Positions 1-64,000 of a stretch of 64,000 nucleotides of DNA are shown piece after piece. The translations under genes were made by a program, and so were the position numbers. The notes beneath the pieces are model-generated. The model was not told where the DNA came from. It ran no database searches and was given only the letters and a program-made list of their open reading frames with translations. Position 1 is the first letter of the stretch. The number at the start of each line of letters is the position of its first letter. The DNA comes from a virus. The stretch is taken from positions 96,938 to 160,937 of the IMG/VR virus record IMGVR_UViG_3300042897_000994; one strand, 5' to 3'.

Positions 1-425
1 TCTTCAATAATGCAAAAGAGATAGTTTCTTATTTTGTTAATCTTAGATTGGGTTACTATCAGAAAAGAAAAGACTATTTTATAGAACAAATAGAAAGAGA
101 ACTTATGATTCTTTCTAATAGAGCTCGCTTCATTAAGGGTATTTTAGAAGAAAAGATCAAAGTTAATAAAGTAAAGAGAGAAGATCTTATAGCTACTTTA
201 GAAAAAATGAAATTTGATAAAGTAGATGGAAGTTTTCAATATTTGATTGGAATGCCAATCTACTCTCTAACTTTAGAAAAGTACGAAGAGCTTCTAAAAC
301 AAGTTACAGACAAAGAATCTGAACTTGAATTAATGAAAAAGTCTGATATTACTGAAATGTATAAAAAGGACTTGAAAGAACTTGAAAAGAAAATCAAAGA
401 AACTTCTAATAACAATAACAAATGA
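1..425 (+). CDS. Phage type II DNA topoisomerase subunit, C-terminal fragment (partial)
   Basis: The frame is open from base 3 of the window, so this is the tail of a gene starting upstream, not a complete gene from the TTG at 48. The roughly 140 visible residues match the coiled-coil and C-gate end of GyrA-like phage topoisomerase subunits (T4 gp52 family): a KRKDYF helix, then LSNRARFI, then YLIGMPIYSLT followed by a charged EELLKQ coiled coil. In T4 this subunit performs DNA breakage and reunion during replication. It ends in an Asn/Lys-rich tail and overlaps the next gene by ATGA. The family call rests on motif memory, without a search. Confidence 0.75.
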   Translation, partial: FNNAKEIVSYFVNLRLGYYQKRKDYFIEQIERELMILSNRARFIKGILEEKIKVNKVKREDLIATLEKMKFDKVDGSFQYLIGMPIYSLTLEKYEELLKQVTDKESELELMKKSDITEMYKKDLKELEKKIKETSNNNNK

Positions 426-1495
426 GCAAACTTGCTTTAACCTACGATGACATTCAGTTAGTACCTGCACTATCTACAGTTGCATCTAGACAAAAAATAA
501 AATTGCGTACTCTAGTGTCTAGAAGATACGGTATTTTGAATCCTTTCGTAGCTTCTCCGATGGACACGGTTTGTGAAGAAGAAATGGCATTCAAGATGTT
601 CTTAATGGGAGGTGTAGGATGCATTCATCGATTCATGTCGGTTGAAGATCAGATAAAAATAGTTCGTAGTTTGAACGGTAGAATCTATGGCGACGGTTTT
701 GGAGGACCTTATGAGGATTGGGGAATTATGTTGGATGATTGGCACTCAGAAATTCCACACATCCCAATTATGGCTGCAATTGGAGTGATGGCTTCTGACG
801 TAGAAAGAGCTAAGAAATTAGTAGAAGCAGGAGCAAATATTATTTTAATAGATGTTGCACACGGTCATCATCAAAATGTGATTGACATGATAAAAATATT
901 AAAAGAAGCTCTACCTCAGCATGTAGACATTATTGCAGGTAATATTGCAACTGCTCAAGCTGCAATTGATTTAGAAGAAGCAGGAGCAGACGGTCTCAGA
1001 GTAGGTATAGGGGGAGGATCTCTCTGTACTACTCGAGTTAAGACCGGATTTGGTATTCCAAACGTAACTTCAATTATGGAAATTGAAGCAGTTGCTAAAA
1101 CTCCAATTATGGCAGATGGGGGAATCAGAAGCAGCGGAGATATTGCCAAAGCATTAGCAGTCGGTGCATCTTCGGTAATGTTAGGTTCGTTATTGTCTGG
1201 TACTGATGAAGCACCCGGGCAAATTATCGAAAAGCCTAATGGTTTATACAAGAGATATAGAGGAGCAGCTTCATTAGAAACAAAAACGGTTCACGGTCAA
1301 GCTCAACGAAACGTAGAAGGAGAATCTACGGTTGTTCCGTATAAGGGTGGTGTTAAATTTATTTTGAACGGACTTATTGATGGAGTTAAATCTGCACTTT
1401 CTTATGCAGGTTCAGAATCTTTAAAAACTTATAATCCAGAATTTGTACAAGTTACAAACGCTGGAGCAGCAGAAGCAAAACCACATTTACTATGA
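422..1495 (+). CDS. GMP reductase / IMP dehydrogenase family enzyme
   Basis: A 357-residue TIM-barrel purine enzyme. The catalytic loop GIGGGSLCTTR (about 195-205, nucleophile Cys202) and the phosphate-binding ADGGIR (231-236) are intact. There is no CBS insert, and the length fits GMP reductase (about 350). The flap reads VVPYKG (304-309): IMP dehydrogenases normally have Arg just before that Tyr region (the Arg-Tyr dyad), whereas GMP reductases do not, so reductase activity (GMP to IMP) is favoured. The RYRGAAS segment is more IMPDH-like, so the exact reaction is unsettled. The start overlaps the topoisomerase stop by ATGA and the stop overlaps the next gene the same way. Confidence 0.85.
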   Translation: MSKLALTYDDIQLVPALSTVASRQKIKLRTLVSRRYGILNPFVASPMDTVCEEEMAFKMFLMGGVGCIHRFMSVEDQIKIVRSLNGRIYGDGFGGPYEDWGIMLDDWHSEIPHIPIMAAIGVMASDVERAKKLVEAGANIILIDVAHGHHQNVIDMIKILKEALPQHVDIIAGNIATAQAAIDLEEAGADGLRVGIGGGSLCTTRVKTGFGIPNVTSIMEIEAVAKTPIMADGGIRSSGDIAKALAVGASSVMLGSLLSGTDEAPGQIIEKPNGLYKRYRGAASLETKTVHGQAQRNVEGESTVVPYKGGVKFILNGLIDGVKSALSYAGSESLKTYNPEFVQVTNAGAAEAKPHLL

Positions 1496-1755
1496 TAGAA
1501 GTAGAATCAAGCACAATTAAAAAGATAGGATATAGTTATCCAGATAGAAAGCTTATTGTAGAGTTTAAGTCTGGTGGAATTTATCACTATAAAGATGTAC
1601 CCGAAGAAGTTTTTGAAGAGTTAAAAACTTCTGAATCTATGGGAAAGTTTTTAAATGAAAATATAAAGAAAAAATATGAATTCGAAGCTGTATATTTACC
1701 TGGACGACGTGAGGACTCCGAAGGATCCGAACTGGAAAGTAGTCCGAAATTATGA
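1492..1755 (+). CDS. KTSC-domain protein
   Basis: An 87-residue protein whose first 66 residues match the KTSC fold: SSTIKKIGYSY, VEFKSGGIYHYKDVP, then a helix ending GKFLNENIKKKY. KTSC domains occur alone or beside nucleic-acid-related proteins; their function is not established. The last 20 or so residues are low complexity and lie in the 80-base overlap with the next gene, so the functional part probably ends near residue 68. It is coupled by ATGA to the upstream purine enzyme. Confidence 0.75.
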   Translation: MIEVESSTIKKIGYSYPDRKLIVEFKSGGIYHYKDVPEEVFEELKTSESMGKFLNENIKKKYEFEAVYLPGRREDSEGSELESSPKL

Positions 1756-2134
1756 GGAATTTGTAGATCTAGTTTCTAAAACTGGACTAGAAAATATTGA
1801 AACAATATCCTTAGATCATGATCTAGGTCCTATAGCAATGTCAGAATATTTTAACAATGTTTCACCTAATTACAAACTTGACTATAATAATCTTATAGAA
1901 GAAAAGACAGGATATGATTGTGCAAAATGGTTAGTTGATTATTATTATGAAAAATATGATAAAGAAGTTTCTAGAAATGAAAAAAGAAACTCCGGAATAT
2001 TATTCCCTCGGATTTACACTCATTCTGCTAATCCGATTGGTTCTGCTAATATCATGGGATATGTAAATAATTTTTTAATGAATGAAGCTCAACCACAAGA
2101 TTGTGTTAGAGTACAAATAGAACATACAGTATGA
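1676..2134 (+). CDS. Receiver-like protein (cyclic-phosphate-processing receiver, cREC-like)
   Basis: 152 residues. It opens with a beta strand and an acidic pair (YIYLDDVRTP), then SLDHDLG, then TGYDCAKWLVDYY, then IYTHSANPIGSANIMGYV. This order matches the receiver-like domain found fused to or near RNA/cyclic-phosphate processing enzymes (cREC family). The acidic pocket (DD, DHD) suggests metal binding, and no histidine kinase is nearby. The start overlaps the KTSC gene by 80 bases in another frame; the LDD motif begins only nine residues in, so a later start would destroy the fold. Confidence 0.65.
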   Translation: MNSKLYIYLDDVRTPKDPNWKVVRNYEEFVDLVSKTGLENIETISLDHDLGPIAMSEYFNNVSPNYKLDYNNLIEEKTGYDCAKWLVDYYYEKYDKEVSRNEKRNSGILFPRIYTHSANPIGSANIMGYVNNFLMNEAQPQDCVRVQIEHTV

Positions 2135-2349
2135 ACCTAGTATTTGAAGCTACATTATCTGCACTAGAAACTCAGAGAAAAGAAGCGTTAGCAGAGCTTT
2201 CTGTATATTTTCTCAGAACTAATGAGTACGATAAATCCGCGATAATAGATGCAGTTAAAAAATTAAATGAAGCTGAAAGCTGTATCGAAACCTTGATGAA
2301 AAATTTCATAGAAGAAAATAATGAGCAACAGGATAATATTAGTGGGTAA
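2131..2349 (+). CDS. Small hypothetical helical protein
   Basis: 72 residues, predicted almost entirely helical (LSALETQRKEALAELSVY ... AVKKLNEAESCIETLMKNF) with a Glu/Asn-rich tail. No recognised family. The start overlaps the upstream stop (ATGA) and its end overlaps the guanylate kinase start by 29 bases. Its position inside a nucleotide-metabolism operon is the only functional clue. Confidence 0.6.
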   Translation: MNLVFEATLSALETQRKEALAELSVYFLRTNEYDKSAIIDAVKKLNEAESCIETLMKNFIEENNEQQDNISG

Positions 2350-2806
2350 GGCCGGGAGCGGTAAGGACCACATCAGAAAAAAATTCCAAAGGAGAGGCTT
2401 CGAGTATGCGATTTCATATACTACGAGGCCTCCTCGTGAAGGAGAAGTAGATGGTAAAGATTACTATTTTCTAAGTGATGAAGAGTTCACAGAGATGCAG
2501 AAAAATGATCTATGGTATGAGTGGGTTGAATTCAATGGTTGGAGATATGGAACCACGAAAGAGCAATTCTATTCAGAAAAGCCAATGGTCTTTATTATGA
2601 CTCCAGTAGGTCTTTCTCATGTAAAGGGTGAAGACAGAGAATCAAGCTTGGTAATTTATTTGGATATTGATAGACTTACGAGAATCAGAAGACTAGATGC
2701 CCGAAATATGCCAGGAGATTCAGTTTGGAGAAGAGTACAAGCTGATAGCGAAGACTTTAAAAACTTTAATAACTTTGATATTGTGATTAAAAACTCAGAT
2801 TTTTAG
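2321..2806 (+). CDS. gmk: Guanylate kinase-like nucleoside monophosphate kinase
   Basis: 161 residues. P-loop GKAGSGKD at about 8-15, then the GMP-binding signature SYTTRPPREGEVDGKDYYF, then a lid region and an RRV arginine segment. It would phosphorylate (d)GMP to (d)GDP. It is shorter than cellular guanylate kinases (about 200) and has Asp where the P-loop usually has Ser/Thr, a variant also present in the dTMP-kinase-like neighbour. It lies in one operon with the dCMP hydroxymethylase, consistent with dNTP supply for phage DNA. Confidence 0.85.
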   Translation: MSNRIILVGKAGSGKDHIRKKFQRRGFEYAISYTTRPPREGEVDGKDYYFLSDEEFTEMQKNDLWYEWVEFNGWRYGTTKEQFYSEKPMVFIMTPVGLSHVKGEDRESSLVIYLDIDRLTRIRRLDARNMPGDSVWRRVQADSEDFKNFNNFDIVIKNSDF

Positions 2807-3192
2807 TGTTCACAATAGAAAATATCAAAGACAAAGATCTACTAAATAGAATAGTAGATGAAGAAACCGATCAAATATTCAAAAGACCGGGCAGAAGAGG
2901 CAGAAGCTATGATGAATTAAGAGCTTCAGTTTTGCAGGGTAAGGTTGCAGAACTTTACTTAGTCGAAACTGGAAAATATAAATTCTGCGATCTTAAATAT
3001 CATGATCTCTATAATCAAAAGAAACAGATTATAGAAGTTAAAGCTTATTCTTCTACTGAAATTCTCCCACCCTTCGTAATCAAAGATATCAGAAAGATTC
3101 AATCTTTAGATTGGAACAAATCTGATTGGTATTACTACTTTGGAGTTTTCGAAGGAGTGTACACTCTACATCAAAGAATAAAACTAAAGTAA
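2806..3192 (+). CDS. Hypothetical protein with possible PD-(D/E)XK nuclease core
   Basis: 128 residues with a GTG start overlapping the upstream TAG. The middle holds KVAELYLVE, then CDLKYHDL, then IIEVKAYSS: a Glu-helix followed by an Asp and a strand-borne E-x-K, the spacing seen in small PD-(D/E)XK endonuclease folds. No specificity domain is visible. The nuclease reading is inference from three short motifs; it could be an unrelated phage protein. Its place between two nucleotide kinases offers no extra support. Confidence 0.5.
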   Translation: MFTIENIKDKDLLNRIVDEETDQIFKRPGRRGRSYDELRASVLQGKVAELYLVETGKYKFCDLKYHDLYNQKKQIIEVKAYSSTEILPPFVIKDIRKIQSLDWNKSDWYYYFGVFEGVYTLHQRIKLK

Positions 3193-3213
3193 AAACAATT
3201 GTAAAAAAACTGA

Positions 3214-3219
3214 TATAAC
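3214..3219 (+). promoter_or_regulatory. TATAAC box 4 nt before the kinase start
   Basis: TATAAC is followed by four bases and then ATG at 3224. The same TATAAN-N4/5-ATG layout recurs at 4663, 20839, 21241, 38014, 41237 and 49483. It may be a -10 element giving leaderless or nearly leaderless mRNA, or an A/T translation signal. Confidence 0.35.
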
Positions 3220-3223
3220 AAAT

Positions 3224-3793
3224 ATGCAAAAATATATTATCTTTGAAGGTCTAGATCGTTGTGGTAAAGACACTCAAGTTGGATTAGTACAAAAGTCTTT
3301 TTCGGATGAGACTTTTCATGTCTTCCATTATAGCAAAATCCCACTAGAAACTCCAGAACAAAACAGAGAATATAGTGAAAGAATGTATAGAGATATGTTC
3401 AATGTGATGATAGAGAATAAAGGTGAAAATAGAAATTTTATCTTCAATCGATCTCATCTCGGAGAATCTGTATATGCTCCTCTATATAGAAATTATTTAG
3501 GTGATTATGTTTTTAAGATTGAAGAAGAATATATCGAAGATCTAAAATCTAATCTTTATCTTGTAGTTTTGGTAAATGAACCTTCTATCTTAATCAGTAG
3601 AGAAGATGGAGATTCTTTAAGCAAAGGCGAAGAAGATATTGCTAAAGAAAAACAAATGTTTGAAAGAGCTTATTTTGAAAGCAAAATTCAAAATAAAATC
3701 TTGATCGACTGTGGAGTAGATAGCCCAACAGAAATTGCACAAATTATTAAAGACTTTATTTTAGATTCAGAAAATGAAAATATACCAGGGTAA
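3224..3793 (+). CDS. Thymidylate kinase-like deoxynucleoside monophosphate kinase
   Basis: 189 residues. The N-terminus FEGLDRCGKDTQ is the dTMP-kinase P-loop, and FIFNRSHLGESVY occupies the place of the DRY/DRx motif. It would phosphorylate dTMP or a related dNMP. Directly downstream lies a dCMP-hydroxymethylase-like gene, so hydroxymethyl-dCMP is a plausible extra substrate, as T4 gp1 does for its own modified nucleotide; that link is inference. The end overlaps the next gene by 20 bases. The start ATG follows a TATAAC box. Confidence 0.8.
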   Translation: MQKYIIFEGLDRCGKDTQVGLVQKSFSDETFHVFHYSKIPLETPEQNREYSERMYRDMFNVMIENKGENRNFIFNRSHLGESVYAPLYRNYLGDYVFKIEEEYIEDLKSNLYLVVLVNEPSILISREDGDSLSKGEEDIAKEKQMFERAYFESKIQNKILIDCGVDSPTEIAQIIKDFILDSENENIPG

Positions 3794-4646
3794 TTCTTTC
3801 GCATCTGTATACAGAGATCTTCTGAACGATCTTTTAAATTCTCCTGAATATACATGTTCGCCTAGGGGAATGGAAATAAGAGAAATTACAGACTGTGCTC
3901 TAGTAATTGAAAATCCTGTCTTTGCAATGTATGAAAATGAGAGAAGATCTACTCAAGAAAAATATATTGCTGCAGAGTTTTTATGGTACTTTGCTGGTAG
4001 AAATGATTTAAGTTTTATCGAAAGATTCGCAAAGTTCTGGCAACATGTTGCAAATGAAGATGGAACTTTAAATTCTGCTTATGGAAATTTAATTTTCACA
4101 AAAAAGAATGAGCATAACATTTCACAGTGGGAATGGGCTTATAATTCATTAGTCGAAGATAAAGATACTCGTCAGGCAATTATGCATTTTAATATGCCTG
4201 AACACCAAAGACGTGGAAATAAAGATTTTGTTTGTACTCTAACTGGAATTTTTCAGATCAGAGAAAATAAATTGAATTTTACTGTGAACATGCGAAGTAA
4301 TGATGCCATCTTAGGAACTCCTACAGATATTCCTTTCTTCTGTGTTTTGCAGATCCAAATGTTAGAACTTTTAAAGTCTACATATCCAGATTTAGAACTC
4401 GGTACATATACACATTTTGCGCATTCTCTTCATATTTATGAAAGACATTTTCAACTGGTTGAAGAAATGTTAAAAGATGACAATTTTATTGCAAAAGATT
4501 TACCAAAAATCGATCAGACCCTGATATATAGATCAGGGAAACCCAACGAAAAAGTATTGGAAATGATTGATAAAATTGAAAAAGGCGAATCTGATGTAGA
4601 AGCAACAGGTGAAATTTTTAAATGGATTTATCAGAACATTTTCTGA
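3774..4646 (+). CDS. Deoxycytidylate (dCMP) hydroxymethylase-like, thymidylate-synthase fold
   Basis: 290 residues of the thymidylate synthase family. The catalytic Cys is in DFVCTLTG (Cys154), the phosphate clamp is NMRSND (172-177), and the end strand is HSLHIYERH. In true thymidylate synthases the segment after RS.D reads PFNIASY, and its Asn contacts dUMP; here it is TPTDIPFF with Asp185, the substitution that defines T4 gp42 and other dCMP hydroxymethylases. DF.CT, VNMRSND and SLH.Y.RHF also follow gp42 more than ThyA. The enzyme would make 5-hydroxymethyl-dCMP. A separate gene at 43538 keeps the Asn and is the real ThyA. Two GT-B proteins follow directly. Confidence 0.8.
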   Translation: MKIYQGNSFASVYRDLLNDLLNSPEYTCSPRGMEIREITDCALVIENPVFAMYENERRSTQEKYIAAEFLWYFAGRNDLSFIERFAKFWQHVANEDGTLNSAYGNLIFTKKNEHNISQWEWAYNSLVEDKDTRQAIMHFNMPEHQRRGNKDFVCTLTGIFQIRENKLNFTVNMRSNDAILGTPTDIPFFCVLQIQMLELLKSTYPDLELGTYTHFAHSLHIYERHFQLVEEMLKDDNFIAKDLPKIDQTLIYRSGKPNEKVLEMIDKIEKGESDVEATGEIFKWIYQNIF

Positions 4647-4662
4647 TATCAATAAAAAAGAT

Positions 4663-4668
4663 TATAAT
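4663..4668 (+). promoter_or_regulatory. TATAAT box 5 nt before a glucosyltransferase-like gene
   Basis: TATAAT followed by five bases and ATG at 4674, in a 27-base gap after the hydroxymethylase. It matches the recurring TATAAN-N4/5-ATG layout. Confidence 0.35.
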
Positions 4669-4673
4669 TTAAT

Positions 4674-5828
4674 ATGAACGTTACGAAATTTGAAAAGCCA
4701 GACACTTCCGTGAAATCGGTATATGTGTACTATTTTGGCAAGTATCCGAAGAAAACAAAACCAGCTAAAGATGTAACTTTACCTATCAGGCTTTGGCCAG
4801 AAGCTAAATTTTATATTAGATGTAATACTAAAGGAGGAATCGGAAAGAATAATCTGGAATATTTCTCTAATCTTTACAACGGAACTCAATTTGAGTTAGT
4901 AGAAGAAACTCTCGATCAAGTAGTAGATGCAGAAATGCTCTTTATCCATCATGAAAATTATAATGCATTTGGTGGAGTAGTTCGAGAATGCTGTATTCAT
5001 TTTGCTCAAATTCTAGGGAAATGGACGAAAAAGGCAACAGTTTTCTACAATGATGAATTATTCTCTGGTTTCTATGATATTAGGGATTGGTTAGAATCAA
5101 GATCAACAAATGAAAACTTCTTGAAAAATAATCCTCAAATTTTAGAAAGAGTTCCAAGAAGCGAAAATTGGGAAAATGTTACTCTGCTCATGAATGAAAA
5201 TAAAATCACAGACTGGGCTGATGTACATGTAAAAGACACTCTAACCGATAGAATTGAAGTTTCTTATCTATCAGATATTATTTTATATGATCTTCCTACC
5301 TCGGGAATGAAATATAAAAATAGTTATGAAAAGAAGGGAGTTTATGTTCCTCTGTTTACAGCAGAAAGAATTTCAGTTTGTAACAAACTTTTCAATGGAA
5401 ATGTAGAGATTACTTTTGCTGGATCTCGTTCAGATGAATTAAAAGAAAATATTGCAGGCGATGGAAAATACATTCAGAATTTTGAATTACCTGCATTCTT
5501 GAAAAAATTCGATTGGACTATTTATATCGGAAAGGGAAAGCAGTCTTCATATCTAGGAGCTACTTTTTACGAACCTCTATTAAAAGGTCTTCCTGTTTTT
5601 GTATGGACTGAAACCGACAAACAAAAGAAAGTTTTTGGTGATATCGATTGTTATTTCTCAACTGAAGATCAATTACAAAAGCTTGTTGAAAAGTGGGATA
5701 TGAAAGAACTTTACAAAACTCAAGTAGTACATATCTTCGGAAATGAACCTGAAGAAACTGGAGAATTTGAAAGTGTACAAGCTACAGAAATTCCAAAAGA
5801 AAAGCCTAAAGTAATTGCACTATTCTAA
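4674..5828 (+). CDS. Candidate DNA (hydroxymethylcytosine) glucosyltransferase, GT-B fold
   Basis: 384 residues, close to T4 beta-glucosyltransferase (351). An N-terminal block HHENYNAFGG followed by HFAQILGKW and a strand-Asp (TVFYNDELF) resembles the INFFGG...AQKFMAKY...YYLFTD region of T4 BGT. The C-terminal block ATFYEPLLKGLPVFVWTE (296-313), with a following FSTEDQLQKLVEK, matches the nucleotide-sugar half of the same fold. It ends in KVIALF, almost the same tail as the next gene. Sitting between dCMP hydroxymethylase and a paralogue, it most likely glycosylates hydroxymethylated bases; a surface-glycan role is the alternative. No search was run. Confidence 0.6.
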   Translation: MNVTKFEKPDTSVKSVYVYYFGKYPKKTKPAKDVTLPIRLWPEAKFYIRCNTKGGIGKNNLEYFSNLYNGTQFELVEETLDQVVDAEMLFIHHENYNAFGGVVRECCIHFAQILGKWTKKATVFYNDELFSGFYDIRDWLESRSTNENFLKNNPQILERVPRSENWENVTLLMNENKITDWADVHVKDTLTDRIEVSYLSDIILYDLPTSGMKYKNSYEKKGVYVPLFTAERISVCNKLFNGNVEITFAGSRSDELKENIAGDGKYIQNFELPAFLKKFDWTIYIGKGKQSSYLGATFYEPLLKGLPVFVWTETDKQKKVFGDIDCYFSTEDQLQKLVEKWDMKELYKTQVVHIFGNEPEETGEFESVQATEIPKEKPKVIALF

Positions 5829-6940
5829 TGATTGGAATAATTAGAACTCGACCATCTTTTGCAAGAGTAGAATATGAACCCTATCATTTTTTAAAATGGC
5901 TTGAGCTTTTTCCTCAAAATAGATTTTTGTGGTTGAGTAAAAATCCAGATAAAGTTAAAAAAAGATTCGGAGAAGAAAATTTTCCAGCAATAGAATCTTT
6001 TGATCTTGATGAATATTTTACAATTGAAAGTATCTCTGAACGTGAAAAGTATTTGGATGATTTAATTAAGAGTAAAAATCTAACTCAGATAATTACTATT
6101 CATAATGATATAAAGCAAAACTTTAAAAATGGAGCTGAAGAAAAGGGAACTTCCTTTTTTAACGGTATAGTAGAATCTGATAGTCTACCTACTTTTGTAT
6201 CAGTGAAAAATTTCTTTGAAGTTAATCACATTCCTTATTATCTTTCAAAGAAAATTCCAGTCGTTCATGTTTATGTAGATCCCCAAGAAGCATCTTGGAA
6301 TAGAATGACAGGATGCATTGAAGAAAAATATTTCTTCTATGAGAACTCAAGAATAGATGCAAAGTATCTACCTTTTGTAGAATGGAGTTTTTCAAAGCAG
6401 ATTAAAAAATATTCAAAGAAAAAGAAATTTGCATTTGGATTTACAGTAGTTACTGAAGACCGGGAACCTCTTTATTATCAATTAGCAGATATTAAAAATG
6501 TCAATTTTCTGGTTAAATTTCCGAAGATAGGAATTGATACCACGGTAAAAAGAGCCGATTATGCAGAAATGCTTAAAGAGAGTGAATTTACTCTTGTGAT
6601 TCCTTCGTATGAAGATACTGATTTTAGTAGTATTCGATTTTGGGATGCTATTACAAAAGCTTGCATTCCCTTTATTTTAGATACATGTAAATGGGAACAG
6701 GCTTTTGAGCAACATCCAGAAATAACAAAAATCATAAGTGAAGATCTTTTGGTGAATACTGATACCGTAAAAGAAAAGATTGAAAATACTGATTATGAAT
6801 CCTTGCTAAATAAAATCTGGAATACTCAAGACTGGAAAAATATTCAAGATCTAGAATGGTATCAAGATCAGATTAAGGGAATTTCATTTGCAGATTCTGA
6901 TAAACCTAAACCACCTTCCAAAAATATAGCTTTATTTTAA
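5828..6940 (+). CDS. Second candidate DNA glucosyltransferase, GT-B fold
   Basis: 370 residues, overlapping the previous gene's stop (TAATG). The C-terminal half contains FAFGFTVVTEDREP, an LKESEFTLVIPSYEDTDF segment and FSSIRFWDAITKACIPFIL (266-284), the donor-binding block equivalent to ITLRVWETMASDAVMLID in T4 BGT and to the block in the preceding gene. It ends in NIALF, mirroring VIALF next door. The shared tail, tandem position and hydroxymethylase neighbour point to modified-DNA glycosylation, perhaps a second sugar or opposite anomer. This assignment is inference from motifs. Confidence 0.55.
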   Translation: MIGIIRTRPSFARVEYEPYHFLKWLELFPQNRFLWLSKNPDKVKKRFGEENFPAIESFDLDEYFTIESISEREKYLDDLIKSKNLTQIITIHNDIKQNFKNGAEEKGTSFFNGIVESDSLPTFVSVKNFFEVNHIPYYLSKKIPVVHVYVDPQEASWNRMTGCIEEKYFFYENSRIDAKYLPFVEWSFSKQIKKYSKKKKFAFGFTVVTEDREPLYYQLADIKNVNFLVKFPKIGIDTTVKRADYAEMLKESEFTLVIPSYEDTDFSSIRFWDAITKACIPFILDTCKWEQAFEQHPEITKIISEDLLVNTDTVKEKIENTDYESLLNKIWNTQDWKNIQDLEWYQDQIKGISFADSDKPKPPSKNIALF

Positions 6941-7359
6941 TGGAATTACTCAACACCCACCCAATTAAAAAATCAGATTTAGGCTTTCATGGCAACCTTT
7001 TCGGAGGGAAATTGCTCGCCTGGATCGATGCAGCTGCTGCTGGGTATTCCATGCAATTATGTGACACCCCTAGAATGGTTACTGTATCAATTGATAAATG
7101 TATTTTTGAAAAGCCAGCAAGAGAAAGTCAGCTTTTAAAAATTTACGGAGAGCCAAGTGAATTAGGCAACACTTCAGTCACGATGTACCTAGAGGCAAGA
7201 GCTCATAATGTTTACACTGGCAGACAGACTCTTGTCTTAAAAACTCATATCAAATTTGTACATATTGATGAAGAAGGAAATCCAATTCCAATTGCAGAAA
7301 AAGGCAGAACTCGGGTACAAAAAATGATCGATTCAAAAACAAATATAGAAGAAAAATGA
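6940..7359 (+). CDS. YciA-like acyl-CoA thioesterase (hotdog fold)
   Basis: 139 residues. HGNLFGGKLLAWIDAAAAGYS is the hotdog signature of YciA/ACOT-type thioesterases (N-x-x-G-x-x-x-G-G ... D), followed by VTVSIDKCIFEKPA and SVTMYLEARAH. It would hydrolyse acyl-CoA; no fatty-acid pathway is nearby. It sits between the glucosyltransferase pair and UDP-galactopyranose mutase, joined by TAATG upstream and a 4-base overlap downstream. It is unusual cargo for a phage; a role in host metabolism or lipid remodelling is speculative. Confidence 0.8.
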   Translation: MELLNTHPIKKSDLGFHGNLFGGKLLAWIDAAAAGYSMQLCDTPRMVTVSIDKCIFEKPARESQLLKIYGEPSELGNTSVTMYLEARAHNVYTGRQTLVLKTHIKFVHIDEEGNPIPIAEKGRTRVQKMIDSKTNIEEK

Positions 7360-8375
7360 AAATATTAGTAGTAGGCGCAGGATTAAGCGGAGCAGTAGTT
7401 TCAAGACATTTAGCAGAAACTGGATGTAAAGTTACAGTTATCGATAAAAGAGATCACATTGCAGGAAACGCATTTGATTATACGAATGAACATGGAATAA
7501 GAGTTCATAAATATGGACCACATCTCTTTCATACTCGAAATGAAAAGATCTTTAAATATCTAAGTAGATTTACAGAATGGGTTCCTTACTTTCATAAAGT
7601 AAAAGCTCAGTTGGAAGATGGTAGATATGTCACACTCCCAGTGAATAAAGAAACAAAAGAGATTGTTGGTGAAGAAAACATTTTGGATATTTTCTTTAAA
7701 CCTTACACAAAGAAAATGTGGGGAAAGGAAATTGAAGAACTTGATCCGGGTATTGTAAACCGAGTGAAACAATTTACTCGAGATGATATGAATGATCTTT
7801 ATTTTCCGGACGATGAGTTTCAATGTATGCCAAAAGATGGTTATACTAAGATGGTAGAAAATATGTTTGAACATGAAAATATTCAAATCAATCTTTCAAC
7901 TGGATTTCATAAGAGTATGGAAGCTAATTTTGATTATGTTTTCAACAGTATGCCGATTGATGAATATTATGATTTTTGCTATGGTGAACTTCCCTATCGA
8001 TCAATCAAGTTTCATACTGTAGATCTTCCTGCACCAAAAATGTTACCTGCAGTTACTGTGAATTTTACTCATACTGGTAAATTTACTCGAATGACAGAGT
8101 GGAAAAATATTCCGGCACATGGAGAAAATCCCTCAATGACGACTTTGACTTATGAAGAGCCTTGCGATTATGCAGATAATGATAATGAAAGATATTATCC
8201 AGTCAAAGATGTTGAAGGTAAAAACAGAGAGCTCTTTAGTAAATATCAAGCAATAGAAAATCCAAAGACAATTTTTATGGGAAGATTAGGTCTTTATGTT
8301 TATATTGATATGCATCAATGTATCAGCTCTACTCTTACTATTGTGGAAAAATTCATTAAAGAGAAAAATGTATAA
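7356..8375 (+). CDS. glf: UDP-galactopyranose mutase
   Basis: 339 residues. FAD-binding VVGAGLSGAVVSRHLAE at the N-terminus, then HIAGNAFDYTNEHGIRVHKYGPHLFHT, then FFKPYTKKMWGK and PKDGYTKMVENM, all diagnostic for UDP-galactopyranose mutase, which interconverts UDP-Galp and UDP-Galf. It would supply galactofuranose for a transferase in this window. The C-terminus is slightly shorter than many bacterial forms (about 370) but keeps the GRLGLYVYIDMHQ FAD motif. The start overlaps the thioesterase by 4 bases. Confidence 0.95.
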   Translation: MKILVVGAGLSGAVVSRHLAETGCKVTVIDKRDHIAGNAFDYTNEHGIRVHKYGPHLFHTRNEKIFKYLSRFTEWVPYFHKVKAQLEDGRYVTLPVNKETKEIVGEENILDIFFKPYTKKMWGKEIEELDPGIVNRVKQFTRDDMNDLYFPDDEFQCMPKDGYTKMVENMFEHENIQINLSTGFHKSMEANFDYVFNSMPIDEYYDFCYGELPYRSIKFHTVDLPAPKMLPAVTVNFTHTGKFTRMTEWKNIPAHGENPSMTTLTYEEPCDYADNDNERYYPVKDVEGKNRELFSKYQAIENPKTIFMGRLGLYVYIDMHQCISSTLTIVEKFIKEKNV

Positions 8376-9123
8376 AGATTTGTCAAGATTGCTATATGGC
8401 ACTTCTGATCCATATTCCGAATGGAAAAAAATTAATTTTCCCATTGAAAGAGACTATCCAATGACAAATATCTATTCTTCTTTAATACGAGAATCAATTG
8501 AAGAAACTAATACTAATTTTTGGTTAGAAATTGGCAGCATGTTTGGAGGTTCTGCGATTAAAACGGCTAAAGTTGCAAATAGTCTTAAGAAAGACATATC
8601 AATTATATGTATAGACCCTTTTTGCGGAGATGTTTCTATGTGGGAACACAATATTTTTTTAAAAAATCAAAGAGAACAAGGATTCATTGCAAAAAATTCT
8701 ATATATCTTGATCTAGATGGTTGCAGACCAACTTTAATGGATAAATTCCTCGGAAATGTAATTTCTGAAGGTTTCGAAAAAACTATCTTACCACTCCCTA
8801 CTACGAGTATGGTAGGAATGCGATTACTTGAAAGATTTAGAGAAGATAAAAAAATTGATAGAGGTCCGGGTGTAATCTATCTTGATTCTGCTCACGAATG
8901 GTATGAAACTTATATAGAATTAGTTACTGCATGGAGAATACTAGCTCCGGGTGGAATTTTAATAGGAGACGATTATGATTGGCCTGCAGTAAATCATGAT
9001 GTCAATAAATTTGCAAGAGACTATAAAGTTAAAATTTTAGAGAAAGAAAAAGCACATTGGATGATTAAAAAACCTCTAACTGTAGGATATTTAGCATCTC
9101 CTTTTTTTATGGGTGGGTATTAG
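8368..9123 (+). CDS. Class I SAM-dependent methyltransferase
   Basis: 251 residues from the ATG at 8368, 8 bases inside glf; an upstream in-frame ATG at 8296 would add 24 hydrophobic residues read through glf and is unlikely. FWLEIGSMFGGSAIKTA is the SAM-binding glycine loop, SIICIDPFCGD the second strand, VIYLDSAHEWYETYIEL and GGILIGDDYDW the later motifs, matching the Methyltransf_24 / cephalosporin-hydroxylase group that often modifies sugars. It is the last gene before a promoter-like hairpin at 9132. Confidence 0.75.
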   Translation: MYKDLSRLLYGTSDPYSEWKKINFPIERDYPMTNIYSSLIRESIEETNTNFWLEIGSMFGGSAIKTAKVANSLKKDISIICIDPFCGDVSMWEHNIFLKNQREQGFIAKNSIYLDLDGCRPTLMDKFLGNVISEGFEKTILPLPTTSMVGMRLLERFREDKKIDRGPGVIYLDSAHEWYETYIELVTAWRILAPGGILIGDDYDWPAVNHDVNKFARDYKVKILEKEKAHWMIKKPLTVGYLASPFFMGGY

Positions 9124-9131
9124 ACACTCCG

Positions 9132-9161
9132 AGGAGATATATAAATAGAAAAATATCTCCT
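9132..9161 (+). promoter_or_regulatory. Late-promoter-like box inside a 9-bp hairpin before RimK-RimB
   Basis: AGGAGATAT (9132-9140) is the reverse complement of ATATCTCCT (9153-9161); the loop holds the rest of TATAAATA (9140-9147). GATATATAAA spans 9136-9145, 18 bases before ATG 9164. TATAAATA equals the T4 late-promoter core. Confidence 0.5.
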
Positions 9162-9163
9162 TG

Positions 9164-10651
9164 ATGCCACAAATTAAAAATCTAGACTCTTTCTTATCAG
9201 AAGGAGCTTCAGAACATAAGACAATATTAATTCTTACTGCAAGACCTAAGTCTTCTGATACCTCAGAAAGATTTGTCGAAGAGGCAAAGAAGAGAGGATT
9301 CAAAGCATATGTTGTAGATGTAAATTCAACTAAACTTGTTAAGATTGATGATAACAAGTTTAAAATAGAAAATACAGAAACAGGCAAAGGCCCAACGGTT
9401 AATAGATCAGAAACAGTAGTTCTCAGTAGAAGAGGAGTTCTCTCTAATACATTTACAAAAAATTTAGCGTATAGTTTAGAAAAAGCTAAATTTTTCTGCG
9501 TGAATAACATTCAATCTATGGAAACCTGCGAAAATAAGTATCTTGCAGGGGCACAGTTAGAAGCTGCGGGTATTCCAGTTCCTAAGACTGCGCTTCTACC
9601 AAATGATGAAAGCATAGATGAAGCTATCAAAAAGGTTGGAAGCAAATTTCCAGTTGTTGTAAAACTTCTTTCTGGCACTCAAGGTGTTGGAGTTTCGATA
9701 GTAGATTCTTATGCCTCTCTAAAATCAGTGTATCAGACTTTAAAGAAACTGGACAAGGGAGCAGAAATCCTGATTCAGGAAATGATTCCTTCTGATTATG
9801 ATATCAGAATACACGTTTTAAATAGAAGTTTTGATCCAGAAGATGATTCACCAGAGTCTTCTCAAATTATAGGAGCAATGAGGAGAAATAGAGTAAAGAA
9901 AGACTTTAGAACTAATTTTTCTCTTGGTGCAACAACACAAAAAATTAAACTAACTCCAGAGATCGAAGAAATTGCCAAAAAAGCAGCTAAAATCGTAGGA
10001 TGTGTTTGGTGTGGTGTAGATATTATCATCGACAAAAAGACAGGAAAGCCTTATGTTCTTGAAGTAAACTCTTCACCTGGAACGAAAGGTATCGAAAAAA
10101 CAACTGGAATTTCTGTGACTGGAAAAGTTCTTGATTTTCTTCAAGACCAAGGAAATTGGATGATGGACAGATTTGAAACAGGTTTTAGAGAAATTATCGA
10201 TATTCATGGAGTAGGAAAATTTGTAGCTAAATTCGATACCGGAAACGGTTCTAAGAGTAGTTCGATGCATGTCGATTCTTACGAAATAGAAGGAGATACT
10301 TTAATTTGGAAATTGAAAGGTAAAACTTATAAGAATCAGATCATAGGATATTCAAAAGCTGAAGTTGGAAAGCATACATTCAAAAGACCTATTATGCTTA
10401 TCGATATCAGTGTAGGTGGTAAAGTTCTTAGAGATGTTGAAGTAAGTCCAGTCGATAGATCAGGTAAAAGCACTCCTTTTCTTGCAAATAGAAAATTTAT
10501 GGAAAGAGCTGGTATCATGGTAAATCCTGATAGAGAATTCTATATTACTAACATTTCTTCAGTAGATAAAAACTTTAATGCAGTCGATGCTAAAGGAGAC
10601 AAACATGCTGGTATATCTGTAGACAATGATGTGGAGGACGAAGATGAATAA
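9164..10651 (+). CDS. RimK-like glutamate ligase fused to RimB-like aspartic protease, with capsid-targeting-like N-terminus
   Basis: 495 residues. Residues 20-330 are an ATP-grasp of the RimK family: LLSGTQGVGVSIV, LIQEMIPSDYDIRIHV, and EVNSSPGTKGIEKTTG (300-315), nearly identical to E. coli RimK, which adds glutamates to ribosomal protein S6. Residues 345-460 are a retropepsin-like domain (KFDTG at 356-360, RPIMLIDISVGGK, DRSGKSTPFLANRKFM) of the RimB / ATP-dependent zinc protease family, which trims such tails. The N-terminus IKNLDSFLSEG resembles the T4 packaging peptide MKTYQEFIAE with a predicted cut after LSE. ATG 9164 is preferred to TTG 9161. A late-type box lies upstream. Confidence 0.85.
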   Translation: MPQIKNLDSFLSEGASEHKTILILTARPKSSDTSERFVEEAKKRGFKAYVVDVNSTKLVKIDDNKFKIENTETGKGPTVNRSETVVLSRRGVLSNTFTKNLAYSLEKAKFFCVNNIQSMETCENKYLAGAQLEAAGIPVPKTALLPNDESIDEAIKKVGSKFPVVVKLLSGTQGVGVSIVDSYASLKSVYQTLKKLDKGAEILIQEMIPSDYDIRIHVLNRSFDPEDDSPESSQIIGAMRRNRVKKDFRTNFSLGATTQKIKLTPEIEEIAKKAAKIVGCVWCGVDIIIDKKTGKPYVLEVNSSPGTKGIEKTTGISVTGKVLDFLQDQGNWMMDRFETGFREIIDIHGVGKFVAKFDTGNGSKSSSMHVDSYEIEGDTLIWKLKGKTYKNQIIGYSKAEVGKHTFKRPIMLIDISVGGKVLRDVEVSPVDRSGKSTPFLANRKFMERAGIMVNPDREFYITNISSVDKNFNAVDAKGDKHAGISVDNDVEDEDE

Positions 10652-11615
10652 GATTAAGCTGTTCGAAGAATTTATTCGAGAAGAAAAAAGTCCTAGAATT
10701 CTAGTCTTGAATTTTATGGTTGATAGTGTTTCTGCTGAAGGAACAGAAAAGAAATATGCAGACGGTTACAGAAGAGCAAATAATATTTTGGCTAGTAAGC
10801 TGAAAGAAAAGGGATTTACACCAGTTAACGCAGAGTATTCTGATCTCGTTTTTTCGAACTCGGATCTATTCGTAAACGAAGAGTCTCTATCTTCATTCGA
10901 CTTTGTATTTTTAGGCTTGATGGCCAAAAAAATGGAGTTAGCTAATATCGTAACCGATTATTTAAAAGATAAAAATATTCCTTATTTTTCCTATGGAACT
11001 CCTAGAGACAGGGGAAACAAGCTTGAAGATATGTGGAATCTTTCAAGAGAAGGTCTCCCTTATATTCCAACTTTCGTTTCTGCTTCATTTGAAGAATCAT
11101 TAAACTATATGAAAAATAACAAATGGGATTTTCCAGTAGTTGTTAAAGATATGGATAGTGCAGGCGGAGCAGGAGTTAGTAAAGCCGATGATGAAAAAGA
11201 ACTAAAAAAGCTTTTCGGCATTTCTGATGAAAAACACCAAGGAAACTTTGAAAGCTTTAAAATGATCCAAAAGTTTATTCCAAACGATGGAGATTATAGA
11301 GTTCTTATTTTTGATGGGAAGATTATAGCTATCGCAAAGCGTTGGACTGAAGACAAAAAGGAGTTCAGAAATAATATGTCTTTAGGCGGAAAGGGAAAGA
11401 TGGAAGACCTTCCCCAAAAAGAAAAAGATCTTGCACTAGCTGCAGCTCAAACCACCAGAAAACAGATGGCTGGTGTAGATTTAATACAGTCGAAAGATGA
11501 TAAAAAATGGTACATAATGGAAGTGAACAGCTCTCCACAGTATCACTATTTTTCTGAAATTCAGGACTTAGATTTTCCTCAATTACTTGCGGATTATATA
11601 GAAGACAAACTATGA
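10644..11615 (+). CDS. Second ATP-grasp ligase with capsid-targeting-like N-terminus
   Basis: 323 residues from ATG 10644, preceded by GGAGG, one of the few good ribosome sites here; a longer start at 10626 would read through the upstream gene. The ATP-grasp core includes WDFPVVVKDMDSAGGAGV, IPNDGDYRVLIFDGK, and the metal site MEVNSSPQYH. The substrate is unknown; the fold joins an amine to a carboxylate using ATP. The N-terminus KIKLFEEFIREE fits the T4 capsid-targeting pattern with cleavage expected after IRE. It overlaps RimK-RimB by 8 bases, so the two ligases are probably co-expressed and may act on the same target. Confidence 0.8.
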   Translation: MNKIKLFEEFIREEKSPRILVLNFMVDSVSAEGTEKKYADGYRRANNILASKLKEKGFTPVNAEYSDLVFSNSDLFVNEESLSSFDFVFLGLMAKKMELANIVTDYLKDKNIPYFSYGTPRDRGNKLEDMWNLSREGLPYIPTFVSASFEESLNYMKNNKWDFPVVVKDMDSAGGAGVSKADDEKELKKLFGISDEKHQGNFESFKMIQKFIPNDGDYRVLIFDGKIIAIAKRWTEDKKEFRNNMSLGGKGKMEDLPQKEKDLALAAAQTTRKQMAGVDLIQSKDDKKWYIMEVNSSPQYHYFSEIQDLDFPQLLADYIEDKL

Positions 11616-11746
11616 CAAGTTGGAATATTACAATTCTAAAGGAAACTTCAGAAGGTTTTTTGTGCATGTCGCCGAATGGCGATACTCACTGGATGACTAG
11701 AAATGATTATGAAATCTATCTAGAGAACAGAAAGGAAAAATGTTGA
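11612..11746 (+). CDS. Small hypothetical protein, 44 residues
   Basis: ATG overlaps the ATP-grasp stop (ATGA). The peptide starts MTSWNITILKETSEGF and contains SPNGDTHWMTRNDYEIYLENR, a composition like a folded beta-helix mini-protein, not random frame. No family recognised. It fills the space before an 81-base gap. Confidence 0.5.
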   Translation: MTSWNITILKETSEGFLCMSPNGDTHWMTRNDYEIYLENRKEKC

Positions 11747-11827
11747 AAATAGTTCAATCTAGACTTTTCATTCTCGTCCATTTTGATTATATTTTATTAT
11801 TAAACTTTATTACTACCTTAAATAAAT

Positions 11828-12358
11828 ATGTCGCAAACATACGTGACCTCGGATCATTTTATTGGAAGAACGAATATCCTAAAGATTAACAATAGGTCAT
11901 ATTCTTCTATAGAAGAAATGAACCAAGATTTTGTTAGACGTTGGAACTCTAAAGTTAAAAGCGAAGATACAGTTTATCATTTAGGAAATTTTATATGGGA
12001 TCCTCTTATAGGATCTGAGTATTTACAGTTACTAAATGGAAAGATAATCTTAATTCCAACTCAAAACGATAAAGCTTCAGTTGAACTATCTAGTATAGCT
12101 AAAAATCATCTTACATTAGCTAAAGATAAAATCGTAGAATTGCCTAAATATGGAATCGTAATGTCTCACTATCCACAAGAAGATTGGAATGGAAAGGATT
12201 CAGGGACTATACACCTACATGGCGGAAAATCAGAAATTAAAACAGATCTTACTCTTTCCAGAAGAGTAAATTGTTCTGTAGAACTTTGGGACTATTATCC
12301 GGTAGAAATAAACGCAATATTAGACTTTGTTAAAGAATTTGAAGAAAATAGAAAATGA
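11828..12358 (+). CDS. Calcineurin-like phosphoesterase relative lacking metal ligands
   Basis: 176 residues laid out like small YfcE/AF-type metallophosphoesterases: TSDHFIGRTNIL where SDTHFGHxNI is usual, VYHLGNF for LGDF, LIPTQND for GNHD, MSHYPQEDWNG, and HLHGGKS for HGHxH. The overall frame is clear but several metal-binding positions are altered (Asp to Asn, Asn-His to Gln-Asn, last His lost). It is therefore probably a pseudoenzyme with a binding or scaffolding role, or has different metal needs. It follows an 81-base AT-rich gap and is coupled by ATGA to the sigma factor. Confidence 0.65.
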   Translation: MSQTYVTSDHFIGRTNILKINNRSYSSIEEMNQDFVRRWNSKVKSEDTVYHLGNFIWDPLIGSEYLQLLNGKIILIPTQNDKASVELSSIAKNHLTLAKDKIVELPKYGIVMSHYPQEDWNGKDSGTIHLHGGKSEIKTDLTLSRRVNCSVELWDYYPVEINAILDFVKEFEENRK

Positions 12359-13095
12359 ACGAAACCTACCGGCAACTGGCAATACATTTTAAGGAAACAA
12401 AAGACGAAAAGACATTCAACAAGCTCTATGCTCGTATCAAACCCGGTTTGACAAACTACATCTATAATATCGTTAAAGATAGAGAAGCTGCCAATGATAT
12501 CGTATCAGATACTCTAACTAAATTATACACCTTAATAGACACTTATAATCCCCAATATGAAGTTACAACTTGGCTCTATCGAATAGCTAAAAATGACGCA
12601 ATTCATTTCATTTATTATCGTAACTCTTTTACTTCTTTGAACGCTTTTGCAGATAAAGGATATGAAGCTATTGATAGTGATGATCTAAAAAGATTTGGGG
12701 GAAAATCTTTGAGTATAGACGAGTCTTATCAACAAACAAATGTAGAAAAAGAGCATCTAGAAAAAGAAGAAAATCTACAGAAAAAATATAATATTTGCGT
12801 AGATGCAATAAACTCTCTGAAGCCAAAATATCGCCAGATAATGATGGATCGTTTCTTTGGAAAAATGGCGTATCAAGATATTGAAGCAAAGATAAACAAT
12901 CCAATCTTTGAAAAAATCAAAGAGATAGAAGAAGATTCCAATTTAACTGAGGATGAGAGAAAATATGCTCTGAAGAAACTAAAATCTTCTCTTATAAATC
13001 TTCAAACTGTTAAAAATAGAATACATAGAGGGAGGAAGATTATCCAAGAAATTCTAGGCAATCATCCTATCTTCTGTGTGCGCGAAGATATATAA
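12355..13095 (+). CDS. ECF-like RNA polymerase sigma factor with insertion in region 4
   Basis: 246 residues. Region 2: YIYNIVKDREAANDIVSDTLTKLY, TTWLYRIAKNDAIHFIY. Region 4: INSLKPKYRQIMMDRFF, MAYQDIEAKIN, then an insert of about 35 charged residues, then LQTVKNRIHRGRKIIQE, the recognition helix. Ordinary ECF factors lack this insert. It is a candidate late transcription factor (functional analogue of T4 gp55) for the GATAWATAAA boxes, one of which overlaps its own stop codon; that pairing is inference. Confidence 0.8.
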   Translation: MNETYRQLAIHFKETKDEKTFNKLYARIKPGLTNYIYNIVKDREAANDIVSDTLTKLYTLIDTYNPQYEVTTWLYRIAKNDAIHFIYYRNSFTSLNAFADKGYEAIDSDDLKRFGGKSLSIDESYQQTNVEKEHLEKEENLQKKYNICVDAINSLKPKYRQIMMDRFFGKMAYQDIEAKINNPIFEKIKEIEEDSNLTEDERKYALKKLKSSLINLQTVKNRIHRGRKIIQEILGNHPIFCVREDI

Positions 13096-13096
13096 A
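13087..13096 (+). promoter_or_regulatory. Late-promoter-like box GATATATAAA
   Basis: Exact GATAWATAAA match overlapping the sigma-factor stop codon, 13 bases before ATG 13110, whose product carries a capsid-targeting-like start. Confidence 0.45.
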
Positions 13097-13109
13097 AAAA
13101 ATAAAAATT

Positions 13110-13580
13110 ATGCTCAAGAAGTTTCAAGAATACATTAAAGAAGGTGATTCAGGTGAAGCTCCTCACTATATGTTCTTTGGAAATCTTAAAACGATTCAGA
13201 AAGACGTAAATATGCTTTTATCTCTCCCAGAAGATCAAGTTGCCGCAATATTAGCGAACGGTCATGATTGGGCATCTGATCATATTGCCACATCTAAAGA
13301 TGACATTGAAGAAGTTACTAATTTTTTTTCCGGCGAATTTTCACCAATGATAGGTGAAGGTTTCATAGAAGGTGCTTTAACCGCCGCATTCGAAGACTAC
13401 ACTAAATCTATAAGCAAATTTACAGATCTTCAAAAGACTTTTATCACAATGTCTAAAGACAGAGTAACTGAAAGACAAAAAGTTAAAAATCAGTTGATAG
13501 AAGCTCTAAGAGATTTAAGAGCTAAAGAATCTTATTATAAAGAAGTTCTGCAAGAAGACGCAGACTTCTTTGAGATGTAA
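13110..13580 (+). CDS. Hypothetical protein with capsid-targeting-like N-terminus
   Basis: 156 residues, mainly helical. MLKKFQEYIKEGDSG fits the T4 internal-protein packaging peptide (F-x-E-F/Y-I-x-E), with cleavage expected after IKE. The rest (GNLKTIQKDVNMLL, ILANGHDWASDHIATSKDD, a C-terminal coiled coil TERQKVKNQLIEALRDL) matches no family I recognise. With a late-type box 13 bases upstream it is a candidate internal head protein. Confidence 0.65.
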   Translation: MLKKFQEYIKEGDSGEAPHYMFFGNLKTIQKDVNMLLSLPEDQVAAILANGHDWASDHIATSKDDIEEVTNFFSGEFSPMIGEGFIEGALTAAFEDYTKSISKFTDLQKTFITMSKDRVTERQKVKNQLIEALRDLRAKESYYKEVLQEDADFFEM

Positions 13581-13590
13581 ACTTTATGCT

Positions 13591-13613
13591 CTTTCTTTCT
13601 ATAAAAAAGAAAG
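13591..13613 (+). promoter_or_regulatory. 8-bp hairpin next to a start codon
   Basis: CTTTCTTT (13591-13598) pairs with AAAGAAAG (13606-13613), loop CTATAAA, 3 bases before ATG 13617. It has no U-run, so a terminator is unlikely; it could hide or present the start. Confidence 0.35.
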
Positions 13614-13616
13614 GTT

Positions 13617-14027
13617 ATGTACTGGATAAATTTCTTTAAAGAAATCTCGATATGGAGAATGGTTCGAAGAATCGCTCGCAGAAATCAAAATCTCCTCGAA
13701 GAGAATAATTTAAGAGTCGATTGGGTTGGTAGAATGTACACGGTAGTAAATCTGCCTGATGAGATTATCGAAAATCCCTATTTAGAACAGACTTATGTAA
13801 TTTCTCAATTGAGAGAGTATGACAAAATGTTAATATCCCTAGGATTAGCTGATGTTGTTTATCCTGAATTTTCAAAAATTGAAGGGGAAGCTGCCTATTT
13901 ACTTGTTCTTTATCCCGAATCAGATTATTTAAACTGGTCAAGATTCATCTTTAATCTTCTTATCACTGGATCTGTAATTACTTGTCTCTATTTTTTCTGG
14001 ACTCTCTATCTTTCTAAATATATTTAA
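13617..14027 (+). CDS. Hypothetical membrane-anchored protein
   Basis: 136 residues. A basic amphipathic start (FFKEISIWRMVRRIARRNQ), a soluble middle (VNLPDEIIENPYLEQTYVISQLREYDKML), and a C-terminal hydrophobic segment (FIFNLLITGSVITCLYFFW, about 109-128) that should be a tail anchor. No family recognised. The stop overlaps the nuclease start by TAATG. Confidence 0.6.
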   Translation: MYWINFFKEISIWRMVRRIARRNQNLLEENNLRVDWVGRMYTVVNLPDEIIENPYLEQTYVISQLREYDKMLISLGLADVVYPEFSKIEGEAAYLLVLYPESDYLNWSRFIFNLLITGSVITCLYFFWTLYLSKYI

Positions 14028-14779
14028 TGGGAAAGACCGTAAGTATTAACAACAAGAGATATTATGTTGTTGACGAAAACAATCTAATCTATTTACCTTC
14101 AGTAACTACTATTATAGGTTCAATGACTGATAAAACCGGTCTTGAACAATGGAGAAAAAGAATAGGAGAAGAAGAAGCAGACAAAATTTCAAAATTTAGT
14201 GCCAATCGAGGCACTCTAATGCATACGTATATAGAAAATTTTTTAACATCTGAAAAAGAAGAAAAGAGAGATAAACTGTTAGATTCTTTAGAAGTTACTA
14301 CTACATATGCAAGAAGAAATAATTTTACTGAAGATGAAATAAAAGTCGGTAGAATGCTTTTTTTCAATTTTTATAACGGAGGTCATTTCGATGTCATTAA
14401 AAGAGTAGTAATGCACGAAGAAATGTTATTCTCGCTTAACGGCGGAGGATATGCAGGTAGAGTAGATGATATTTACGAATCTTTGGATTCAAGTATAGTC
14501 ATAGCAGATTATAAGACAAGTAAAAAACCAAAGAAAGAAGAGTGGATAGAAGGATATAAAATGCAAATCAGTGCATATTTTGTAGCTTATTGGGAAATGT
14601 TTGGAATTAAACCCCAAAGAGCAGAAATTTGGATCAGTAATGAACAAGATCATTTTCCACAAATCTTTACAATGGATCAATCGGCTATTAAAGAATACTA
14701 TACAAAATTCATCGAATTAGTAAAAGGCTTTCATTCTAAATTTCCTGTCGAGGTTTCCGAATATATAAATAACAAATAA
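14027..14779 (+). CDS. RecB-like PD-(D/E)XK exonuclease
   Basis: 250 residues. Motifs in order: PSVTTIIG, RGTLMHTYIENFL, HEEMLFSLNGGGYAGRVDDIYE, IADYKTSKKPKKEEW, YKMQISAYFVAYWEMFG. These are the Glu, Asp, D-x-K and Q-x-x-x-Y elements of the RecB/Cas4/MGME1-type nuclease fold. A DNA-end-processing role in phage recombination or replication is likely. The VDD, DYK and QISAY residues are all intact, so it should be active. Confidence 0.8.
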   Translation: MGKTVSINNKRYYVVDENNLIYLPSVTTIIGSMTDKTGLEQWRKRIGEEEADKISKFSANRGTLMHTYIENFLTSEKEEKRDKLLDSLEVTTTYARRNNFTEDEIKVGRMLFFNFYNGGHFDVIKRVVMHEEMLFSLNGGGYAGRVDDIYESLDSSIVIADYKTSKKPKKEEWIEGYKMQISAYFVAYWEMFGIKPQRAEIWISNEQDHFPQIFTMDQSAIKEYYTKFIELVKGFHSKFPVEVSEYINNK

Positions 14780-14791
14780 AAAAAATTTGTA

Positions 14792-15295
14792 ATGTCCGAA
14801 ATCAACGAGAACGAACAAGAACTTCTTAATACTTTTATGAAGAAGAAGTCTGCAGGCGAAGAACCACCAGTAGACAAAAATGCGGAAGAGATGATTTCCC
14901 GTTGGGACAAGAAAAAACAGGGAACTTGCCCACGTTGCGGCAATAAAGTAAAATATTGTTCTTGCCCAGAAGATGACTACTATAGCACAGTAAATGCATA
15001 CAGAATACCAAACACTAAAAAGGTAGAAGTAGAAGAAAACTACGTTAAAACCTTTGAACAGTTTGTAGATGATGGATCATCAAGGCTAGATTCTTACCCC
15101 AAGTCTGTTGCTCAAGTGAACGCTTTTTTAAAGAGTAAAAATGTAGAAGAAATATTGAATAGAGGTAAAGGCTATTTTTACTTTTCTAAAGGTAGATCAT
15201 ATGACTGGCCGTCAACATCGGTTTATGTTTATGGGATAAATGACATGACATTTGAAGAATGGTATGACGAATATAAAAAACTATCTAATTTTTAA
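14792..15295 (+). CDS. Hypothetical protein with a zinc knuckle
   Basis: 167 residues: an acidic helical start, CPRCGNKVKYCSCP (about 46-59), a four-Cys zinc site, then a linker and a globular C-terminus (KGYFYFSKGRSYDWPSTSVYVY). The linker contains VKTFEQFVDDG, which recalls the capsid-targeting peptides but is internal. TATAAATA occurs at 14764-14771, 20 bases before the start. Function unknown. Confidence 0.6.
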   Translation: MSEINENEQELLNTFMKKKSAGEEPPVDKNAEEMISRWDKKKQGTCPRCGNKVKYCSCPEDDYYSTVNAYRIPNTKKVEVEENYVKTFEQFVDDGSSRLDSYPKSVAQVNAFLKSKNVEEILNRGKGYFYFSKGRSYDWPSTSVYVYGINDMTFEEWYDEYKKLSNF

Positions 15296-15298
15296 ACT

Positions 15299-15598
15299 AT
15301 GAATAAAATAGAAAATTTTCTAAACAAACACTTTCAAAAACTCGTAGCTGTTTTTTTGATTTTGATTTTTGTTCAAACATGCGGAGATGATGCTAAGCCT
15401 CTTCGTAAAAGAGTGGAAACTCTATCAGCTAAAATTGATTCTCTAGATCAAAAAGCTATCAGTAAAAAGGATCTTCAAATTGAAGGTTTAAAGGTTGAAA
15501 AAAGACTTATTCAAGCTACTGATAGAAAGTTGATGGACGTAAACAGACAATTTGAAATAGAAAAAGAGATCGAATCTCTACAGAAAAATAAAAAATAA
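15299..15598 (+). CDS. Membrane protein with periplasmic coiled coil (spanin-like layout)
   Basis: 99 residues: a short cytoplasmic start, a transmembrane helix (KLVAVFLILIFVQTCG, about 14-29) and a long charged coiled coil (RKRVETLSAKIDSLDQK ... FEIEKEIESLQ). The Cys after the helix lacks a proper lipobox. This layout resembles inner-membrane spanins, but no outer partner is visible, so only the topology is firm. Confidence 0.6.
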   Translation: MNKIENFLNKHFQKLVAVFLILIFVQTCGDDAKPLRKRVETLSAKIDSLDQKAISKKDLQIEGLKVEKRLIQATDRKLMDVNRQFEIEKEIESLQKNKK

Positions 15599-15599
15599 A

Positions 15600-16157
15600 A
15601 TGGCGACTATTGCTTCACTTTTAAAATCTGCAACCGGATGTGCTGCACCTTCAATGTGCGGAAAATACGGAGCGTTTGTAGATTGCATAGTGGACATAGT
15701 GCAGGGAGAATCTCCCTGCTTTTCTATTCAAATTTACGACGCAAATCTAGAAAGAGCTAATTTAGCAAACTTTGATCTAATTCAAGTTGTTGTAACTGAT
15801 ATTGGTGGAAATACAGTAGGGATTTTTTCAGATCCTAGATTGATAGGATCTGAATTAGATCAGCCCCTCACTGTAGATGATGTAGATGGAATCTTAAGTT
15901 TTTGTATTCCTGGGAGTTTAACTCTGTATGCAATGACTGGTAAATTATTAGCAGACATTAGGTTAACTTCACTAGATTCTGCTGGGAATTCTGATAATGT
16001 TTACATCACATGTCTTTGGATTGGAAACATTAAAGCTACTAGATTTAATAATATGTCTTCTAGTACTTCCTCTGGATCATCTGGTTCTGCTGGAACTAGT
16101 GGAATAGCTCCTGATTATCACGGAACAAGTGGTAATACCATAACAATACCAACATAA
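15600..16157 (+). CDS. Probable virion/fibre-associated structural protein
   Basis: 185 residues, beta-rich (FSIQIYDANLERANL, VVVTDIGGNTVGIF, LLADIRLTSLDSAGN) resembling baseplate or fibre-adaptor domains, ending in a short Ser/Gly/Thr linker (SSTSSGSSGSAGTSG) like the long repeats in the next gene. It directly precedes the collagen-like fibre gene, suggesting the same virion assembly. The family is not identified. Confidence 0.55.
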   Translation: MATIASLLKSATGCAAPSMCGKYGAFVDCIVDIVQGESPCFSIQIYDANLERANLANFDLIQVVVTDIGGNTVGIFSDPRLIGSELDQPLTVDDVDGILSFCIPGSLTLYAMTGKLLADIRLTSLDSAGNSDNVYITCLWIGNIKATRFNNMSSSTSSGSSGSAGTSGIAPDYHGTSGNTITIPT

Positions 16158-16165
16158 GAAGAAAC

Positions 16166-17230
16166 ATGCCATATTCTGATATTTCGCTTATTACTGATTC
16201 ATATCTTTTATTTCAACCGCTTGATTTCATACAGTTGTCACATGATGAAAACAATTATATCATCGGAAGAGTTGTCAGCTATAATCCAAATACCGGAAAT
16301 CTTGTTTTTACTCCTATTCAGGTAAATGGATCGGGTACTTATAGTTCATGGACTGTAGCTCTGTCTGGTTCGCCAGGTTTGTCCGGTTCTTCTGGTCTTA
16401 GTGGTAGTTCAGGAACATCTGGTTCTTCAGGAACTTCAGGTTCTTCTGGTTCTTCAGGAACTTCAGGTTCTTCAGGATCTAGTGGTAGTTCAGGAACATC
16501 TGGTTCTTCAGGAACTTCAGGTTCTTCTGGTTCTTCAGGAACTTCAGGTTCTTCAGGATCTAGTGGAACTTCAGGTTCTTCGGGATCTTCAGGAACTTCA
16601 GGTTCTTCTGGTTCTTCAGGAACTTCAGGTTCTTCAGGATCTAGTGGAACTTCAGGTTCTTCGGGATCTTCCGGGACATCTGGTTCTTCAGGATCTAGTG
16701 GTTCATCAGGTTCATCAGGAACTAGCGGTACAGATGGTTCTAGCGGTTCTTCAGGAACAAGCGGTTCATCAGGTAGTTCAGGAAGCTCGGGTTCAAGTGG
16801 TTCTTCAGGTTCTTCAGGTTCATCTGGATCTTCAGGATCTTCAGGATCGTCTGGGACAAGTGGTACATCATTCAGTTCTCCATATTCAGGAAACATACAG
16901 ATCAACGGACAAGCTTGGGTAACGGCTGATGCTAACGGTAACACCTCGGCAAGCACCACTGTCAATTGGAATGATAGTAATATACAGACATTTACATTAA
17001 ACGCAGCAACTACAACATTTACTTTCAGTAACCCAAATGCTGGTGCCACATATATTCTTATTATAAGACAAAACGCAGAAGGATCTTATACGATTACATG
17101 GCCTGTAACCGTGGCTTGGGCTGGTGCATCTACGCCTACTATGACAGCAACAGCCAGCAGATACGATGTTTACACTTTTGTTTATGATGGATCTAAGTAC
17201 TTTGGATCATATGTACAAAACTTTACATAA
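16166..17230 (+). CDS. Collagen-like fibre protein with Gly-Ser/Thr-Ser repeats
   Basis: 354 residues. Residues 1-66 form a beta-rich head (VVSYNPNTGNLVFTPIQV), residues about 68-234 are an uninterrupted G-x-y array dominated by GSS, GTS and GLS triplets, and residues 235-354 are a beta-rich tip (NIQTFTLNAATTTFTFSNP ... YDVYTFVYDGSKYFGSYV). G-x-y arrays in phages form trimeric fibre shafts; this one has almost no proline and only Ser/Thr side chains, making it a dense potential O-glycan acceptor. It is followed by a LamG-like protein. Confidence 0.8.
   Translation: MPYSDISLITDSYLLFQPLDFIQLSHDENNYIIGRVVSYNPNTGNLVFTPIQVNGSGTYSSWTVALSGSPGLSGSSGLSGSSGTSGSSGTSGSSGSSGTSGSSGSSGSSGTSGSSGTSGSSGSSGTSGSSGSSGTSGSSGSSGTSGSSGSSGTSGSSGSSGTSGSSGSSGTSGSSGSSGSSGSSGTSGTDGSSGSSGTSGSSGSSGSSGSSGSSGSSGSSGSSGSSGSSGTSGTSFSSPYSGNIQINGQAWVTADANGNTSASTTVNWNDSNIQTFTLNAATTTFTFSNPNAGATYILIIRQNAEGSYTITWPVTVAWAGASTPTMTATASRYDVYTFVYDGSKYFGSYVQNFT
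16367..16868 (+). repeat. Collagen-like coding repeat array (9-base GGTTCTTCA-type units)
   Basis: About 500 bases of in-frame 9-base units such as GGTTCTTCA and GGAACTTCA, with larger blocks of 45-100 bases repeated nearly verbatim (for example around 16410-16480 and 16490-16560). Recombination or slippage in multiples of 9 bases would change shaft length without a frameshift. Confidence 0.9.
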
Positions 17231-19230
17231 TGATAGTATTTCCATTTTCATTTATTAAGTCGATTTCAAATCTAGATGAAGGGCTTATTATTCATTTAGA
17301 TGCAAATGATCCTTCAAGTTATCCTGGTACTGGTACAGCAGTATTTGACTTGGCTGGCCCATACGATCACACTTTAACCGGTGCAACTTACACAGTTCTT
17401 AATGGCATAAGGTGTTTTGATTGCACAACAGGAACTAAAAGAGTTGTTGTGGATGGAACTGGTCCTACTTTACCAACTTCGGGATACACCTATATTACTT
17501 GGGCGAGATTGGAAGCTAATCCATCAGCATTCAGAACATTACTTTACACCAATTCACCTAGATACACACCAATCACAATTCTCGATGGAACTGATACTCT
17601 AGGTTATTGGGACAGTGCATTTAGAAGCTCTGGTTACAACACTGCATCTTCAGTCGGGGTTTGGGTTCAATATGCGATAGTCGGAGATAGTTCATCTCAA
17701 ACATTTTACATAAACGGATTACAAGTTGGAAGTTCAATCTCTTATGGAGCAGGGGGAACTGCACATTTCGGATGGGGAAATAATCATAATGTAACCCAAC
17801 CTTGGGGTTATGTTGCAAACTTGTACTTATACAATAGAAAATTATCCTTTCCTGAGATCGTAGAACAATATAACACACTTTCTCCAGCCTTTAATCTGGT
17901 TCTGGATTATAACACATTTAATACATCATCATATAGTGGTAGTGGAACAACTATCAATGATTTAAGTGGTAATAGTAGGAATGGAACAATCACAGGTTCT
18001 CCAACCTGGACTAGTAATTATTTTACTTTTAGTGATGATTATGTAACAACACCAAATTTAAGTTCAGTAATAACAGCACTTAACGAAGTTCATTCAGTAG
18101 AGGTATGGGTATATCCGACTAATAATGGAGTACTGGTTCAATATAATGGTACTCCGACTCCAAATAATACGGGATACCACGCTTCCGCAATAGAAATAGT
18201 TGGTGGTAATTTAGAAGTTGGACTTTGGGATGGAACTGTATTAGCTTCAACCGGCAACATAGGTGCAGTTTCATTTAATGAATGGCATCAAATAGTTTTA
18301 ACCTACAACGGTTCAGTATGTAGGGGATACCTTGATGGGGTATTTAAGGGTTCGGTGAATGTAGCATGGGATTCACCTATGGATTATTCTCTACCATTTT
18401 ATATGAACTTTGGTCCCCAAGATTCTACAAATCAGGGTGACGGAAGTTATTTTGATGGTAGATTTGGTATAATGCGAGTATATAATACCGCTTTAACCGA
18501 CGCACAGGTATTATCTAATTATAATTCTACCGTACCAACTATCGTTAATATAACCACCAATGGTTTGGTATTATATTACGACCCATCAAGTGCATCATCA
18601 TATCCAGGCAGTGGTACAACTATTACTGATTTAAGTGGTAACGGTAGAAATGGAACGATGTCAAATATAACATATACATCCCCTTACTTTGTATACAATG
18701 GTTCTTCGTCTCAAGTTAGTATTGCTGACAATGCATTATTAGAACCGGGGAGTGGGGATTGGACAATGGAAGTATGGGTTAACCAATCTGTTTCAGGTAA
18801 CGATGTTGTATTAGGAAAGTTCGATCCAGGCGGACTCGCAGTAGATGTGAGTTATAGTATAAGAACAACCAATACAACCTATTATGCTCAAATAGGTTCG
18901 GGCTCTGGATCAGGCTCAACACTATTCGTAAACAGTACAAATTATGTAGGAACTATTGGTTCTTGGTCCCAAATAGTTTATGTATTTACAAATGTTGCTG
19001 CTAATACACTTCAAACATTTGTCAACGGTTCAAGCATAGGTACTGTAAGTCACAGTTTACCAAGTATATTAAACACTTCTGCTAATTTATACATCGGTTC
19101 ATATAATAATGGTGAATCTCTACAATACTTTGACGGTAAAATTGGAATAACCCGCTTATACAATAGAGCATTAACTGCATCGGAAGTTTTGGATAATTAC
19201 AATGCAGATAGATCTAAGTATAGTTTATAA
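17230..19230 (+). CDS. Triple LamG/concanavalin-like fibre or adhesin protein
   Basis: 666 residues made of three similar jelly-roll domains (about 1-217, 218-435, 436-666). Each starts with a version of LVLYYDPSSASSYPGSGTTI-DLSGN-GRNGT and ends with DG-GI-RLYNRALT-EVL-NYN, the hallmark of LamG/concanavalin-A-like lectin domains. It probably binds host glycans as a tail-fibre tip. There is no signal peptide and no catalytic acid cluster, so binding is more likely than hydrolysis. The start overlaps the collagen-like gene stop (TAATG). Gly codons favour GGT more than in metabolic neighbours. Confidence 0.8.
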   Translation: MIVFPFSFIKSISNLDEGLIIHLDANDPSSYPGTGTAVFDLAGPYDHTLTGATYTVLNGIRCFDCTTGTKRVVVDGTGPTLPTSGYTYITWARLEANPSAFRTLLYTNSPRYTPITILDGTDTLGYWDSAFRSSGYNTASSVGVWVQYAIVGDSSSQTFYINGLQVGSSISYGAGGTAHFGWGNNHNVTQPWGYVANLYLYNRKLSFPEIVEQYNTLSPAFNLVLDYNTFNTSSYSGSGTTINDLSGNSRNGTITGSPTWTSNYFTFSDDYVTTPNLSSVITALNEVHSVEVWVYPTNNGVLVQYNGTPTPNNTGYHASAIEIVGGNLEVGLWDGTVLASTGNIGAVSFNEWHQIVLTYNGSVCRGYLDGVFKGSVNVAWDSPMDYSLPFYMNFGPQDSTNQGDGSYFDGRFGIMRVYNTALTDAQVLSNYNSTVPTIVNITTNGLVLYYDPSSASSYPGSGTTITDLSGNGRNGTMSNITYTSPYFVYNGSSSQVSIADNALLEPGSGDWTMEVWVNQSVSGNDVVLGKFDPGGLAVDVSYSIRTTNTTYYAQIGSGSGSGSTLFVNSTNYVGTIGSWSQIVYVFTNVAANTLQTFVNGSSIGTVSHSLPSILNTSANLYIGSYNNGESLQYFDGKIGITRLYNRALTASEVLDNYNADRSKYSL

Positions 19231-19252
19231 ATGTAACTATAAATGGCTTTAG

Positions 19253-19262
19253 GATATATAAT
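19253..19262 (+). promoter_or_regulatory. Late-promoter-like box, variant GATATATAAT
   Basis: Differs from GATAWATAAA only at the last base and sits 13 bases before ATG 19276, whose product has a capsid-targeting-like start. Confidence 0.4.
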
Positions 19263-19275
19263 TGAAATATAGTTG

Positions 19276-19659
19276 ATGAAACATATTATGTTATTCGAAG
19301 AATTCATCGGAGAAGCTGGACGCTATCCGTATGTGGATCCAGAAGAAGGTACTGGTAAAAAACCTGAAGGATCCGGTCGTAGACTATACACAGATGAAAA
19401 TCCAGATGATACAGTACCTGTAAAATTTAGAACAAAGGAAGATATAGTAGATACTCTTAACAGAGAAGACTTTAAGTCTAAACCTCATGTTAGACAGTCT
19501 CAAATAATTAATCTCATTCATCAAAGAACTCGAGCTGCTCATAAACACGCTAAAGATCCAAAAGTTATTAAAAGACTTGGAAGAGCTCTAGAATATATTG
19601 AAAAAGTTAAAGAGGAGTCAAAGAAGAAAACAATAGAATTAAACAAAGATAAAAAATGA
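19276..19659 (+). CDS. Hypothetical capsid-targeted protein
   Basis: 127 residues from ATG 19276 (a TTG at 19273 is less likely). MKHIMLFEEFIGEAG is the clearest match in the window to the T4 internal-protein targeting peptide, with cleavage expected after IGE. The rest is basic and helical (LIHQRTRAAHKHAKDPKVIKR, then EYIEKVKEESKKK), as expected for a DNA-associated internal head protein. Identity unknown. Confidence 0.65.
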   Translation: MKHIMLFEEFIGEAGRYPYVDPEEGTGKKPEGSGRRLYTDENPDDTVPVKFRTKEDIVDTLNREDFKSKPHVRQSQIINLIHQRTRAAHKHAKDPKVIKRLGRALEYIEKVKEESKKKTIELNKDKK

Positions 19660-20579
19660 AAAAAGAAAAAATAGTAAGAGGATCAGTAATCTCAACCTTT
19701 GTGATCCTTTATTTGATGGTTTCGATTATTTCGACTATTCACGTAATAGACTTTTTCGAACTTTCAAACCCGTATTGGCTAGCAGTCACTTTGGCTATTG
19801 CCTTTGAAGTTGGAGCTGCTGCTTCATTAGCTTCTTTGGTTATTTTAGATAAAATGAATAGAGGCTTGGTTTGGACTCTATTCAGCGCAATCACTCTGAT
19901 GCAAATGCAGGGTAATATGTACTACGCATTTACTAATCTTCAGGATTTTACTTCATGGTCAGAACTTTTTGGATTAATAGAAGAAGAAGTAATCTTTCAA
20001 AAGAGAATCATTGCTGCAGTGTCAGGAGCAATATTACCTCTTGTTGCATTAGGATTTATCAAATCCCTGGTAGATTATATCAAGCCAGAGTCTGAGAAAG
20101 AAAAACTAATAGAAGAGGAAGAGAAAGAAGTAAAAGAAGAAATTTTAGGATCAGAAGAATATCTTTTTAATTTACAAAAAAATGAGATAAAGGAAGAACC
20201 GAAAAAGGAATCCTTCGAAGATTATTTAGTAGATATCCCACTTAAGTACGCAGAATCATATTCAGAACCTTCAATAGAAGAAAATGTAGAAGATATGAGA
20301 AAGGTAGTAGAAGCATATGATGATTTAGAAGAAGAAATCAAAGAATGGGAAGAAGCTTCATTAACAGACTTTAACGAAGATGTCGAATGGGACGAATCAC
20401 ACGCTTTAGATCAAGTCCTAAACGATATTGCAGAAGAAGTTGAAGAAGAAGTTGAAGAAGAAGTTGGAGAGATTGAAGTTACTGAAGAACCGGAAGTTGT
20501 AGTCTCAGAAGAAAATGATTTCTCAGAATCTATTCAAACGGAAGAAGAAAACGAAAACGCCGAAGAAAAAAAAAGTTGA
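19656..20579 (+). CDS. Multi-pass membrane protein with long acidic cytoplasmic tail
   Basis: 307 residues. About four transmembrane helices (residues 8-30, 38-62, 68-92, 121-145), then a 150-residue tail very rich in Glu with repeats such as EEVEEEVEEEVGEIEV. No family recognised. The tail ends in an A9 run (20566-20574), beside which a basic protein is encoded in another frame from 20515. It is coupled to the capsid-targeted gene by a 4-base overlap. Confidence 0.65.
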   Translation: MKKEKIVRGSVISTFVILYLMVSIISTIHVIDFFELSNPYWLAVTLAIAFEVGAAASLASLVILDKMNRGLVWTLFSAITLMQMQGNMYYAFTNLQDFTSWSELFGLIEEEVIFQKRIIAAVSGAILPLVALGFIKSLVDYIKPESEKEKLIEEEEKEVKEEILGSEEYLFNLQKNEIKEEPKKESFEDYLVDIPLKYAESYSEPSIEENVEDMRKVVEAYDDLEEEIKEWEEASLTDFNEDVEWDESHALDQVLNDIAEEVEEEVEEEVGEIEVTEEPEVVVSEENDFSESIQTEEENENAEEKKS

Positions 20580-20679
20580 TAGATCAAATACGAAAGAGAT
20601 ATTCAACCCCTTCGACAATAACGGAGGATTCTTCAGAAGATTCGACCACAAGACAGCGAGGTGGATCGATGTCAAATAG
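20515..20679 (+). CDS. Small basic protein overlapping the acidic membrane protein gene
   Basis: 54 residues in the frame +1 to its neighbour, ATG at 20515, TAG at 20677-20679. The first third is Lys/Arg-rich (NLFKRKKKTKTPKKKKVD) and overlaps the end of the upstream gene; the rest (EIFNPFDNNGGFFRRFDHKT, ending ARWIDVK) looks like a folded or conserved peptide, unlike random sequence. It explains otherwise empty DNA. It may bind nucleic acid. Alternatively it could be reached by ribosomal slippage on the A9 run. Confidence 0.5.
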   Translation: MISQNLFKRKKKTKTPKKKKVDRSNTKEIFNPFDNNGGFFRRFDHKTARWIDVK

Positions 20680-20725
20680 AACAAGAACTAATAAGTTCGT
20701 AGTTGGTAGTAGAAAAAGAAGATAA
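20669..20725 (+). other. Tiny basic ORF, 18 residues
   Basis: MSNRTRTNKFVVGSRKRR, starting inside the end of the 54-residue gene and stopping at 20725 inside a hairpin. The same frame is open back to the TTG at 20576 beside the A9 run, so it could also be the end of a -1 frameshift product of the upstream membrane protein. Coding status is uncertain. Confidence 0.25.
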
Positions 20726-20739
20726 TGACATTTTGTCAT
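20725..20739 (+). other. Hairpin ATGACA-TTT-TGTCAT
   Basis: A 6-bp perfect stem with a TTT loop, sharing the core GACATTTTGTC with the terminator 40 bases downstream. It has no U-run; it may be an attenuator or a duplicated half of the terminator. Confidence 0.4.
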
Positions 20740-20762
20740 AAAGTTTATTAGAAAAAATTATA

Positions 20763-20790
20763 AAATGAGACATTTTGTCTCATTTTTCTT
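20763..20790 (+). terminator. Intrinsic terminator before Hsp20
   Basis: AAATGAGACA (20763-20772), loop TTT, TGTCTCATTT (20776-20785), then a T-rich tract. The stem is 10 perfect base pairs. It separates the 19-20.7 kb operon from the Hsp20 operon. Confidence 0.75.
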
Positions 20791-20838
20791 TTTGGCATAC
20801 TTTTTGAGATATTTAATAAACAAATCAAAATAAAAAAA

Positions 20839-20844
20839 TATAAG
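20839..20844 (+). promoter_or_regulatory. TATAAG box 5 nt before Hsp20
   Basis: TATAAG, five bases, ATG 20850, placed 48 bases after the terminator, so a new transcript very likely begins in this gap. It matches the TATAAN-N4/5-ATG layout. Confidence 0.4.
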
Positions 20845-20849
20845 AAAAT

Positions 20850-21221
20850 ATGTTTTACAATCCAATTAACTTAAGAGAAATGTTTGATCTTTTAGATCGC
20901 GGCCCTCTATGGAAAACTTCTTCAATTACCAAAACTAGAAATTGGGGGATAGAGGCCAGAGAAGTCGAAAACGGATTTGAAGTTGAAATGGCTCTTCCCG
21001 GATATGAAAAAGATGAAATTCATATAGATGCAGAGTCCACAGTCGTAAATGTTTACACCGAAAGGGCTAATAAATGGGGAGAAAAATTTTCACAAAGAAT
21101 TGCAGTTCCTGACCATTGTGAAATTAAAAACATTTCCGCAGAATACAAAAATGGAATTTTAACAATCTTATTTCCTGCCAAAGAAGAAAGAAACGAAAAG
21201 ATTTCTATTCAAATAAAATAA
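20850..21221 (+). CDS. Small heat shock protein, Hsp20/alpha-crystallin
   Basis: 123 residues. The alpha-crystallin domain runs from about 30 to 118: WGIEAREVENGFEVEMALPG, EIHIDAESTVVNVYTER, SQRIAVPD, AEYKNGILTILFPA with the conserved GIL strand, and a C-terminal IQIK resembling the I-x-I anchor. It is an ATP-independent holdase. Hsp20 is common in T4-like phages and is thought to aid folding of virion proteins late in infection. Confidence 0.9.
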   Translation: MFYNPINLREMFDLLDRGPLWKTSSITKTRNWGIEAREVENGFEVEMALPGYEKDEIHIDAESTVVNVYTERANKWGEKFSQRIAVPDHCEIKNISAEYKNGILTILFPAKEERNEKISIQIK

Positions 21222-21240
21222 ACAAAAAAGCATTTTCTTA

Positions 21241-21246
21241 TATAAA
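21241..21246 (+). promoter_or_regulatory. TATAAA box 4 nt before a small gene
   Basis: TATAAA, four bases, ATG 21251, in a 29-base gap after Hsp20. Confidence 0.35.
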
Positions 21247-21250
21247 AACT

Positions 21251-21487
21251 ATGGAAAAACAATTAGAAATGAACGCATCTAGAGCAATAAGCGTCTTGAT
21301 TCAGGGCGTAGAAATTGCTCAGAAACAGGGTGCATACACTTTAGATGATGCAGAATTGCTGGCTAAAGCTGTTAAATTTTTCAAAAACGCGGCTAAAGTA
21401 ACCTCTGCAGAATCTGAAGAAAAAGCACCAGAAACACCGTCTGAAGAATCCTCAACCCCAACTAGAACAAGAAGCAAAGCAAAATGA
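21251..21487 (+). CDS. Small hypothetical helical protein
   Basis: 78 residues: amphipathic helices (SRAISVLIQGVEIAQKQG, DAELLAKAVKFFKNAAK) then a Ser/Pro/Glu-rich disordered tail ending RTRSKAK. No family recognised. It is coupled by ATGA to the next gene, and both may form one complex. Confidence 0.6.
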   Translation: MEKQLEMNASRAISVLIQGVEIAQKQGAYTLDDAELLAKAVKFFKNAAKVTSAESEEKAPETPSEESSTPTRTRSKAK

Positions 21488-22035
21488 TACAAGTAAGTAA
21501 TAAAAACCCAAAAGAAATGACTGCTCAAGAAATTGAAGCAGAAATCAAAGAACTTTCCGATATCTCTGGAAAGATTTTAATTGAAAATAGAGATAGAACA
21601 TACCCTATCAATGTAGCAGATTCTAAGGGATTGAATACAATGATTAAGCATGTCGAAAAAGCTAAATGGTCTCACACCGAAGCAGCGGCTCTTATAGCTC
21701 TAGTAATGGATCTTAGAGATCAAAAAGCTAAACTAGATGAGAATGGAAACATTCATTTGAGAACCGCTAATATTTCCAGTTTATATCAAACTATGCTGAA
21801 ATATACAGGTCAAGGTTTCTATGAGGCTAAAGAACATATTCAAATTTTAGCTACTGTAGGCGAAAGCATTTCAAATGCAATGGAAATTGTTGCTAAAGAT
21901 AATAATACTCTTAGAGAAATTCACACTCGTCTAAGCGTATTAGATGATGAAATGCAGTTACATACTGCAGCACCTCAATCAGAAATTTCACAAGAAACTC
22001 AAATTGAAGCTGAAGCTGAAGTAGTTAGTGAGTAA
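21484..22035 (+). CDS. Hypothetical alpha-helical protein
   Basis: 183 residues, largely helical (TAQEIEAEIKELSDISGK, HTEAAALIALVMDLRDQ, AKEHIQILATVGESISNAM) with an acidic tail. No family recognised. It is the last gene before a strong terminator. Confidence 0.6.
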   Translation: MIQVSNKNPKEMTAQEIEAEIKELSDISGKILIENRDRTYPINVADSKGLNTMIKHVEKAKWSHTEAAALIALVMDLRDQKAKLDENGNIHLRTANISSLYQTMLKYTGQGFYEAKEHIQILATVGESISNAMEIVAKDNNTLREIHTRLSVLDDEMQLHTAAPQSEISQETQIEAEAEVVSE

Positions 22036-22051
22036 TTTGATTTTCCATACT

Positions 22052-22078
22052 AAAGCGGGCTTTGGCCCGCTTTTTTTT
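22052..22078 (+). terminator. Strong intrinsic terminator
   Basis: AAAGCGGGC, loop TTTG, GCCCGCTTT, followed by a run of T. The GC-rich 9-bp stem stands out in AT-rich DNA. It ends the Hsp20 operon. Confidence 0.9.
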
Positions 22079-22089
22079 GCTCTCGGAAA

Positions 22090-22099
22090 GATAAATAAA
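22090..22099 (+). promoter_or_regulatory. Late-promoter-like box GATAAATAAA
   Basis: Exact GATAWATAAA match placed 11 bases after the terminator and 14 bases before GTG 22114, so it is well placed to start a new transcript. Confidence 0.5.
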
Positions 22100-22113
22100 A
22101 AAACAAATCGGGT

Positions 22114-22725
22114 GTGGATATATCATCTTCAGTAACTGAAATACTTATAGCTTTTATTTCTGGTATTTTTGGTCCAATTGCGATCATGTATGCTAAAAAG
22201 AGATTTGAAAGCAAAAAACAAGATTTATTAACAGAGGCCTTTGAGTTTGGTGCTGTAGTAGATCAAGAAGTTGACGATTTACTTTTTGGTTTAGATCTTG
22301 ATAGAGTTTGGATTGCTCAATTTCACAATGGAGGACACTTTTATCCTACTGGAAAAAGCATCCAAAAATTTAGTATTTTTTATGAAACTGTGCATGACGG
22401 TATTCAAAAGATTACTCCACAGTTTCAAAACATTCCATGTTCTCTCTTTGCTAAAAGCTTTTCAGAAATAATAGCGAATGATGAACTTTTAGTTCAAAAT
22501 TTTAATGTTGACGAGAGAACCTACGGATTAAAAAACGTAGCAGATACAACAGGATGCAAATCTATTGTTATGGTTCCTCTAAAAACACATAACGGTAAAA
22601 TTTTCGGTTGTCTCGGTGTTGAAAGAGTGAGAAGAATCGGATTTGAAGATGAAGATTTAACTACAGTTAGAGAATCAGCTGCTTTTCTATCTGGATTGCT
22701 ATTTCAACATTTAAAAAATTCTTAA
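22114..22725 (+). CDS. Membrane-anchored GAF-like domain protein
   Basis: 203 residues, GTG start. One N-terminal transmembrane helix (EILIAFISGIFGPIAIMYA, residues 8-26), a short linker, then an alpha/beta domain (LDRVWIAQFHNGGHFYPTGK ... CKSIVMVPLKTHNGKIFGCL ... TVRESAAFLSGLLF) resembling GAF sensor domains. No output domain is present. A late-type box lies upstream. It may sense a small ligand at the host membrane; the ligand is unknown. Confidence 0.6.
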   Translation: MDISSSVTEILIAFISGIFGPIAIMYAKKRFESKKQDLLTEAFEFGAVVDQEVDDLLFGLDLDRVWIAQFHNGGHFYPTGKSIQKFSIFYETVHDGIQKITPQFQNIPCSLFAKSFSEIIANDELLVQNFNVDERTYGLKNVADTTGCKSIVMVPLKTHNGKIFGCLGVERVRRIGFEDEDLTTVRESAAFLSGLLFQHLKNS

Positions 22726-22752
22726 AAATGGAAGGCGACAGTCATAAACGGA

Positions 22753-22947
22753 ATGAACAAGAAAGTAGCAACCCTGTGTCTTATATTAGCCACCTTTTTC
22801 AACCCTTTGGGCTTCGATGCCCTATTCGCGTTGACAACGAAGTGGACAGGGTCCTATTGGGTTACGGACTTAATTTTTTACCTTCTTTCGGGATTATTTT
22901 TTGGCTTATATTTCTTATTTTCTAAACTAAACAAAAAAGAAAGATAA
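22753..22947 (+). CDS. Small two-helix membrane protein
   Basis: 64 residues: KVATLCLILATFFNPLGFDA and DLIFYLLSGLFFGLYFLF form two transmembrane helices separated by a short loop (TKWTGSYW), ending in basic KLNKKER. Preferred over the overlapping frame at 22728, whose product has no comparable pattern. Function unknown; such proteins in phages can affect lysis or exclusion. Confidence 0.6.
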   Translation: MNKKVATLCLILATFFNPLGFDALFALTTKWTGSYWVTDLIFYLLSGLFFGLYFLFSKLNKKER

Positions 22948-22956
22948 AATAGGTAT

Positions 22957-23199
22957 ATGGGTTTCAATAAAAGATATATCTCAAGAGAATCTCTTAAAAT
23001 TGTTTATAAAGAAAAAGGAGCAGAAGGAATTGAATGTTATTTAACTAAACCTGATGCCCTAATTATTGACAGCGACTGCAAGATCAATCTATGTTCAATA
23101 GCCGAAACTATTGAAAGTATTAAAGATTGGATATCGGAAGAACAAGAACAAGAACAACAATTAGAAAAAAATATTAATGTCGTAAATCATGGCGGTTAA
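22957..23199 (+). CDS. Small hypothetical protein
   Basis: 80 residues with an alpha/beta core (SLKIVYKEKGAEGIECYLTK, IIDSDCKINLC) and a Glu/Gln-rich tail. No family recognised. It overlaps the PhoH gene by 11 bases, suggesting coupling. Confidence 0.55.
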   Translation: MGFNKRYISRESLKIVYKEKGAEGIECYLTKPDALIIDSDCKINLCSIAETIESIKDWISEEQEQEQQLEKNINVVNHGG

Positions 23200-23917
23200 A
23201 AGAGATAAAAACGCAAACGCACAAAGAGATTATACTATCGATTTAGATAATGTTAGACTAACCCCAAAACAACAAGAACTCTACGAAAATATATGTAGCA
23301 ATGAAGTAATATTTGCAACAGGCCCAGCCGGAACAAGCAAGACTTTTACTGCAATGTACAGTGCTCTTCGTCTATTGAGCAAAGGAGCCATTCGAAAAAT
23401 TATTTTAACGAAACCTATTCAAGAATCTGGAGAAAAATTAGGATATTTACCAGGTACTGTAGATGAGAAAATTGCTCCTTATTTAGAAAGTTTTATACTT
23501 ACTCTAAAAAAAATTATCCCAGAAGCAGCAGTAAATGAATTGTTCGCTTTTGGTATTATCGAATTTAGACCTCTTGCCTTTATGAGAGGAGCAACCTTCG
23601 ATCATTCTCTAATGATTTTAGATGAAGCCCAAAACACTATCGAAAGCCAGCTAATCTTGTATCTTACTCGTTTAGGAAATAAGAGTAAAATTCTAGTAAT
23701 GGGTGATACTAATCAGATTGATATTAGAGAAAAAGATTCTGCATTCGAAAACTTCATCGGAATGATTTCTGACGTAAAAGGAGTTACTCATCACAAATTT
23801 GATAGAGAAGATATCGTAAGAAATAAAATGATTGTAGAGATTACTGATCGATATGATGTTTGGAAATCTCAGCAACCTAAGGGCAGTAGTGGTTCTTCCG
23901 GAAATAGAGGCAGATGA
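23189..23917 (+). CDS. phoH: PhoH-like ATPase with fibre-like C-terminal tail
   Basis: 242 residues. Walker A ATGPAGTSKTFTA (about 43-55), KIILTKPIQESGEKLGYLPG, Walker B LMILDEAQN, and MGDTNQID are all canonical PhoH features. PhoH is an ATPase probably acting on RNA and very common in phages. The last residues are GSSGSSGNRGR, echoing the Gly-Ser-Ser fibre repeats of this genome, which is odd for a cytoplasmic enzyme. The start overlaps the preceding small gene. Confidence 0.92.
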   Translation: MAVKRDKNANAQRDYTIDLDNVRLTPKQQELYENICSNEVIFATGPAGTSKTFTAMYSALRLLSKGAIRKIILTKPIQESGEKLGYLPGTVDEKIAPYLESFILTLKKIIPEAAVNELFAFGIIEFRPLAFMRGATFDHSLMILDEAQNTIESQLILYLTRLGNKSKILVMGDTNQIDIREKDSAFENFIGMISDVKGVTHHKFDREDIVRNKMIVEITDRYDVWKSQQPKGSSGSSGNRGR

Positions 23918-24570
23918 AAATAGCCACAATCACTCCTACTCGAGGTGATAGAAAAGATTTTTTAGCCCAGTGTAGACGAATGATTCATCGTCAAACACTT
24001 CCTCCTGACGAAGTTATATTTGTAAACTTTCAGAGTAGAGACGATGAGAAAGATATAACTCTTCGTTACAGAAGAGGAATTGCAGAAGCTATAAAAAGAG
24101 GCTGTGACATTGCTCTATTTATTGAAGATGATGATTGGTATCATCACGAGTACATTGAGTGGATGGTAAGGATGTGGGAATCTAGAGGACGTCCTGATCT
24201 TTTTGGCATAGAAGAGACTTATTACTATCATCTAAAACTACAAAATCTTTGGCATTCTAATCACGCAGATCGTTCTTCTGCTTTTTCTACTTTGGTTAAT
24301 CTCAAATTTACTGGGATGACTTGGCCCGCAGATAATGATCCTTTCACTGATTTGTGGATTTGGAGAGAATGGAAATGCAGAAAAGCCACTATTAAATTTG
24401 ATAGAGAGAAGATTTATACAATTGGTGTAAAACACGGAATCGGGTTGACTGGTGGGTCTGGGCATCGAAATAATCTCAAATGGACAATGCAGAAAGCTCA
24501 GTTCTGGTTCAACGGAAAAATAAACCAAATAGATGTCCAGTTCTATAATAGAATGAGAAATCTTATATAG
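23914..24570 (+). CDS. GT-A glycosyltransferase (family 2-like)
   Basis: 218 residues. The N-terminus KIATITPTRGDRKDFLAQCR and an acidic motif ALFIEDDDWYHHEY (D-x-D site) are typical of GT2-like enzymes. The ending (GIGLTGGSGHRNNLKWTMQK) is unlike standard GT2. Donor and acceptor are unknown. It is the first gene of the glycan locus and overlaps PhoH by ATGA. Confidence 0.7.
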   Translation: MKIATITPTRGDRKDFLAQCRRMIHRQTLPPDEVIFVNFQSRDDEKDITLRYRRGIAEAIKRGCDIALFIEDDDWYHHEYIEWMVRMWESRGRPDLFGIEETYYYHLKLQNLWHSNHADRSSAFSTLVNLKFTGMTWPADNDPFTDLWIWREWKCRKATIKFDREKIYTIGVKHGIGLTGGSGHRNNLKWTMQKAQFWFNGKINQIDVQFYNRMRNLI

Positions 24571-24571
24571 A

Positions 24572-25240
24572 GTGCATCCAGATATTTTAGTCACAGTAGT
24601 TAATCACAATCACAATGAAAATGCTCTTAAATTGCTTACGCAATTTTCAAGAGATTTTAAAACAATCGTAATCGATTCTGGATCCGAAGTAAAGGATAAC
24701 CGATTTATCTTATTAGACAATGTTTATTATTCAGGTCTCTTTAATAAAGCATGTGAGCTTTTAAAAGAAACTGATAAAAAATGGCTTCTTTTTATCGCAT
24801 CTGATGTAAGAATAGACGAAGATAATTACTGGAAGCTAACACGTAGGCTCTGTGACCATCGATCATTTAGTGATATAGGTCTATATACTCCTAGTGTAGA
24901 AGGTCGCTCGCACCTTTTCTTAAAACAACAAACCGGAAGCCATAAATATCGAGATGTAAATTTCGTAGAAGGTTTTATGTTTTTAACAAGAAGATCCATA
25001 CTTTCAAAAATGCACCCAGTTGATGTAAGATTGAATAAAATCGGATGGGGCTTAGATGTAATGAAAGGATTCTTTTGTAGAGAACTAGGTCTTCGATCGG
25101 TGGTAGACGACTTGGTAAGTGTTTATCATCCACCCGAAGCTGGATATTCATATGAAGAAGCCGTTGAAAATTGCAAAAGATGGGCCAAAGTTCAAAGCCC
25201 AGAGTTTAGAAAATTCTTAAAAATAAATACAGGACTATGA
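24572..25240 (+). CDS. GT2-like glycosyltransferase
   Basis: 222 residues, GTG start right after the upstream TAG. Motifs: VTVVNHNHNENALKLL, FKTIVIDSGSE, WLLFIASDVRIDED (acidic site), then FVEGFMFLTRRSIL and KIGWGLDVMKGF, the order found in rhamnosyl/GT2 transferases. Substrate unknown. Its end overlaps gmd by 4 bases. Confidence 0.65.
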   Translation: MHPDILVTVVNHNHNENALKLLTQFSRDFKTIVIDSGSEVKDNRFILLDNVYYSGLFNKACELLKETDKKWLLFIASDVRIDEDNYWKLTRRLCDHRSFSDIGLYTPSVEGRSHLFLKQQTGSHKYRDVNFVEGFMFLTRRSILSKMHPVDVRLNKIGWGLDVMKGFFCRELGLRSVVDDLVSVYHPPEAGYSYEEAVENCKRWAKVQSPEFRKFLKINTGL

Positions 25241-26208
25241 AAGCACTAATTACCGGAATTAACGGACAAGACGGATCATACTTATCAGAATTTCTTTTGG
25301 AAAAAGGTTATGAAGTGTATGGGATATTAAAAAGAAATTCAGTATCAGAAAATCAAACTTATCGACTAAATGGGGTATACTCCGAGTTAAAACTTTTTTA
25401 CGGTGACATGACTGACCTTTCATCTCTAATCAGAGTGATAGAAGAAGTTAGACCAGACGAAATTTATAATTTAGCAGCACAGTCTCATGTTAGAATTAGT
25501 TTTGATCAACCTATTTACACTGCAAATACTACAGGAATTGGAACCCTGAATTTATTAGAATCTGTAAAACTGATTAAGCCGAACACAAAAATTTATCAAG
25601 CTTCATCTTCTGAGATGTTCGGAAACTCTATTGATACTGACGGCTTTCAGAGAGAAAATACTCCACTAGTGCCAGTTTCTCCCTATGGTTGTGCAAAAGT
25701 TTATGCATATAATATCTCTAGAAATTATAGAAATTCTTATGGGATGTTTGTATCTAATGGAATTCTTTTCAATCACGAATCTCCCAGAAGAGGAACAAAT
25801 TTCGTTACAAACAAAGTAGTTAAAGAAGCCGTAAAGATAAAGCTATTCATGTCAGATTCTCTACGTCTTGGAAATTTAGAAGCTACTCGAGATTGGGGTC
25901 ATGCTAAAGATTACGTAAAAGCGATGTGGATGATTCTACAACAAGAAAGACCTGATGATTTTGTTTGTTCAACTGGAATATCTCATTCAGTTAAAGATTT
26001 GTGTGAATATGTTTTTTCCTCTTTAGATTTGAATTATAGAGACTATTTAAAAATAGATGAAAAATATTTTAGACCTGAAGAGTTACGTGATTTAAAAGGC
26101 GATTCTTCAAAACTTAGAAATCTTACCGGATGGGAACCTGAATATACATTTGAATCAATGTTAGACGAGATGATTGAATATTGGCTACAATACTACAAGA
26201 ATAAATAA
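25237..26208 (+). CDS. gmd: GDP-mannose 4,6-dehydratase
   Basis: 323 residues. ALITGINGQDGSYLSEFLLE (NADP-binding), YNLAAQSHVRISFDQP, QASSSEMFG, VSPYGCAKVYAYN (catalytic Tyr-x-x-x-Lys) and FNHESPRRGTNFVT are diagnostic for GMD. It converts host GDP-mannose to GDP-4-keto-6-deoxymannose, the substrate of the next enzyme. Length is slightly below E. coli Gmd (373). Confidence 0.97.
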   Translation: MKALITGINGQDGSYLSEFLLEKGYEVYGILKRNSVSENQTYRLNGVYSELKLFYGDMTDLSSLIRVIEEVRPDEIYNLAAQSHVRISFDQPIYTANTTGIGTLNLLESVKLIKPNTKIYQASSSEMFGNSIDTDGFQRENTPLVPVSPYGCAKVYAYNISRNYRNSYGMFVSNGILFNHESPRRGTNFVTNKVVKEAVKIKLFMSDSLRLGNLEATRDWGHAKDYVKAMWMILQQERPDDFVCSTGISHSVKDLCEYVFSSLDLNYRDYLKIDEKYFRPEELRDLKGDSSKLRNLTGWEPEYTFESMLDEMIEYWLQYYKNK

Positions 26209-26211
26209 TTT

Positions 26212-27108
26212 ATGAAAATAATTACAGGAGGAAGCGGACTGATAGGATCTGAATTTTCAGAGGGAATGAAATTAAAAAGTTCTGACTACGATCTAAGAAA
26301 CAGATCAGAAGTAATTAGAATGATAGGAGACTTTGCTCCTACTACTATTATACACACTGCTGCAAAGGTAGGTGGTGTCTGGGCTAATATGAATTATAAA
26401 GCCAATTTTTTCTATGATAATATTACGATGAACTCGAATATTATTCATGAAGCAGCAATGAGAAAGGTTGAAAAACTGATAGTGTTTCTTTCGACTTGTG
26501 TTTTCCCAGATTCTGTAGAATATCCTCTAGATGAAACCAAGATTCATTTAGGTCCTCCGCACTCATCGAATGATGCTTATGCTTATGCCAAAAGAATGGC
26601 AGATGTTCAAGTGAGAGCGTACAATCAACAATATGGAACCAAATATTTTTGTGTAATTCCTACTAATGTATATGGTCCACAAGATAATTACAATCTCGAA
26701 AACAGTCATGTATTGCCAGCTCTTATTCATAAATGTTATTTAGCAAAAAAGAATAATACTGACTGGGAAATTTGGGGAGACGGTACACCCTTACGAGAAT
26801 TTATTTTTTCTAGAGATGTAGCTGAAATTTGTGATCTTTTATTAGAAAAATATGAAGATGATTCTCCCGTAATTCTTTCTACTTCTTCTGAAATTTCAAT
26901 CAGAGAAGTCGCAGAGATGATTGGAAAAATTATGAACTTTAAGGGAAAAATAAAGTGGCTTTCTGATAAACCTAATGGGCAATTTAGAAAACCTTCCGAT
27001 AATTCCAAGCTATTATCGATCATAAATTATAAGTTTACTCCGCTTGATGAAGGCTTGTCAGAAACAATAGAATATTTCATACAAAATTATGAGAAGGTGA
27101 GGAAATAA
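26212..27108 (+). CDS. fcl: GDP-L-fucose synthase
   Basis: 298 residues. Short Rossmann start ITGGSGLIG, HTAAKVGGVWANM, FLSTCVFPD, YAYAKRMADVQ (catalytic Tyr-x-x-x-Lys), and NVYGPQDNYNLENSHVLPAL. This is the GDP-fucose synthase (WcaG/Fcl) order: epimerisation then reduction to GDP-L-fucose. With gmd directly upstream, the two-step pathway is complete. A GT10 fucosyltransferase lies 2.7 kb downstream. Confidence 0.96.
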   Translation: MKIITGGSGLIGSEFSEGMKLKSSDYDLRNRSEVIRMIGDFAPTTIIHTAAKVGGVWANMNYKANFFYDNITMNSNIIHEAAMRKVEKLIVFLSTCVFPDSVEYPLDETKIHLGPPHSSNDAYAYAKRMADVQVRAYNQQYGTKYFCVIPTNVYGPQDNYNLENSHVLPALIHKCYLAKKNNTDWEIWGDGTPLREFIFSRDVAEICDLLLEKYEDDSPVILSTSSEISIREVAEMIGKIMNFKGKIKWLSDKPNGQFRKPSDNSKLLSIINYKFTPLDEGLSETIEYFIQNYEKVRK

Positions 27109-27914
27109 TGACAATACATAGAAGACAAATATTAGTTCAGAAACAAGAAACCAAAAAGATAGTTTTGCCGCACAGCAAGCTAGGAGGAAAGATATTTGTC
27201 TATACTATTTGTTGGAATGAAGAAAAGCTTCTTCCTTTCTTTATTGAACATTACTCAGAATTTGCAGATAAGATCATTATTTATGATAATGAATCTACAG
27301 ATTCTTCTGCTCAAATTATGAGCAAATATCCTAAAGTTCAGCGCAGAGAATATTCAAGTAATAATCAGATCAGAGATGATCTTTACTTAAAGATCAAAAA
27401 TAATGCATGGAAAGAAGTCAGAGGCACTGCAGACTGGGTAATTGTTTGTGATATGGACGAATTTTTTTATCATCAAAATATCCAAAACTTTTTGAACACT
27501 ACAAAGAGCAGAGGCTTTACCATTATTAAGCCGCAGGGTTATAATATGGCTTCTTTTGAATTCCCCCAGTACGGAAACCCTTTAGTAGAAACTGTTAAAA
27601 CAGGTCTGCCTTTTGATCCAGAATCAAAGATGTGTGTTTTCAACCCGGGTGTGATTAAAGAAATGAATTATACCGCAGGATGTCACTACGCAAAGCCACA
27701 AGGAAATATAAAGATTCTAGAAGACAAAGAAGCTAAACTACTACATTACAAATTTCTGGGAAGGGATAACTTCTTAAATAGAAACATTCAATATAGAGGA
27801 AGACTGAGCGAAGCAAATAAGAGAAGAGGATGGGGAGCTCACTATTTACAGTCAATGGCTGATCATGAAAGTACTTTTGATGGAACTCTGGCTCAATCTA
27901 CTCAAGTAATATGA
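27108..27914 (+). CDS. Glycosyltransferase, Glyco_tranf_2_4-like
   Basis: 268 residues. IFVYTICWNEEKLLPFFIEHY, KIIIYDNESTDSS, ADWVIVCDMDEFFYH (D-x-D) and YTAGCHYAKPQGN followed by LLHYKFLGRDNF form the pattern of the Glyco_tranf_2_4 / GT92-like group. Substrate unknown. The start overlaps the fcl stop by TAATG. Confidence 0.75.
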   Translation: MTIHRRQILVQKQETKKIVLPHSKLGGKIFVYTICWNEEKLLPFFIEHYSEFADKIIIYDNESTDSSAQIMSKYPKVQRREYSSNNQIRDDLYLKIKNNAWKEVRGTADWVIVCDMDEFFYHQNIQNFLNTTKSRGFTIIKPQGYNMASFEFPQYGNPLVETVKTGLPFDPESKMCVFNPGVIKEMNYTAGCHYAKPQGNIKILEDKEAKLLHYKFLGRDNFLNRNIQYRGRLSEANKRRGWGAHYLQSMADHESTFDGTLAQSTQVI

Positions 27915-28732
27915 AATCTCAAAGAATTTCAAAAATAGAAAAAAAACCTACATTTTCTCTCCCTAGAGATTTTAATTATGAGTCGTATCATCTGCTGAAT
28001 CCAGACGTTTCTACAGGCGGCTATGTAGGAAAGGAGGGAGCCATACAACACTGGCTTGCATACGGACAGTACGAAGGTAGAAAATATAAATTTGTTCAGC
28101 CACAGAGAAGAGGGAAGATTAGTGTAATTATGCCTTCTTATTTAGGAGAATATTCTACAGAATTAACTACATCAGCCAAGAACAGAGAAACAAAATTTGA
28201 AAGAGCAGTAAATTCTTTTCTTTATCAAACCTATAGAAATTCTGAATTGATAATTATCTCAGATGGGTGTCATAGAACTTCTGACATACTTAAGAGAAGA
28301 TTTTTACGGTATCTGGGAAATCAAATTATTCTTATTTCTTTAGAAAAGCAACCCCTATTCAGTGGAGAAGTTAGAAATGCAGGATTAAGAGTAGCCACCG
28401 GCAATCTTGTCTGCTATTTAGATACTGATGACATGTTTGGAGCTAAACATTTAGATTCTCTTTCTAAGGGATTTGATTATGATTCTGATTGGTGTTTTTT
28501 TGATGACTATTTATATGACGGAAAACAAAAGACTCTTAGAAATTCTACACTAGAATACTCGAGAATCGGAACAAGTAATTTTACACACAAAAGATCAGTA
28601 TCTGTAAATTGGGCCGACGGTTATGGACATGACTATGAAACAATTATGTCTCTTATCCAATTACGACATCGAAAAATTCAAACTCCTGAATATTTTGTCT
28701 GTCATCAGACATCAATCGGTTTAGATTTTTGA
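27911..28732 (+). CDS. GT2 glycosyltransferase with N-terminal NPDV/EGR module
   Basis: 273 residues. Residues 18-60 form a module FNYESYHLLNPDVSTGG-...-HWLAYGQYEGRKY also found in the next gene and in other bacterial glycosyltransferases. Then SVIMPSYLGEY, SELIIISDGCHRTS, ATGNLVCYLDTDDM (D-x-D) and a GT2 ending. The module may position acceptors. It is coupled to its neighbour by a 4-base overlap. Confidence 0.8.
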   Translation: MKSQRISKIEKKPTFSLPRDFNYESYHLLNPDVSTGGYVGKEGAIQHWLAYGQYEGRKYKFVQPQRRGKISVIMPSYLGEYSTELTTSAKNRETKFERAVNSFLYQTYRNSELIIISDGCHRTSDILKRRFLRYLGNQIILISLEKQPLFSGEVRNAGLRVATGNLVCYLDTDDMFGAKHLDSLSKGFDYDSDWCFFDDYLYDGKQKTLRNSTLEYSRIGTSNFTHKRSVSVNWADGYGHDYETIMSLIQLRHRKIQTPEYFVCHQTSIGLDF

Positions 28733-28740
28733 TAAATAAA
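28731..28740 (+). promoter_or_regulatory. Late-promoter-like box GATAAATAAA
   Basis: Exact GATAWATAAA match overlapping the previous stop codon, 14 bases before ATG 28755. It would start a second transcript inside the glycan locus. Confidence 0.45.
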
Positions 28741-28754
28741 TAATAAATAATAAA

Positions 28755-29846
28755 ATGAGGTATAGTAGACAAGTTAAAGGCCAAATCCCCCAGGATTTTG
28801 ACTATAGAGACTATCTAGAGCTGAATCCAGATGTTGCAGCGGGGGGTTTTCATGGAATAGAAGGAGCAATGAGGCACTGGATTAATCATGGAATGCATGA
28901 AGGCAGACAATATAAGAAACAACAACACACCAGAAAAAATATAACCGTGCAAAAAAATTTACTTAAGCCCAAGCTGATAAGTTATTATGCAGATTTTCAG
29001 CCAGGTGACTATTACAAGAATTTTGCTATCACTCTTATCGATAGATGTAATCAGTTTGGAATTGATTTTGATATCGTAGAAAAAATTTCAAAGGGAGGTT
29101 ACAGTGCAAACTGTTTAATGAAGCCTGAATTTATTCTTGAAAAAATGATAGAATACAAGAGGGATATTCTATGGATGGACTGTGACACAGACTTTAGAGA
29201 ACCTTTTGCAGAATTTAATTATCTTTCTCAAGATATTGGATTAGCTACTCACAGTGGAGATATGAATGGAATTAAGGCATCTCCGGTTCTCTTAAACTAT
29301 ACAGAAGGCGCATTCAGAATTGTTAGAGAGTGGGTAGTTCATACAAACTCTGCACTGAGAAAGGGAATTACCGAACTTGATCACGATGCCCTAAAACACT
29401 ATGTTCTTGAAAAGTTGAAAGGGCAATATAGTACATTTCTTCTTTCTCAAAACTGGTATGATTTTGTAAATGGCCGCTACATCTATAATGGAAATAGTGC
29501 AATCTTTGAGAAAAAACAAGTTCACATAGAAGTTCAAGCAATGACAAATGAACAGAGATGGAACATATCGAGTGATGTAAAAACTTTCATATTAGATGTA
29601 AAGATAGAAGGAATGGACGGTGTAGAAATTGCTTATAATTCATTGATGAATTTTTCAAATCATTCCAGAATAAAAATCTATCTACCAGAGTCTAGTAAAG
29701 ATATTTTAGGACCTTTTGTAGGAAAAATAAAGGCAGAATCCGGTGGAGAAGTATATTATGGTCTCGCTAATGCAGGTCATAATGAAATAAAAATAGAAGT
29801 TAAAAATACTTTAGAAAAAGATTGGGACAAGCATTATGGAAATTAA
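28755..29846 (+). CDS. GT-A glycosyltransferase with NPDV/EGR module and C-terminal beta domain
   Basis: 363 residues. N-terminal module DFDYRDYLELNPDV-...-HWINHGMHEGRQY, then a nucleotide-sugar domain with ILWMDCDTDF (D-x-D) and ATHSGDMNGIK, then LSQNWYDFVNGRYIYNG, and a C-terminal domain (DVKTFILDVKIEGMDG). It resembles nucleotide-diphospho-sugar transferases of the GT77 type. Substrate unknown. It ends 11 bases into the fucosyltransferase. Confidence 0.65.
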   Translation: MRYSRQVKGQIPQDFDYRDYLELNPDVAAGGFHGIEGAMRHWINHGMHEGRQYKKQQHTRKNITVQKNLLKPKLISYYADFQPGDYYKNFAITLIDRCNQFGIDFDIVEKISKGGYSANCLMKPEFILEKMIEYKRDILWMDCDTDFREPFAEFNYLSQDIGLATHSGDMNGIKASPVLLNYTEGAFRIVREWVVHTNSALRKGITELDHDALKHYVLEKLKGQYSTFLLSQNWYDFVNGRYIYNGNSAIFEKKQVHIEVQAMTNEQRWNISSDVKTFILDVKIEGMDGVEIAYNSLMNFSNHSRIKIYLPESSKDILGPFVGKIKAESGGEVYYGLANAGHNEIKIEVKNTLEKDWDKHYGN

Positions 29847-30675
29847 AGGTATAGGTCTTCCGTTTCCTGCAGAATATTCTTCATGTTCAAACTTATCCCC
29901 AAAGGGATTCAGATGGACTCACGGAGATTCGGCATATCACATTTACATAGATGGAGATATTGAAAAGGGTCTTCATACTCCTAAACATGCTGGAAAATAT
30001 GGATGGCTTTGCGAATCTAGAGACATTTGTGATGAAATATACGGAAAGGTAAAATCAAACACCAGTTTGTACAAAAGATTCTTTTCTGGAATATTTACAT
30101 GTGACAGAGAATTGCTGTCTGATCCTTTTTTTATTTATGCGCCTCCGGGTTCCAATTTGTCTTGGACGAAACCAAACGAAATGCAAATTTTTGAAAAGTC
30201 TAAAAGATGTTCGATGATCTCTTCTCCGAAGGATAGAACACCAGGCCACAGATTTAGATTAGAAATTGCAGCTCAACTACAACCCCACCTGGATCTTTTT
30301 GGTGGAGCTCACGGATCACCCAGAATCGGAGAAGGGGTCGGTCCGACAGGAGACTGGTGGAGATCTAAATTACCTGCTTTACAAGACTATCGTTTTTCTG
30401 TAGTTTTTGAGAATGCAGTATATGAAAAGTACTACACTGAAAAAATTACAGATTGTTTTGCAACTGGAACAATTCCAATCTACTGGGGAACAAGGTCAGT
30501 CACTGAAGATTTTAACCCAGAAGGAATAATTTTTTGGGAAGATTTTAAAGGGATCGATACTCTCACAGAAGATTTATATAATTCAAAAATAGAAGCTTTA
30601 AAAGAAAATTTAGAAAGAGTTAAAAAATTAGAATCAGCTGATGATGTTCTCTTTAAACAAATAATTAGAAGATGA
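29836..30675 (+). CDS. Fucosyltransferase, GT10 family
   Basis: 279 residues. Residues 185-218 hold the defining GT10 alpha-1,3-fucosyltransferase block: YRFSVVFENAVYEKYYTEK, then DCFATGTIPIYWG. HLDLFGGAHGSP lies upstream as in bacterial FucTs. The enzyme transfers L-fucose from GDP-fucose, which gmd and fcl of the same locus supply. There is no membrane anchor and no C-terminal heptad repeat as in Helicobacter FucTs, so a soluble, phage-expressed enzyme is likely. The acceptor could be host surface glycan or a virion protein. Confidence 0.88.
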   Translation: MEIKGIGLPFPAEYSSCSNLSPKGFRWTHGDSAYHIYIDGDIEKGLHTPKHAGKYGWLCESRDICDEIYGKVKSNTSLYKRFFSGIFTCDRELLSDPFFIYAPPGSNLSWTKPNEMQIFEKSKRCSMISSPKDRTPGHRFRLEIAAQLQPHLDLFGGAHGSPRIGEGVGPTGDWWRSKLPALQDYRFSVVFENAVYEKYYTEKITDCFATGTIPIYWGTRSVTEDFNPEGIIFWEDFKGIDTLTEDLYNSKIEALKENLERVKKLESADDVLFKQIIRR

Positions 30676-31328
30676 AATTAAATCTCAAAAGAGTAACAGC
30701 TGTATGTATTGACGGCAGAGAAATGACTTCAGATATATTGGAAAGATACAAGCTGATTATGTCATATATGACTTCAGTTGTAGACTTTCACGAAGTAAAA
30801 TTCTTTGGTACTTTTGATCCTCAAATTCCTGATGTGCAGTTTAATCAAATAGCTCCGATGGATGTTAATGGTTACTCAAAATTCTGTATATTTAGACTGA
30901 ATGAAGTTGTAAATTCAGATTTTTGTCTCGTATTTCAAGACGATGGATTTATTGTTAATCCTGAATTATGGGAAGATGAATTTTTTAACTATGATTGGAT
31001 AGGTTCTCCTTGGCCACTATATATGGGATGGCCCAGAGAAGGTCATCAAGTAGGAAACGGAGGATTCTCTCTTAGGAGCAAAAGACTATTAGAGTGGACA
31101 TCGACAATTACTGATTGGGCCGGACAAAACGAAGACACTTTTATTGTTAGCGGAAAAAAAGAAGAACTTGAAAATCAAGGTTTGAAAATAGCCCCAGTCG
31201 AAGTTGCAACTCGCTTCTCAGTTGAAAATGAAATGACCAGAGAACACGGTCTCCATAACGTGTTTGGCTTTCATGCCAAAAATAAAATGGATTTAGCACT
31301 TGAAAAAATAAAAAAACAATTATTATGA
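30672..31328 (+). CDS. DUF5672-type glycosyltransferase-like protein
   Basis: 218 residues. The order RVTAVCIDGRE, FCLVFQDDGFIVNPELW, YDWIGSPWP, VGNGGFSLRSKRLLEW, ENEDTF-type acid segment and KIAPVEVATRFSVE matches DUF5672, a GT-A-like family common in surface glycan loci. QDDG supplies the D-x-D site. Substrate unknown. ATGA overlaps on both sides. Confidence 0.75.
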   Translation: MKLNLKRVTAVCIDGREMTSDILERYKLIMSYMTSVVDFHEVKFFGTFDPQIPDVQFNQIAPMDVNGYSKFCIFRLNEVVNSDFCLVFQDDGFIVNPELWEDEFFNYDWIGSPWPLYMGWPREGHQVGNGGFSLRSKRLLEWTSTITDWAGQNEDTFIVSGKKEELENQGLKIAPVEVATRFSVENEMTREHGLHNVFGFHAKNKMDLALEKIKKQLL

Positions 31329-32059
31329 TAAAAACACTAGCATACTACCCTATTCATTATGGAGCTGAGTATTTAGAAGCTTCAATTCAATCTATATTTG
31401 ATAATGTTGATAAAATTGTAATTCTGTACACTTCTGAACCAAGTTACGGTCATCATACTAGCGTATCGTGCCCCGAAAGCGAAGAAGAAATTAAACAAGT
31501 TGCAATGAAAGCTGCAGGAGATAAACTCGAATGGGTTATTGTCAGGGCTCACGAGGAAGGATCACACAGAGATCAAATTTGGGAATATACTAGTGGGTAT
31601 GATGTATTACTTGCAGTTGATGCTGATGAAATATGGGAGCCTTCTGAATTGACAAAGGCGATTGAAGAAACATATAACGGAAAATCTTGGAGAAGAAATG
31701 TATCAGGCTTCATAAATTTTTGGAAATCTTTTAATTGGGCATGTTATGACGGATTTTTACCGGCTAGACTTTTTAAAGTGAATGCTGAAAACAGGGATGA
31801 AGAAACTATTGGAGGAAAAATTTATCATTTCGGATATGCTCAATCTAAAAAAATAATGGATTACAAATTTGAAATTCACGGGCATAAAAACGAAATAAAA
31901 CCAGGCTGGTTAGATAATACTTATTATGCTTGGCAACCTGGAGATAAAGATATTCATCCAACATGTACAGTTTGGGGAGAAGCTATACACTTTGACAAAA
32001 ATACAATGCCCGAATGTTTAAAAAATCATCCAAATTTTAATAAAGAAATAATAAGTTAA
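31325..32059 (+). CDS. GT2-like glycosyltransferase
   Basis: 244 residues. LAYYPIHYGAEYLEASIQSI, KIVILYTSEPSYGHHTS, DVLLAVDADEIWEPSE (D-x-D) and SGFINFWKSFNWACYDGFLP. It matches GT-A transferases acting on glycoconjugates. The C-terminal His-rich stretch (EIHGHKNEIKPGW) is distinctive. Substrate unknown. Confidence 0.65.
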   Translation: MIKTLAYYPIHYGAEYLEASIQSIFDNVDKIVILYTSEPSYGHHTSVSCPESEEEIKQVAMKAAGDKLEWVIVRAHEEGSHRDQIWEYTSGYDVLLAVDADEIWEPSELTKAIEETYNGKSWRRNVSGFINFWKSFNWACYDGFLPARLFKVNAENRDEETIGGKIYHFGYAQSKKIMDYKFEIHGHKNEIKPGWLDNTYYAWQPGDKDIHPTCTVWGEAIHFDKNTMPECLKNHPNFNKEIIS

Positions 32060-32062
32060 ATC

Positions 32063-32596
32063 ATGAAAGATAAAATAAAAAAATATTCGCTGCATTGGGC
32101 ATTAGGGGGAACAAACACGAGCGGTGGACTTGAACAAAATGCATATGAACTTGAAAAGCTTTGTGAATTTATATTAGAAAAAAATATTCAAACATATACA
32201 GAAATAGGCTGTGCTGCTGGCCAATTATTAAGATTTATGAGAGATGAACTTAACCTCGATGCAGTTGGAATTACGCTAGAACCTCGAGACTCTCACGCTG
32301 ACCTACCGATAGTACATGGAAATTCAACAGATCCTGAAATTATTAAAATTGCAAAGTCCTGTGATCTTTATTTTATAGACGGAGATCATTCTTATTCAGG
32401 AGTTAAATCTGATTATTTGAATTACAAGAGTTTTTGTAAATATATGGCATTTCATGATATATTAGGACAGCGAGATTGTGAAGGCGTTTCCAAGTTTTGG
32501 AATGAAATCAAGGATCAATATGAATTTTTTGAATTTATAGATTCTAATACCGAAATAGCTAGCGGGATAGGTATAATAAAAATACAAAATATATAA
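32063..32596 (+). CDS. SAM-dependent methyltransferase (Methyltransf_24-like)
   Basis: 177 residues. TYTEIGCAAGQLLRFMRDE is a SAM-binding strand-loop-helix, LYFIDGDHSYSGVKSDY the Asp-Gly-Asp-His motif shared with cephalosporin-hydroxylase-type sugar methyltransferases, and YMAFHDILGQRD follows. A sugar O-methyltransferase role is likely from context. The SAM loop is slightly atypical (EIGCAAGQ). Confidence 0.65.
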   Translation: MKDKIKKYSLHWALGGTNTSGGLEQNAYELEKLCEFILEKNIQTYTEIGCAAGQLLRFMRDELNLDAVGITLEPRDSHADLPIVHGNSTDPEIIKIAKSCDLYFIDGDHSYSGVKSDYLNYKSFCKYMAFHDILGQRDCEGVSKFWNEIKDQYEFFEFIDSNTEIASGIGIIKIQNI

Positions 32597-32608
32597 ACAA
32601 TAAGCAAT

Positions 32609-33262
32609 ATGTGTAGATCATTTAATAAAAAATACTTAAGTTTTGAGTATTTTAATCTAGGAAAGTATGGAATTAGCCCCTTTGAATTAGGAATAGAATC
32701 CGAAATAATTCATCATAAAAACAAAGCTACCCTTGGTGCGTATGAGTGGCTACTAGACCTATATGGGGTACCTACTTCTTTATTTGAGATTGGAACTAAA
32801 AACGGCGGTAGCATGGTGCTTTGGGATTTAATCTTAAACTCATTCGAGTTTAATACTAAGATTGTTGGAATTGATATTAATATTGAACAACTATCGGAAT
32901 GCGCAAAAGATTATATGAAAGAGAGAGGAATATCTGTTTATAATTGTGATAGTGGTAAGGTTATTGAGTTAGAGAAAATAATAGAAGATTCTCTAGAAAA
33001 TTCTATTGATATGTTAATAGATGATGGCGCTCATACAATCGACACTATAATTCCTAATTTCAAGCATTTATGGCCTTTTATAAAAAATAATGGTGTTTAT
33101 GTGATAGAAGATTGGTCTGCTTTACACCCAGATCATAGATTACTATTGTTCAATGAATTATTCAATTATTTAATAGGATCGTGGACTGAGTCCGACACTA
33201 CTAGTGAATATCCTTTTGTTATACATTTTCATAGAAATATCATAGCTATACAAAAAAAGTAA
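32609..33262 (+). CDS. Class I methyltransferase, cephalosporin-hydroxylase-like
   Basis: 217 residues. SLFEIGTKNGGSMVLWDL, IVGIDINIEQL, DMLIDDGAHTIDTIIPNF and VYVIEDWSALH are the conserved steps of this methyltransferase/hydroxylase group that decorates sugars. AATATATAAA lies 11 bases before the start, one base from the GATAWATAAA box. Substrate unknown. Confidence 0.65.
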   Translation: MCRSFNKKYLSFEYFNLGKYGISPFELGIESEIIHHKNKATLGAYEWLLDLYGVPTSLFEIGTKNGGSMVLWDLILNSFEFNTKIVGIDINIEQLSECAKDYMKERGISVYNCDSGKVIELEKIIEDSLENSIDMLIDDGAHTIDTIIPNFKHLWPFIKNNGVYVIEDWSALHPDHRLLLFNELFNYLIGSWTESDTTSEYPFVIHFHRNIIAIQKK

Positions 33263-33271
33263 AATTTTTAA

Positions 33272-34306
33272 ATGGAAACTGTAATTATAACCGGATCCTG
33301 TGGATTAATCGGAAGTGAAGCTGTTAAATTCTTTCACAGCCACGGATTTAAGATAATAGGAATAGACGATGATTCAAGATCTAAATTTTTTGGAAAAGAA
33401 GCAAGTACAAACGGAATGCTTTCTCAATTAAAAGACCTTGAAAATTATCAGCATCTTTCAATTAATATTTCATCGTATCAAGACTTAGAAAATAATTTAT
33501 TAGGTATTAAAGATCTAAAGATGATTATTCATACGGCTGCTCAACCTTCTCATGACTGGGCAGCAACAAATCCATTTGAAGATTTTAATACAAATGCATT
33601 AGGAACGTTAAATATGTTGGAGATAACTAGAAATTACTTTCCTGATGCAGTTTTTATTTTTACTTCTACTAATAAAGTTTATGGAGATTTACCAAATAAC
33701 ATAACGGAATATACAGAGTCTGATTCTAGATTTAATCCAACTAATCTTGAATTTCTTACTAGTGGTATAGACGAAAATCTATCAATAGATCAATGTAAAC
33801 ATTCTCTATTCGGGGTATCAAAAGCTTATGGCGATCTAATAACTCAAGAATACGGAAAATATTTTGGATTAAAAACCGGTACTTTTAGAGGAGGGTGTTT
33901 AACTGGCCAAAATCATTCGGGGGTTAAGGCACACGGATTTCTCTCTTATTTAGTAAAATGCGCAATGACAGGGGAGAAATATTATATTAACGGATATAAA
34001 GGTAAGCAAGTAAGAGACAATATTCATTCTAGCGATGTTGTTTCTGCCTTTTATGAGTTTTACAAAAATCCTAAACCTGGGGAGGTTTATAATATAGGTG
34101 GAGGAAATCTTTCAAATTGCTCAATACTAGAAGCTATTGAATTAATTTACGAAATTTCAGGTAAAAGAGTAGACTATGAATTGCTCGAAACGCCAAGAGA
34201 AGGAGACCACATTTGGTACATTAGTGATATGACAAAATTTAGAAATCATTATCCAAATTGGATCCAAAAATACGATTTAATAAAAATAATAAAAGAAATG
34301 ATATGA
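33272..34306 (+). CDS. NAD-dependent sugar epimerase, CDP-paratose 2-epimerase-like
   Basis: 344 residues. Extended SDR fold: ITGSCGLIGSEAVKFF, HTAAQPSHDWAATNPFEDF, FTSTNKVYGDLPN, a SLFGVSKAYGDLI (Tyr-x-x-x-Lys region) and FRGGCLTGQNHSG, then RDNIHSSDVV. HTAAQPSHDWAA and STNKVYGD are typical of CDP-paratose 2-epimerase (RfbE/TyvE). It may make a dideoxy or related sugar, but no CDP-dideoxyhexose synthesis genes are visible, so the true substrate is uncertain. Confidence 0.8.
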   Translation: METVIITGSCGLIGSEAVKFFHSHGFKIIGIDDDSRSKFFGKEASTNGMLSQLKDLENYQHLSINISSYQDLENNLLGIKDLKMIIHTAAQPSHDWAATNPFEDFNTNALGTLNMLEITRNYFPDAVFIFTSTNKVYGDLPNNITEYTESDSRFNPTNLEFLTSGIDENLSIDQCKHSLFGVSKAYGDLITQEYGKYFGLKTGTFRGGCLTGQNHSGVKAHGFLSYLVKCAMTGEKYYINGYKGKQVRDNIHSSDVVSAFYEFYKNPKPGEVYNIGGGNLSNCSILEAIELIYEISGKRVDYELLETPREGDHIWYISDMTKFRNHYPNWIQKYDLIKIIKEMI

Positions 34307-34932
34307 TTAGTATAGTTTTTCCACACGCCATGAACTCCGAAAATGATGCAGTTCTTCAATTAAAATTAAAAATGTTGGAAGAAAATTCCACCTATCCGTA
34401 TGAAATATTAATGTTATCAAATACTGGCAGGCCCGATTTAGTTTATGAATCCTGGGATTGGATGATGCGGCGTGCTAAATATGATCTTATTTTATGGGAT
34501 AATTCAGATATAATATATGCCCCAAAATTTATGGATAATATCATTAAGCATAAAGACGATGCTGATTGGTTAGGACTAGAATTAGTTGAATGTGGAGCAA
34601 TTGGAGTAGCTGACACTAACATATGTAAAGATTTTGGAAGAACTGCCAGCTCGTTTGATAGGAGCAGCTTTGAAAAATGGGTAGAAGAATATTCAAGTAA
34701 TCGCTCATCAATTCGAAACGGTTTTTGCTGGTACTCTCCTTCTGTTTGGAAAAAATCGTGGTATATTAAAATGGGAGGATTTGATTTTACCAAGCCATTT
34801 CCTCACCCCAATGATTCAGAATTTAGAGATCGATGTATAGCTGCTGGATCAACATTCGCCGTTGTTAATTCTTTTGCATATCATTTTCAACGAGCTGGAG
34901 AAAATAGAGGAGAAAAACCGGAAAGAGAATGA
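34303..34932 (+). CDS. GT2-like glycosyltransferase
   Basis: 209 residues from ATG 34303 (ATGA overlap with the epimerase); an upstream in-frame TTG at 34258 is inside that gene. ISIVFPHAMNSENDAVLQLK, YPYEILMLSNTGRPD, YDLILWDNSDIIYAPKF, then KMGGFDFTKPFPHPNDSEF and a C-terminal His/Arg segment fit GT-A enzymes. Substrate unknown. A 123-base gap with a possible gene remnant follows. Confidence 0.65.
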   Translation: MISIVFPHAMNSENDAVLQLKLKMLEENSTYPYEILMLSNTGRPDLVYESWDWMMRRAKYDLILWDNSDIIYAPKFMDNIIKHKDDADWLGLELVECGAIGVADTNICKDFGRTASSFDRSSFEKWVEEYSSNRSSIRNGFCWYSPSVWKKSWYIKMGGFDFTKPFPHPNDSEFRDRCIAAGSTFAVVNSFAYHFQRAGENRGEKPERE

Positions 34933-34939
34933 TTTTTCG

Positions 34940-35038
34940 GTGAAGAAGCTCTTGTACATACCACTAGATTATCACATACACTCTGGTCCATTAATAAAAA
35001 GTTATTTGTCAAATGATAGTTTAGATTTGGACTACTAA
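34940..35038 (+). pseudogene. Possible remnant of a glycosyltransferase start
   Basis: A GTG-started 32-residue frame (VKKLLYIPLDYHIHSG ... LDLDY) that looks like a normal gene start (charged MKK-type opening, hydrophobic strand) but stops after 32 codons. It lies between two glycan genes where most neighbours touch. It is probably a decayed gene, though a real mini-protein cannot be excluded. Confidence 0.35.
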
Positions 35039-35055
35039 TCAATTAAAGAATTTTT

Positions 35056-35676
35056 ATGGAAGAGTCTAAAATATCAAATAACTTTTGGATAAGTAAGAAA
35101 GAATATCCAAATTATCCGTTTATCAAAGAAAGAAGAAAGTACGAATTAGACTTTCTACTGGAAAATATACCAAAAGATACCAACACTTTGTTGGATATTG
35201 GGTGCGGTGACGGATCAACAGTAATTCTCCTTAGAGAAACTACATACATAAAAGATTTTTATTGTTATGATATAGCAGAAGGTTTAATGAGTGGAAATTG
35301 GGGAGAAAGAGATTCTAAAATAATCAAAAAAACGGTAGATTTTAATATTGATCGAAGTCTTCCAGTCACTGATGTTACTATATCTATGAATATCTTTCCC
35401 TGTATTTTTGATGATGCTGTTTTAGATTCGATAATAGGAAATATTAAGTCTGATATTTTTTTAACCAGAATAACATGCGAGCATTCAGAAAGACTAACCA
35501 TAAATAAATATTCAGAAGATCTTTCCGATCACATTGCCTCGGTGTATCGAACTGTTGAAGAATATTTAGAAGTTCTTAAAAAATATTACCCCTATGTTGA
35601 ATATAGAAGATCTTTTCCGGACAAGATAGAAAGTAAGTATGGTACCAAGCAATATTTTTTTATTTGTAAAAGATGA
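35056..35676 (+). CDS. Class I SAM-dependent methyltransferase
   Basis: 206 residues. TLLDIGCGDGSTVILLRE is a textbook SAM-binding motif, with FYCYDIAEGLM as the second acidic strand. The C-terminal half (YRTVEEYLEVLKKYYPYVEYRR) is unassigned. It is coupled to the nucleotidyltransferase by ATGA and may methylate the alcohol or sugar moiety handled there. Confidence 0.75.
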   Translation: MEESKISNNFWISKKEYPNYPFIKERRKYELDFLLENIPKDTNTLLDIGCGDGSTVILLRETTYIKDFYCYDIAEGLMSGNWGERDSKIIKKTVDFNIDRSLPVTDVTISMNIFPCIFDDAVLDSIIGNIKSDIFLTRITCEHSERLTINKYSEDLSDHIASVYRTVEEYLEVLKKYYPYVEYRRSFPDKIESKYGTKQYFFICKR

Positions 35677-36074
35677 AAAGAGTTTATATTCCGGGAGTTT
35701 GGGATCTTTTTCATATCGGGCATTTGAATGTTCTAAGAGAGGCTAAAAAGTTAGGAGATTATCTCGTAGTAGGTGTATGTTCTGATGATATATGCATAAA
35801 TACTAAATGTAAGCCAATTATAAAGGAAGATTGGAGATTAGAAGTAATAGAAAATATTAAATTTGTTGATTATGCACTAGTATATAGAAACTTAGATTAT
35901 TTTCAGTATATTAAAGATCAAGAGATATCAATCTTTGCAGTCGGAGAAGAATTCGGATATCTAGAAGAACATCAAAGGGCTATCGCACTCTGTAAAGAAA
36001 ATAAGATTGAAATGGTTAAAATACCTAGATACCCTGGGATATCTTCTACTATAATAAAGGAAAAGATTTTATGA
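35673..36074 (+). CDS. Cytidylyltransferase-like nucleotidyltransferase (TagD-like)
   Basis: 133 residues. GVWDLFHIGHLNVLREAKK contains the HxGH site, GDYLVVGVCSDD the second motif, and PRYPGISSTIIKEKI the ISSTxI motif. The last stretch matches TagD/Pcyt2-type cytidylyltransferases more closely than the HldE adenylyltransferase domain. It would activate a phospho-alcohol or phospho-sugar (CDP-glycerol, CDP-ethanolamine or similar). A HAD protein and a TagF-like protein follow. Confidence 0.85.
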   Translation: MKRVYIPGVWDLFHIGHLNVLREAKKLGDYLVVGVCSDDICINTKCKPIIKEDWRLEVIENIKFVDYALVYRNLDYFQYIKDQEISIFAVGEEFGYLEEHQRAIALCKENKIEMVKIPRYPGISSTIIKEKIL

Positions 36075-36511
36075 ATATAGGAGCAGACTTTCATGACACA
36101 ATTTCGTACAATCCAGATTTTTTTAGGAATCTTTTTTCTTCTTGGAAATCAGGAAAGATCTATATAGTAACTGGAACTCCAGAAAAAAATAGATTAGAAA
36201 TTGAAAAAGAATTAGAAATAATGGGATTATGTGATCTTTATGATGAAATAATCTATGGATTTGAATATTCAAAAGAAAATATGGATCACAATCATTTTCT
36301 CAGAATGAGAGAACATAAATTAAATGCAGTAAAAGATAAAAAAATAGAAGTATATTTCGATGATAATCCGTATTATGTAGATTATTTGAGAAATGAAGGA
36401 ATAACAGTTTTTCAAACTATTCTTAGCGATAAATATATGCAAGAATTTGAGAAGAAAGATCCATTTTTTACTTCCAACCTACAAAGATTTCAATTCCAAT
36501 ATTTAAAATGA
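36071..36511 (+). CDS. HAD-like phosphatase
   Basis: 146 residues. GADFHDTIS at the N-terminus (nucleophile Asp and second Asp), KIYIVTGTPEKN (motif II Thr) and VYFDDNPYYVDYL (acidic motif IV) outline a small HAD phosphatase without a large cap. It probably dephosphorylates a precursor in the module with the cytidylyltransferase. Specificity unknown. Confidence 0.65.
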   Translation: MNIGADFHDTISYNPDFFRNLFSSWKSGKIYIVTGTPEKNRLEIEKELEIMGLCDLYDEIIYGFEYSKENMDHNHFLRMREHKLNAVKDKKIEVYFDDNPYYVDYLRNEGITVFQTILSDKYMQEFEKKDPFFTSNLQRFQFQYLK

Positions 36512-37410
36512 AAGAAAAAATTTATCTCTTCAAAGATGGAAGTTCATCCACTGATGTGTTTGATAATTTGTATCAAAAAATGAACAGGGAATTCAAATGC
36601 TTTAAACTTATAGACGATGATGAAGATATAAGCGATAAGATAAATTCACTTATAGGCGAACGGGTAGTTCTGATAACAACTGATCATTTTTCTACCGGAT
36701 TTACGATTGATAGAATTATTTCAATACTAAATCCTATTAAAAAATACTATAGTCTACATGATTTAGGTATACATACGAGGTCCGAAATTGAAATGCAAGA
36801 TTGGAACTTATTACTACCTACCATGAAATGGGATTATTTTTTTAAGGATCTACCAAACAAAAAAATTCCAATAGGATATCCAAAATATTATAAGTCTGAA
36901 GTCGAGGTTAAATATGAAACTATATTTTTTCCATCTTTGATCTACATTTATAAAGATAGAGACTACAGCAGTTTTTATAAAGATTACAAGTACATTTTTG
37001 ATAATAACATTCCGATTAAATTTCCTGCATATTCAGGTTCGTATGTTCTTATAGAAAAACTTAAAAGGGCTGGAATAAAAATGAATTTATTAGACACTGA
37101 ATCAAGTTCTTTCGATCTTCTTTTCAAATGTAATAATGCTATCACTAATTCAAATTCTTCTATTGCAGTAGAAGCTGTAATAGCAGGAGCTAACTCTATA
37201 AATATAGGCGGTGAATACGAACCCGCAGAATTTTACAAAGAATTTAAAATTAATATGGTTAATCCATATACTGCTGGATCTACAGATGGTGTAAATAACA
37301 TAAATTTTATGCTTGGGGATTATATAATCGATAGTAGAAATTCGCCTATGGAAGAATACGAATTCAAAATAGAAGAGTGTATTCATGAAATAACATCAGA
37401 TGAACTGTAA
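36508..37410 (+). CDS. GT-B/TagF-like transferase (CDP-alcohol glycerophosphotransferase-like)
   Basis: 300 residues. GT-B style architecture: RVVLITTDHFSTGFTIDRII, KKYYSLHDLGIHTRSE, IGYPKYY, then NNAITNSNSSIAVEAVIAGA and NSINIGGEYEPAEFY, the donor-site block seen in TagF/TagB CDP-glycerol transferases and UDP-GlcNAc 2-epimerases. Placed after a TagD-like enzyme, transfer of a CDP-activated alcohol is a reasonable inference. It lacks the basic helix pair of TagF. Confidence 0.5.
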   Translation: MKEKIYLFKDGSSSTDVFDNLYQKMNREFKCFKLIDDDEDISDKINSLIGERVVLITTDHFSTGFTIDRIISILNPIKKYYSLHDLGIHTRSEIEMQDWNLLLPTMKWDYFFKDLPNKKIPIGYPKYYKSEVEVKYETIFFPSLIYIYKDRDYSSFYKDYKYIFDNNIPIKFPAYSGSYVLIEKLKRAGIKMNLLDTESSSFDLLFKCNNAITNSNSSIAVEAVIAGANSINIGGEYEPAEFYKEFKINMVNPYTAGSTDGVNNINFMLGDYIIDSRNSPMEEYEFKIEECIHEITSDEL

Positions 37411-37993
37411 GAAATATGTAATTCATCTCGAAGAGAGAAAAGATAGGTACGAACTGATGAAAAAAGATCTATTCGTCCAATATCCAGAATGCAATATCTT
37501 TAATGCTCTGAAGGACCCTGAAGATGGCTGTAGAGCTTTATCTAAAGGATTTAGGAATCTATTTATGGAATCTTTGCGTACCGGAGAGGACATGATATTG
37601 ACTTTCGAGGATGATGTAAAATTTACTTCACCCCAAAGTAGAAAAAGATTCGAAGAAGTTTATCAGACTCTCCCTGACGACTGGGACATATTCTTAGGTG
37701 GGATTTATATCTGGGACAAACCTCAAATTATAAATGATTCTCTAGCTAAATGTAGGGACTTTTCAGGTTTACACATGGCCTTATGGAGAAATACAGCATT
37801 TCAGAAGATGTTAGAACATCAACCAGAGAATGGCATAAAGCCAGCAGACATTGATAGATTTATAAGTAGAACAGATTTAAACGTCTACATCTGCTATCCG
37901 ATGGTAGCTGTTCAATATCAAACTGATTCTAATATTGCTAAAGTCGCCAGAGATCTTGATTCTATTCTAGGCGATAAAAAGCTTTTCTCCTGA
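37400..37993 (+). CDS. Glycosyltransferase family 25 (LPS-type)
   Basis: 197 residues. KKYVIHLEERKDRYELMKK, MILTFEDDVKFTSP (acidic site) and GGIYIWDKPQI ... SGLHMALWRN are GT25 hallmarks, the family of LPS beta-1,4-galactosyltransferases and collagen galactosyltransferases. The collagen-type link is curious given the collagen-like fibres here. It is the last gene of the first glycan locus. Confidence 0.8.
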   Translation: MNCKKYVIHLEERKDRYELMKKDLFVQYPECNIFNALKDPEDGCRALSKGFRNLFMESLRTGEDMILTFEDDVKFTSPQSRKRFEEVYQTLPDDWDIFLGGIYIWDKPQIINDSLAKCRDFSGLHMALWRNTAFQKMLEHQPENGIKPADIDRFISRTDLNVYICYPMVAVQYQTDSNIAKVARDLDSILGDKKLFS

Positions 37994-38013
37994 AACTAAA
38001 TCACACGTCTTCA

Positions 38014-38019
38014 TATAAT
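38014..38019 (+). promoter_or_regulatory. TATAAT box 4 nt before the Clp ATPase
   Basis: TATAAT, four bases, ATG 38024, in a 30-base gap between unrelated genes. It matches the TATAAN-N4/5-ATG layout. Confidence 0.4.
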
Positions 38020-38023
38020 CTAT

Positions 38024-40036
38024 ATGAGTTTTGGAGACGTATACGATGATTCTGAGGATCAGCCAAGAGAAAGGAAGAAGGAAAGAACTAAAACACCAGT
38101 TCTTAATTCCTTCGGGAGAGATTTAACTAAGCTTGCGAAAGAAGGTAAGCTCGACCCCATTATAGGGAGAGAAAGAGAAATAGAAAGAATTACCCAAATT
38201 CTAGGAAGGAGAAAAAAGAACAACCCAGTTCTGATTGGAGAATCAGGTACCGGAAAAACTGCAATCGTTGAGGGTTTGGCAAATAGAATTGTTGAAGGAA
38301 ATGTTCCATTAAGTCTTCAAGAAAAGCAGATCTATATGTTAGATATGACTTCGATGGTGGCTGGCACGAAATATAGAGGTCAGTTTGAAGAACGGATTAA
38401 AGCTGTAGTTGAAGAGCTTTTACAGAATCCGCATATCATTATTTTCTTGGATGAGATTCATACAATGGTAGGAGCGGGAAATTCTTCTGGATCTCTAGAT
38501 GCAGCGAATATTTTAAAACCTGCTCTGGCTAGAGGTGAAATTCAGTGTATCGGAGCAACTACTTTCGATGAATATAGAAAATCAATTGAAAGTGATTCTG
38601 CACTCGAAAGAAGATTTCAAAAGGTAGTAGTAGAAGCTCCATCAGTTTCAGAGACCATTGAAATTATCAAGAATATTAGAAACAAATATGAAGATCATCA
38701 CTTTGTAACATATTCTGATGTAATTATTGAGAAGAGCGTAATTTTAAGCGAAAGATACATCACAGATAGACAATTACCCGATAAAGCTATTGATATTATT
38801 GATGAAGTAGGATCTAGAGTTTATCTAAAGAAGAACAATCTCCCAGCTGAAATTTTGGAAATGGAAACAGATTTAAAAATCGTAGAGTCTAAAAAAATGG
38901 AGAGTGTCCAGAGACAGCAATATGAAAAAGCTGCTCAGCTCAGAGATGAAGTTAAAAATCTAAAGCATGCGATCGAAGATCAAAAAGCAGCATGGAAAGA
39001 CAGGACTCGAAAAAATAAAACCCCAGTAACTGAAAGAGATATCTATGAAGTCATTTCGCATATGACAGGAATTCCGGTAAATGAAATGGGTGAAGATGAA
39101 GCAAGAAGACTACTAGGTCTTACAGAATTTCTGAAATCGCGAGTGATAGGGCAAGATGAAGCAGTAGAAAAAATAGCAGTTACGATTCAAAGAAATAAAA
39201 TAGGCCTGGGTAAGAATAGTCGACCAATTGGAAATTTTATTTTTACTGGAAGTACTGGAGTCGGAAAAACAGAGTTAGCAAAAGCCGTTGCTCGATATAT
39301 GTTTCACGGGGATGATTCGCTGATCAGAGTTGATATGAGTGAATATATGGAAAAGCACTCCATCTCTAAACTTATTGGAGCTCCTCCGGGCTATGTTGGA
39401 TATGATGAAGCTGGAGTGCTTACCGAAAAAGTAAGAAAAAAGCCATACTCAGTAATTCTTTTTGATGAGATTGAAAAAGCACACCCTGATATCTTTAATA
39501 TTCTTCTTCAAGTTCTAGATGAAGGTTTCTTGACAGATAATCATAATAGAAAGATTAACTTTAGAAACACTCTGATCATTATGACTTCAAATCTTGGAGC
39601 TCGAATGGCTTCAGAATCAAAAAATCTTGGCTTCGGATCATCTTCACAACCTGACGATACAAAGAAAAAAGAGATTATGGATAAAGCAATTGAAAAATTC
39701 TTTTCTCCTGAATTTATTAATCGATTAGATGAAGTTATCTATTTCAATACTCTTACAAAAGAAGATATGAGAAAAATTCTTGAAATTCATCTTGTAGATT
39801 TAAAGTCTAGAGTTGAAGAGATTGGATATAAGATTCAACTTACAGATAAAGCAAAAGATCTTATTGTTGAAAGAGGAACAAACGAAAAATTCGGAGCCCG
39901 TATCCTGGGAAGAACTCTACAAAAAATAGTAGAAGATAAGCTCTCAGAAGTTATTCTGAAAGAGAATCCAGAAAAAGGAAAGACTCTTAAAATTGATGAA
40001 AAGAACGAAGAAATCATAGTTACTTTTAAAAAATGA
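38024..40036 (+). CDS. Clp ATPase (ClpA/ClpC-like, two AAA+ domains)
   Basis: 670 residues. First AAA+: Walker A GESGTGKT (72-79), Walker B IIFLDEIHTMVGAG. Then a middle linker with a coiled coil, and a second AAA+: GSTGVGKT and VILFDEIEKAHPDIFN, with ALERRFQKVVV arginine fingers. After TSNLGARMASESK comes LGFG, in the place of the ClpP-binding loop (I/L/V-G-F/L). The N-terminal adaptor domain of ClpA/ClpC is missing, so substrates may be delivered differently. A ClpP homologue lies 1.6 kb downstream. Confidence 0.93.
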   Translation: MSFGDVYDDSEDQPRERKKERTKTPVLNSFGRDLTKLAKEGKLDPIIGREREIERITQILGRRKKNNPVLIGESGTGKTAIVEGLANRIVEGNVPLSLQEKQIYMLDMTSMVAGTKYRGQFEERIKAVVEELLQNPHIIIFLDEIHTMVGAGNSSGSLDAANILKPALARGEIQCIGATTFDEYRKSIESDSALERRFQKVVVEAPSVSETIEIIKNIRNKYEDHHFVTYSDVIIEKSVILSERYITDRQLPDKAIDIIDEVGSRVYLKKNNLPAEILEMETDLKIVESKKMESVQRQQYEKAAQLRDEVKNLKHAIEDQKAAWKDRTRKNKTPVTERDIYEVISHMTGIPVNEMGEDEARRLLGLTEFLKSRVIGQDEAVEKIAVTIQRNKIGLGKNSRPIGNFIFTGSTGVGKTELAKAVARYMFHGDDSLIRVDMSEYMEKHSISKLIGAPPGYVGYDEAGVLTEKVRKKPYSVILFDEIEKAHPDIFNILLQVLDEGFLTDNHNRKINFRNTLIIMTSNLGARMASESKNLGFGSSSQPDDTKKKEIMDKAIEKFFSPEFINRLDEVIYFNTLTKEDMRKILEIHLVDLKSRVEEIGYKIQLTDKAKDLIVERGTNEKFGARILGRTLQKIVEDKLSEVILKENPEKGKTLKIDEKNEEIIVTFKK

Positions 40037-40596
40037 TCAACTTGTATTGGAAAATCTACAGATGGTTTAAGTGGGAAGGTAAATATCTTCACCGCGATAT
40101 TGCAAAAGGATTTAAAAATCTTTGGAGATGGTTTCCTATTGTCTGGAAAGACCGTGATTGTGATAATCACTTTATATTTGAACCACTAAAGTTCAAGATT
40201 AAAAACACTGCAGACTATTTCGAAAAAAATCAAAGATTTGTAGGATGGGAAAGAGAAGTATTCTATATGCGAATCTGCGTTAAACTGATTGAACGTATCC
40301 AAGAAGAATACTATCAAGGTGAATATTTCGACTATTATGAATTTGAAAGCAGATTTGAAAAGATTGAAAATAGCGATTTAACAGAATGGAAATCTGAAAC
40401 TACAAGGGATGAATTAGAAATCTTTATTGCAAAATATCCGCACGCTAAAAGAGTTGTGATGAAAGACTTTACTTTAGAAAATTACAGATCTAGCAATCAG
40501 GGTCTAGGGTTAGCGATTGGTATTGTGAGACATAGGAAAGCGAAAAACTTACTGTTTAGAATTTTACATGAAAGAATAGAATACTGGTGGGACTAG
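40033..40596 (+). CDS. Hypothetical phage protein
   Basis: 187 residues, rich in Trp/Tyr/Phe at the N-terminus (LYWKIYRWFKWEGKYLHRD, LWRWFPIVWKDRDCDN), then helical (YMRICVKLIERIQEEYYQG). Such Trp-rich proteins recur in large T4-like phages; the function is unknown. It overlaps the Clp ATPase by 4 bases. Confidence 0.65.
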   Translation: MINLYWKIYRWFKWEGKYLHRDIAKGFKNLWRWFPIVWKDRDCDNHFIFEPLKFKIKNTADYFEKNQRFVGWEREVFYMRICVKLIERIQEEYYQGEYFDYYEFESRFEKIENSDLTEWKSETTRDELEIFIAKYPHAKRVVMKDFTLENYRSSNQGLGLAIGIVRHRKAKNLLFRILHERIEYWWD

Positions 40597-40606
40597 TTGT
40601 TGGTGA

Positions 40607-40616
40607 GATATATAAA
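40607..40616 (+). promoter_or_regulatory. Late-promoter-like box GATATATAAA
   Basis: Exact GATAWATAAA match 12 bases before ATG 40629 of a secreted nuclease. Confidence 0.45.
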
Positions 40617-40628
40617 ATAAATTCCAAA

Positions 40629-41213
40629 ATGAAAAAACTAACATTCATATTACTCGCACTCCTTTTATTTTCAAGTGCAACCCCTCCAAAACTTAGAGAC
40701 AACGTTATTGTAAAGACTAATATGTTTACGATTGTATATTCAGAAGTTCTTGAACAGCCAAAGAAAGTTGAATATACGGTGCAATGTACAGAATCTAAAT
40801 TTTCAAGAGAAGGGTTAGATTTTTTTAATTGTGACAGTATCAAAACATCTGACAATGCAGATTACGCAAATAATGAATATGACAAAGGCCACATGGCACC
40901 TGCTGCAGATTTTGCATGTGATAAAGACAAACTAAAAAATACTTTTACATATCTGAATTGCGCACTCCAACAAGAAAATTTAAACCGTGGTGTTTGGAGA
41001 TTTTTAGAAACCTACGAAAGAACTCTTGCTAAAGCCGGAACTGTAAAAGTGATAATTGATGTTCATTATAGTTCAAATTCAAAAGTATTACCCACAGGCG
41101 CAACAATCCCAGACGGATTTACAAAAACGATTATAACCGGAAATAAAACTGAAAAGTTTTATTTCCCGAATATTAAGCCTACAAAAAAATCTTATACCGA
41201 ATATAAGCTTTAA
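40629..41213 (+). CDS. Secreted DNA/RNA non-specific endonuclease
   Basis: 194 residues from ATG 40629; the upstream in-frame TTG would bury the signal peptide. Signal peptide KKLTFILLALLLFSSAT, then the beta-beta-alpha-metal nuclease core: YDKGHMAPAADF (DRGH-type motif, His88) and CALQQENLNRGVWRFLE (metal-binding Asn). It resembles Serratia/NucA-family nucleases and should act in the periplasm or outside the cell. It may digest extracellular DNA or incoming competitors. A late-type box lies just upstream. Confidence 0.88.
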   Translation: MKKLTFILLALLLFSSATPPKLRDNVIVKTNMFTIVYSEVLEQPKKVEYTVQCTESKFSREGLDFFNCDSIKTSDNADYANNEYDKGHMAPAADFACDKDKLKNTFTYLNCALQQENLNRGVWRFLETYERTLAKAGTVKVIIDVHYSSNSKVLPTGATIPDGFTKTIITGNKTEKFYFPNIKPTKKSYTEYKL

Positions 41214-41236
41214 GAAAACTTATCTGAGTTTCTAAC

Positions 41237-41242
41237 TATAAT
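41237..41242 (+). promoter_or_regulatory. TATAAT box 4 nt before a small membrane gene
   Basis: TATAAT, four bases, ATG 41247, in a 33-base gap. It matches the TATAAN-N4/5-ATG layout. Confidence 0.4.
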
Positions 41243-41246
41243 ATTT

Positions 41247-41468
41247 ATGAACGAGAAACAAAGCGGTGGAGGGCAGACTCTACTTTTTATCGGGGTATTC
41301 GCACTGATTCAACTTTTATTTTTATCTCTATTTATGTTATATTCAGCTCATGAGAAGTCTTTTTCTCTATGGTGGGATATCATCGAGAGCGTGACAGTTC
41401 CTCTCGTTCTTTCTAGTATTATTTCAATTCCATTTTCAGCAGTACTCGTTAAGAAGCTAGAAAAATGA
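41247..41468 (+). CDS. Small two-helix membrane protein
   Basis: 73 residues with two transmembrane helices (LLFIGVFALIQLLFLSLFML and VTVPLVLSSIISIPFSAVLV) and a basic end. Function unknown. It overlaps the next gene by ATGA. Confidence 0.6.
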   Translation: MNEKQSGGGQTLLFIGVFALIQLLFLSLFMLYSAHEKSFSLWWDIIESVTVPLVLSSIISIPFSAVLVKKLEK

Positions 41469-41698
41469 AACCCGAATTAGACGAGTTTCACTATCATGAG
41501 ATGTTAGATCGCATCCACATGATTACTTCTATTATTGACGATCATTTACACCAGCACCCTGTAGGAAAACTTGAACCTAAAGTTAAAGATTTAATAGAAA
41601 TCGCTCAGGAGAATTTATTAGAAGCATATCAGCTAGTCGGAAATATATCATACGAAAAATTTGATGGAATTGATACAAGATCAAAAAAAGAAAAATAG
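41465..41698 (+). CDS. Small hypothetical protein
   Basis: 77 residues, helical, opening MKPELDEFHYHEMLDRIHM and continuing with ELEPKVKDLIEIAQENLLEAY-like helices. No family recognised. Its last 35 bases overlap the ClpP gene. Confidence 0.6.
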   Translation: MKPELDEFHYHEMLDRIHMITSIIDDHLHQHPVGKLEPKVKDLIEIAQENLLEAYQLVGNISYEKFDGIDTRSKKEK

Positions 41699-42263
41699 AG
41701 TACTCGTTCTTGGGGAAGATGTTACTCAAGATTCAGTTAGAGAAATCATAAGATCTATCTATGAGCTAAACATGGAAGATGAGCAGGCAGAAGCTCTTTT
41801 TACAGAATATGAAAGACAACCTATTCACTTGATTTTAAATACATACGGAGGAAGTGTGTATGATGGTTTAGGTTTAATTGGAGCTATGGATATTTCTCGT
41901 ACTCCGGTAGTAGTTACTTGTATAGGTTCAGCTATGAGTATGGGTCTTTTAATTTTAGCCTCTGGTGACTTCAGAAGAATACATGCATATTCCACTGCAA
42001 TGTATCATCAGATCAGCTCATTATCTTATGACAAACTGGAAGGTTTGAAAAAAGACATACAAGAAATCGAAAGACTCGAAAAAATATTTGACTCTGTTCT
42101 GCTTAAAAAGACAAAGTTGAAAGATGAAGATTTGTTAAAGCATAAACATTCCAAGAGTGAGTGGTACATTACTCCCAAAGAAGCTCTGAAATATGGAATA
42201 GTTGATGAAATCTTAGGAGAAGTTCCCATATTGAAAAAAACTAGAGCAAAAAAGGCTTCTTAA
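41664..42263 (+). CDS. clpP: ClpP-like serine protease
   Basis: 199 residues from ATG 41664 (a TTG at 41661 is less likely). VVVTCIGSAMSMGLLILASG holds the nucleophile (Ser92), STAMYHQISS the His (His115), and LNTYGGSVYDGLGLIGAM the oxyanion/beta region. There is no long propeptide. With the Clp ATPase upstream carrying an LGF loop, the phage may assemble its own Clp protease or dock on the host one. Confidence 0.92.
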   Translation: MELIQDQKKKNRVLVLGEDVTQDSVREIIRSIYELNMEDEQAEALFTEYERQPIHLILNTYGGSVYDGLGLIGAMDISRTPVVVTCIGSAMSMGLLILASGDFRRIHAYSTAMYHQISSLSYDKLEGLKKDIQEIERLEKIFDSVLLKKTKLKDEDLLKHKHSKSEWYITPKEALKYGIVDEILGEVPILKKTRAKKAS

Positions 42264-42298
42264 TTTTTTCTTTTCATTTTTTTTGATTAAAATAGTAC

Positions 42299-42787
42299 AT
42301 GACGATATTTCTACTTATAATTATGTATGCTTCGGTAGGAGGCTTATGCTGGATTCTTTTTAAAATGATCACAAATCTTGCTCAAATTCACAACATCACA
42401 CCCTATCAAGTTTATCACAAATATATTAAGAGACCTGTGTGTAAGGTTCATATTAAAGCTTTGAGAATACAAAGAAATCTTGCAGGATTAGATGATCCGA
42501 ATTATACCCTTCGTTTCCACGCTAAAGAAAAAGTAGATTCTTACAGCAAATATTCCCATAGCGGAAATTTAGAAGATTCAATGATGGGCTCTGAAGATTT
42601 TAGAAGAGACCTTTTGAAAGCTAAACTTATGGAATTAAAAACGAGAGTATCTGACTATTTACCAGAAAGCGGTGGTAGATTAAGACCTGCCGATATCTAT
42701 TGGTTAGAACTATTCAGAAAAGAACTTAGAATGCTAGGATGGACTCCAGAACCTATAGATAAAAGTAAACTTTGGATTAAAAAATAG
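42299..42787 (+). CDS. Membrane-anchored hypothetical protein
   Basis: 162 residues: an N-terminal transmembrane helix (IFLLIIMYASVGGLCWILF) followed by a soluble basic, helical region (VHIKALRIQRNLAGLDDPNY, RDLLKAKLMELKTRVSDYL). No family recognised. It follows a short T-rich gap. Confidence 0.6.
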   Translation: MTIFLLIIMYASVGGLCWILFKMITNLAQIHNITPYQVYHKYIKRPVCKVHIKALRIQRNLAGLDDPNYTLRFHAKEKVDSYSKYSHSGNLEDSMMGSEDFRRDLLKAKLMELKTRVSDYLPESGGRLRPADIYWLELFRKELRMLGWTPEPIDKSKLWIKK

Positions 42788-42793
42788 ATAAAT

Positions 42794-43537
42794 ATGATTA
42801 ATCTTCAACTCGCACACTCCTTTAAGACTAGTTACCGGACTGCCTATCCTTTCCCTTGTATTATCATTGATAATTTTTTACAAGAAGATACTGCAAATCA
42901 AATTGCACAAGAAATACAAAGATTCGAACACTGGGGATACGATGCGTCGGAGTATTCTGCAAAACACCAAGTTAATAAATTTTTTAGTCCCTGGTGTGAA
43001 GAGAACCTATACGACATACAAGAAGGTGCACCGACAGCTTGGAAAGCTTTAAACTACTTAAATTCTAAAGAAGTTACAACTTTCTTAGAAAATCTAACAG
43101 GAATTGAAAATGTTATACCTGATAATACTTTTGCTGGGGGAGGAATGCATAAAATCAATACTGGAGGTCGCCTTGCGGTTCACGCAGATTACAATATACA
43201 TCCTGTAACTAAACTACACCGTAGAATCAACCTACTTGTATATTTGAATAAAGATTGGGATTTAACATGGGGAGGAAATTTAGAACTTTGGGAAAAAGAC
43301 ATGTCTAAGAACACTCACAGTATTGAACCAGTTTTTAACCGGGCAGTTATTTTTAACATTACGGATGATGCATTTCACGGTCACCCACAACCATTACAGT
43401 GCCCCGAAGAGGTTTCTCGTTACTCTTTAGCTCTGTACTACTTTACAAATACTAGACCTGAGCACGAAATTTCAGAACAGCATGCAGCTCTTTGGCAAGA
43501 CCACATTCATAACACTCAGAACTATACAAAATTTTAA
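42794..43537 (+). CDS. 2-oxoglutarate/Fe(II)-dependent oxygenase
   Basis: 247 residues. HADYN supplies His130 and Asp132, DDAFHGHPQ the distal His, and SRYSLALYYF the Arg that binds 2-oxoglutarate; GGNLELWE is the double-stranded beta-helix strand between them. This is the 2OG-Fe(II) oxygenase (prolyl-hydroxylase/PKHD-like) layout. The substrate could be protein, DNA or a glycan; with collagen-like fibres in the genome, hydroxylation of a fibre is possible but those repeats contain little Pro or Lys. Confidence 0.85.
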   Translation: MINLQLAHSFKTSYRTAYPFPCIIIDNFLQEDTANQIAQEIQRFEHWGYDASEYSAKHQVNKFFSPWCEENLYDIQEGAPTAWKALNYLNSKEVTTFLENLTGIENVIPDNTFAGGGMHKINTGGRLAVHADYNIHPVTKLHRRINLLVYLNKDWDLTWGGNLELWEKDMSKNTHSIEPVFNRAVIFNITDDAFHGHPQPLQCPEEVSRYSLALYYFTNTRPEHEISEQHAALWQDHIHNTQNYTKF

Positions 43538-44836
43538 ATGAATAACTTAGATAAACAATATCAAGCACTCCTTCAAGACATTCTTGATAGCGGAATTAAA
43601 AAATCAGATCGTACCGGAACAGGTACGATTTCTGTTTTCGGTAGACAGATAAGACATAAGATGTCTGAAGGCTTCCCGTTATTAACAACCAAAAAGATGG
43701 CTTGGAAGACGATGGTGACTGAGTTACTCTGGTTTCTTCGTGGAGATACAAACATCAAATTTCTTGTTGATAACGATTGTCATATTTGGGATGGAGATTG
43801 TTATAAAGCGTATATTAAAAGATATAATAAAGGTGAATATGTTGGTAAAACCAAATTATTAGAAAATTCTAAGAAAAATAGAACATTGACTGAACCATTC
43901 ACACAAGAAGAATTCATCAACAAAATTAAAACAGATGATGAATTTGCTAAGAAGTGGGGTGAGTTAGGTCCGGTATATGGTAAGCAGTGGAGAAAATGGA
44001 GAGGAGAAGATGGATATGATTGGAATACAAAAGTTAGTGAAACCCAAATAGACCAAATCCAAAACCTAATCCAAGACCTTAAAACAAATCCAGACTCAAG
44101 GAGACTAATGGTTTCTGCTTGGAATGTAGGTGAATTAGACCAAATGGTTCTTCCACCTTGTCATTATGGATTTCAAGTTTATACAAGAGAGTTGAGTTTG
44201 GAAGAACGTAGAGCCTTGGTTTTAAAAGATACACAATATACTCTGCCTCCATCAACAAATTGGACAGAAGATGAAATAAAAGAAGGTAAACGACAATTAG
44301 AGGAAGCAAATATCCCAACCAGAGCAATCTCTTTAATGTGGAATCAACGTTCAGTAGATACATTCTTAGGATTACCATTCAACATTGCTTCTTATGGTTT
44401 ATTACTTGAAATTATTGCCAAAGTAGTAAATATGGTTCCTGATGAATTGATTGGTAATCTCGGAGACGTACACCTATATTCAAACCATGTTGAGCAGGCT
44501 AAAGAGCAAATTCGTAGAGAGATGACATGGGAAGAACAAGTTCAATGGGTTATAAAGAACACCGACGTAGAGATGGAGAATCTTTATATAGTAGAAGAAA
44601 TTGCTAAAGATAGTACGCCTAAATATACAAGAGAACCTTTTCCATTACCAACACTGAACATTAATACTGAGTTCTGGCCTTATGAAGGCGGAGAATGCGG
44701 AGAAGGCCCATTGGATGCTATTGCAGTATTTAATGGATTTCGGGATAGTAACTTTTGTAAATGTTTATTAGAAGCCGATATTCAACTCGCAAACTACCAA
44801 TCCCACCCGGCAATCAAAGCACCTTTATCAAATTAA
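43538..44836 (+). CDS. thyA: Thymidylate synthase with two large insertions
   Basis: 432 residues against about 264 in E. coli. RTGTGT (25-30), GPVYGKQWR, LPPCHY (Cys208) and RSVDTFLGLPFNIASYG (271-287, Asn282 for dUMP) show an active ThyA. Extra segments lie at about 88-142 and 217-262. The Asn separates it from the Asp-bearing hydroxymethylase at 3774. It follows the oxygenase directly; Gly codons favour GGT, unlike most neighbours, hinting at separate origin. It is not split by an intron. Confidence 0.95.
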   Translation: MNNLDKQYQALLQDILDSGIKKSDRTGTGTISVFGRQIRHKMSEGFPLLTTKKMAWKTMVTELLWFLRGDTNIKFLVDNDCHIWDGDCYKAYIKRYNKGEYVGKTKLLENSKKNRTLTEPFTQEEFINKIKTDDEFAKKWGELGPVYGKQWRKWRGEDGYDWNTKVSETQIDQIQNLIQDLKTNPDSRRLMVSAWNVGELDQMVLPPCHYGFQVYTRELSLEERRALVLKDTQYTLPPSTNWTEDEIKEGKRQLEEANIPTRAISLMWNQRSVDTFLGLPFNIASYGLLLEIIAKVVNMVPDELIGNLGDVHLYSNHVEQAKEQIRREMTWEEQVQWVIKNTDVEMENLYIVEEIAKDSTPKYTREPFPLPTLNINTEFWPYEGGECGEGPLDAIAVFNGFRDSNFCKCLLEADIQLANYQSHPAIKAPLSN

Positions 44837-44839
44837 ATT

Positions 44840-45664
44840 ATGAATAAACTCATTGGGATATTTAAGCAATACAAAACCCAATTAACATGGATATACTTGT
44901 TTATGTTACTTACAGAACTTTCCATTTTATCAACACCTTTCTTATTGGGGAAGAGTATAGATGGATTGATTGCTGGTAATTGGTATTGGATTGTGCTTTT
45001 AGGTATTTCATATTTTTTATCGAACTTCTTCAATTACAAGCGAATGGTTTATGACACAAAAGTCTACACCACCATTTATAATGACATAGCGTTAAAATTT
45101 CTTAAAAAGGATGACGTTGATGTCTCAACTAAGATAGCCAGAACAGGTATGGCGCATGAAATTGTTAATGTCTTAGAAGGTTATGTGCATTATTATATCG
45201 CAACAATTGTAACTATAATTGGCTCCTTTATTTTTATCTTTTCCGAGAATTGGCAAGTTGGTGTGCTCGTTAGCGTCTCAATTATTTTTATCGTAAGTTC
45301 AGTATTTATACTTTATAAAAAAATAAAGCAAGGGATTGTTATAGCAAATAATCACTACGAAACTCAAGCAAAATCAATTGAATGTGGATATGCAAGTTCC
45401 GAATCTTTCTTTAACAGGAGAAGAAAGATTGAAATCTGCCAATCAACAATCCAGGGTAAAAATTGGTTTCTTATAAACGGCATCAAGTATGTCTTTTTAA
45501 TTTTATCGATTATACTTCTAATAACCACAACAAAAGACATCACAATAGGTAGTGTGATAACTGTATACTCATATGTAAACAACTTTCTAATCGCACTACT
45601 ATCAGCACCAGTTGCGATTGAAATGTTTTTACGCATCAGCGATGTATTAAAAAGATTAGACTAA
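44840..45664 (+). CDS. ABC-transporter-like transmembrane domain protein without ATPase
   Basis: 274 residues with about six transmembrane helices (TWIYLFMLLTELSILSTPFLLG, WIVLLGISYFLSNFF, YYIATIVTIIGSFIFIF, VSVSIIFIVSSVFIL, YVFLILSIILLIT, SVITVYSYVNNFLIALL), the layout of the stand-alone six-helix ABC exporter domain family. No nucleotide-binding domain is attached or nearby. Codon style matches the neighbouring thyA, suggesting they arrived together. Confidence 0.7.
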   Translation: MNKLIGIFKQYKTQLTWIYLFMLLTELSILSTPFLLGKSIDGLIAGNWYWIVLLGISYFLSNFFNYKRMVYDTKVYTTIYNDIALKFLKKDDVDVSTKIARTGMAHEIVNVLEGYVHYYIATIVTIIGSFIFIFSENWQVGVLVSVSIIFIVSSVFILYKKIKQGIVIANNHYETQAKSIECGYASSESFFNRRRKIEICQSTIQGKNWFLINGIKYVFLILSIILLITTTKDITIGSVITVYSYVNNFLIALLSAPVAIEMFLRISDVLKRLD

Positions 45665-45811
45665 CAATATCCACCACCCAGATCGAGAGACAGCAGAAAA
45701 GTACCTTCTAGATAACTACACAGGAGATGGGGAATGCTGGGTGGTAGGAAACTAATACAGATACACACACTACACTTATTAAACATTTCTTATATTTTCC
45801 ATAAAATAGAT
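45665..45811 (+). other. 147-base gap with long inverted repeat
   Basis: ACCACCCAG (45673-45681) is the exact reverse complement of CTGGGTGGT (45737-45745), enclosing 55 bases. The stretch has no convincing gene; an upstream in-frame start for the next gene at 45734 falls in the second arm. It could be a structured RNA or a scar edge of the thyA/ABC cassette. No known ribozyme, intron or riboswitch motif was seen. Confidence 0.4.
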
Positions 45812-46021
45812 ATGGAATCTTCATATTTTGAAATTTGGCTTGAAGTCAAATCAAAACAGTTTATAAATTCTACCATCTTTTCTACAGATTCTTCTCTTGA
45901 AGAAGACATTATGCTGTTTCTAGATGCTGATCCCGGGCTTACTGAAATATTCTCCAGAGAGTTAAAATTCTCTAATGTTTTTGAAGAATTAAAGAAAAAG
46001 ATTACAGAAAAGATCTCGTGA
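45812..46021 (+). CDS. Small hypothetical protein
   Basis: 69 residues from ATG 45812: an alpha/beta start (SSYFEIWLEVKSKQFINSTI) and a helical end (LKFSNVFEELKKKITEKI). An in-frame ATG at 45734 would add 26 residues with no clear structure, inside the inverted repeat. It overlaps the kinase GTG start by 4 bases. Confidence 0.5.
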   Translation: MESSYFEIWLEVKSKQFINSTIFSTDSSLEEDIMLFLDADPGLTEIFSRELKFSNVFEELKKKITEKIS

Positions 46022-46797
46022 AAAAGCGTATTTTAGTGATCGGTGATTCATGCACCGATGAATTTGTGTATGGAGAGTGTAAAAGACTAAATCCCGAAGC
46101 TCCTACTCCAGTTTTTACTCCTACTCACACTTCCTCTAATAGAGGAATGGCTGGAAATGTGGTAGAAAATCTCGAAAGTCTGGGAGTTTTTAGTGTAGAT
46201 TTTATCTCAAATAAAAATCAAATCACGAAGACTCGGTACGTTGAAAAAAATTCAAACTATATTCTTTTGCGTGTTGATCAGAATGATAGAGCAGAAGAAG
46301 TTTCGATGAATGATTTGAGCAATGCAGAAATCGAAAAATATGATGCTGTGATAGTATCTGATTATAACAAAGGATTCTTGCACGAAGAAGCAATAGATTA
46401 TATTCTCAGAATGGCTAAATGCAGTTTTATTGACACAAAGAAACCGTTTGGTGAATGGATTAAGTTCGCATCTTGGGTTAAAGTTAATAAATCTGAATCT
46501 CTAAATTCTGCCCATAATATAGATATTCTAAAAGAAATTAAAAATAGAATGATTGTTACGCTGGGATCTGAGGGGGCTTCTTGGAATGACAGAATCTTTC
46601 CTACTAAACCTGCTGAAGTTAGAGATGTAGCAGGAGCCGGAGATACCTTTATTTCTGCCCTGGTTGCGGCTTATACAAAAACAGTTGACATCAAGAAGTC
46701 TATTAAATTTGCAAATGATTGCGCTTCTAGAGTTGTTAGAAAGCGAGGAGTTACTGATATGTCAGAGATGATAAACTACTACGTTCAACTTAAATGA
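46018..46797 (+). CDS. PfkB-family kinase, HldE/RfaE N-domain-like
   Basis: 259 residues, GTG start. ILVIGDSCTDEFVYGECKRL followed by NPEAPTPVF (25-33) is the signature of the D-glycero-manno-heptose-7-phosphate kinase domain (R.SPEAPVPV in HldE). RGMAGNVVENLESLG and DVAGAGDTFISALVA (203-217) are the PfkB motifs. It is shorter than the HldE domain (about 318). It would help make ADP- or GDP-heptose, a fit with the TibC-like heptosyltransferase at 50084. The adenylyltransferase half is absent here. Confidence 0.8.
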   Translation: MKKRILVIGDSCTDEFVYGECKRLNPEAPTPVFTPTHTSSNRGMAGNVVENLESLGVFSVDFISNKNQITKTRYVEKNSNYILLRVDQNDRAEEVSMNDLSNAEIEKYDAVIVSDYNKGFLHEEAIDYILRMAKCSFIDTKKPFGEWIKFASWVKVNKSESLNSAHNIDILKEIKNRMIVTLGSEGASWNDRIFPTKPAEVRDVAGAGDTFISALVAAYTKTVDIKKSIKFANDCASRVVRKRGVTDMSEMINYYVQLK

Positions 46798-47081
46798 TGA
46801 TCTTTATATTGGCATATCTCTCTCTTGTAATATTTTACTTTTTCCGGGTAATGAAGAGCGAGAGAAACGAAATAGCAGAAAAAATAGTTAAAGAAGTTGA
46901 TAATCACAATTTAGAAACTCTAAAGGAATTTTCTGAAAGAAAAATATCTCCAATTGAGTACAACAGACAAATAAAAAACTACAAAAGAGAAGTTTCAAAT
47001 GCTCTTTTATCTAGAGCAATTACTTATCCATTTTCTTTGATTCTTAAACTTTTTAAGAAACTTTTATATAAAAATAAATAA
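46794..47081 (+). CDS. Small membrane-anchored hypothetical protein
   Basis: 95 residues: an N-terminal transmembrane helix (MIFILAYLSLVIFYFFRV), a charged helical middle, and a basic end (LILKLFKKLLYKNK). Start choice between ATG 46794 and 46797 is open. Function unknown. Confidence 0.55.
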   Translation: MMIFILAYLSLVIFYFFRVMKSERNEIAEKIVKEVDNHNLETLKEFSERKISPIEYNRQIKNYKREVSNALLSRAITYPFSLILKLFKKLLYKNK

Positions 47082-47087
47082 TATTAG

Positions 47088-48554
47088 ATGCAGGATATTA
47101 TTAGAAAATATTCAGAAGAAATTCTGGAATTCTATTCTCAGGGACTTAATTACTCGCAAATCTCGCGAAAGCTTATCGAAGATTTCTCGCTAGAGATTTC
47201 TAACATGGATTCATTCAGAAGAGCGATTTCTACATTTATCAACAAAGCTGTTGAATCAGCTCCGTTTCAGGAGATTTCTGAAGAGCTTGAAAAAGAAGAA
47301 AGCACTTTCGCAGATAGATACCAACATGAACAAAGTTATTATTATGATGAGATTAAAGATCTCTACATAGTACATATCAAAAATAAGCCTTACAGATTTA
47401 CTGGTACGATTGTTAGAGATATGAAAGCGAGATATTCAAACATGGATGGATCGCCAGAAACAATCAATGAAATCTGTAGGAACTTTGAAATACCCAGAAA
47501 TATTTTTGTTCATATAAAAACCACTTTCGGCTGGACTCACGATTCAGAGCCAGTTACCGAGGAAGAATTGATGAACAAAGACTTGGACGAAATGGTTAAC
47601 GATCTTCTACAGAAGAGAAAATTTTCCTATTTTCAAAAGTACACTCGAAAAGAAGAAAAAATGCTTCAAGATGCAGCTTCTAATTGGTGGGCTTTTCAGG
47701 GATTAAAGGTGAATCCTTTCATAGAAAAAATGAAAGACTATCTTTTAAGCTACAAAGTTGAAAAGCTAAAGCTTCCAGAAGGTGAACCTCATGCAGTAGT
47801 TATTTCTCCCTACGATCTACACTATGGAAAATATTCATGGTCAGGTGAAGTAATGGAGCAATATAATCGCCAGATTGCTAAAGAGCTTTTACTCGAAAAG
47901 ACAAGAAGCCTGATTCCAGATATTATCAAGTATAGTGTAGAAAAGGTTATTATTCCAGTAGGCTCTGACTTTTTTCATATTGATACTCTGGGTGGAACTA
48001 CCACAAAAGGTACTCCTCAAGACTGTGATGGAACTTATGTTCAGATAATGGTAGAAGGAAACCAGTTGATGGTAGAATTTATCGATATCATGAGACAGGT
48101 GGCTAACGTGGAAATTGTATTAGCTGCAGGAAACCACGACTTTAAATTATCACATGCTCTTTTACAATTCTTGGGTGCATACTATCGGAATGCAGACGAT
48201 GTTAATGTTTTAGAGTCTCATCGTTTTAGACAGTATTTTACCTACGGAAAAACTTTAATGGGATTCACTCACGGTGATGGGGCAAAACATTCAGATTTAC
48301 CAATGTTGATGGCAAATGAGGCTCCGGAAGAATGGTCTAAGTGTTCGAACAAAGTCTTCTTTACCGGACATTTACATCATGAAGTAGTAAAAGATTATAA
48401 TGGAGTTAGAGTATTCCAAATGCCAAGCCTATCTGGCAGCGATAGATGGCATCATAATCATGGGTATGAAGGTTCAACTAGAGCTCTTCATGCTTATGTT
48501 ATACATAAAGAAACGGGTGTTAAGGCTACTTTGATGGCAAACGTAGTCAAATAA
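47088..48554 (+). CDS. Large metallophosphoesterase with N-terminal helical domain
   Basis: 488 residues. Residues 1-210 are helical with an HTH-like part (GLNYSQISRKLIEDFSLEI). Residues 225 on form a calcineurin-like core: SPYDLHYGK, IPVGSDFFH, VLAAGNHDFKL, GFTHGDGAKHSDLP, FFTGHLHHEVV, with all metal ligands plausible. An archaeal/phage Mre11-like or polynucleotide phosphatase role is possible; the helical domain may bind DNA. It ends 61 bases before a terminator. Confidence 0.85.
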   Translation: MQDIIRKYSEEILEFYSQGLNYSQISRKLIEDFSLEISNMDSFRRAISTFINKAVESAPFQEISEELEKEESTFADRYQHEQSYYYDEIKDLYIVHIKNKPYRFTGTIVRDMKARYSNMDGSPETINEICRNFEIPRNIFVHIKTTFGWTHDSEPVTEEELMNKDLDEMVNDLLQKRKFSYFQKYTRKEEKMLQDAASNWWAFQGLKVNPFIEKMKDYLLSYKVEKLKLPEGEPHAVVISPYDLHYGKYSWSGEVMEQYNRQIAKELLLEKTRSLIPDIIKYSVEKVIIPVGSDFFHIDTLGGTTTKGTPQDCDGTYVQIMVEGNQLMVEFIDIMRQVANVEIVLAAGNHDFKLSHALLQFLGAYYRNADDVNVLESHRFRQYFTYGKTLMGFTHGDGAKHSDLPMLMANEAPEEWSKCSNKVFFTGHLHHEVVKDYNGVRVFQMPSLSGSDRWHHNHGYEGSTRALHAYVIHKETGVKATLMANVVK

Positions 48555-48614
48555 CGAAGAAATATTGCATGTTATAGCTGTAAGTATCTTCCCCTGATCT
48601 AGCTTTTCATGCAC

Positions 48615-48641
48615 AGGAGCCTCAAAAGAGGCTCCTTTTTT
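48615..48641 (+). terminator. Intrinsic terminator after the phosphoesterase
   Basis: AGGAGCCTC, loop AAAA, GAGGCTCCT and a T tract. The perfect 9-bp stem is GC-rich in AT-rich DNA. Confidence 0.9.
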
Positions 48642-48770
48642 GTCTCAGAAGCTCAAATGTATTAATTTTTATACATTAAATAAAAATGTTTAAAACATGT
48701 TAATATTACCTATTTACTTTTCTAAAACTTTTATTATTTTTGAATTAATATTTAACTTACCTAAAATACA
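48642..48770 (+). promoter_or_regulatory. AT-rich regulatory gap before the RpoD-like sigma gene
   Basis: About 130 bases between a strong terminator and ATG 48771, so it must hold a promoter. It contains palindromes TGTAT...ATACA (near 48658-48675) and ATGTTTAAAACAT (near 48687), possible operators. No GATAWATAAA box is present. Confidence 0.45.
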
Positions 48771-49463
48771 ATGGAAAATTATTACAAAGAAATCAGGAAA
48801 ATTAGATTACTTTCTTATGAAGAAGAAGTAATCTTATCTAGAGAAATTAAAAAGGGCGATAAAGCTTCTCTAGAAATTTTGATTAAGCACAATCTTAGAT
48901 TAGTTCTTAAGATAGCTCAATCATATCAAAATGCAGGTTTGGATTTTGAAGACATCGTAGCAGAAGGAAATCTAGGTTTAATCGAAGCTGCAACTCGTTA
49001 CGATGGAGACAAAGGAAACAGATTTTCTACCTATGCTTCATGGTGGATAAGACAAGCTATTCTTTTCGCAATATCTCAAAAAGGAAGACAAGTTAGACTT
49101 CCGATGAATGTTATCAATGACATGAGGAAAATATTAGGAAAGGTGGAAATTGAAAAATCAATCAGTCTTGATACCAATGTTAGCGAAGACGATGATAGGT
49201 CAAATGAAAACTTCTTTCCAGCTGAATGCGAATACACAAAAGGAGAAAATCTCGAATATGCAAAATTCTTCGTTAAAAAGTGTATTGATTGTATAAATGA
49301 AAGAGATAGAGAAATTGTTCTTGCATATTATGGAATTGATAGAGAATACGAACTATCCAAAGATCTTATTTCAGAAAGATATGGTTTAACTCGTACTCGA
49401 GTTAATCAAATCATAAAATCTTCTCTTCAGTCTATTAGAACTAAACTTGGAGTAAGATCTTAA
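48771..49463 (+). CDS. RpoD/RpoS-type sigma factor
   Basis: 230 residues. Region 1.2: YYKEIRKIRLLSYEEEVILS. Region 2: LIKHNLRLVLKIAQSYQNAG, LDFEDIVAEGNLGLIEAATRYD, FSTYASWWIRQAILFAIS. Region 4: INERDREIVLAYYGID, ISERYGLTRTRVNQIIKSSL. Region 3 is strongly reduced. It resembles a minimal primary-type sigma and may direct middle genes. Its own gene sits after a strong terminator and an isolated regulatory gap. Confidence 0.92.
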   Translation: MENYYKEIRKIRLLSYEEEVILSREIKKGDKASLEILIKHNLRLVLKIAQSYQNAGLDFEDIVAEGNLGLIEAATRYDGDKGNRFSTYASWWIRQAILFAISQKGRQVRLPMNVINDMRKILGKVEIEKSISLDTNVSEDDDRSNENFFPAECEYTKGENLEYAKFFVKKCIDCINERDREIVLAYYGIDREYELSKDLISERYGLTRTRVNQIIKSSLQSIRTKLGVRS

Positions 49464-49482
49464 ACTCTTCTTCCCTTTCTTA

Positions 49483-49488
49483 TATAAT
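49483..49488 (+). promoter_or_regulatory. TATAAT box 4 nt before a small gene
   Basis: TATAAT, four bases, ATG 49493, in a 29-base gap after the sigma gene. Confidence 0.4.
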
Positions 49489-49492
49489 ACTT

Positions 49493-49825
49493 ATGGAAGA
49501 TGAATTTGTGAATCCAACCTTTATCAGAGATCTACCCTCAGATACTAAAGCCTCCGCAGTCCATATCAAATGGAAAAATAGACACTTTCGAATTACGATT
49601 GCAGATCATAGAAGATATGGAATCCATACTTCATGTTTTGAAGCATCTAATCGAGGTAAAGCTGATCAGACAAAAATGATCTTTTCTTACCGTGGAAATG
49701 ACATGGACGAAGGAATAGATTATTTGCTTGATATCTTACACGGAAAGATTGAAAGCCCGAAGAAAGAACCAATTTACCAAAAACTCGATTACGATCAGTA
49801 CAATGATTCTTCAAAGAAGGGATGA
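49493..49825 (+). CDS. Hypothetical protein
   Basis: 110 residues, beta-rich centre (ASAVHIKWKNRHFRITIADH, MIFSYRGNDMDEGIDYLLDI) and a charged tail. No family recognised. It overlaps the next gene by 23 bases. Confidence 0.6.
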   Translation: MEDEFVNPTFIRDLPSDTKASAVHIKWKNRHFRITIADHRRYGIHTSCFEASNRGKADQTKMIFSYRGNDMDEGIDYLLDILHGKIESPKKEPIYQKLDYDQYNDSSKKG

Positions 49826-50093
49826 TGAGAGCGTAGAGGAACTTGTTCATCGCTACTCAGATGATATGCACATTAACGTGTGTAAGAAAATATGCGAAGC
49901 TTTAAGAAGCAAAGTCGATAAAGTAACTTTGGCCACTATCGAACCAGATGGCCTTGATATTTATTGCACTAAAGAAAATTATTTAGATACTCTCGAAACA
50001 AATCTTCCAGCTATCGAAGAAATGGAAGAATATGAATTGTGTACAGAAGTTCACGATTGGATCTCGAAATTAAGATACGATAAATGGAAATAA
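49803..50093 (+). CDS. Small hypothetical protein
   Basis: 96 residues from ATG 49803; an in-frame start at 49728 lies deep in the upstream gene and adds a low-complexity 25 residues. The body is helical and acidic (EELVHRYSDDMHINVCKKIC, NLPAIEEMEEYELC). No family recognised. It overlaps the large glycosyltransferase by 10 bases. Confidence 0.55.
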   Translation: MILQRRDDESVEELVHRYSDDMHINVCKKICEALRSKVDKVTLATIEPDGLDIYCTKENYLDTLETNLPAIEEMEEYELCTEVHDWISKLRYDKWK

Positions 50094-53000
50094 AAATAAG
50101 AGCACATACATGTTATATTGGCAAAACTGGATTTGCCGCACATGCTAGAGGATTTTTTAGAAATCTTTCATACCACACAGATTTACGAGTTCGAAATTAC
50201 ACGTGGGATGATAAACCCGAAAGTCACCTCGTCGATAGAGATTATCAAATTCTAGAAACTATCAGTTTAAATACTTCAGGTATACACGAATTGGAAGAAG
50301 GGGGTGGAGGAAGTTTTGAAGATTTTCCAATGCAGCACGTAGAAGCCTGGTCTCATCTAAGCTTTAAAGATTTTAGAGGAGAGAGCGAATTTGTACCAGA
50401 TATTGATATTGTGTTGATGGACACTAATCACTATTACTATTATGAAAAGCCCGATCCCAGAGTAAAGATCAGAATTGCATATCTTGTATGGGAGACAACT
50501 CGCTTAGAAGACAATTTCTACAGAGCAATTCAGAATAATTTTACTCACATCTTTGTTCCTACAAAATGGCACAGAGAAATGTTGCTAGAACAGGGATATC
50601 CCCTACACCGAATATTTGTAGTCCCAGAAGGAATTGATGAGGAGTTTCATAATAGTACAGTTACTGAAATTCTACCAGATTATTCTGATAATAGATTTAA
50701 GTTTCTTTTCTTCGGTAGATGGGATTATAGAAAAGCGGTACCTGAAATTCTCAAGTCTTTTCTAGAAGAATTCAAACCCGAAGAAGAGGTAGACTTTATT
50801 TTAAGTGCTGATAACTTGTTCTCTATTGATGGAATGAATTCTACCGAAGAGAGATTAGAATTTCATGGCTTACAGGACGATAGGATAAAGATAAAACACT
50901 TTCCTTCTAGATCTGATTATGCAAATTTTGTAAAGACAGGACATGTTCTTGTAACATGTGCTCGAAGTGAAGGTTGGAATATTCCATTAGCAGAAGCAAT
51001 TGCAGCTGGAACACCAGTCATCTATTCAAATTACGGAGCTCAGCTAGAATTTGCAGAAGGTATCGGAACTCCAGTTCAGTACACAGAAATGCGTAAAGCT
51101 GAACTAGGTACTGGTAAGTCTTGGTTTCAAGGATACTTACCAGGTGACTATTGTGAGCCAGACTATGATGATCTAAAGAGAGCATTAAGAGAAACTTACG
51201 AGAATTGGAATGAAAAGAAAGCTGAAGCGATGGAACAAGTACTTCGTATCAGAGAAGAATTTTCATGGTCAAGAGTTGCAAAAACCGGCTTCGAATACTT
51301 GAAGCTCTTAATGAATCAAGAAGACGCAACTGGAAAGTCCGGGACTAAAGATCTTGTAGTTATTCTATCGCACCCCGATAACGAGGAGAGAGAAGCATAT
51401 CTAAAAATATGTAATCATGAGATCAAACGTCAAGGATATAAAACTCTAGTAATGAGTCATATCCCTACCAATGTAGATTCAAATTATACCCTGGTAGTTA
51501 AAGAGAATCCTGTCTTTACTCTTGAAGAGTGGGGTAATAGGAAACCCTTTCCTCGGCTTTTGCTTAAAGGAGAGGCCTTCGAATTAACTCATACACAAAG
51601 AAATGACTATGGATATGCAGTTTATGATCTTCTAAAAAGAGCACTAAGATTTGCGTTTGTTGAAGGATTCGAGAGAATATATTTTGTGAATTATGATTAT
51701 CTTCTTTTTGATGAAAAGACTCTAAAGACTCTAGAAGAACAAGTCGAAGAGAGTAGTGACTTTTTTGTGGGTACTCATTGGAAAGACAATCTCATAAACA
51801 CCGGTCTTTTTTCGGTAGATGTTCAAAAATTCATGAATCTTCTATTTAAGATTAACACACCAGAAGAATATGTAAATTATTCTCCAGAAAGCTCTTCTAT
51901 AGAAAATGTTATTACAAAACTGGTAAATTCTTCACCTTATACTCGATCAATTTTGCAAACATCTGAAGTACAAGGTCATAGTAAATTTGATCTTCTTTCT
52001 TCTTTTGAAGTTACTTCTTTGTCAGGTTCAATAGTTCTTCCCTGTATCAATCAATCTGGAGATCTTTTCCTTTATCTAAGCGGAAAGCCTGGATCTGAAT
52101 CGAGTTTTAGAATTTTACAAGGTGACAAATATTTAGACTTGGATTTTAGCACTCAGAAATTTGTTAAGTTAGAAAGAGAAGCAAGCATACCCGAAGAAAT
52201 CAGAGTAGAGGATCTGAAGACAAAGAATCGGTTGATAGTTTCTCTAGATAATCCCGGAAGACTAAAAACATCTGAAGAATTTGAATCAGAATCCCTAATA
52301 GAAGATTCAGAGATTATTTCATTTCATTTTGTTAAAGGCCCTTGGTTAGAACTAACTACTCGAGTAAAGAAAGGAAAATATCGAGTAGAATTTATCGATA
52401 AAAAAGAGAACAAAGCTGTTTATACACATAATATCGAAAATAACTGTTGGGTAGGATGTAGCAGAGAATACTATGTAGATTGGTTGGTAAAAGTCACTGA
52501 CTTAAGTAAAGACAAAGTAATATTCGAACATCATTTCGATCTAAATGAAAAGAGAGTATTTATTTCTTTAGAATCTGAATCTTTAGGAGATACTATCGCT
52601 TGGTTTGCACCAATAGAAGAATTCCAGAAGAAGCATAATTGCAAATTAATAGTCAGTACTTTTAAAAATGATCTTTTCAGATCTGAATATCCTAGCATCC
52701 AGTTTGTAGAAAGAGGAGTTGGAGTACCTAATATTTATGCAGGATATAAAATCGGATGGTTCTATGAAAGAGATTCTGATACTTATAATACTTCAATGCA
52801 CCCGTGCCATTTTAGAGATATTCCTATGCAACAAGCTGCATCAGATATTTTAGGATTAGATTTAAAGACGTACAAACCAAGATTAGTCAAGCCCCAAACT
52901 GGAAGACCAATTGAAGGAAAATATATTTGCATTGGAATCCATGCAACCGCACAAGCTAAATATTGGAATCATCCACATGGATGGCAAACTGTAGTAGACT

Positions 53001-53425
53001 ATTTGAAATCTGAAGGATACGAAGTAGTCCTTATTTCCAAAGAAACTGGAACTTATATGGGCAATGCGGCGCCTGAAGGAATTATCGATAGATCTGGTAA
53101 TTTTCCTCTAAGCGATCGAATTAATTATCTGGCTCATGCAGATGCATTTATTGGAGTTGGATCAGGTTTAAGTTGGTTGGCCTGGGCATCAGGAACTAAA
53201 GTAGTAATGATCTCTGGATTCAGTAAACCACATACTGAATTTGAAGATGAAAATCTTCTCAGAATTTGGAATCCAAATGTCTGCAATGGATGTTTCAATA
53301 GATTTAGATTAGATGCAGGTGATTGGAATTGGTGTCCAGATCAGAAAGGAACTACGAGACAATTTGAATGTAGCAAATCTATTCAACCCGAAGATGTAAT
53401 CTATCAACTAAAAAACTTTTTATAA
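50084..53425 (+). CDS. Trifunctional glycosyltransferase: GT4 domain, middle domain, TibC-like O-heptosyltransferase
   Basis: 1113 residues. Residues 1-420: GT4 (IFVPTKWHREMLLEQGYP, FFGRWDYRKAVPEIL, VLVTCARSEGWNIPLAEAIA). Residues about 425-620: a GT-A-like domain related to the downstream genes at 54714-57889. Residues about 827-1113: autotransporter O-heptosyltransferase (TibC/Aah) with SLGDTIAW (833-840), TAQAKYWN, GVGSGLSWLAWA, ISGFS, and the Fe-finger cysteines C1067, C1070, C1084, C1096. TibC-type enzymes put heptose on Ser of surface proteins. Ser/Thr-rich fibre repeats here are candidate acceptors. A heptose-kinase-like gene lies at 46018. The specific acceptor is inference. Confidence 0.85.
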   Translation: MEIKIRAHTCYIGKTGFAAHARGFFRNLSYHTDLRVRNYTWDDKPESHLVDRDYQILETISLNTSGIHELEEGGGGSFEDFPMQHVEAWSHLSFKDFRGESEFVPDIDIVLMDTNHYYYYEKPDPRVKIRIAYLVWETTRLEDNFYRAIQNNFTHIFVPTKWHREMLLEQGYPLHRIFVVPEGIDEEFHNSTVTEILPDYSDNRFKFLFFGRWDYRKAVPEILKSFLEEFKPEEEVDFILSADNLFSIDGMNSTEERLEFHGLQDDRIKIKHFPSRSDYANFVKTGHVLVTCARSEGWNIPLAEAIAAGTPVIYSNYGAQLEFAEGIGTPVQYTEMRKAELGTGKSWFQGYLPGDYCEPDYDDLKRALRETYENWNEKKAEAMEQVLRIREEFSWSRVAKTGFEYLKLLMNQEDATGKSGTKDLVVILSHPDNEEREAYLKICNHEIKRQGYKTLVMSHIPTNVDSNYTLVVKENPVFTLEEWGNRKPFPRLLLKGEAFELTHTQRNDYGYAVYDLLKRALRFAFVEGFERIYFVNYDYLLFDEKTLKTLEEQVEESSDFFVGTHWKDNLINTGLFSVDVQKFMNLLFKINTPEEYVNYSPESSSIENVITKLVNSSPYTRSILQTSEVQGHSKFDLLSSFEVTSLSGSIVLPCINQSGDLFLYLSGKPGSESSFRILQGDKYLDLDFSTQKFVKLEREASIPEEIRVEDLKTKNRLIVSLDNPGRLKTSEEFESESLIEDSEIISFHFVKGPWLELTTRVKKGKYRVEFIDKKENKAVYTHNIENNCWVGCSREYYVDWLVKVTDLSKDKVIFEHHFDLNEKRVFISLESESLGDTIAWFAPIEEFQKKHNCKLIVSTFKNDLFRSEYPSIQFVERGVGVPNIYAGYKIGWFYERDSDTYNTSMHPCHFRDIPMQQAASDILGLDLKTYKPRLVKPQTGRPIEGKYICIGIHATAQAKYWNHPHGWQTVVDYLKSEGYEVVLISKETGTYMGNAAPEGIIDRSGNFPLSDRINYLAHADAFIGVGSGLSWLAWASGTKVVMISGFSKPHTEFEDENLLRIWNPNVCNGCFNRFRLDAGDWNWCPDQKGTTRQFECSKSIQPEDVIYQLKNFL

Positions 53426-53428
53426 AAA

Positions 53429-54076
53429 ATGGCTAACGGAATTTACAAAATCACTGAAGATTTTGAACAAAAACTTGCTGAGTATACAGGAGCAAAATTC
53501 GCAATAACTGTAGATAATCAGTCTAATGCTCTTTTTCTTGCTCTTATGTACGAGGGAGTAAAAGGAATAGAAATTACAATCCCTTCCCGAACTTACCCAT
53601 CAGTTCCTTGTGAAATTATTCACGCAGGAGCAAAGGTTAACTTTACTCCCGTGAAAGGAAAAAAAATTAAAGGTGCATATCAGCTTGAACCTACTAATGT
53701 TTGGGATTCGGCTCTGGCTTTTACTGCTGATATGTACAAACCTGGAACTCATATGTGTATTTCTTTTACAGGTCCCTACAAACATTTTAAGTTGTCAAAG
53801 GGTGGAGCTATTCTAACTGATAACTACGATGCATATCTGTGGTTCAAGAGAGCACGTTATTCAGGTCGAAGGGAAACTTCTTATCATGATGATCACTTCG
53901 ATATGTTGGGTTGGAATTTCTATATGATGCCTGAACTAGCAGCTCGAGGTCTCCTCTTGATTAACCAATTCTACAACACAGATGGAACAAAGAAGCACAA
54001 TCCTGATCTAGAGCTTCCATATCCAGATCTCTCTAAATTTGAGATTTATACAAAAGCAAACAGAGAAGATGAGTAA
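53429..54076 (+). CDS. DegT/DnrJ-type sugar aminotransferase, shortened
   Basis: 215 residues. FEQKLAEYTGAKFAITVDNQ, IEITIPSRTYPSVPCEIIHAGA, SFTGPYKHFKLSKGGAILTD (PLP Lys region) and ARYSGRR are DegT/DnrJ/EryC1/StrS features. Family members have about 370 residues; here the C-terminal third is missing. It may need a partner subunit, or be a minimal active form. It probably makes an amino sugar, with the acetyltransferase next door. Confidence 0.75.
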   Translation: MANGIYKITEDFEQKLAEYTGAKFAITVDNQSNALFLALMYEGVKGIEITIPSRTYPSVPCEIIHAGAKVNFTPVKGKKIKGAYQLEPTNVWDSALAFTADMYKPGTHMCISFTGPYKHFKLSKGGAILTDNYDAYLWFKRARYSGRRETSYHDDHFDMLGWNFYMMPELAARGLLLINQFYNTDGTKKHNPDLELPYPDLSKFEIYTKANREDE

Positions 54077-54680
54077 GAGTCTGGCAATATATGGATTCGG
54101 TGGCCATGCTAGAGAGGTTTCTTTTCAGATGAAAGACATCATTGAGAAAGAAAATCTAGAATTACAGTTCTATGTAGATGATGAGTATGCGAATGATCTA
54201 GCTAAGCCGATTTCAGAATTCAATCCAGAAGAAATGATGATGATGGTAGCAGTCGCAGATCCTAAAGATAGAGAAATGATGGTTAAAAGGCTACCTGCCG
54301 AAACTGAATTTTTTACCTTTATTCATAATGCTGCTATTGTTTTTGATTTTGGAAATTTCAGTATCGGAGAAGGTTCTTTTATCGGAGCTTTTTCGATAAT
54401 TACCACAAATGTGCATCTTGGAAATCATGCAATCTTAAACAGAGGTAATCATATCGGTCACGATACTGTAGTAGGTGACTATTTAAGCATGATGCCCGGA
54501 GCAATTATATCAGGTAATGTAACAGCGGGAAACCGGTTATATATGGGATCAAATTCATCAATTAGAGAAAAATTAAAAGTTTGTGATGATGTGACTCTGG
54601 GTTTGAACTGTGGTTTAGTTAAAAATGTAATGGAGCCTGGAATTTATGTAGGGTTGCCAGCAAAAAAATTAAAAATATGA
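54069..54680 (+). CDS. NeuD/PglD-type sugar acetyltransferase
   Basis: 203 residues from ATG 54069, 8 bases inside the aminotransferase; an earlier in-frame ATG at 54039 is less likely. SLAIYGFGGHAREVSFQMKD is the N-terminal Rossmann-like domain, and VFDFGNFSIGEGSFIGAFS, NRGNHIGHDTVVGDYLSMMP, SGNVTAGNRLYMGSN are left-handed beta-helix hexapeptides. NeuD/PglD acetylates UDP-amino sugars. It follows an aminotransferase as in Pgl-type pathways. Confidence 0.85.
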   Translation: MSKSLAIYGFGGHAREVSFQMKDIIEKENLELQFYVDDEYANDLAKPISEFNPEEMMMMVAVADPKDREMMVKRLPAETEFFTFIHNAAIVFDFGNFSIGEGSFIGAFSIITTNVHLGNHAILNRGNHIGHDTVVGDYLSMMPGAIISGNVTAGNRLYMGSNSSIREKLKVCDDVTLGLNCGLVKNVMEPGIYVGLPAKKLKI

Positions 54681-54713
54681 AAGAATTTAATTTTATCGAG
54701 TTCAAGAAAAATT

Positions 54714-55694
54714 ATGAAAAAGATCGCGCTTATAAGTACTTTTTGTGATACAGAAGAAAAGCAAAATGTTTTAAGGGAAACTATCATTAAAATCAAGAGT
54801 CTGGGAGTAGATGTAATGGCACTCGGACCAAATTTCATTCCTATTAAAAATGATATTATAGATTTATGTGACTTTTTCTTTTATACTAAAGAAAATCCTG
54901 TATTAAAATGGCCTGATAAAGCATTTACTCACTGGAGAAGAAGACCTTTAGAAGACGGTAGATCTATTATGTTTCATGAATGTTTACCAGATTATGGATG
55001 GTCTGCATTATATCAAACAAAAAAATTATCACAAATTGCGCTGACATTCGATTATGATATTTTCTATCATATGATCTATGATGTTGAAATTGATGAAATT
55101 ATCGAAAGTGAATTGATAGGTTCAGAAGTAAATTTAATACACCCTAGAAGAGATCCTAGAGATCCTACAAAACTTTGGGAAACTACTTTACACTTTATGA
55201 TTTTTGATAGAGAAATAATGGAAAGTATAGAGAAAGAAATAGATCTCAATTCATATCGAAATGATTATGGATTTGCAGAAAATGAAGCTTCAAAATGGAC
55301 TAAGAAATTTCCAATCAAAATTTCAAATCATTGTGTAAAAGATAGAATATATTACTATGAAAATTTCGATTTTTTTAATTATTCAATGTTCGATGATTTT
55401 AAAATGTTTTTATCAAAAAATGATAAAACTCAACATGAGCATGATACTTTAGGTTGGATTGATTTAACTGATAATTTAAGAATTTGTCTTTATGACTTTA
55501 ATCATGAAATTGAAATTGAAATTGAAATCAATGGAGAAAAATTTATAAAAAATATTAAAGAATGGGAAATTATTGAATTTCCTTACAGTTCTACAAATAT
55601 TAGGAGCATAATCTTTACTTATAACAATAAAGTGGTAGACTTTACTGATAGATACGAAAAAATCTCAATGAATCAAGTGTATTATAACAGATAA
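54714..55694 (+). CDS. Glycosyltransferase-like protein, member A of a local family
   Basis: 326 residues. Opens KKIALISTFCDTEEKQNVLRETII, then VMALGPNFIPI, RDDYDIFYHMIYDVEIDEI (acidic GT-A site), and a C-terminal beta domain (DTLGWIDLTDNLRICLYDFN). The two following genes and the middle of the 1113-residue enzyme share the layout. Substrate unknown. Confidence 0.6.
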   Translation: MKKIALISTFCDTEEKQNVLRETIIKIKSLGVDVMALGPNFIPIKNDIIDLCDFFFYTKENPVLKWPDKAFTHWRRRPLEDGRSIMFHECLPDYGWSALYQTKKLSQIALTFDYDIFYHMIYDVEIDEIIESELIGSEVNLIHPRRDPRDPTKLWETTLHFMIFDREIMESIEKEIDLNSYRNDYGFAENEASKWTKKFPIKISNHCVKDRIYYYENFDFFNYSMFDDFKMFLSKNDKTQHEHDTLGWIDLTDNLRICLYDFNHEIEIEIEINGEKFIKNIKEWEIIEFPYSSTNIRSIIFTYNNKVVDFTDRYEKISMNQVYYNR

Positions 55695-56710
55695 TGTATA
55701 TGCAGAAGAAAAAAGATCTTATAATTATAACTGCTCATTGTCCATCCGAAGACAGAAGAGCAATTCTTCTTGATTTAGTGATAGGTCTACAACCAGTTAG
55801 AAAGGATTTTGATCTTATGGTAATAAGTCACACTCCAATAAGCACAGACGTTCAAGAAAGAGTAAACTGGTCTATATATGATGAAGACAATGAGCTGTTG
55901 AAAGATTGGATATATCAGAATGAGCCGTGGTTTTCTCCTAATGATACTATGAGAATTCAATCTATCTTTTTTGGGAGTGGAAATACTTACTTAACTCTGC
56001 ATAAACAACTAATTACGGGATATGCAATGTCTAAAGCATTTGGATATGAAAAAGTACAATTTATTGAATATGATGCATACTTCCAAGATTTTACAGAATT
56101 TTACAATAATTCTCGTGCATTAGATGAATATGATGCTATTCTATATACCAAAAATGATTCAGTTTTTGATACCTTAGAATATGGAATCGGTAATTTTCAT
56201 GCAGCGAAAATATCAAGTATGCCAGAAAGCATATTTAAGTTTGACAGAGAAGAAATTTTAAATGAAATTGAAAATAGTGCTTCTAAAACTACAGAAGTAA
56301 GAACTCACCGAATATACACTTCTGAAAATAGAAAAGTTCTCTTTAAAGATCACAATTTGATAATGAAGAACGGAAATATACTTAGAATGGTGGATTTTCA
56401 TAAAGGCGAATTTGAAATGCAGTGGGCAATTCCTTTTTATGATCATTCTTCAGATGAAATTAGATTTTTAGTTTGGAATGAAGCTTCAGAAAAACCTACA
56501 GATGTAGTTGTAATAGTCAATAATGAAAAAATAGTAAATTTTAATAAAATAGAAAAATTTCAGTGGTCTATTAAAACACTAGGTCATCCAAATGATATAA
56601 AGAATATCACAATTTTGATTAACAATAAAATGAAAAGACATATAGAATTAAATGAAAATAATATAGATCTTTTCAAAGAACTAAATAGAATTTACTATCA
56701 GAATGAATGA
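55694..56710 (+). CDS. Glycosyltransferase-like protein, member B of a local family
   Basis: 338 residues. KKDLIIITAHCPSEDRRAIL, FDLMVISHTPISTDVQER, AFGYEKVQFIEYDAYFQDF (acidic site) and a C-terminal beta domain with QWSIKTLGHPNDIKNITILI. The opening parallels residues 428-460 of the gene at 50084 (DLVVILSHPDNEEREAYL). The start overlaps the previous stop by TAATG. Confidence 0.65.
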   Translation: MYMQKKKDLIIITAHCPSEDRRAILLDLVIGLQPVRKDFDLMVISHTPISTDVQERVNWSIYDEDNELLKDWIYQNEPWFSPNDTMRIQSIFFGSGNTYLTLHKQLITGYAMSKAFGYEKVQFIEYDAYFQDFTEFYNNSRALDEYDAILYTKNDSVFDTLEYGIGNFHAAKISSMPESIFKFDREEILNEIENSASKTTEVRTHRIYTSENRKVLFKDHNLIMKNGNILRMVDFHKGEFEMQWAIPFYDHSSDEIRFLVWNEASEKPTDVVVIVNNEKIVNFNKIEKFQWSIKTLGHPNDIKNITILINNKMKRHIELNENNIDLFKELNRIYYQNE

Positions 56711-56722
56711 AATTGAAAGGGA

Positions 56723-56856
56723 TTTGATACTATTAAAGTTAAAAAATGAAAATTGATAAAGTAATTTTTAGTATGGATGATAATCCGACTTACGCTGACT
56801 TTTGGCCTATCCAAGCTGACCTTGTAAAAACCATACTTAAAGCAGATCCTATATAA
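56723..56856 (+). pseudogene. Truncated copy of the 58467 gene start plus its upstream sequence
   Basis: Positions 56723-56745 are identical to 58441-58463, the end of the FkbM gene. An ATG at 56746 then encodes MKIDKVIFSMDDNPTYADFW (close to MKISKVIFGLDDNPIYADFW at 58467) through 36 codons to a TAA at 56854. It is a degraded duplicate of the boundary between those two genes. Confidence 0.75.
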
Positions 56857-56950
56857 TGATAAATTACCTTATTATGATAATGAATATGATGAAAATGGGG
56901 AGTTTATTGGATGGTTAAGGAAAAAATATCCTAAAAATATACAACATTAA
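56857..56950 (+). pseudogene. Possible C-terminal gene fragment
   Basis: In another frame, the DNA reads about 30 codons (YNDKLPYYDNEYDENGEF, then LRKKYPKNIQH) to a TAA at 56948-56950. It looks like the end of a protein, without its start. It probably is the other half of the deleted duplicate. Confidence 0.4.
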
Positions 56951-57889
56951 ATGAAGGATCTGATTCTTATAACAGCATATACGCCAGACGCAGAAAGAAT
57001 TTCTATATTAGATGATCTTTTAGAAAGTATAGACAGAGAACATTTTGATGTGATGATCTCTTCACACAGTTCTATTTCAGATGAAGTAGTTGAAAAATCT
57101 GACTATTTTATCTTTCAGAAAAAGAATGTTTTATTGACAGATTTAGATCAAAAAATCAAATGGTGGTTTGGAAACGAATCTCTGGAAATTTCAACAACCG
57201 AATTTAAAAACTTTAATCATTTAATAGCAGCTGGATCTCTCATTTTAAATGGCCTTTCTGCAGCTAAATCTTTTGGATACGAAAAGGTTCATTTTTTAGA
57301 GTATGATGGTCTTATAATAGATGATACTGAATTTAGAGAGAACTCTCAAATATTAGAAGAATATTCAGTGGTATGGTATGAACATCATGATTTACATACT
57401 TCCTTTCCGTTAATTTCTTTTAATGTTAAAAAAATCAAAGAAAATTGGTTTGATCTTAGCGATAATATTTTCTATTTATTTTTAGAAGAATCAGAAGATA
57501 ATATTCTTGAATCTTTTAATTTTAAAATGATAAGAGAAGAAAAAGCTTTCTGTAAAGGTGTTTCTTCTTTATTAAGCGGAAAAATAGAAACAAATAAATA
57601 TACTACAAACGAAGAAGACTGGATAACAGTAGTTTCTGATGGAAACAATTTTGTCCTTTTTGATTTTAATCATACTGGAATAAACGATATTAGCGTAATA
57701 ATAAACGATGATACTGTAAAAGTTTTTAGCAATCACAACAAAGGAACTTGGATGACTCGCACCCTCGGTAGAACTGAAGAAATCAATAAAATAAAAATAT
57801 TTCTTAATGACGCTTTAATACGTTCATATGATTTTAGTATTATTGATAAAGAAAAATACATCAAAAAAAATTGGATAAAGAACAAATGA
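56951..57889 (+). CDS. Glycosyltransferase-like protein, member C of a local family
   Basis: 312 residues. KDLILITAYTPDAERISILDD, FDVMISSHSSISDEVVEK, SFGYEKVHFLEYDGLIIDD, and a beta domain with MTRTLGRTEEINKIKIFLN. Clear paralogue of the gene at 55694. The start follows the fragment's stop directly. Confidence 0.65.
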   Translation: MKDLILITAYTPDAERISILDDLLESIDREHFDVMISSHSSISDEVVEKSDYFIFQKKNVLLTDLDQKIKWWFGNESLEISTTEFKNFNHLIAAGSLILNGLSAAKSFGYEKVHFLEYDGLIIDDTEFRENSQILEEYSVVWYEHHDLHTSFPLISFNVKKIKENWFDLSDNIFYLFLEESEDNILESFNFKMIREEKAFCKGVSSLLSGKIETNKYTTNEEDWITVVSDGNNFVLFDFNHTGINDISVIINDDTVKVFSNHNKGTWMTRTLGRTEEINKIKIFLNDALIRSYDFSIIDKEKYIKKNWIKNK

Positions 57890-58470
57890 AGTATGACTTT
57901 ATAGAAATAGGAACTAGCGATTTTGATACTCTGCTAGAAACTACAACAGGTAAAATTGGAATATCTATAGAACCTCTAAAATATTATTTAGATAACTTAC
58001 CGAATAATGACAATGTCATTAAAGTTAATTGCGCGATTAGCGATTCAAACTTTGAAACTGACGTTTTTTGGATATCTCCAGATGATATAAAAAAATATGA
58101 TCTCCCCCATTGGTTAAGAGGTTGTAATTCTATTATAAATCCTCACCCTACAGCGTTTAAAGAGTTAGCAGAACATAATTTATCTACAATATACAAAACT
58201 TCTAAGTGTAAATGTATTACTTGGTCTACATTGATAGATATTTACGACATAACTTCTGTCTATTTATTAAAAATAGATACTGAAGGACACGACTGTAAAA
58301 TAATTCAAAATATTTTATCGTCCAACTCAATATTACCTAACGAAATACTATTTGAATATAATTCTTTGACCGATGAAAATGAATTTCAAAGTATTATGGA
58401 TTCATTAAGAAATCACGGTTATTATAAAATTGAAAGTGGTTTTGATACTATTAAAGTTAAAAAGCAATGA
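57886..58470 (+). CDS. FkbM-family methyltransferase, short form
   Basis: 194 residues from ATG 57886 (ATGA overlap); the in-frame TTG at 57871 is less likely. YDFIEIGTSDFDTLLE, GISIEPLKYYLDNL, VNCAISDSNFETDVF and YLLKIDTEGHDCKIIQNI are FkbM features (strand, acidic second strand, catalytic D-x-E-G). It would O-methylate a sugar. Its C-terminal codons GFDTIKVKK are duplicated at 56720. Confidence 0.8.
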   Translation: MKYDFIEIGTSDFDTLLETTTGKIGISIEPLKYYLDNLPNNDNVIKVNCAISDSNFETDVFWISPDDIKKYDLPHWLRGCNSIINPHPTAFKELAEHNLSTIYKTSKCKCITWSTLIDIYDITSVYLLKIDTEGHDCKIIQNILSSNSILPNEILFEYNSLTDENEFQSIMDSLRNHGYYKIESGFDTIKVKKQ

Positions 58471-60026
58471 AAATAAGTAAAGTAATTTTTGGGTTAGACG
58501 ATAATCCAATATATGCTGATTTTTGGCCAATACAGGCTAAATTGGTTAGAGAAGTTTTAAAAGCAGAACCCGTATTATTTCACATTACGAATGAAGATAG
58601 CGACTTTTACAAAGATGCACATGGAGGAATAGTTAAAAAGATAAACAAAAATAATTGCTCAGATATTATAACTTCATTTCAAAGTCAGGTGGTTCGTATG
58701 TATGCCACAAAATACTTCCCTGATGAAATTTGCTTAACCGCAGATATTGATATGTTGATGATAAGCGAAGATTATTTCGTAAAGCAAATAGAAAACATTG
58801 ACGATGAGTCTTTAATTATTATGGATTCCAAGGCTTATGATTTAGAAAGAATTGAGTGCCAAAATCACAATGAATCATGTGAAAACAGATATCCAATTTG
58901 TTATATTATAGGCAAAGGAAAAAATTTCAATAAAGTATTAAACACTGATAGGAGTTTTGAAGAATATGTTGATGCATTACAAAAACTTAATTTGGGGTGG
59001 GGGACAGATGAATTATATTTCGGTGACAAAGTAGATAATACTAATCACGGAATAAATGTTGTTAAATTAGTTAGAAATTGGACAACTCCGTGGAAATCGG
59101 AAAAAAGAATCGATAGACATAATTTTCCTACAGCAAATCTAAATTCTATTTTAATAGAGTCTCAGAAGAGAGACGGTATTTATGACATTGACAAACTAAA
59201 ATCAGGATATTACATCGATGCGCATTGTCCTAGGACATATAATGATTATAAAAAAGAAATAAACGAATTAGTAGATATAATACTAAAAAACAAACCTATG
59301 AACATAGAAAATTTTGAATGGGGTTGGATGGATGAACCTTCTAATGTATATCACATTTACCCTGACGGTTCTCATAAACACATGGGCCAATATCACAAAG
59401 AATCATTAACCAAAGAAATATTCATCGACAAATGTTATGAAAGATTTTTTGAAGTAGAAAAAGATGATATAGTAGTCGACATCGGAGCCAGTGTAGGACC
59501 TTTTACATACTCAATTCTACACAAAAAACCCAAACATGTTTTTTGTTTTGAGCCTAGCGAAAGAGAATTTAAAATCTTAGTTAAGAATATCATTGGTAGT
59601 CCCGCAACTCCTATCAATAAAGGCATATCTAGTGTAAATTCCACAGTAGAAAATGACCATCTATTCGGCGGAGAAAGCTCAATGGAAGCTATTACATTTC
59701 AAAAATTCATAGAATTATACAGTATAGAAAAAATTGATTTTTTGAAAGTAGACTGTGAAGGAGGAGAATTTGATATTTTTACACAGGAAAATCTAGAATG
59801 GATTAAAAATAATGTGAAAAAAATAACAGGCGAGTGGCATATACGTCTACATAATCATGATTATGTTGAAAAGTTCAGATTTTTTAGAGATGTATTTTTA
59901 AAAGAATTCCCAAATCATGAAGTCTATTCTATAGATAATGTCAACATCAAATGGGATTTGTGGAATGAACATTTTTTAGAACACTACAAACAAGTTATTA
60001 TTCACATAGATAACCGCAAAGACTAG
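58467..60026 (+). CDS. Fusion of a glycosyltransferase-like domain and an FkbM methyltransferase
   Basis: 519 residues. Residues 1-285: GT-A-like domain (KVIFGLDDNPIYADFWPIQA, YFPDEICLTADIDMLMISED, GWGTDELYFGDKV). Residues about 325-519: FkbM (DIVVDIGASVGPFTYSIL, HVFCFEPSEREFKIL, DFLKVDCEGGEFDIF). It overlaps the previous gene by ATGA. The fusion suggests sugar transfer followed by O-methylation of the same residue, to cap a chain. The start region is duplicated as the pseudogene at 56746. Confidence 0.75.
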   Translation: MKISKVIFGLDDNPIYADFWPIQAKLVREVLKAEPVLFHITNEDSDFYKDAHGGIVKKINKNNCSDIITSFQSQVVRMYATKYFPDEICLTADIDMLMISEDYFVKQIENIDDESLIIMDSKAYDLERIECQNHNESCENRYPICYIIGKGKNFNKVLNTDRSFEEYVDALQKLNLGWGTDELYFGDKVDNTNHGINVVKLVRNWTTPWKSEKRIDRHNFPTANLNSILIESQKRDGIYDIDKLKSGYYIDAHCPRTYNDYKKEINELVDIILKNKPMNIENFEWGWMDEPSNVYHIYPDGSHKHMGQYHKESLTKEIFIDKCYERFFEVEKDDIVVDIGASVGPFTYSILHKKPKHVFCFEPSEREFKILVKNIIGSPATPINKGISSVNSTVENDHLFGGESSMEAITFQKFIELYSIEKIDFLKVDCEGGEFDIFTQENLEWIKNNVKKITGEWHIRLHNHDYVEKFRFFRDVFLKEFPNHEVYSIDNVNIKWDLWNEHFLEHYKQVIIHIDNRKD

Positions 60027-60028
60027 AC

Positions 60029-60053
60029 TGTAGATATATAAAAAAAATCTACA
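60029..60053 (+). promoter_or_regulatory. Late-promoter-like box in a 7-bp hairpin before a fibre gene
   Basis: TGTAGAT (60029-60035) pairs with ATCTACA (60047-60053), and GATATATAAA is at 60033-60042, 13 bases before ATG 60056. The arrangement copies the one at 9132. Confidence 0.5.
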
Positions 60054-60055
60054 CA

Positions 60056-60667
60056 ATGTCCCAAAGATCTAGAAGTTTTCTAAAACAAAGATTCGAAACA
60101 GGAGATAAACCTCTTGCTGATGATTACTCAGATTGGTTAGACTCCAATCTAATTAAAGGAGAAGACTCTGTTGGCGATCTAGTAGATGTAGATTTGACAG
60201 GTATTTCTGTGGGAGAAGTTTTACAATGGGATGGAACTAAATTTGTTAGATCTAATATAGCAGGAACTTCAGGTTCTTCAGGAACTAGCGGAACTAGCGG
60301 AACTAACGGTACTTCCGGTACAAACGGCACTTCTGGTACAAACGGAACTTCTGGGACTTCGGGAGCAACCGGAGCACCTGGAACTTCGGGATCATCTGGA
60401 ACTAGTGGATCCGGGACAAGTGGATCTTCGGGATCTTCTGGTACGAGTGGAAGTACTCCTACATATACAAAAATATTTGAACAAATCTATTTAACGGGTT
60501 TAGGAGCACCTTACAACTTACCAGCTATTGGACCTGATCCATTAGCACCTTATAGTATTAGATATGTACCTGATCCTAGCGTAGGAAACATAATGTTCTG
60601 GGCAGTCGTTACTGACAATCCATCACCCAATACTATTGTCTTTAAACTCTATCCTACTTCTCCCTAA
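60056..60667 (+). CDS. Collagen-like fibre protein
   Basis: 203 residues. An N-terminal domain (SFLKQRFETGDKPLADDYSDW, ISVGEVLQWDGTKFVRSN) of the type that attaches tail fibres or decorates capsids, then residues 70-133 with GTS, GSS, GTN and one GAP triplet, then a C-terminal beta domain (YTKIFEQIYLTGLGAPYNLP). It is a second Ser/Thr-rich collagen-like protein, preceded by a late-type box. Confidence 0.8.
   Translation: MSQRSRSFLKQRFETGDKPLADDYSDWLDSNLIKGEDSVGDLVDVDLTGISVGEVLQWDGTKFVRSNIAGTSGSSGTSGTSGTNGTSGTNGTSGTNGTSGTSGATGAPGTSGSSGTSGSGTSGSSGSSGTSGSTPTYTKIFEQIYLTGLGAPYNLPAIGPDPLAPYSIRYVPDPSVGNIMFWAVVTDNPSPNTIVFKLYPTSP
60263..60454 (+). repeat. Collagen-like coding repeat, second fibre gene
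   Basis: About 190 bases of GGAACTAGC- and GGTACTTCC-like 9-base units coding G-T/S-S and G-T-N triplets. It differs in codons from the array at 16.4 kb, so it was not copied recently. Confidence 0.8.
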
Positions 60668-60782
60668 ACCTTTTTCTTTCTCTAATATATAAACTACATA
60701 GAGCCCTTCTAATGTTTGTCTTGGGTTTACAGCCCTAGAGTAGCTCCAACAAGCTACAAAAAGATTAACAAAAAGAAAAAAT
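60668..60782 (+). promoter_or_regulatory. Structured leader before the zinc-ribbon gene
   Basis: 115 bases with the inverted-repeat arm at 60698, a GTAGCT-CCAACA-AGCTAC hairpin (60740-60757) and a TATATAAACTA-like box near 60686. It contains no gene. The GC-rich patches are unusual here, suggesting an RNA element. Confidence 0.4.
60698..60711 (+). repeat. Left arm of a 14-bp inverted repeat around the zinc-ribbon gene
   Basis: ATAGAGCCCTTCTA here is the exact reverse complement of TAGAAGGGCTCTAT at 61535-61548. The arms bracket one gene (60783-61529). Confidence 0.8.
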
Positions 60783-61529
60783 ATGAAATCAAACACCTCT
60801 GCGCATATTGCGCTCAACCGAAATCGTCTTCGTTCGTACGAAAAATCAGTCTATCTGAAAGATGGCAGTAATTTTGAAATCGAACTATTCAATGGTGAAA
60901 CTGTAAATGTTCTCGCCAAAATTTGGCTAAACGGAAATCTCATTAGCAATTCAGGTTTAATTCTAAAACCTGGGCAAAGATTCTTTCTTGACAGATTTAT
61001 CGACACTAACAATAAGTTTCTCTTTGAGACTTATAAAGTCGATGCTTCAATCGAGACGGCATCAGCTATTGCGAACAATGGGCTGATAAGGGTTGAATTT
61101 TTTAGAGAACAACAACTTACAGTTCCTAAATGGTCTACTGGAATAGATTGGACATACAAACCAACTTACACATACGGAACAGGAACTCCGTATATTCCAG
61201 TTACTCACCCAGACCCCAACAACATCCAGTTTTTTTCAAATGCTAATATAGCAACCTCGGTAGCTGGATCATTCACAACTACAGTTTCTAATACATGTAG
61301 CCTAGAAACCGGTAGAGTAGAAATGGGAGAATCCTCTGATCAGTCATTTGGAGTTAGTAACATGAATTTTGATACTTTTTATTTTCAGAGTTCAGAGTGG
61401 AAAATTTTACCTGAATCTACTAAACCAGTGGAAGTTTCTAAGATTAGAAATTATTGTTCTGATTGTGGAACTCGTGTTAAAAAACAAACTTGGAAATTCT
61501 GCCCTAGCTGCGGAGAAAAATTAGATTAA
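60783..61529 (+). CDS. Probable structural protein with C-terminal zinc ribbon
   Basis: 248 residues. A beta-rich body (SVYLKDGSNFEIELFNGETV, KIWLNGNLISNSGLILKPGQ) and a C-terminal NYCSDCGTRVKKQTWKFCPSCG zinc ribbon (CxxC ... CxxC, residues about 225-244). The body looks like a virion decoration protein; the ribbon could bind a partner protein or nucleic acid. It is bracketed by a 14-bp inverted repeat. Confidence 0.65.
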   Translation: MKSNTSAHIALNRNRLRSYEKSVYLKDGSNFEIELFNGETVNVLAKIWLNGNLISNSGLILKPGQRFFLDRFIDTNNKFLFETYKVDASIETASAIANNGLIRVEFFREQQLTVPKWSTGIDWTYKPTYTYGTGTPYIPVTHPDPNNIQFFSNANIATSVAGSFTTTVSNTCSLETGRVEMGESSDQSFGVSNMNFDTFYFQSSEWKILPESTKPVEVSKIRNYCSDCGTRVKKQTWKFCPSCGEKLD

Positions 61530-61534
61530 ACAAA

Positions 61535-61548
61535 TAGAAGGGCTCTAT
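61535..61548 (+). repeat. Right arm of the 14-bp inverted repeat
   Basis: TAGAAGGGCTCTAT, exact reverse complement of 60698-60711, followed by a T-rich run, so it may pair across the gene's mRNA or act in transcript ending. Confidence 0.8.
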
Positions 61549-61583
61549 TTTTTGTTTTCGATTTTTTTAATTAAATTTATAAT

Positions 61584-61880
61584 ATGCCAAAACTTATCAA
61601 AATACACCCAGACGGTAGAGAAGAATTTAAAGAGCAGGGTGGTCGCATTCAAGCAATAGCTTGGAATGAAGATGGAACCTTTAAAGAAATTGTAGATCAC
61701 AAACCCGTAGTCGGATGTTCTCTTTTAGTAGGTTCAGTTACCGCAAGATCTTATTCCAATCAAGATTATTGGTTGACTACTAAAGTCACAGAAATTATTG
61801 AAGAAAAAAAGAATGAAGAAGGACTATTAGAATTTGTCAGATTCAAAACTCAAAACTCAGAATATATTGTAAGAGAGTGA
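61584..61880 (+). CDS. Hypothetical protein
   Basis: 98 residues, all-beta look (LIKIHPDGREEFKEQGGRIQ, SLLVGSVTARSYSNQDYWLT, LEFVRFKTQNSEYIV). No family recognised. TATAAT directly abuts the ATG. It overlaps the HAD gene by 4 bases. Confidence 0.6.
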   Translation: MPKLIKIHPDGREEFKEQGGRIQAIAWNEDGTFKEIVDHKPVVGCSLLVGSVTARSYSNQDYWLTTKVTEIIEEKKNEEGLLEFVRFKTQNSEYIVRE

Positions 61881-62443
61881 AAGTAATATTTTTAGATCAT
61901 GATGGTGTAATCTGTTTATCCACAGAGTGGGGTAATAGATTTAAGAAACAAAATAAGTGGGGTGGTCGTAAATTATCTATGACCACATTAGAAATGCCGG
62001 TTGAGTACCGGTTTGATAATTTTAATCAAAAGGCTGTTAAAGTTCTAAATGAAATCTTAGAAAAAACAGGAGCAGAGATTGTAGTAAGCTCTGATTGGAA
62101 ACTTTGGGCAACTTGCGAAGAAATGGGAGAGTACTATGAGTCAAAGGGTATTATTAAAAAACCGATTGCTCTTACACCAAATTTAGGTCAGTGTACGTGG
62201 TATAATAATTGGATCTGGTCACCTGAGTGGGATTTAGAAATGACACGAGTAATCGAAATTAAACAATACTTGCATGACCATCCGGAAATTACACATTGGG
62301 TTTCAATTGATGACTTGAACATGGGTAAAACTGGCGAGGATTGGAAAGACTGGGGTTTAGATAATTTTGTTTTAACCCCGTCATCAGTTGAAGGTATTAA
62401 ACAATCTGGAATTAAAGATAAAATTTTAAAATTTCTATTATGA
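61877..62443 (+). CDS. HAD-family phosphatase, Swiss-army-knife RNA-repair type
   Basis: 188 residues, GTG start. VIFLDHDGVICLSTEWGNRF (motif I), EIVVSSDWKLWATCEEM (motif II Ser), and HWVSIDDLNM (motif IV) match the HAD domain group found with RNA-repair enzymes. It may remove 3'-phosphates or cyclic phosphates from RNA, or act on nucleotides; the cREC-like protein at 1676 belongs to a related theme. Inference only. Confidence 0.75.
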   Translation: MKVIFLDHDGVICLSTEWGNRFKKQNKWGGRKLSMTTLEMPVEYRFDNFNQKAVKVLNEILEKTGAEIVVSSDWKLWATCEEMGEYYESKGIIKKPIALTPNLGQCTWYNNWIWSPEWDLEMTRVIEIKQYLHDHPEITHWVSIDDLNMGKTGEDWKDWGLDNFVLTPSSVEGIKQSGIKDKILKFLL

Positions 62444-62817
62444 GAGAAAAACCTGTAGTAACCTGTGGATGTCAAGTACCGAAGGGTTGGGGAGAAGAGC
62501 TAATCATTGAAAATAACGAGCTCTATTGTGGAAAGCTTTTGATATTTAAAGCTGGTTGCAAGTTTTCAATGCACTATCACATGATCAAAGACGAAACTTG
62601 GTATGTGGATAAAGGAGAATTCATCTATCGATGGATTGATACTGAAAGCGCAGAAACTGTAGAAGTTAAACTTAAACCCGGTGATGTAGTAAGACAAAAA
62701 CCTGGACAACCTCACCAGTTAGAAGCTCTTACTGATGGTGTAGTCTTTGAAGTTTCTACTCAACATTTCGATTCAGATTCTTATCGAGTATGGAAGGGAG
62801 ATTCCCAAATAAAATAA
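62440..62817 (+). CDS. Cupin protein, sugar isomerase-like
   Basis: 125 residues. GKLLIFKAGCKFSMHYHMIK and DETWYVDKGEFIYRW hold the HxH and acidic ligand of cupin motif 1, and LKPGDVVRQKPGQPHQLEAL motif 2. It resembles the small cupin domain of mannose-6-phosphate isomerase/GMP-type proteins. It could shape GDP-mannose supply for the fucose pathway, but this is speculative. It overlaps the HAD gene by ATGA. Confidence 0.8.
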   Translation: MREKPVVTCGCQVPKGWGEELIIENNELYCGKLLIFKAGCKFSMHYHMIKDETWYVDKGEFIYRWIDTESAETVEVKLKPGDVVRQKPGQPHQLEALTDGVVFEVSTQHFDSDSYRVWKGDSQIK

Positions 62818-62820
62818 AGT

Positions 62821-63627
62821 ATGATAAAAAGTATATTAAGCATAGGAGATGTTCACGGTCTTTCGAATTGGAAAGATTTTATATTCAGCGGCGGATATGA
62901 GAAATGGAGATCTGACCAAGATCATTCGGTAATCAAGCATGACAAAATTATCTTCGTCGGAGACTATTTTGATTCTTTCACGGTTTCAAATGCTGAAATG
63001 AAGCATAACATAATGGAGATTATTCATCTGAAAGAGACTTTAGGCGATAAAGTAGTTCTCTTGTTGGGAAATCATGATATTCACTATATTGATAAGAAAT
63101 ATCGCTGTAGTGGAATAAGACCTGAGATGTGGTTTGATTTTAATGAAATTATGAGAATGAATTCTCATCTTTTTCAAGCTGCATATCAACACGAAGATAT
63201 TTTATGGAGTCATGCAGGACTGACTCGCGGAAGCTGGGAAATTTATAAAAGATTTCTAGATGAAGAGGGTATCGGATACGAAAACTACGCAGATGCTCTT
63301 AATATTCTCTATAAGATGAATTATGAACCTATCTTTTATGCAGGATATGGTAGAGGTGGTTCAAGCAGAAATCCTGGAATTTTCTGGGCAGACAAAAGAG
63401 AATTGATAAACGATCCTGAAGTAGTTTCGCAAGTTGTAGGACATACTCCAGTCTCTGATATTGAAATTCATATAGCTGGAACCCATAGATCAAACAGCGG
63501 GAACCAAGTAGTTTGTCATCTCGCCTTTATCGACTGTGTGGAGAGAGGATCTAAATCTCCCTATGCAATTGATTTTAATGGAAAACCTCAAAAGAGATCC
63601 TTAAAGAGGATGAGGTATGATAAATAA
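62821..63627 (+). CDS. Metallophosphatase, Ser/Thr-phosphatase-like
   Basis: 268 residues. LSIGDVHGLSNW, IFVGDYFDS, VLLLGNHDIHY, ILWSHAGLTRG and VVGHTPVSD are the complete set of PPP-type metallophosphatase motifs. It may act as a protein, diadenosine tetraphosphate or RNA-cap phosphatase; phage lambda PP is a parallel. All ligands look intact, unlike the protein at 11828. Confidence 0.9.
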   Translation: MIKSILSIGDVHGLSNWKDFIFSGGYEKWRSDQDHSVIKHDKIIFVGDYFDSFTVSNAEMKHNIMEIIHLKETLGDKVVLLLGNHDIHYIDKKYRCSGIRPEMWFDFNEIMRMNSHLFQAAYQHEDILWSHAGLTRGSWEIYKRFLDEEGIGYENYADALNILYKMNYEPIFYAGYGRGGSSRNPGIFWADKRELINDPEVVSQVVGHTPVSDIEIHIAGTHRSNSGNQVVCHLAFIDCVERGSKSPYAIDFNGKPQKRSLKRMRYDK

Positions 63628-63630
63628 AAC

Positions 63631-63792
63631 ATGAAAGACAAACTGCTCAAATTAGCAAAAGGAAGAGAAAGATATTCCGCTAAGGAGCAGGGTTTTTTTG
63701 ACGGTCGATTCAGACCCAGGGTTATAAAAGACAAAAAGAAAGAAAAGTCCCGAAAAAAGTCTCGAGAAAGGATTAAATTCTGGGATATTTAA
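63631..63792 (+). CDS. Small basic protein, 53 residues
   Basis: ATG 63631 to TAA 63790-63792. MKDKLLKLAKGRERYSAKEQ, a GFFDGRFRPRVIKDKK patch and a Lys/Arg-rich helix. A FF-x-x-RF patch also occurs in the basic protein at 20515 (GGFFRRF). It probably binds nucleic acid. It starts 3 bases after the phosphatase stop. Confidence 0.55.
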   Translation: MKDKLLKLAKGRERYSAKEQGFFDGRFRPRVIKDKKKEKSRKKSRERIKFWDI

Positions 63793-63810
63793 AGCAATAA
63801 TTTTCACTCT

Positions 63811-63837
63811 CCAAAGATAAATAAAAAAAAATCTTGG
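63811..63837 (+). promoter_or_regulatory. Late-promoter-like box in a near-perfect hairpin
   Basis: CCAAAGAT (63811-63818) pairs with ATCTTGG (63831-63837) with one bulged A, and GATAAATAAA is at 63816-63825, 17 bases before ATG 63843. Confidence 0.45.
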
Positions 63838-63842
63838 GGAAG

Positions 63843-64000
63843 ATGAAAAAATTACTTACAGCTGTAACTGTACTATTTATGAGTGCAATGTCATTTGCAC
63901 AAACTCTCCCAACTCCTTCTTCGGGAGTATGGGCGTTAATCGACACAAGCTACAATATTGGTAGCGTTTCTGCCGGTGAAACAAAAGCTAAAATTCACTA
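63843..64000 (+). CDS. Secreted protein, N-terminus only (partial)
   Basis: The window ends inside the gene. The first residues are a signal peptide (MKKLLTAVTVLFMSAMSFAQ) with a predicted cut before Gln, then LPTPSSGVWALIDTSYNIGS. Bacteroidota-like export style. A late-type box lies upstream. Function unknown; a phage-encoded exported or virion protein. Confidence 0.7.
   Translation, partial: MKKLLTAVTVLFMSAMSFAQTLPTPSSGVWALIDTSYNIGSVSAGETKAKIH

Follow-up and report, generated by a model that had tools for sequence, protein, structure and literature searches.

In Pseudomonas, the glutamate tails of ribosomal protein S6 are adjusted by two enzymes, RimK, which adds glutamate, and RimB, which removes it and also stimulates RimK (PMC11957791). 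Cellular hybrids of the two, RimBK, have been described together with the RimA/B/K system (Little et al. 2025; PMC11957791). In phages, RimK-DUF785 fusions were found on marine T4-like phage contigs, and modification of S6 was suggested for them by analogy with the T7 kinase, at a time when DUF785 had no assigned function (Monier et al. 2008; PMC2530865). Phage T4 provides a comparison for delivery, in that IPI and Alt are injected from its head (PMC9958956). After injection, both act on the host. To our knowledge, only a small number of phage enzymes are injected, with T4 Alt as the classic case.

Here we describe a phage RimK-RimB fusion protein whose N-terminus resembles the capsid-targeting peptides of T4. 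With the fusions of Monier et al., it shares the order RimK then DUF785/PF05618, the kind of phage and the S6 proposal, but in the available part of that report neither a targeting peptide nor packaging is mentioned, nor late expression, nor evidence from virions (PMC2530865). As in RimBK, RimK and a RimB retropepsin, with opposing activities on S6 tails, are joined in one protein; the order is reversed, however, since RimB is N-terminal in the characterised cellular hybrid, for which no targeting peptide has been reported (PMC11957791). The protease half has the DTG motif and the polyglutamate-binding Lys/Arg residues of the Pseudomonas RloA retropepsins, which, unlike it, are stand-alone and secreted (PMC12239564). 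The likeness to T4 IPI-IPIII and Alt lies in predicted late synthesis, the T4-type prohead protease and, for IPII and IPIII, the targeting peptide, whereas the T4 cargo is an inhibitor or an ADP-ribosyltransferase and the putative cargo here is a glutamate ligase/protease. Finally, gp066 of Yersinia phage YerA41 has the same domain order and a structural annotation made after virion mass spectrometry, but differs in its tag and its phage lineage. No report of a packaged RimK or of capsid targeting of RimK was found in the literature searched. The first-pass annotation of this DNA had stated that no system of this form was known to have been described. That is too broad for the enzyme fusion and the S6 idea, published in 2008, with cellular hybrids following in 2025; it holds for capsid targeting within the literature searched. 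The fusion itself was thus already known, and what appears to be new is the capsid targeting and the virion link.

The window, meaning the whole stretch of DNA analysed (64,000 nt), corresponds to positions 96938-160937 of the virus record IMGVR_UViG_3300042897_000994, which has 160,937 bases in total and a G+C content of 34%. Coordinates are those of the window unless stated otherwise. The fusion gene (9164..10651, + strand) encodes 495 residues from an ATG at 9164, with a TTG at 9161 as a possible alternative start, and was identified by Pfam, PDB profile and AlphaFold2/Foldseek comparisons. Its end overlaps by 8 bp the start of a second gene (10644..11615, + strand; ATG 10644), which encodes a partner ATP-grasp protein of 323 residues. 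Both reading frames lie where the first-pass annotation had placed them, and its assignment of a RimK ligase (EVNSSPGTKGIEKTTG) and a RimB-like protease (KFDTG) to a single chain was borne out. Genes upstream of the fusion, at 5828-9123, encode a GT47-like glycosyltransferase, a thioesterase-like protein, a UDP-galactopyranose mutase and a methyltransferase, possibly for glycan modification. A phage sigma-factor homologue (phrog_1740, 7e-18), which is a possible late sigma factor, is encoded downstream at 12355..13095 (+ strand).

The RimK ATP-grasp domain of the fusion comprises residues 123-325 (9530..10138, + strand), matches PF08443 at 4.6e-38 and aligns to E. coli RimK (4iwx/5zct). The AlphaFold2 model, built with 21 phage sequences, has a pLDDT of 83, with values below 50 for residues 1-16. 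Foldseek matches this model to the E. coli and Pseudomonas RimK crystal structures, the RpsF-bound one included, with TM scores of 0.85-0.88 of the target. D286, E300 and N302, putative metal ligands by analogy with the family, are invariant and align to the corresponding positions of E. coli RimK. The RimK motifs GDFRSN and NSSPG-GIE are kept, while the pre-ATP-grasp domain is diverged and only weakly matched by PF18030. The active site of the glutamate ligase half is intact, and activity is predicted.

The RimB/RloA-type retropepsin domain comprises residues 337-456 (10172..10531, + strand). PF05618 gives no match to the fusion sequence of the window alone and matches 15 of the 21 fusion family members, the best at 6.7e-9. 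A profile of the family retrieves the RloA/RimB-type structures 9g59, 2pma and 9g58 at 1e-8 to 7e-8, with 9g59 and 2pma at 1e-8 to 4e-8; 9g58 and 9g59 are RloA deposits. The DTG motif, which begins at D358, is kept in all 76 viral relatives with a complete N-terminus. K46, R114 and R137 of RloA are reported to hold polyglutamate, R114 and R137 having been tested by mutation (PMC12239564), and their equivalents in the fusion are K356, R408 and R432. With D358TG and these three residues present, the active site of the protease half is likewise intact, and this half looks able to cut polyglutamate. Given the opposing activities of RimB and RimK and the stimulation of RimK by RimB, the fusion chain would combine writer, eraser and stimulator.

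The fusion starts with MPQIKNLDSFLSEG, and its residues 1-13 (9164..9202, + strand) form a T4-type capsid-targeting-like peptide, MPQIKNLDSFLSE. The peptide matches the start of T4 IPII and IPIII, which reads MKTYQEFIAEA in the T4 record. Single-sequence scans of viral contigs with the fusion or the partner gave no matches; a scan of viral contigs with a three-sequence alignment gave at least 321 relatives, and 80 of them were retained. L027, L028 and L052 matched the query and were excluded because they have no correctly placed DTG. These three are longer ATP-grasp relatives of about 600 residues, and S77 proteases are encoded on contigs L027 and L052. The motif was defined as [FYLV]xx[FYL][ILV]xE within the first 20 residues, with a rule for start choice that was blind to it. 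So defined, it occurs in 75 of the 76 viral relatives whose N-terminus is complete, or in 37 of 38 peptides when identical ones are counted once; the residues that follow the tag are variable. PDB RimK chains served as the N-terminus control, since cellular relatives were too sparsely sampled: a broad search for cellular RimK-RimB returned three loci, namely a hybrid on a contig of an Izimaplasma MAG, and two loci of archaea with RimK only. Residue 3 of P. aeruginosa RimK aligns to residue 21 of the phage protein, and thus the tag sits in an N-terminal extension of ~18 residues that is absent from cellular RimK.

Similar peptides are found elsewhere in the genome. In this genome, 7 of the 168 gene starts have the strict motif, compared with 7 of the 729 internal Met residues (p=0.008); when four phage genomes are pooled, the counts are 24 of 646 and 16 of 2224 (p=3e-7). 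Besides the fusion, at least six proteins encoded here bear a targeting-like peptide. Peptide and late box (see below) are combined in the products of 13110..13580 (MLKKFQEYIKEG, + strand) and 19276..19659 (MKHIMLFEEFIGEA, + strand). An S77 (T4 gp21-type) prohead protease is encoded on the contig (PF03420, 1.3e-16), and a T4-type prohead protease is present too in Mosig, Melnitz, S-RIM8 and YerA41. Genome G003 (L105-L112) encodes proteins that start M..I..F..F(I/L)NE, many with a late box, which make up a candidate list of packaged cargo; this tagged set includes AAA/MoxR-like, RNase_T exonuclease and SLT transglycosylase domains. A further late-box protein, L108:1509-2960, has an F-x-D-F N-terminus, no Pfam match and an HCAHGADRTGG motif that resembles a tyrosine-phosphatase loop.

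The partner matches PF08443 at 2.9e-26 and ArgX/RimK in Foldseek, and is a diverged RimK/ArgX/LysX-like ligase in which the GIE loop of RimK is absent, with PQYHYFSEI in its place. Apart from this contig, L016 and L017 are the only ones with a close orthologue directly 3' of the fusion. The capsid-targeting-like peptide of the partner, MNKIKLFEEFIRE (10644..10682, + strand), is a motif of this phage only: the two close orthologues start with MNKYTTIKTFKDYKNQKK and MISKFNEYVPVFAK, and the L/I-x-E peptide is not conserved. Since these N-termini have no conserved Glu, targeting of the partner is unsupported beyond this phage, and the claim of packaging is weaker for it. Targeting peptides had been proposed for both proteins; the proposal is supported for the fusion and weaker for the partner.

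A late-type promoter box, GATATATAAATA, lies upstream of the fusion gene (9136..9147, + strand). The meaningful box ahead of the fusion is GATATATA(AATA) at 9136. GATATATA ranks with the 8-mers most strongly enriched ahead of genes in this genome, with 15 of its 25 copies 22-34 nt before gene starts, those of the putative tail sheath and prohead protease genes included, and it is also found upstream of the fusion homologues in L017-L021. The box originally named for this operon, TATAAATA, is present at 9140 as part of the GATATATA box but is not enriched in the genome on its own (15 copies versus 18-25 in Markov-shuffled sequence); as a candidate genome-wide late promoter it was rejected and replaced by GATATATA. 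Genes with the late box include more tagged ones than genes without it, both in this genome (4/15 versus 2/152, p=6e-4) and in G003 (5/23 versus 4/203, p=7e-4), an association that was in both cases noticed before testing. An 11-bp inverted repeat surrounds the box of the fusion and ends at the start codon (9130..9163, + strand; predicted stem -13.8 kcal/mol, z -4.75), and is not visible in the upstream sequences of the relatives.

An independent link to the virion comes from YerA41, a phage of a distant lineage. Its gp066 is a fusion homologue with identical domain order and 34% identity. It is annotated 'structural protein' and also labelled eu-GS-like, and this GenBank label is the virion evidence. 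LC-MS/MS identified 63 proteins associated with YerA41 particles (PMC7354516); DNA and RNA polymerases are on that list, which makes carry-over possible. The T4 motif finds no T4-type tag in YerA41. Instead, gp066 has the N-terminus MNTLNQSPARRLLNKFEAADEK, with the tag LLNKFEAADE (core NKFEAADE), which is common to gp205, gp208, gp209, gp206 and gp059, every one of them annotated structural and the majority encoded more than 100 kb away. Of the eight KFE matches in YerA41, 198 was discounted as an internal start. The tag LNxKFE(A/S) has seven bearers, of which six carry a structural annotation (p=3e-4 when the 42 counted records are used, 0.003 with all 63). The test is post hoc, because the tag was spotted when the annotated virion proteins were inspected at their N-termini. 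Together with the T4-type tag described above, these N-termini suggest that two phage lineages have joined the same enzyme to different virion-linked tags.

We propose, with a probability of about 0.6 for the reading as a whole, that the fusion is a bifunctional polyglutamate editor that is packaged, ejected and active on the tails of a host protein. One chain would comprise an ATP-grasp alpha-L-glutamate ligase and a polyglutamate-specific retropepsin. It would be synthesised late and enter the prohead core by means of its T4-type N-terminal capsid-targeting peptide, and the tag would probably be trimmed after L/I-x-E by the phage S77 prohead protease. The enzyme would then ride in the head, enter the host with the DNA and adjust the glutamate tails of a host protein before phage genes are expressed. 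The likeliest single target would be ribosomal protein S6 (bS6), a known RimK substrate. The partner would be co-expressed with the fusion and may assist it or modify a related substrate. For this phage, we infer packaging, cleavage, ejection, activity and target.

The steps of this proposal differ in strength. Packaging in virions is likely. The idea of a packaged and injected enzyme goes back to the first-pass annotation; for the fusion, it is supported by the conservation of the tag, by the presence of a T4-type prohead protease and a late box, and by the YerA41 annotation. The case of the partner is weaker. A targeting peptide indicates packaging, not ejection; delivery into the host is probable, at a lower level of confidence. 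S6 is a plausible, tentative target.

A packaged enzyme could also do its work inside the prohead or the virion, where Glu-rich core proteins of the phage itself would be given tails or trimmed as the head matures. Candidate substrates are encoded: a late-box protein with an F-x-D-Y start at 44864-45697 of the contig, outside the window, contains EEENEEEEEEDEE and long acidic repeats, and the G003 relative of the window 13110 protein (46269-46727; L107:6269-6727), with a late box and a targeting-like start, ends in a poly-Glu tail, EEEEEEDNKEEEDDEE. RimB, moreover, cleaves internal polyglutamate (PMC11957791). However, work on RloA suggests that genome-encoded acidic stretches are poor substrates (PMC12239564), and many T4-like heads have an acidic scaffold but no RimK-RimB. 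Action confined to the head is, in our estimate, unlikely.

Packaging might also play no part, the fusion being an auxiliary enzyme of the ordinary intracellular kind, produced in the course of infection, which tunes translation through S6, as suggested in 2008, and uses its N-terminal helix for oligomerisation or regulation. Untagged phage RimK genes exist, as in S-RIM8, which argues that RimK is useful without packaging, and in Mosig the gene lies among replication genes, beside a translation repressor. Such an enzyme is nevertheless quite improbable, given that the peptide matches the tags of T4 internal proteins and is common to unrelated late genes, and that YerA41 has a different shared tag, and a structural annotation, on the same enzyme. 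The divergence of the pre-ATP-grasp domain, with its weak PF18030 match, would fit a ligase whose substrate has changed through drift to free polyglutamate, a metabolite or a defence factor; such an enzyme would make or consume poly-alpha-glutamate and leave S6 unmodified. We assign a low probability to this drift, against which stand the RimK-type motifs GDFRSN and NSSPG-GIE and the presence of RpsF-bound RimK among the top structural matches.

Shine-Dalgarno sequences are sparse in this genome, where they precede 10 of 158 genes versus 13 in a control interval, and in G003 (7 of 180 versus 16), but not in Mosig (71 of 161 versus 4). Gene starts without Shine-Dalgarno sequences, here and in G003, suggest that the host of the window phage belongs to the Bacteroidota. 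In Bacteroidia, the anti-Shine-Dalgarno is held by bS21, bS18 and bS6 (PMC9976891), and its link, through bS6, to the injected enzyme is an idea only. A phage-encoded S21 was looked for on this contig and not found. In Mosig, an S21 gene (L003:593-802) lies about 5 kb from the RimK-RimB gene; S21 and S6 adjoin on the 30S platform.

If true, the proposal would define a class of packaged enzymes spread over hundreds of T4-related phages, most of them marine. It would explain why phages have RimK genes, for which until now there has been only the untested S6 proposal of 2008, and would tie protein glutamylation to the first minutes of infection. Because members of the fusion family occur in cultured phages, such as Pelagibacter phage Mosig, the packaging idea is directly testable. 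The shared N-terminal tags would offer a route to listing further injected cargo in these phages. In its broadest form, which we regard as doubtful, widespread phages would inject a ready-made glutamate-tail writer and eraser, and this enzyme would reset the bS6 corner of the host's 30S platform as infection begins; different packaging tags in distant lineages would then mean strong selection for delivery with the DNA. In hosts in which bS21, bS18 and bS6 hold the anti-Shine-Dalgarno, likely Bacteroidota here, the choice of translated mRNAs could then change.

What the first reader, a model, noticed from the sequence alone, without database searches (positions are those of the whole stretch)
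9164..19311. Four proteins share a T4 capsid-targeting-like N-terminus
9164 (IKNLDSFLSEG), 10644 (IKLFEEFIREE), 13110 (KKFQEYIKEGD) and 19276 (IMLFEEFIGEA) match the T4 IPIII peptide MKTYQEFIAE: aromatic/Leu, two residues, F/Y, I/L, x, E. I/L-x-E is the T4 gp21 prohead protease cut rule. Three of the four genes have a GATAWATA box directly upstream (18, 13 and 13 bases), and the fourth is in an operon with one, linking the signal to late expression.
Basis: partly seen in the sequence, partly recalled or inferred. Interest (0 to 1): 0.75.

Follow-up and report, generated by a model that had tools for sequence, protein, structure and literature searches.

The report
Capsid-import tags on phage enzymes
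This uncultured large phage marks at least seven of its proteins, among them an enzyme that resembles bacterial ribosome-modifying enzymes, with a short start peptide that matches the T4 "load me into the capsid, then cut me off" signal, which suggests it carries those proteins in its head and injects them with its DNA.

Summary
The four N-termini are real. The strict motif ([FYLW]xx[FY][ILV]xE, first 19 residues) occurs in 7 of 172 called genes of the 161-kb record against 0.8 expected (0 of 2,000 permutations); three lie outside the window. The proposed refutation fails: the record has an S77 (T4 gp21-type) prohead protease with the catalytic His, Ser and Asp conserved. The strongest evidence is conservation. 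The 9164 protein is a RimK ligase joined to a RimB-like peptidase domain; 65 of 69 distinct viral relatives keep the peptide (18 of 20 after clustering), against 2 of 71 RimK-like controls from cellular genome records. E13, the predicted cut site, is the only invariant residue among the first 83. A distant homologue in Yersinia phage YerA41 was detected in purified virions, though it lacks the tag. The upstream box is GATATATA: 24 forward, 1 reverse, at a fixed distance before head, tail and tagged genes, so it looks like this phage's late promoter. Best explanation: T4-type capsid-targeting propeptides on ejected cargo. Packaging and cleavage are inferred for this phage. The tag is well conserved for 9164, weaker for 13110 and 10644.

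The parts
9136..9143 (+). GATATATA late-promoter-like box, 20 nt before ATG 9164
9164..9202 (+). Putative capsid-targeting propeptide MPQIKNLDSFLSE of the RimK/RimB-like hybrid; predicted cut after E13
   Evidence: leader is disordered in the model (residues 1-16 pLDDT<50)
9263..10138 (+). RimK-like ATP-grasp (alpha-L-glutamate ligase) domain, residues 34-325
   Evidence: Pfam RimK E 4.6e-38; PDB 7qyr/4iwx/5zct; Foldseek to 5zct/7qys
10160..10534 (+). RimB-like (ATP-dependent zinc protease / retropepsin-like) domain with DTG motif, residues 333-457
   Evidence: PDB 9g59 and 2pma by profile; F357, D358 and N361 invariant, T359 and G360 nearly invariant
10644..10682 (+). Putative propeptide MNKIKLFEEFIRE of the second RimK-like ligase
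   Evidence: cleavage site varies in relatives
10683..11612 (+). Second RimK-like ATP-grasp protein; its gene overlaps the 9164 ORF by 8 nt
   Evidence: Pfam RimK E 3.1e-26
12355..13095 (+). Sigma-factor gene (Sigma70_r2); possible late regulator, not part of the cargo
13087..13094 (+). GATATATA box, 15 nt before ATG 13110
13110..13142 (+). Putative propeptide MLKKFQEYIKE
13143..13577 (+). Small helical protein with a conserved YMFF...GHDWASDHIATSKDD domain found in many large uncultured phages
19253..19260 (+). GATATATA box, 15 nt before ATG 19276
19276..19314 (+). Putative propeptide MKHIMLFEEFIGE
19315..19656 (+). GTGKKPxGSxRRLYTDE domain, a mobile module in uncultured phage proteins
40607..40614 (+). 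GATATATA box 14 nt before ORF 40629 (untagged, secreted-looking protein)
60033..60040 (+). GATATATA box 15 nt before ORF 60056 (tail-fibre-like, untagged)

Best explanation
The four N-termini are T4-type capsid-targeting propeptides. Made late from GATATATA promoters, the proteins are drawn into the assembling prohead core through the aromatic pair of the leader. The S77 prohead protease then cuts after the I/L-x-E, and the released mature proteins stay with the DNA and are ejected into the next host. The main cargo in the window is a RimK/RimB-like hybrid (9164) with a second RimK-like ligase (10644); they would act on host, possibly ribosomal, proteins at the start of infection. Shown here: presence of protease and tags, conservation of the tag, promoter position, domain identity. 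From the literature: virion presence of one distant homologue. Inferred: packaging, cleavage and injection in this phage, and the enzymes' target.
For: Tags above chance. S77 protease with His71, Ser127 and Asp148 aligned to T4 gp21. 65/69 distinct relatives of 9164 carry the tag, 18/20 non-redundant, with motif columns at 0-1.25 bits of entropy against about 1.9-3.1 bits in most flanking columns; E13 is the first invariant column of a 19-sequence alignment, the next is T84. Controls: 2/71 genomic RimK-like homologues (Fisher P 4e-32). The leader is disordered and lies outside the folded enzyme. YerA41 g112, 34% identical over 90% of 9164, was found in purified virions (PMC7354516 Table 3). 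In the 19276 family 13/13 dissimilar leaders have [ILVM]xE just before the domain (0/2000 shuffles). Major capsid proteins of this phage and its relatives have a conserved [LIM]xE near where T4 gp23 and Mosig have FLTE/FLSE. GATATATA 24 forward to 1 reverse; 12 of 15 copies in 104 kb lie 14-20 nt before a start, among them protease and tail sheath; 6/7 tagged genes have the [AG]ATATATA box against 24/172 genes overall. S77 found in 20 of 28 records that hold relatives.
Against: No N-terminal or virion data exist for this phage. YerA41's packaged homologue lacks a recognisable tag, so packaging there uses another route or another signal. Strict tags appear in only 7/63 relatives of 13110 and 1/8 of 10644. 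In Pelagibacter phage Mosig the gene lies between regA and the DNA polymerase gene and has no such box. The similar YxxYLAEN repeats of the scaffold region are not kept in the LR756500 homologue and may only be coiled coil.
Confidence: 0.82

Rival explanations
1. The N-terminal peptide is a real sorting or docking signal, but it is not cut by the prohead protease or leads elsewhere (scaffold co-assembly without ejection, a phage compartment, the tail).
For: For 13110 relatives the aromatic pair is better conserved than the I/L-x-E (41/63 with the pair against 16 expected); cleavage forms vary in the 13110 and 10644 families.
Against: In the 9164 family the P1 Glu is invariant and P1' is mostly Ala, as in T4 IPII and IPIII; in the 19276 family the [IL]xE is the one thing that dissimilar leaders share.
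Confidence: 0.12
2. The RimK-like enzymes act in the infected cell late in infection (for example on ribosomes or on virion proteins) and the tag is a minor or vestigial feature.
For: They sit in a late-promoter operon; in Mosig the gene sits among replication genes.
Against: A tag kept under such narrow constraint across relatives of about 35% identity is not vestigial; the YerA41 homologue is in the virion.
Confidence: 0.1
3. Chance: short, Phe/Glu-rich N-termini that resemble the T4 peptide.
For: Staphylococcus phage K has two chance-level hits; the loose motif is only moderately in excess.
Against: 0/2000 permutations for the strict motif; conservation in relatives; box association.
Confidence: 0.03

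Closest known systems
Phage T4 internal proteins IPII/IPIII and Alt with their capsid-targeting sequence (CTS), cut by gp21
   Same: Same motif and spacing as IPII/IPIII (aromatic, two residues, F/Y, I/L, x, E, then often A); one own protein (record 39,423, MRTFSEYINES) matches IPIII in the position of all four residues (4, 7, 8, 10); S77 protease present.
   Different: Cargo is different: RimK/RimB-like hybrid, second RimK-like ligase, cupin, glycine-zipper-like protein, DUF3008 protein. The protease is fused to a scaffold-like region. Promoter box is GATATATA, not T4's TATAAATA. The phage is very distant from T4.
Bacterial RimBK hybrid / RimK-RimB ribosome-modification enzymes (PMC11957791)
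   Same: RimK-type glutamate ligase joined to a DTG retropepsin-like RimB-type peptidase.
   Different: Domain order is reversed (ligase first); it carries a capsid-targeting-like leader; substrate unknown.
Huge uncultured phages LR756500-LR756504
   Same: Homologous protease-scaffold fusion, major capsid protein, and many N-termini of the same type.
   Different: Different cargo sets; I found no published description of these tags in the papers searched.
phiKZ / SPN3US prohead protease and ejection-protein propeptides (PMC5694885, PMC9026906)
   Same: Propeptides removed from ejected head proteins by a gp21-type protease.
   Different: There mostly long propeptides and an S/A-x-E rule; here 10-13 residues with I/L-x-E.

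Membership tests
T4-type capsid-targeting sequence | Short N-terminal peptide with targeting residues (T4 Y4, F7) and processing residues (I8, E10) at T4 spacing | tested here: met
   residue roles from PMC9026906
T4-type capsid-targeting sequence | Gp21-type (S77) prohead protease in the same phage | tested here: met
   Pfam PF03420 E 1.3e-16, PHROG head maturation protease E 1.4e-43, His71/Ser127/Asp148 conserved
T4-type capsid-targeting sequence | Shared by otherwise unrelated proteins of one phage | tested here: met
   7 genes of several different families
T4-type capsid-targeting sequence | Protein found in virions | not testable with these tools
   Only a distant, untagged homologue is known in virions (YerA41 g112)
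T4-type capsid-targeting sequence | Cleavage after the Glu during head maturation | not testable with these tools
   Only conservation of the site is shown
T4-type late promoter | TATAAATA -10 box read by a gp55-type sigma factor | tested here: inconclusive
   Box is GATATATA, strongly strand-biased and positioned; two sigma-factor genes in the window but none shown to read it
RimK alpha-L-glutamate ligase | RimK ATP-grasp fold and sequence family | tested here: met
RimB retropepsin-like protease | RimB-type domain with catalytic DTG | tested here: met
   Profile match to 9g59/2pma; D358 invariant, T359 and G360 nearly so. The single sequence gave no Pfam hit for this domain
RimK alpha-L-glutamate ligase | Polyglutamylation of ribosomal protein S6 | not testable with these tools
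   Substrate unknown

The most novel reading that the evidence does not exclude
A large group of phages, from marine T4-like phages to huge phages, pre-loads a ribosome-modifying type of enzyme (RimK ligase joined to a RimB-like peptidase) into its capsid and injects it, so that host protein modification starts before any phage gene is expressed; in related phages the cargo has become polyproteins cut at I/L-x-E joints.
Probability: 0.4. Interest if true: 0.8.

Novelty: new member of a known kind. Interest (0 to 1): 0.62.

Why it matters
The T4 capsid-targeting signal is best known from T4 and its near relatives. A readable, conserved tag allows prediction from sequence alone of which uncultured phage proteins travel in the capsid and enter the host first; these are candidate takeover and anti-defence proteins. 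That a RimK/RimB-like enzyme is one of the most consistently tagged proteins points to early modification of the host ribosome or another host protein as a phage strategy, and makes this directly testable in cultured relatives such as Pelagibacter phage Mosig.

Tried and rejected
Single-sequence scan for relatives of 9164 found none; the alignment query worked. Idea that GATAWATA as written is the promoter: rejected in favour of GATATATA, because most GATAAATA copies are not positioned before starts. Idea that the YxxYLAE repeats of the protease-scaffold prove cleavage sites: not adopted, since the LR756500 homologue keeps the repeat but loses many Glu positions. Strict tag as a rule for the 13110 family: rejected (7/63); only the aromatic pair is clearly above chance. 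Junction test for the 13110 domain was weak (20/40 against 13 by shuffling, P 0.01). YerA41 as a tagged example: rejected, its homologue lacks the tag. Phage bS21 linkage: no S21 gene in this record. Mosig, LR756500, P-SSM2 and T4 stretches are individually only weakly or not significantly enriched.
Full report
Setting. The window is bases 96,938-160,937 of a 160,937-base uncultured virus record. No phage in the nucleotide collection matches the 13 kb tested. By protein, its closest named relatives are huge uncultured phages LR756500-LR756504; it has T4-type head genes: DNA end protector, portal, S77 protease fused to a scaffold-like region, major capsid protein, head closure, and a tail sheath.

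Observation. The four N-termini exist as described. For the strict motif [FYLW]xx[FY][ILV]xE in residues 2-19, permuting each N-terminal column among the genes gives 0.5 expected in 104 kb against 4 observed (0/500), and 0.8 expected in the whole record against 7 observed (0/2000). In T4 the same motif returns exactly ipII and ipIII. LR756501 shows 15 against 1.0 and LR756502 6 against 0.8; Staphylococcus phage K, a control from another phage family, shows 2 against 0.55. Whether phage K has an S77 protease was not searched here.

Further tagged proteins outside the window. Record 5,774-6,172 (minus strand) MLKRFEEFLNEE, a cupin; 39,423-39,779 MRTFSEYINES, with glycine-zipper-like hydrophobic stretches; 48,557-50,167 MISSFDDFLDEG, with a DUF3008 module and an internal second leader-like stretch SFEEFSESLINEA. 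The 39,423 peptide has its aromatic, aromatic, I and E at positions 4, 7, 8 and 10, exactly as in T4 IPIII.

Protease. PF03420 matches at E 1.3e-16, over the family's cut-off, and in none of 14 control genomes; PHROG head maturation protease E 1.4e-43. Alignment with T4 gp21 and the Mosig protease keeps His71, Ser127 and Asp148. Twenty of 28 records that hold relatives of the four proteins have an S77 match; records without one may be fragments.

What T4 teaches. In T4 IPIII the first ten residues suffice for packaging; residues 4 and 7 matter for targeting, 8 and 10 for processing (PMC9026906). The four peptides have those residue classes at that spacing. T4 IPI and IPIII act in the host after injection; IPI inhibits a restriction system (PMC9391042).

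Conservation, the strongest line. An alignment scan found 80 viral loci related to 9164. Of 69 distinct proteins 65 carry the tag. After clustering at 80% identity 18 of 20 do; entropy is 0.5, 0.76, 1.25 and 0.0 bits for the aromatic pair, I/L and E, against about 1.9-3.1 bits at most positions either side, and the next residue is Ala in 13 of 18. In a 19-sequence alignment E13 is the only invariant column before T84. Of 71 distinct RimK-like homologues from bacterial and archaeal genome records 2 match the loose motif and 1 the strict one (Fisher P 4e-32, and 7e-15 with clustered phage sequences). Some genome-collection contigs that resemble the phage proteins more closely do carry it. The leader is disordered in the predicted structure and the RimK fold starts at about residue 20.

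Enzyme identity. Residues 34-325 match RimK structures and 333-457 match RimB-like "ATP-dependent zinc protease" structures; Foldseek's best hits are RimK. [quoted passage not shown] Here the ligase comes first. 10644 is a second RimK-like protein.

Virion evidence from a relative. Yersinia phage YerA41 g112, "ribosomal protein modification protein", is marked as detected by LC-MS/MS in purified particles (PMC7354516 Table 3). By gene order it corresponds to YerA41_066, beside the ribonucleotide reductase genes, which is 34% identical to 9164 over 90%. Its N-terminus lacks the tag. This supports virion association of the enzyme family, not use of the tag.

The 19276 family. Its GTGKK domain occurs in many uncultured phage proteins, alone or inside long proteins. 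Thirteen dissimilar leaders precede it and all 13 have [ILVM]xE in the last 14 residues, against 3.9 by shuffling (largest of 2000: 9). This suggests processing at that joint, also inside polyproteins; it is not proven.

The 13110 and 10644 families. Among 63 distinct relatives of 13110, 7 have the tag in the first 25 residues; an aromatic pair is present in 41 against 16 expected. Among 8 relatives of 10644 only 1 has it. For these two the tag in this phage is clear, its family-wide conservation is not.

Promoter. GATATATA occurs 24 times forward and once in reverse in the record; the backwards-read control pattern occurs 4 and 3 times. In 104 kb, 12 of 15 forward copies lie 14-20 nt before a start codon, including protease, tail sheath, a head-closure-like gene, 9164, 13110 and 19276; the capsid gene's copy lies 94 nt upstream. 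Counting [AG]ATATATA within 40 nt, 6 of 7 tagged genes have a box against 24 of 172 genes overall. The seventh, 10644, overlaps the end of 9164. Late timing is inferred from the company of head and tail genes.

Cleavage rule. The capsid proteins of this phage and its relatives share an [LIM]xE followed by Asn (QLNE, ELYE, QINE, QMNE) in the N-terminal part, where Mosig has FLSE and T4 FLTE, consistent with an I/L-x-E-like rule.

Verdict. A T4-type capsid-targeting and processing system, with unusual cargo. The kind is known; the cargo, its wide conservation and the tag's reach into huge-phage relatives are, as far as the papers searched show, not described.

Noticed in passing
L193 (971 aa protein), L183, L197, L198, L200: Long uncultured-phage proteins look like polyproteins: nucleotidyltransferase-like, GTGKK, KKGEK/LAKTLK and other modules separated by I/L-x-E tripeptides.
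   Followed up: partly
L172-L177, L194: Other recurring leaders in place of the F..F tag: MNLQENIxRIKEMMGLIxES and MKKIIRLTESxLxxLVKRVINES; both end in I/L-x-E before the domain.
   Followed up: partly
L006:9776-10240 and many 13110 relatives: A basic WIKDAIKxPGALKKSL...KKGEKIP...LAKTLK module often sits between an F..FNE leader and the YMFF domain.
   Followed up: no
L297:10557-12164 (record 48,557-50,167): 536-aa protein behind a GATATATA box, with DUF3008 and an internal leader-like stretch MKLIPESFEEFSESLINEA, as if two tagged proteins had fused.
   Followed up: partly
window 16166-17230 and 17230-19230: Collagen-like GSSGTSG-repeat protein, followed by a protein with repeated LamG-like (by eye) segments, just upstream of 19276.
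   Followed up: no
window 12355-13095 and 48771-49463: Two different sigma-factor genes; either could read the GATATATA promoter.
   Followed up: no
window 20850-21221: Small heat-shock-protein-like ORF (by eye); Mosig also has one about 3 kb from its RimK-like gene.
   Followed up: no
window 38024-40036: 670-aa protein, PHROG 'ATP-dependent protease', E 2.9e-243.
   Followed up: no

Follow-up and report, generated by a model that had tools for sequence, protein, structure and literature searches.

The closest described relatives of the enzyme analysed here are TibC and Aah of the BAHT family (TIGR04414; 4rap, 4rb4), which act on proteins; TibC modifies Ser, not Thr, and the roles of its catalytic base, Asp-110, and of its donor-contact residues have been described (PMC4358343). 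Among viruses, the accessible part of PMC9614988 describes mimivirus L230 as a bifunctional lysyl hydroxylase/glucosyltransferase acting on viral collagen, and in mycobacteriophages the phage's own capsid and tail tube proteins bear glycans (Freeman et al. 2023, as cited in the accessible part of PMC12619734). A link between heptosyltransferases and collagen-like repeats was not found in the literature searched, which leaves most subscription journals outside and where the nearest co-mention concerned the Cronobacter flagellum, and no phage work could be recognised by title among the literature naming TibC with heptosyltransferase and autotransporter.

The window, a stretch of 64,000 nucleotides from a viral record in IMG/VR (IMGVR_UViG_3300042897_000994, positions 96,938 to 160,937), encodes a large fused glycosyltransferase with the following layout.

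50084–53425, plus strand: fused glycosyltransferase ORF with an ATG start (1113 aa), GT4 plus GT-A-fold plus TibC-type O-heptosyltransferase domain
50084–51328, plus strand: GT4 domain, residues 1–415 (PF00534, PF13692, phrog_2170, fold)
51341–51973, plus strand: GT-A-fold domain, approximately residues 420–630, reaching to about 640 (AF2 model, alignment with ORFs 54714, 55694 and 56951)
52004–52306, plus strand: beta-rich stretch and low-confidence linker, approximately residues 641–741 (secondary structure, pLDDT)
52307–53413, plus strand: TibC-type domain, residues 742–1110, with beta-barrel, GT-B catalytic domain and iron-finger (HMM, phmmer, fold)
52589–52591, plus strand: Asp836, equivalent of the TibC catalytic base Asp-110 (alignment; role from PMC4358343)
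53282–53371, plus strand: iron-finger cysteines 1067, 1070, 1084 and 1096, equivalent to TibC Cys-339, 342, 358 and 370 (alignment)

The C-terminal domain of ORF 50084 matches TibC in sequence, predicted fold, catalytic residues and iron-finger residues. The family HMM TIGR04414 matches the product at 342 bits (curated cut-off 200, E = 3.7e-102), TibC itself (4rap) is matched by phmmer at E = 4.5e-62, and an AlphaFold2 model of residues 719–1113 superimposes on 4rap with Z = 41.0 (2.4 Å, 367 residues aligned). Dodecamer formation is a further trait of the TibC family; the structure predictions here were of monomers only. The original prediction of a TibC-like O-heptosyltransferase fused behind two further glycosyltransferase domains is borne out by the family HMM and the predicted fold, with the ORF exactly as proposed, and the motifs it singled out (SLGDTIAW, TAQAKYWN, SGLSWLAWA and the four cysteines) are all found in the product. 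Structure prediction against TibC, a check set beforehand, recovered the TibC fold. The prediction had assigned the last 290 residues to this part, which holds for the family and not for the length, approximately 370 residues with the N-terminal beta-barrel included. In the alignment, TibC Asp-110, Thr-226, Lys-230, Arg-286 and Trp-305 correspond to D836, T955, K959, R1012 and W1031, all donor-contact residues are kept, and the hydrophobic tip of the TibC beta-hairpin thumb (Phe-265/Val-266) aligns with Tyr-Met, the latter by sequence alignment only. Asp-110, Lys-230, Trp-305 and the four cysteines are kept in every one of the 72 phage and 15 bacterial cluster representatives.

Of the two domains proposed to lie ahead of the TibC part, the GT4 domain was also recovered. 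It matches PF00534 (8e-9, 35.7 bits against a cut-off of 26.4), PF13692 and phrog_2170 (7e-32), and its model superimposes on 3oy2 with Z = 33.0 (359 residues). The middle domain is GT-A-like in its predicted fold (AF2 model of residues 420–740, pLDDT 73.9), with a top Z of 15.4 to mannosylglycerate synthase (2bo4) and nucleotidyltransferases scoring close behind. No Pfam family exceeded its cut-off in this domain, and weak matches such as BRCC36_C were dropped as below cut-off. A metal-binding DXD motif is usual in GT-A enzymes; in an alignment of the middle domain with its related ORFs (alignment A3), a Tyr-Asp is the sole invariant element where this motif would be expected.

The fused enzyme opens a cassette (50084–60667) encoded entirely on the plus strand and closed by a collagen-like fibre gene with GTS triplets, its genes overlapping or separated by gaps of <35 bp with a single exception of 240 bp. 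The genes downstream of the enzyme, together with fibre and sugar genes elsewhere in the window, are as follows.

53429–54076, plus strand: short (215 aa) DegT/DnrJ/EryC1-type sugar aminotransferase (PF01041, 5.6e-16)
54039–54680, plus strand: NeuD/PglD-type sugar acetyltransferase (TIGR03570, 140 bits, below the cut-off of 160.8)
54714–57889, plus strand: ORFs 54714, 55694 and 56951, related to the GT-A-fold middle domain (alignment A3)
57871–60026, plus strand: two FkbM-type methyltransferase genes, 57871 and 58467 (PF05050)
60056–60667, plus strand: collagen-like fibre with GTS/GSS triplets, end of the cassette (PF01391, 31.9 bits; triplet counts)
16166–17230, plus strand: collagen-like fibre, candidate acceptor, with 15 GTS and 37 GSS triplets (PF01391, 89.5 bits, cut-off 27.2)
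17230–19230, plus strand: fibre-like protein with LamG-type (PF13385) domains, directly 3' of the GTS fibre (Pfam)
35673–36074, plus strand: nucleotidyltransferase of glycerol-3-P cytidylyl/heptose-1-P adenylyl type (TIGR01518, 71 bits; TIGR02199, 63 bits; both below cut-off)
46018–46797, plus strand: PfkB kinase (259 aa) nearest to heptose-7-phosphate kinase of the HldE N-domain type (TIGR02198, 147 bits, below the cut-off of 345)

ORFs 56951 and 55694 also match relatives of the middle domain by blastp. The Gly-Ser/Thr-Ser fibres anticipated in this genome are the two collagen-like proteins above. Gene 46018, located 3.3 kb upstream of ORF 50084, had been called heptose-kinase-like; it does encode a PfkB protein, with TIGR02198 as its top NCBIfam match, and we keep the wording "heptose-kinase-like" only, because its score falls below the family cut-off. 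Also encoded in the window are a broader glycan island (gmd, GDP-fucose synthase, a GT10-type and other glycosyltransferases), an enzyme of the UDP-Galp-mutase type, and ORF 23189, which we take to be PhoH. A 561-aa protein used in the analysis is presumably the T4-type major capsid protein. A Pfam scan of 19 window ORFs turned up no autotransporter family, a tRNA search of the window returned none, and RNA folding of the junction at 53380–53480 gave no signal (z = -0.18).

Relatives of the enzyme occur in at least 587 IMG/VR stretches, the best 80 of which were kept, and in a named, isolated phage, Microcystis phage Mel-JY01 (PP395634.1, 4750–8430), which also encodes a collagen-like protein of 1016 aa with GTS/GSS triplets at the left end of its sequence. 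PF01391 was detected in 25 of 31 TibC-positive records, but also in 20/20 control records selected by PhoH (16/20 above cut-off), only five of which carry TIGR04414. Collagen-like fibres are therefore common in these phages and co-presence alone carries no weight, hence it was dropped as evidence. The type of triplet differs between the groups: Gly-Thr/Ser-Ser in TibC-positive records (mean S/T 0.74, n = 21) and mostly Gly-x-Gln in TibC-negative ones (0.14, n = 9), a comparison which ignores kinship and is asymmetric, with whole records on the positive side and stretches on the negative side. The latter came from 11 of 15 controls (nine gave triplets, two none) and lay mostly near listed collagen matches; for G046, G040 and G043 the first part of the record was taken. 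An independent sample selected by repeat type (for each pattern, 80 stretches listed out of 120, with every record among them that reached 50 kb included once duplicates were removed) gave the same direction, with TIGR04414 in 14/28 GTS-repeat and 3/24 Gly-x-Gln records (Fisher p = 0.007, kinship ignored). Long G-[ST]-[ST] runs are present as well in one of the three Gly-x-Gln records positive for TibC; among the stretches listed, 14 of the 28 GTS-repeat records have no TibC, and GTS/GSS repeats occur in the absence of TibC in control record G028. Whether TibC and the repeats share a strand looked mixed by eye in this sample, and the point was not used.

A collagen ORF lies within 5 kb of TibC in 10 of 21 records, where 3.1 are expected (combined p = 7e-4, kinship ignored). 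These 21 derive from the 25 PF01391-positive records, leaving out near-duplicates (G003, G004, G023) and two records for size (G005, W02) and adding control G030. The window's own record is unremarkable in this respect, its nearest collagen ORF being 6.6 kb away (0.246 of its genes lie as close or closer). The earlier proposal that the phage glycosylates its own fibres is partly and indirectly supported, by the TibC fold and active site and by the comparative link between TibC and GTS repeats in phages and bacteria, but not by proximity in its own record.

In bacteria, where the TibC loci include one from Methylobacter (L114), an ORF with GTS/GSS runs was found within 1 kb of TibC in 10/15 loci, and the N-termini of these repeat proteins resemble signal or lipoprotein peptides, as judged by eye. 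In nine of these genomes a five-triplet G-[ST]-x pattern matches 137 times, and 111 of the matches fall within 3 kb of TibC; as the genomes were chosen because a repeat ORF lies next to their TibC gene (all ten such loci except L127), this count indicates rarity elsewhere rather than an unbiased rate, for which 10/15 is the figure. Locus L115 has no five-triplet match inside its 21 kb, though a neighbouring ORF carries GTS/GTN triplets. Solitary bacterial TibC genes adjoining exported-looking GTS/GSS-repeat proteins seem to represent the same pairing of enzyme and repeat.

Putative donor genes are found beside TibC in a subset of phages. A heptose-1-P-adenylyltransferase-type gene directly follows TibC in 17/72 phage clusters, and a heptose-kinase-type gene then follows in 13 of these 17, forming a split HldE-type pair; in two examples the best matches are TIGR02199 and TIGR02198, below the curated cut-offs. 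In phages with this heptose operon, long distances separate the collagen ORFs from TibC (for example 38 kb in G016 and 26 kb in G017).

We consider it probable that the fused enzyme heptosylates the GTS collagen-like repeats of the phage's own fibres, the glycan perhaps being extended by the added glycosyltransferase domains. The enzyme would be a cytosolic, multi-domain protein glycosyltransferase whose TibC domain moves heptose, presumably from ADP-heptose, onto serines; comparative genomics points to the phage's own Gly-Thr/Ser-Ser repeats as acceptor, and modification would precede virion assembly. Synthesis, extension or capping of the glycan is a plausible task for the GT4 and GT-A-fold domains together with the neighbouring aminotransferase, acetyltransferase and FkbM methyltransferases. 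Coating a near-proline-free triple helix with sugar would most simply stabilise and protect the fibre, and could also alter adsorption.

The usual proposal for phage glycosyltransferases is that they modify LPS, capsule or an adhesin on the host surface, by which receptors would be changed and competing phages excluded. It is published for pelagimyophages (accessible part of PMC7029224), is one of several readings for freshwater actinophage glycosyltransferases (accessible part of PMC10202952), and would suit the glycan island of the window. For ORF 50084 we nevertheless regard it as unlikely, given that TibC and Aah act on proteins and that the association with repeat type, like the pairs in bacteria, favours repeat proteins; a surface role also leaves the split between GTS and Gly-x-Gln repeats unexplained.

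The enzyme might instead glycosylate fibres with a TibC fold re-tuned to another nucleotide sugar. Arg-286, which contacts adenine, is kept in 23 of the 72 phage representatives and lost in 49, Pro-300 is replaced in all 72 (by Gly in the window enzyme), and the gmd, GDP-fucose-synthase and UDP-Galp-mutase types could supply other activated sugars. Against this, the window enzyme keeps Arg-286 and the other donor residues, replacing TibC Pro-300 with Ser broadened the donor range without abolishing heptose use (PMC4358343), and the heptose-type gene pairs directly follow TibC in the 13 clusters noted above. Moreover, all 17 representatives bearing an adenylyltransferase gene have Val at position 286, so that Val does not exclude heptose. 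Taken together, a non-heptose donor appears quite unlikely. Glycosylation of modified phage DNA could be argued from the 432-aa ORF at 43538, which we take to be thymidylate-synthase-like. Phage glycosyltransferases in general are known to act in this way (accessible part of PMC12619734), but such a role is extremely improbable here, with TibC being a protein glycosyltransferase (PMC4358343) and the genomic linkage being to repeat proteins.

If heptosylation of the phage's own fibres is correct, the role of many uncharacterised glycosyltransferases in large aquatic phages would be answered, as would the question of how near-proline-free collagen-like fibres form stable triple helices, and the scope of the TibC family would grow beyond E. 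coli adhesins to a system, common to bacteria and phages, that modifies repeat proteins. More tentatively, we suggest as a real possibility that TibC enzymes beyond the autotransporters are the glycosyltransferases of a widespread prokaryotic "glyco-collagen". Its proline-poor GTS/GSS helices, exported by some bacteria and serving as fibres in many large phages, would be O-heptosylated, the sugar replacing the stabilising role of hydroxyproline; some phages would join enzyme, donor-pathway parts and fibre in one genome and add chain-extending glycosyltransferase fusions.

Compared with the known systems, the C-terminal 370 residues share with TibC and Aah the family HMM, the beta-barrel and GT-B fold, the catalytic Asp, the donor residues and the four cysteines. 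Unlike these, the window enzyme is phage-borne, is fused behind GT4 and GT-A-fold domains, has Gly in place of Pro-300, and has collagen-like GTS repeats rather than an autotransporter passenger as candidate acceptor. The phage genes directly following TibC in relatives best match the two halves of HldE (RfaE; heptose-7-P kinase/heptose-1-P adenylyltransferase), but are split into two proteins and score below curated cut-offs. Mycobacteriophage virion glycosylation, to the extent covered by the accessible source, likewise concerns the phage's own proteins, with different substrates. In its predicted function the enzyme resembles mimivirus L230, a viral enzyme glycosylating a low-proline collagen-like viral protein, and would be the second viral collagen-glycosylating enzyme beside it; according to the accessible part of PMC9614988, L230 places glucose on hydroxylysine, whereas Ser and heptose are predicted here, and the two activities are unrelated.

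The fused glycosyltransferase lies in the final 64 kb of an environmental virus record of 160,937 bases. A 561-aa protein of the record, which we take to be a T4-type major capsid protein, has matches in 513 phage records, mainly cyanophages (top match 62%, an uncultured phage). Domain borders, set by HMM and fold comparisons, were as follows:

50084–53425, plus strand: fused glycosyltransferase ORF, 1113 residues
Residues 1–415: GT4 domain (HMM and fold)
Residues about 420–640: GT-A-like fold domain (fold)
Between the GT-A-like and TibC-type domains: beta-rich linker, weakly predicted
Residues 742–1110: TibC-type domain (HMM, sequence and predicted fold)

The C-terminal part had been predicted to be TibC-like and indeed scores 342 bits against TIGR04414, the TibC/Aah heptosyltransferase family (curated cut-off 200), matches the solved TibC sequence with E 4.5e-62 and, in an AlphaFold2 model, has the TibC fold (Z 41.0, 2.4 Å, 367 residues aligned). 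The proposed length of 290 residues was too short, the homologous stretch spanning 742–1110. Both domains said to precede it were recovered, with no Pfam family above its cut-off for the middle one. Sequence and structural model thus indicate that the TibC-type enzyme is real, its fused form and its setting both being new.

According to PMC4358343, TibC uses Asp-110 as its catalytic base, contacts the donor through Thr-226, Lys-230, Arg-286 and Trp-305, and binds iron through Cys-339, 342, 358 and 370, while residue 300 decides between two heptose epimers. The phage counterparts in the alignment are D836, T955, K959, R1012, W1031 and four cysteines, with Gly at the position of Pro-300. The Asp, Lys, Trp and four iron-finger cysteines, the latter already recognised in the original prediction, are invariant in 72 phage and 15 bacterial cluster representatives; the Thr-226 position is Thr or Ser, and Arg-286 is kept in 23 and 5 of these, respectively.

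A nucleotidyltransferase gene directly follows TibC in 17 of the 72 phage clusters, then a kinase in 13 of the 17, and two examples of this pair best match the halves of HldE (heptose-7-P kinase/heptose-1-P adenylyltransferase), under curated cut-offs. As all 17 clusters have Val at the Arg-286 position, loss of this residue is no argument against heptose. The heptose-kinase-like gene predicted in the window (46018) is of the same kind as these kinases and lies 3.3 kb upstream of the enzyme; a less clear nucleotidyltransferase is at 35673. This kinase type occurs in 35 phage records, mainly marine cyanophages, some annotated beside, or as, heptose-phosphate enzymes.

Relatives were found at 27 loci in an initial IMG/VR scan and in at least 587 confirmed stretches by alignment, of which the best 80 were retained. 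Layouts were fused as in the window (loci L003–L005, L033, L034, L036), split into a GT4 protein adjoining a GT-A/TibC protein (L006, L008, L009), or a solitary TibC, about 385 aa long. The fused relative at L003 9161–10501 has an extra C-terminal methyltransferase (PF13578) beyond the TibC domain. The same arrangement of three domains occurs in Microcystis phage Mel-JY01, at 37% identity and 86% coverage; the gene's only annotation there is ‘methyltransferase FkbM’. At 1–3052 of this phage's locus (L029, PP395634.1), genes annotated on the minus strand (1–651, 739–2298) lie opposite a long plus-strand collagen-like ORF of Gly-Thr-Ser (GTS) and Gly-Ser-Ser (GSS) triplets, and this annotation is probably wrong.

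Other window genes include a run of 19 plus-strand ORFs (23914–37993) with GDP-mannose dehydratase, GDP-fucose synthase, GT10 fucosyltransferase-type and GT92/GT2 genes and methyltransferases. The ORF at 43538–44836 is presumably thymidylate-synthase-like, is of more than the usual length (432 aa) and could be relevant to base modification. The 274-aa ORF at 44840–45664 matches PF13748, an ABC-transporter membrane region, and no ATPase domain. The DegT/DnrJ-type aminotransferase at 53429–54076 (215 aa against a 360-position profile, in two matching stretches) is possibly reduced or inactive, judging from its sequence.

A large Gly/Ser/Thr-rich collagen-like ORF adjoins the TibC-family gene in many loci. 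Mere co-presence was rejected as evidence, as collagen repeats, found in 25 of 31 TibC-positive records, also occur in 20/20 PhoH-selected controls and are therefore uninformative. By position, 10 of 21 records have their nearest collagen ORF no more than 5 kb from TibC, against 3.1 expected from other genes in the same records (combined p 7e-4), a signal without contribution from the window's record or most solitary-TibC phages. Triplet kind was the strongest of the three controls (presence, position, triplet kind): TibC-positive records have GTS and GSS triplets, with S/T at 0.74 of the second and third places (X and Y; n = 21), whereas TibC-negative controls have mostly Gly-x-Gln triplets (0.14, n = 9), G028 being the one exception. 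When records, themselves fragments, were sampled for their repeat type alone, whether or not they carried TibC, TIGR04414 was present in 14 of 28 GTS-type versus 3 of 24 Gly-x-Gln-type records, among matches listed (Fisher p 0.007, ignoring kinship of records). The prediction that the phage glycosylates its own fibres gains from this comparative link and nothing from the window's own spacing of 6.6 kb.

Bacterial genome contigs yielded 15 TibC loci. In ten, an ORF with a GTS/GSS run lies within 1 kb of TibC (8–172 bp apart in eight), with N-termini resembling, by eye, signal or lipoprotein peptides. In nine genomes drawn from these loci (2.6–5.1 Mb), a five-triplet G-[ST]-x pattern has 137 matches genome-wide, and 111 of them are no more than 3 kb from TibC. 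The other five comprise two phage-like layouts (L120, L124), two short contigs (L118, L123) and L121, with a run 5 kb away. At L122 (genome G104, contig C73, near 282–285 kb), runs occur on both sides of TibC. This adjacency suggests that the family is tied to GTS repeats beyond phages.

For related phages, modification of the host surface or of DNA has been proposed (in PMC7029224, PMC10202952 and PMC12619734); neither role predicts the association with repeat type. We therefore somewhat favour fibre modification by the fused enzyme, on comparative grounds, and regard action on the host surface as unlikely.

TibC modification takes place in the cytosol. TibC glycosylates Ser, not Thr, of its repeat protein (as described in PMC4358343), and Ser occupies Y of GTS and GSS, the two commonest triplets. 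Fibre modification would most likely begin with the TibC domain O-heptosylating serines of the fibre; the fused GT domains would then extend the glycan, as would the neighbouring aminotransferase, NeuD-type acetyltransferase and FkbM methyltransferases. These genes share a strand with the enzyme, the last gene being the GTS fibre at 60056. Proline is scarce in triplets of TibC-positive records (0.00–0.09 of X/Y), and a stabilising role of glycosylation is plausible by analogy, since glycosylated threonine is named as a collagen stabiliser in PMC3368898. Glycosylated mycobacteriophage virions are mentioned in PMC12619734. The comparative case made here points to collagen-like GTS repeats as a candidate new acceptor class for TibC-type enzymes.
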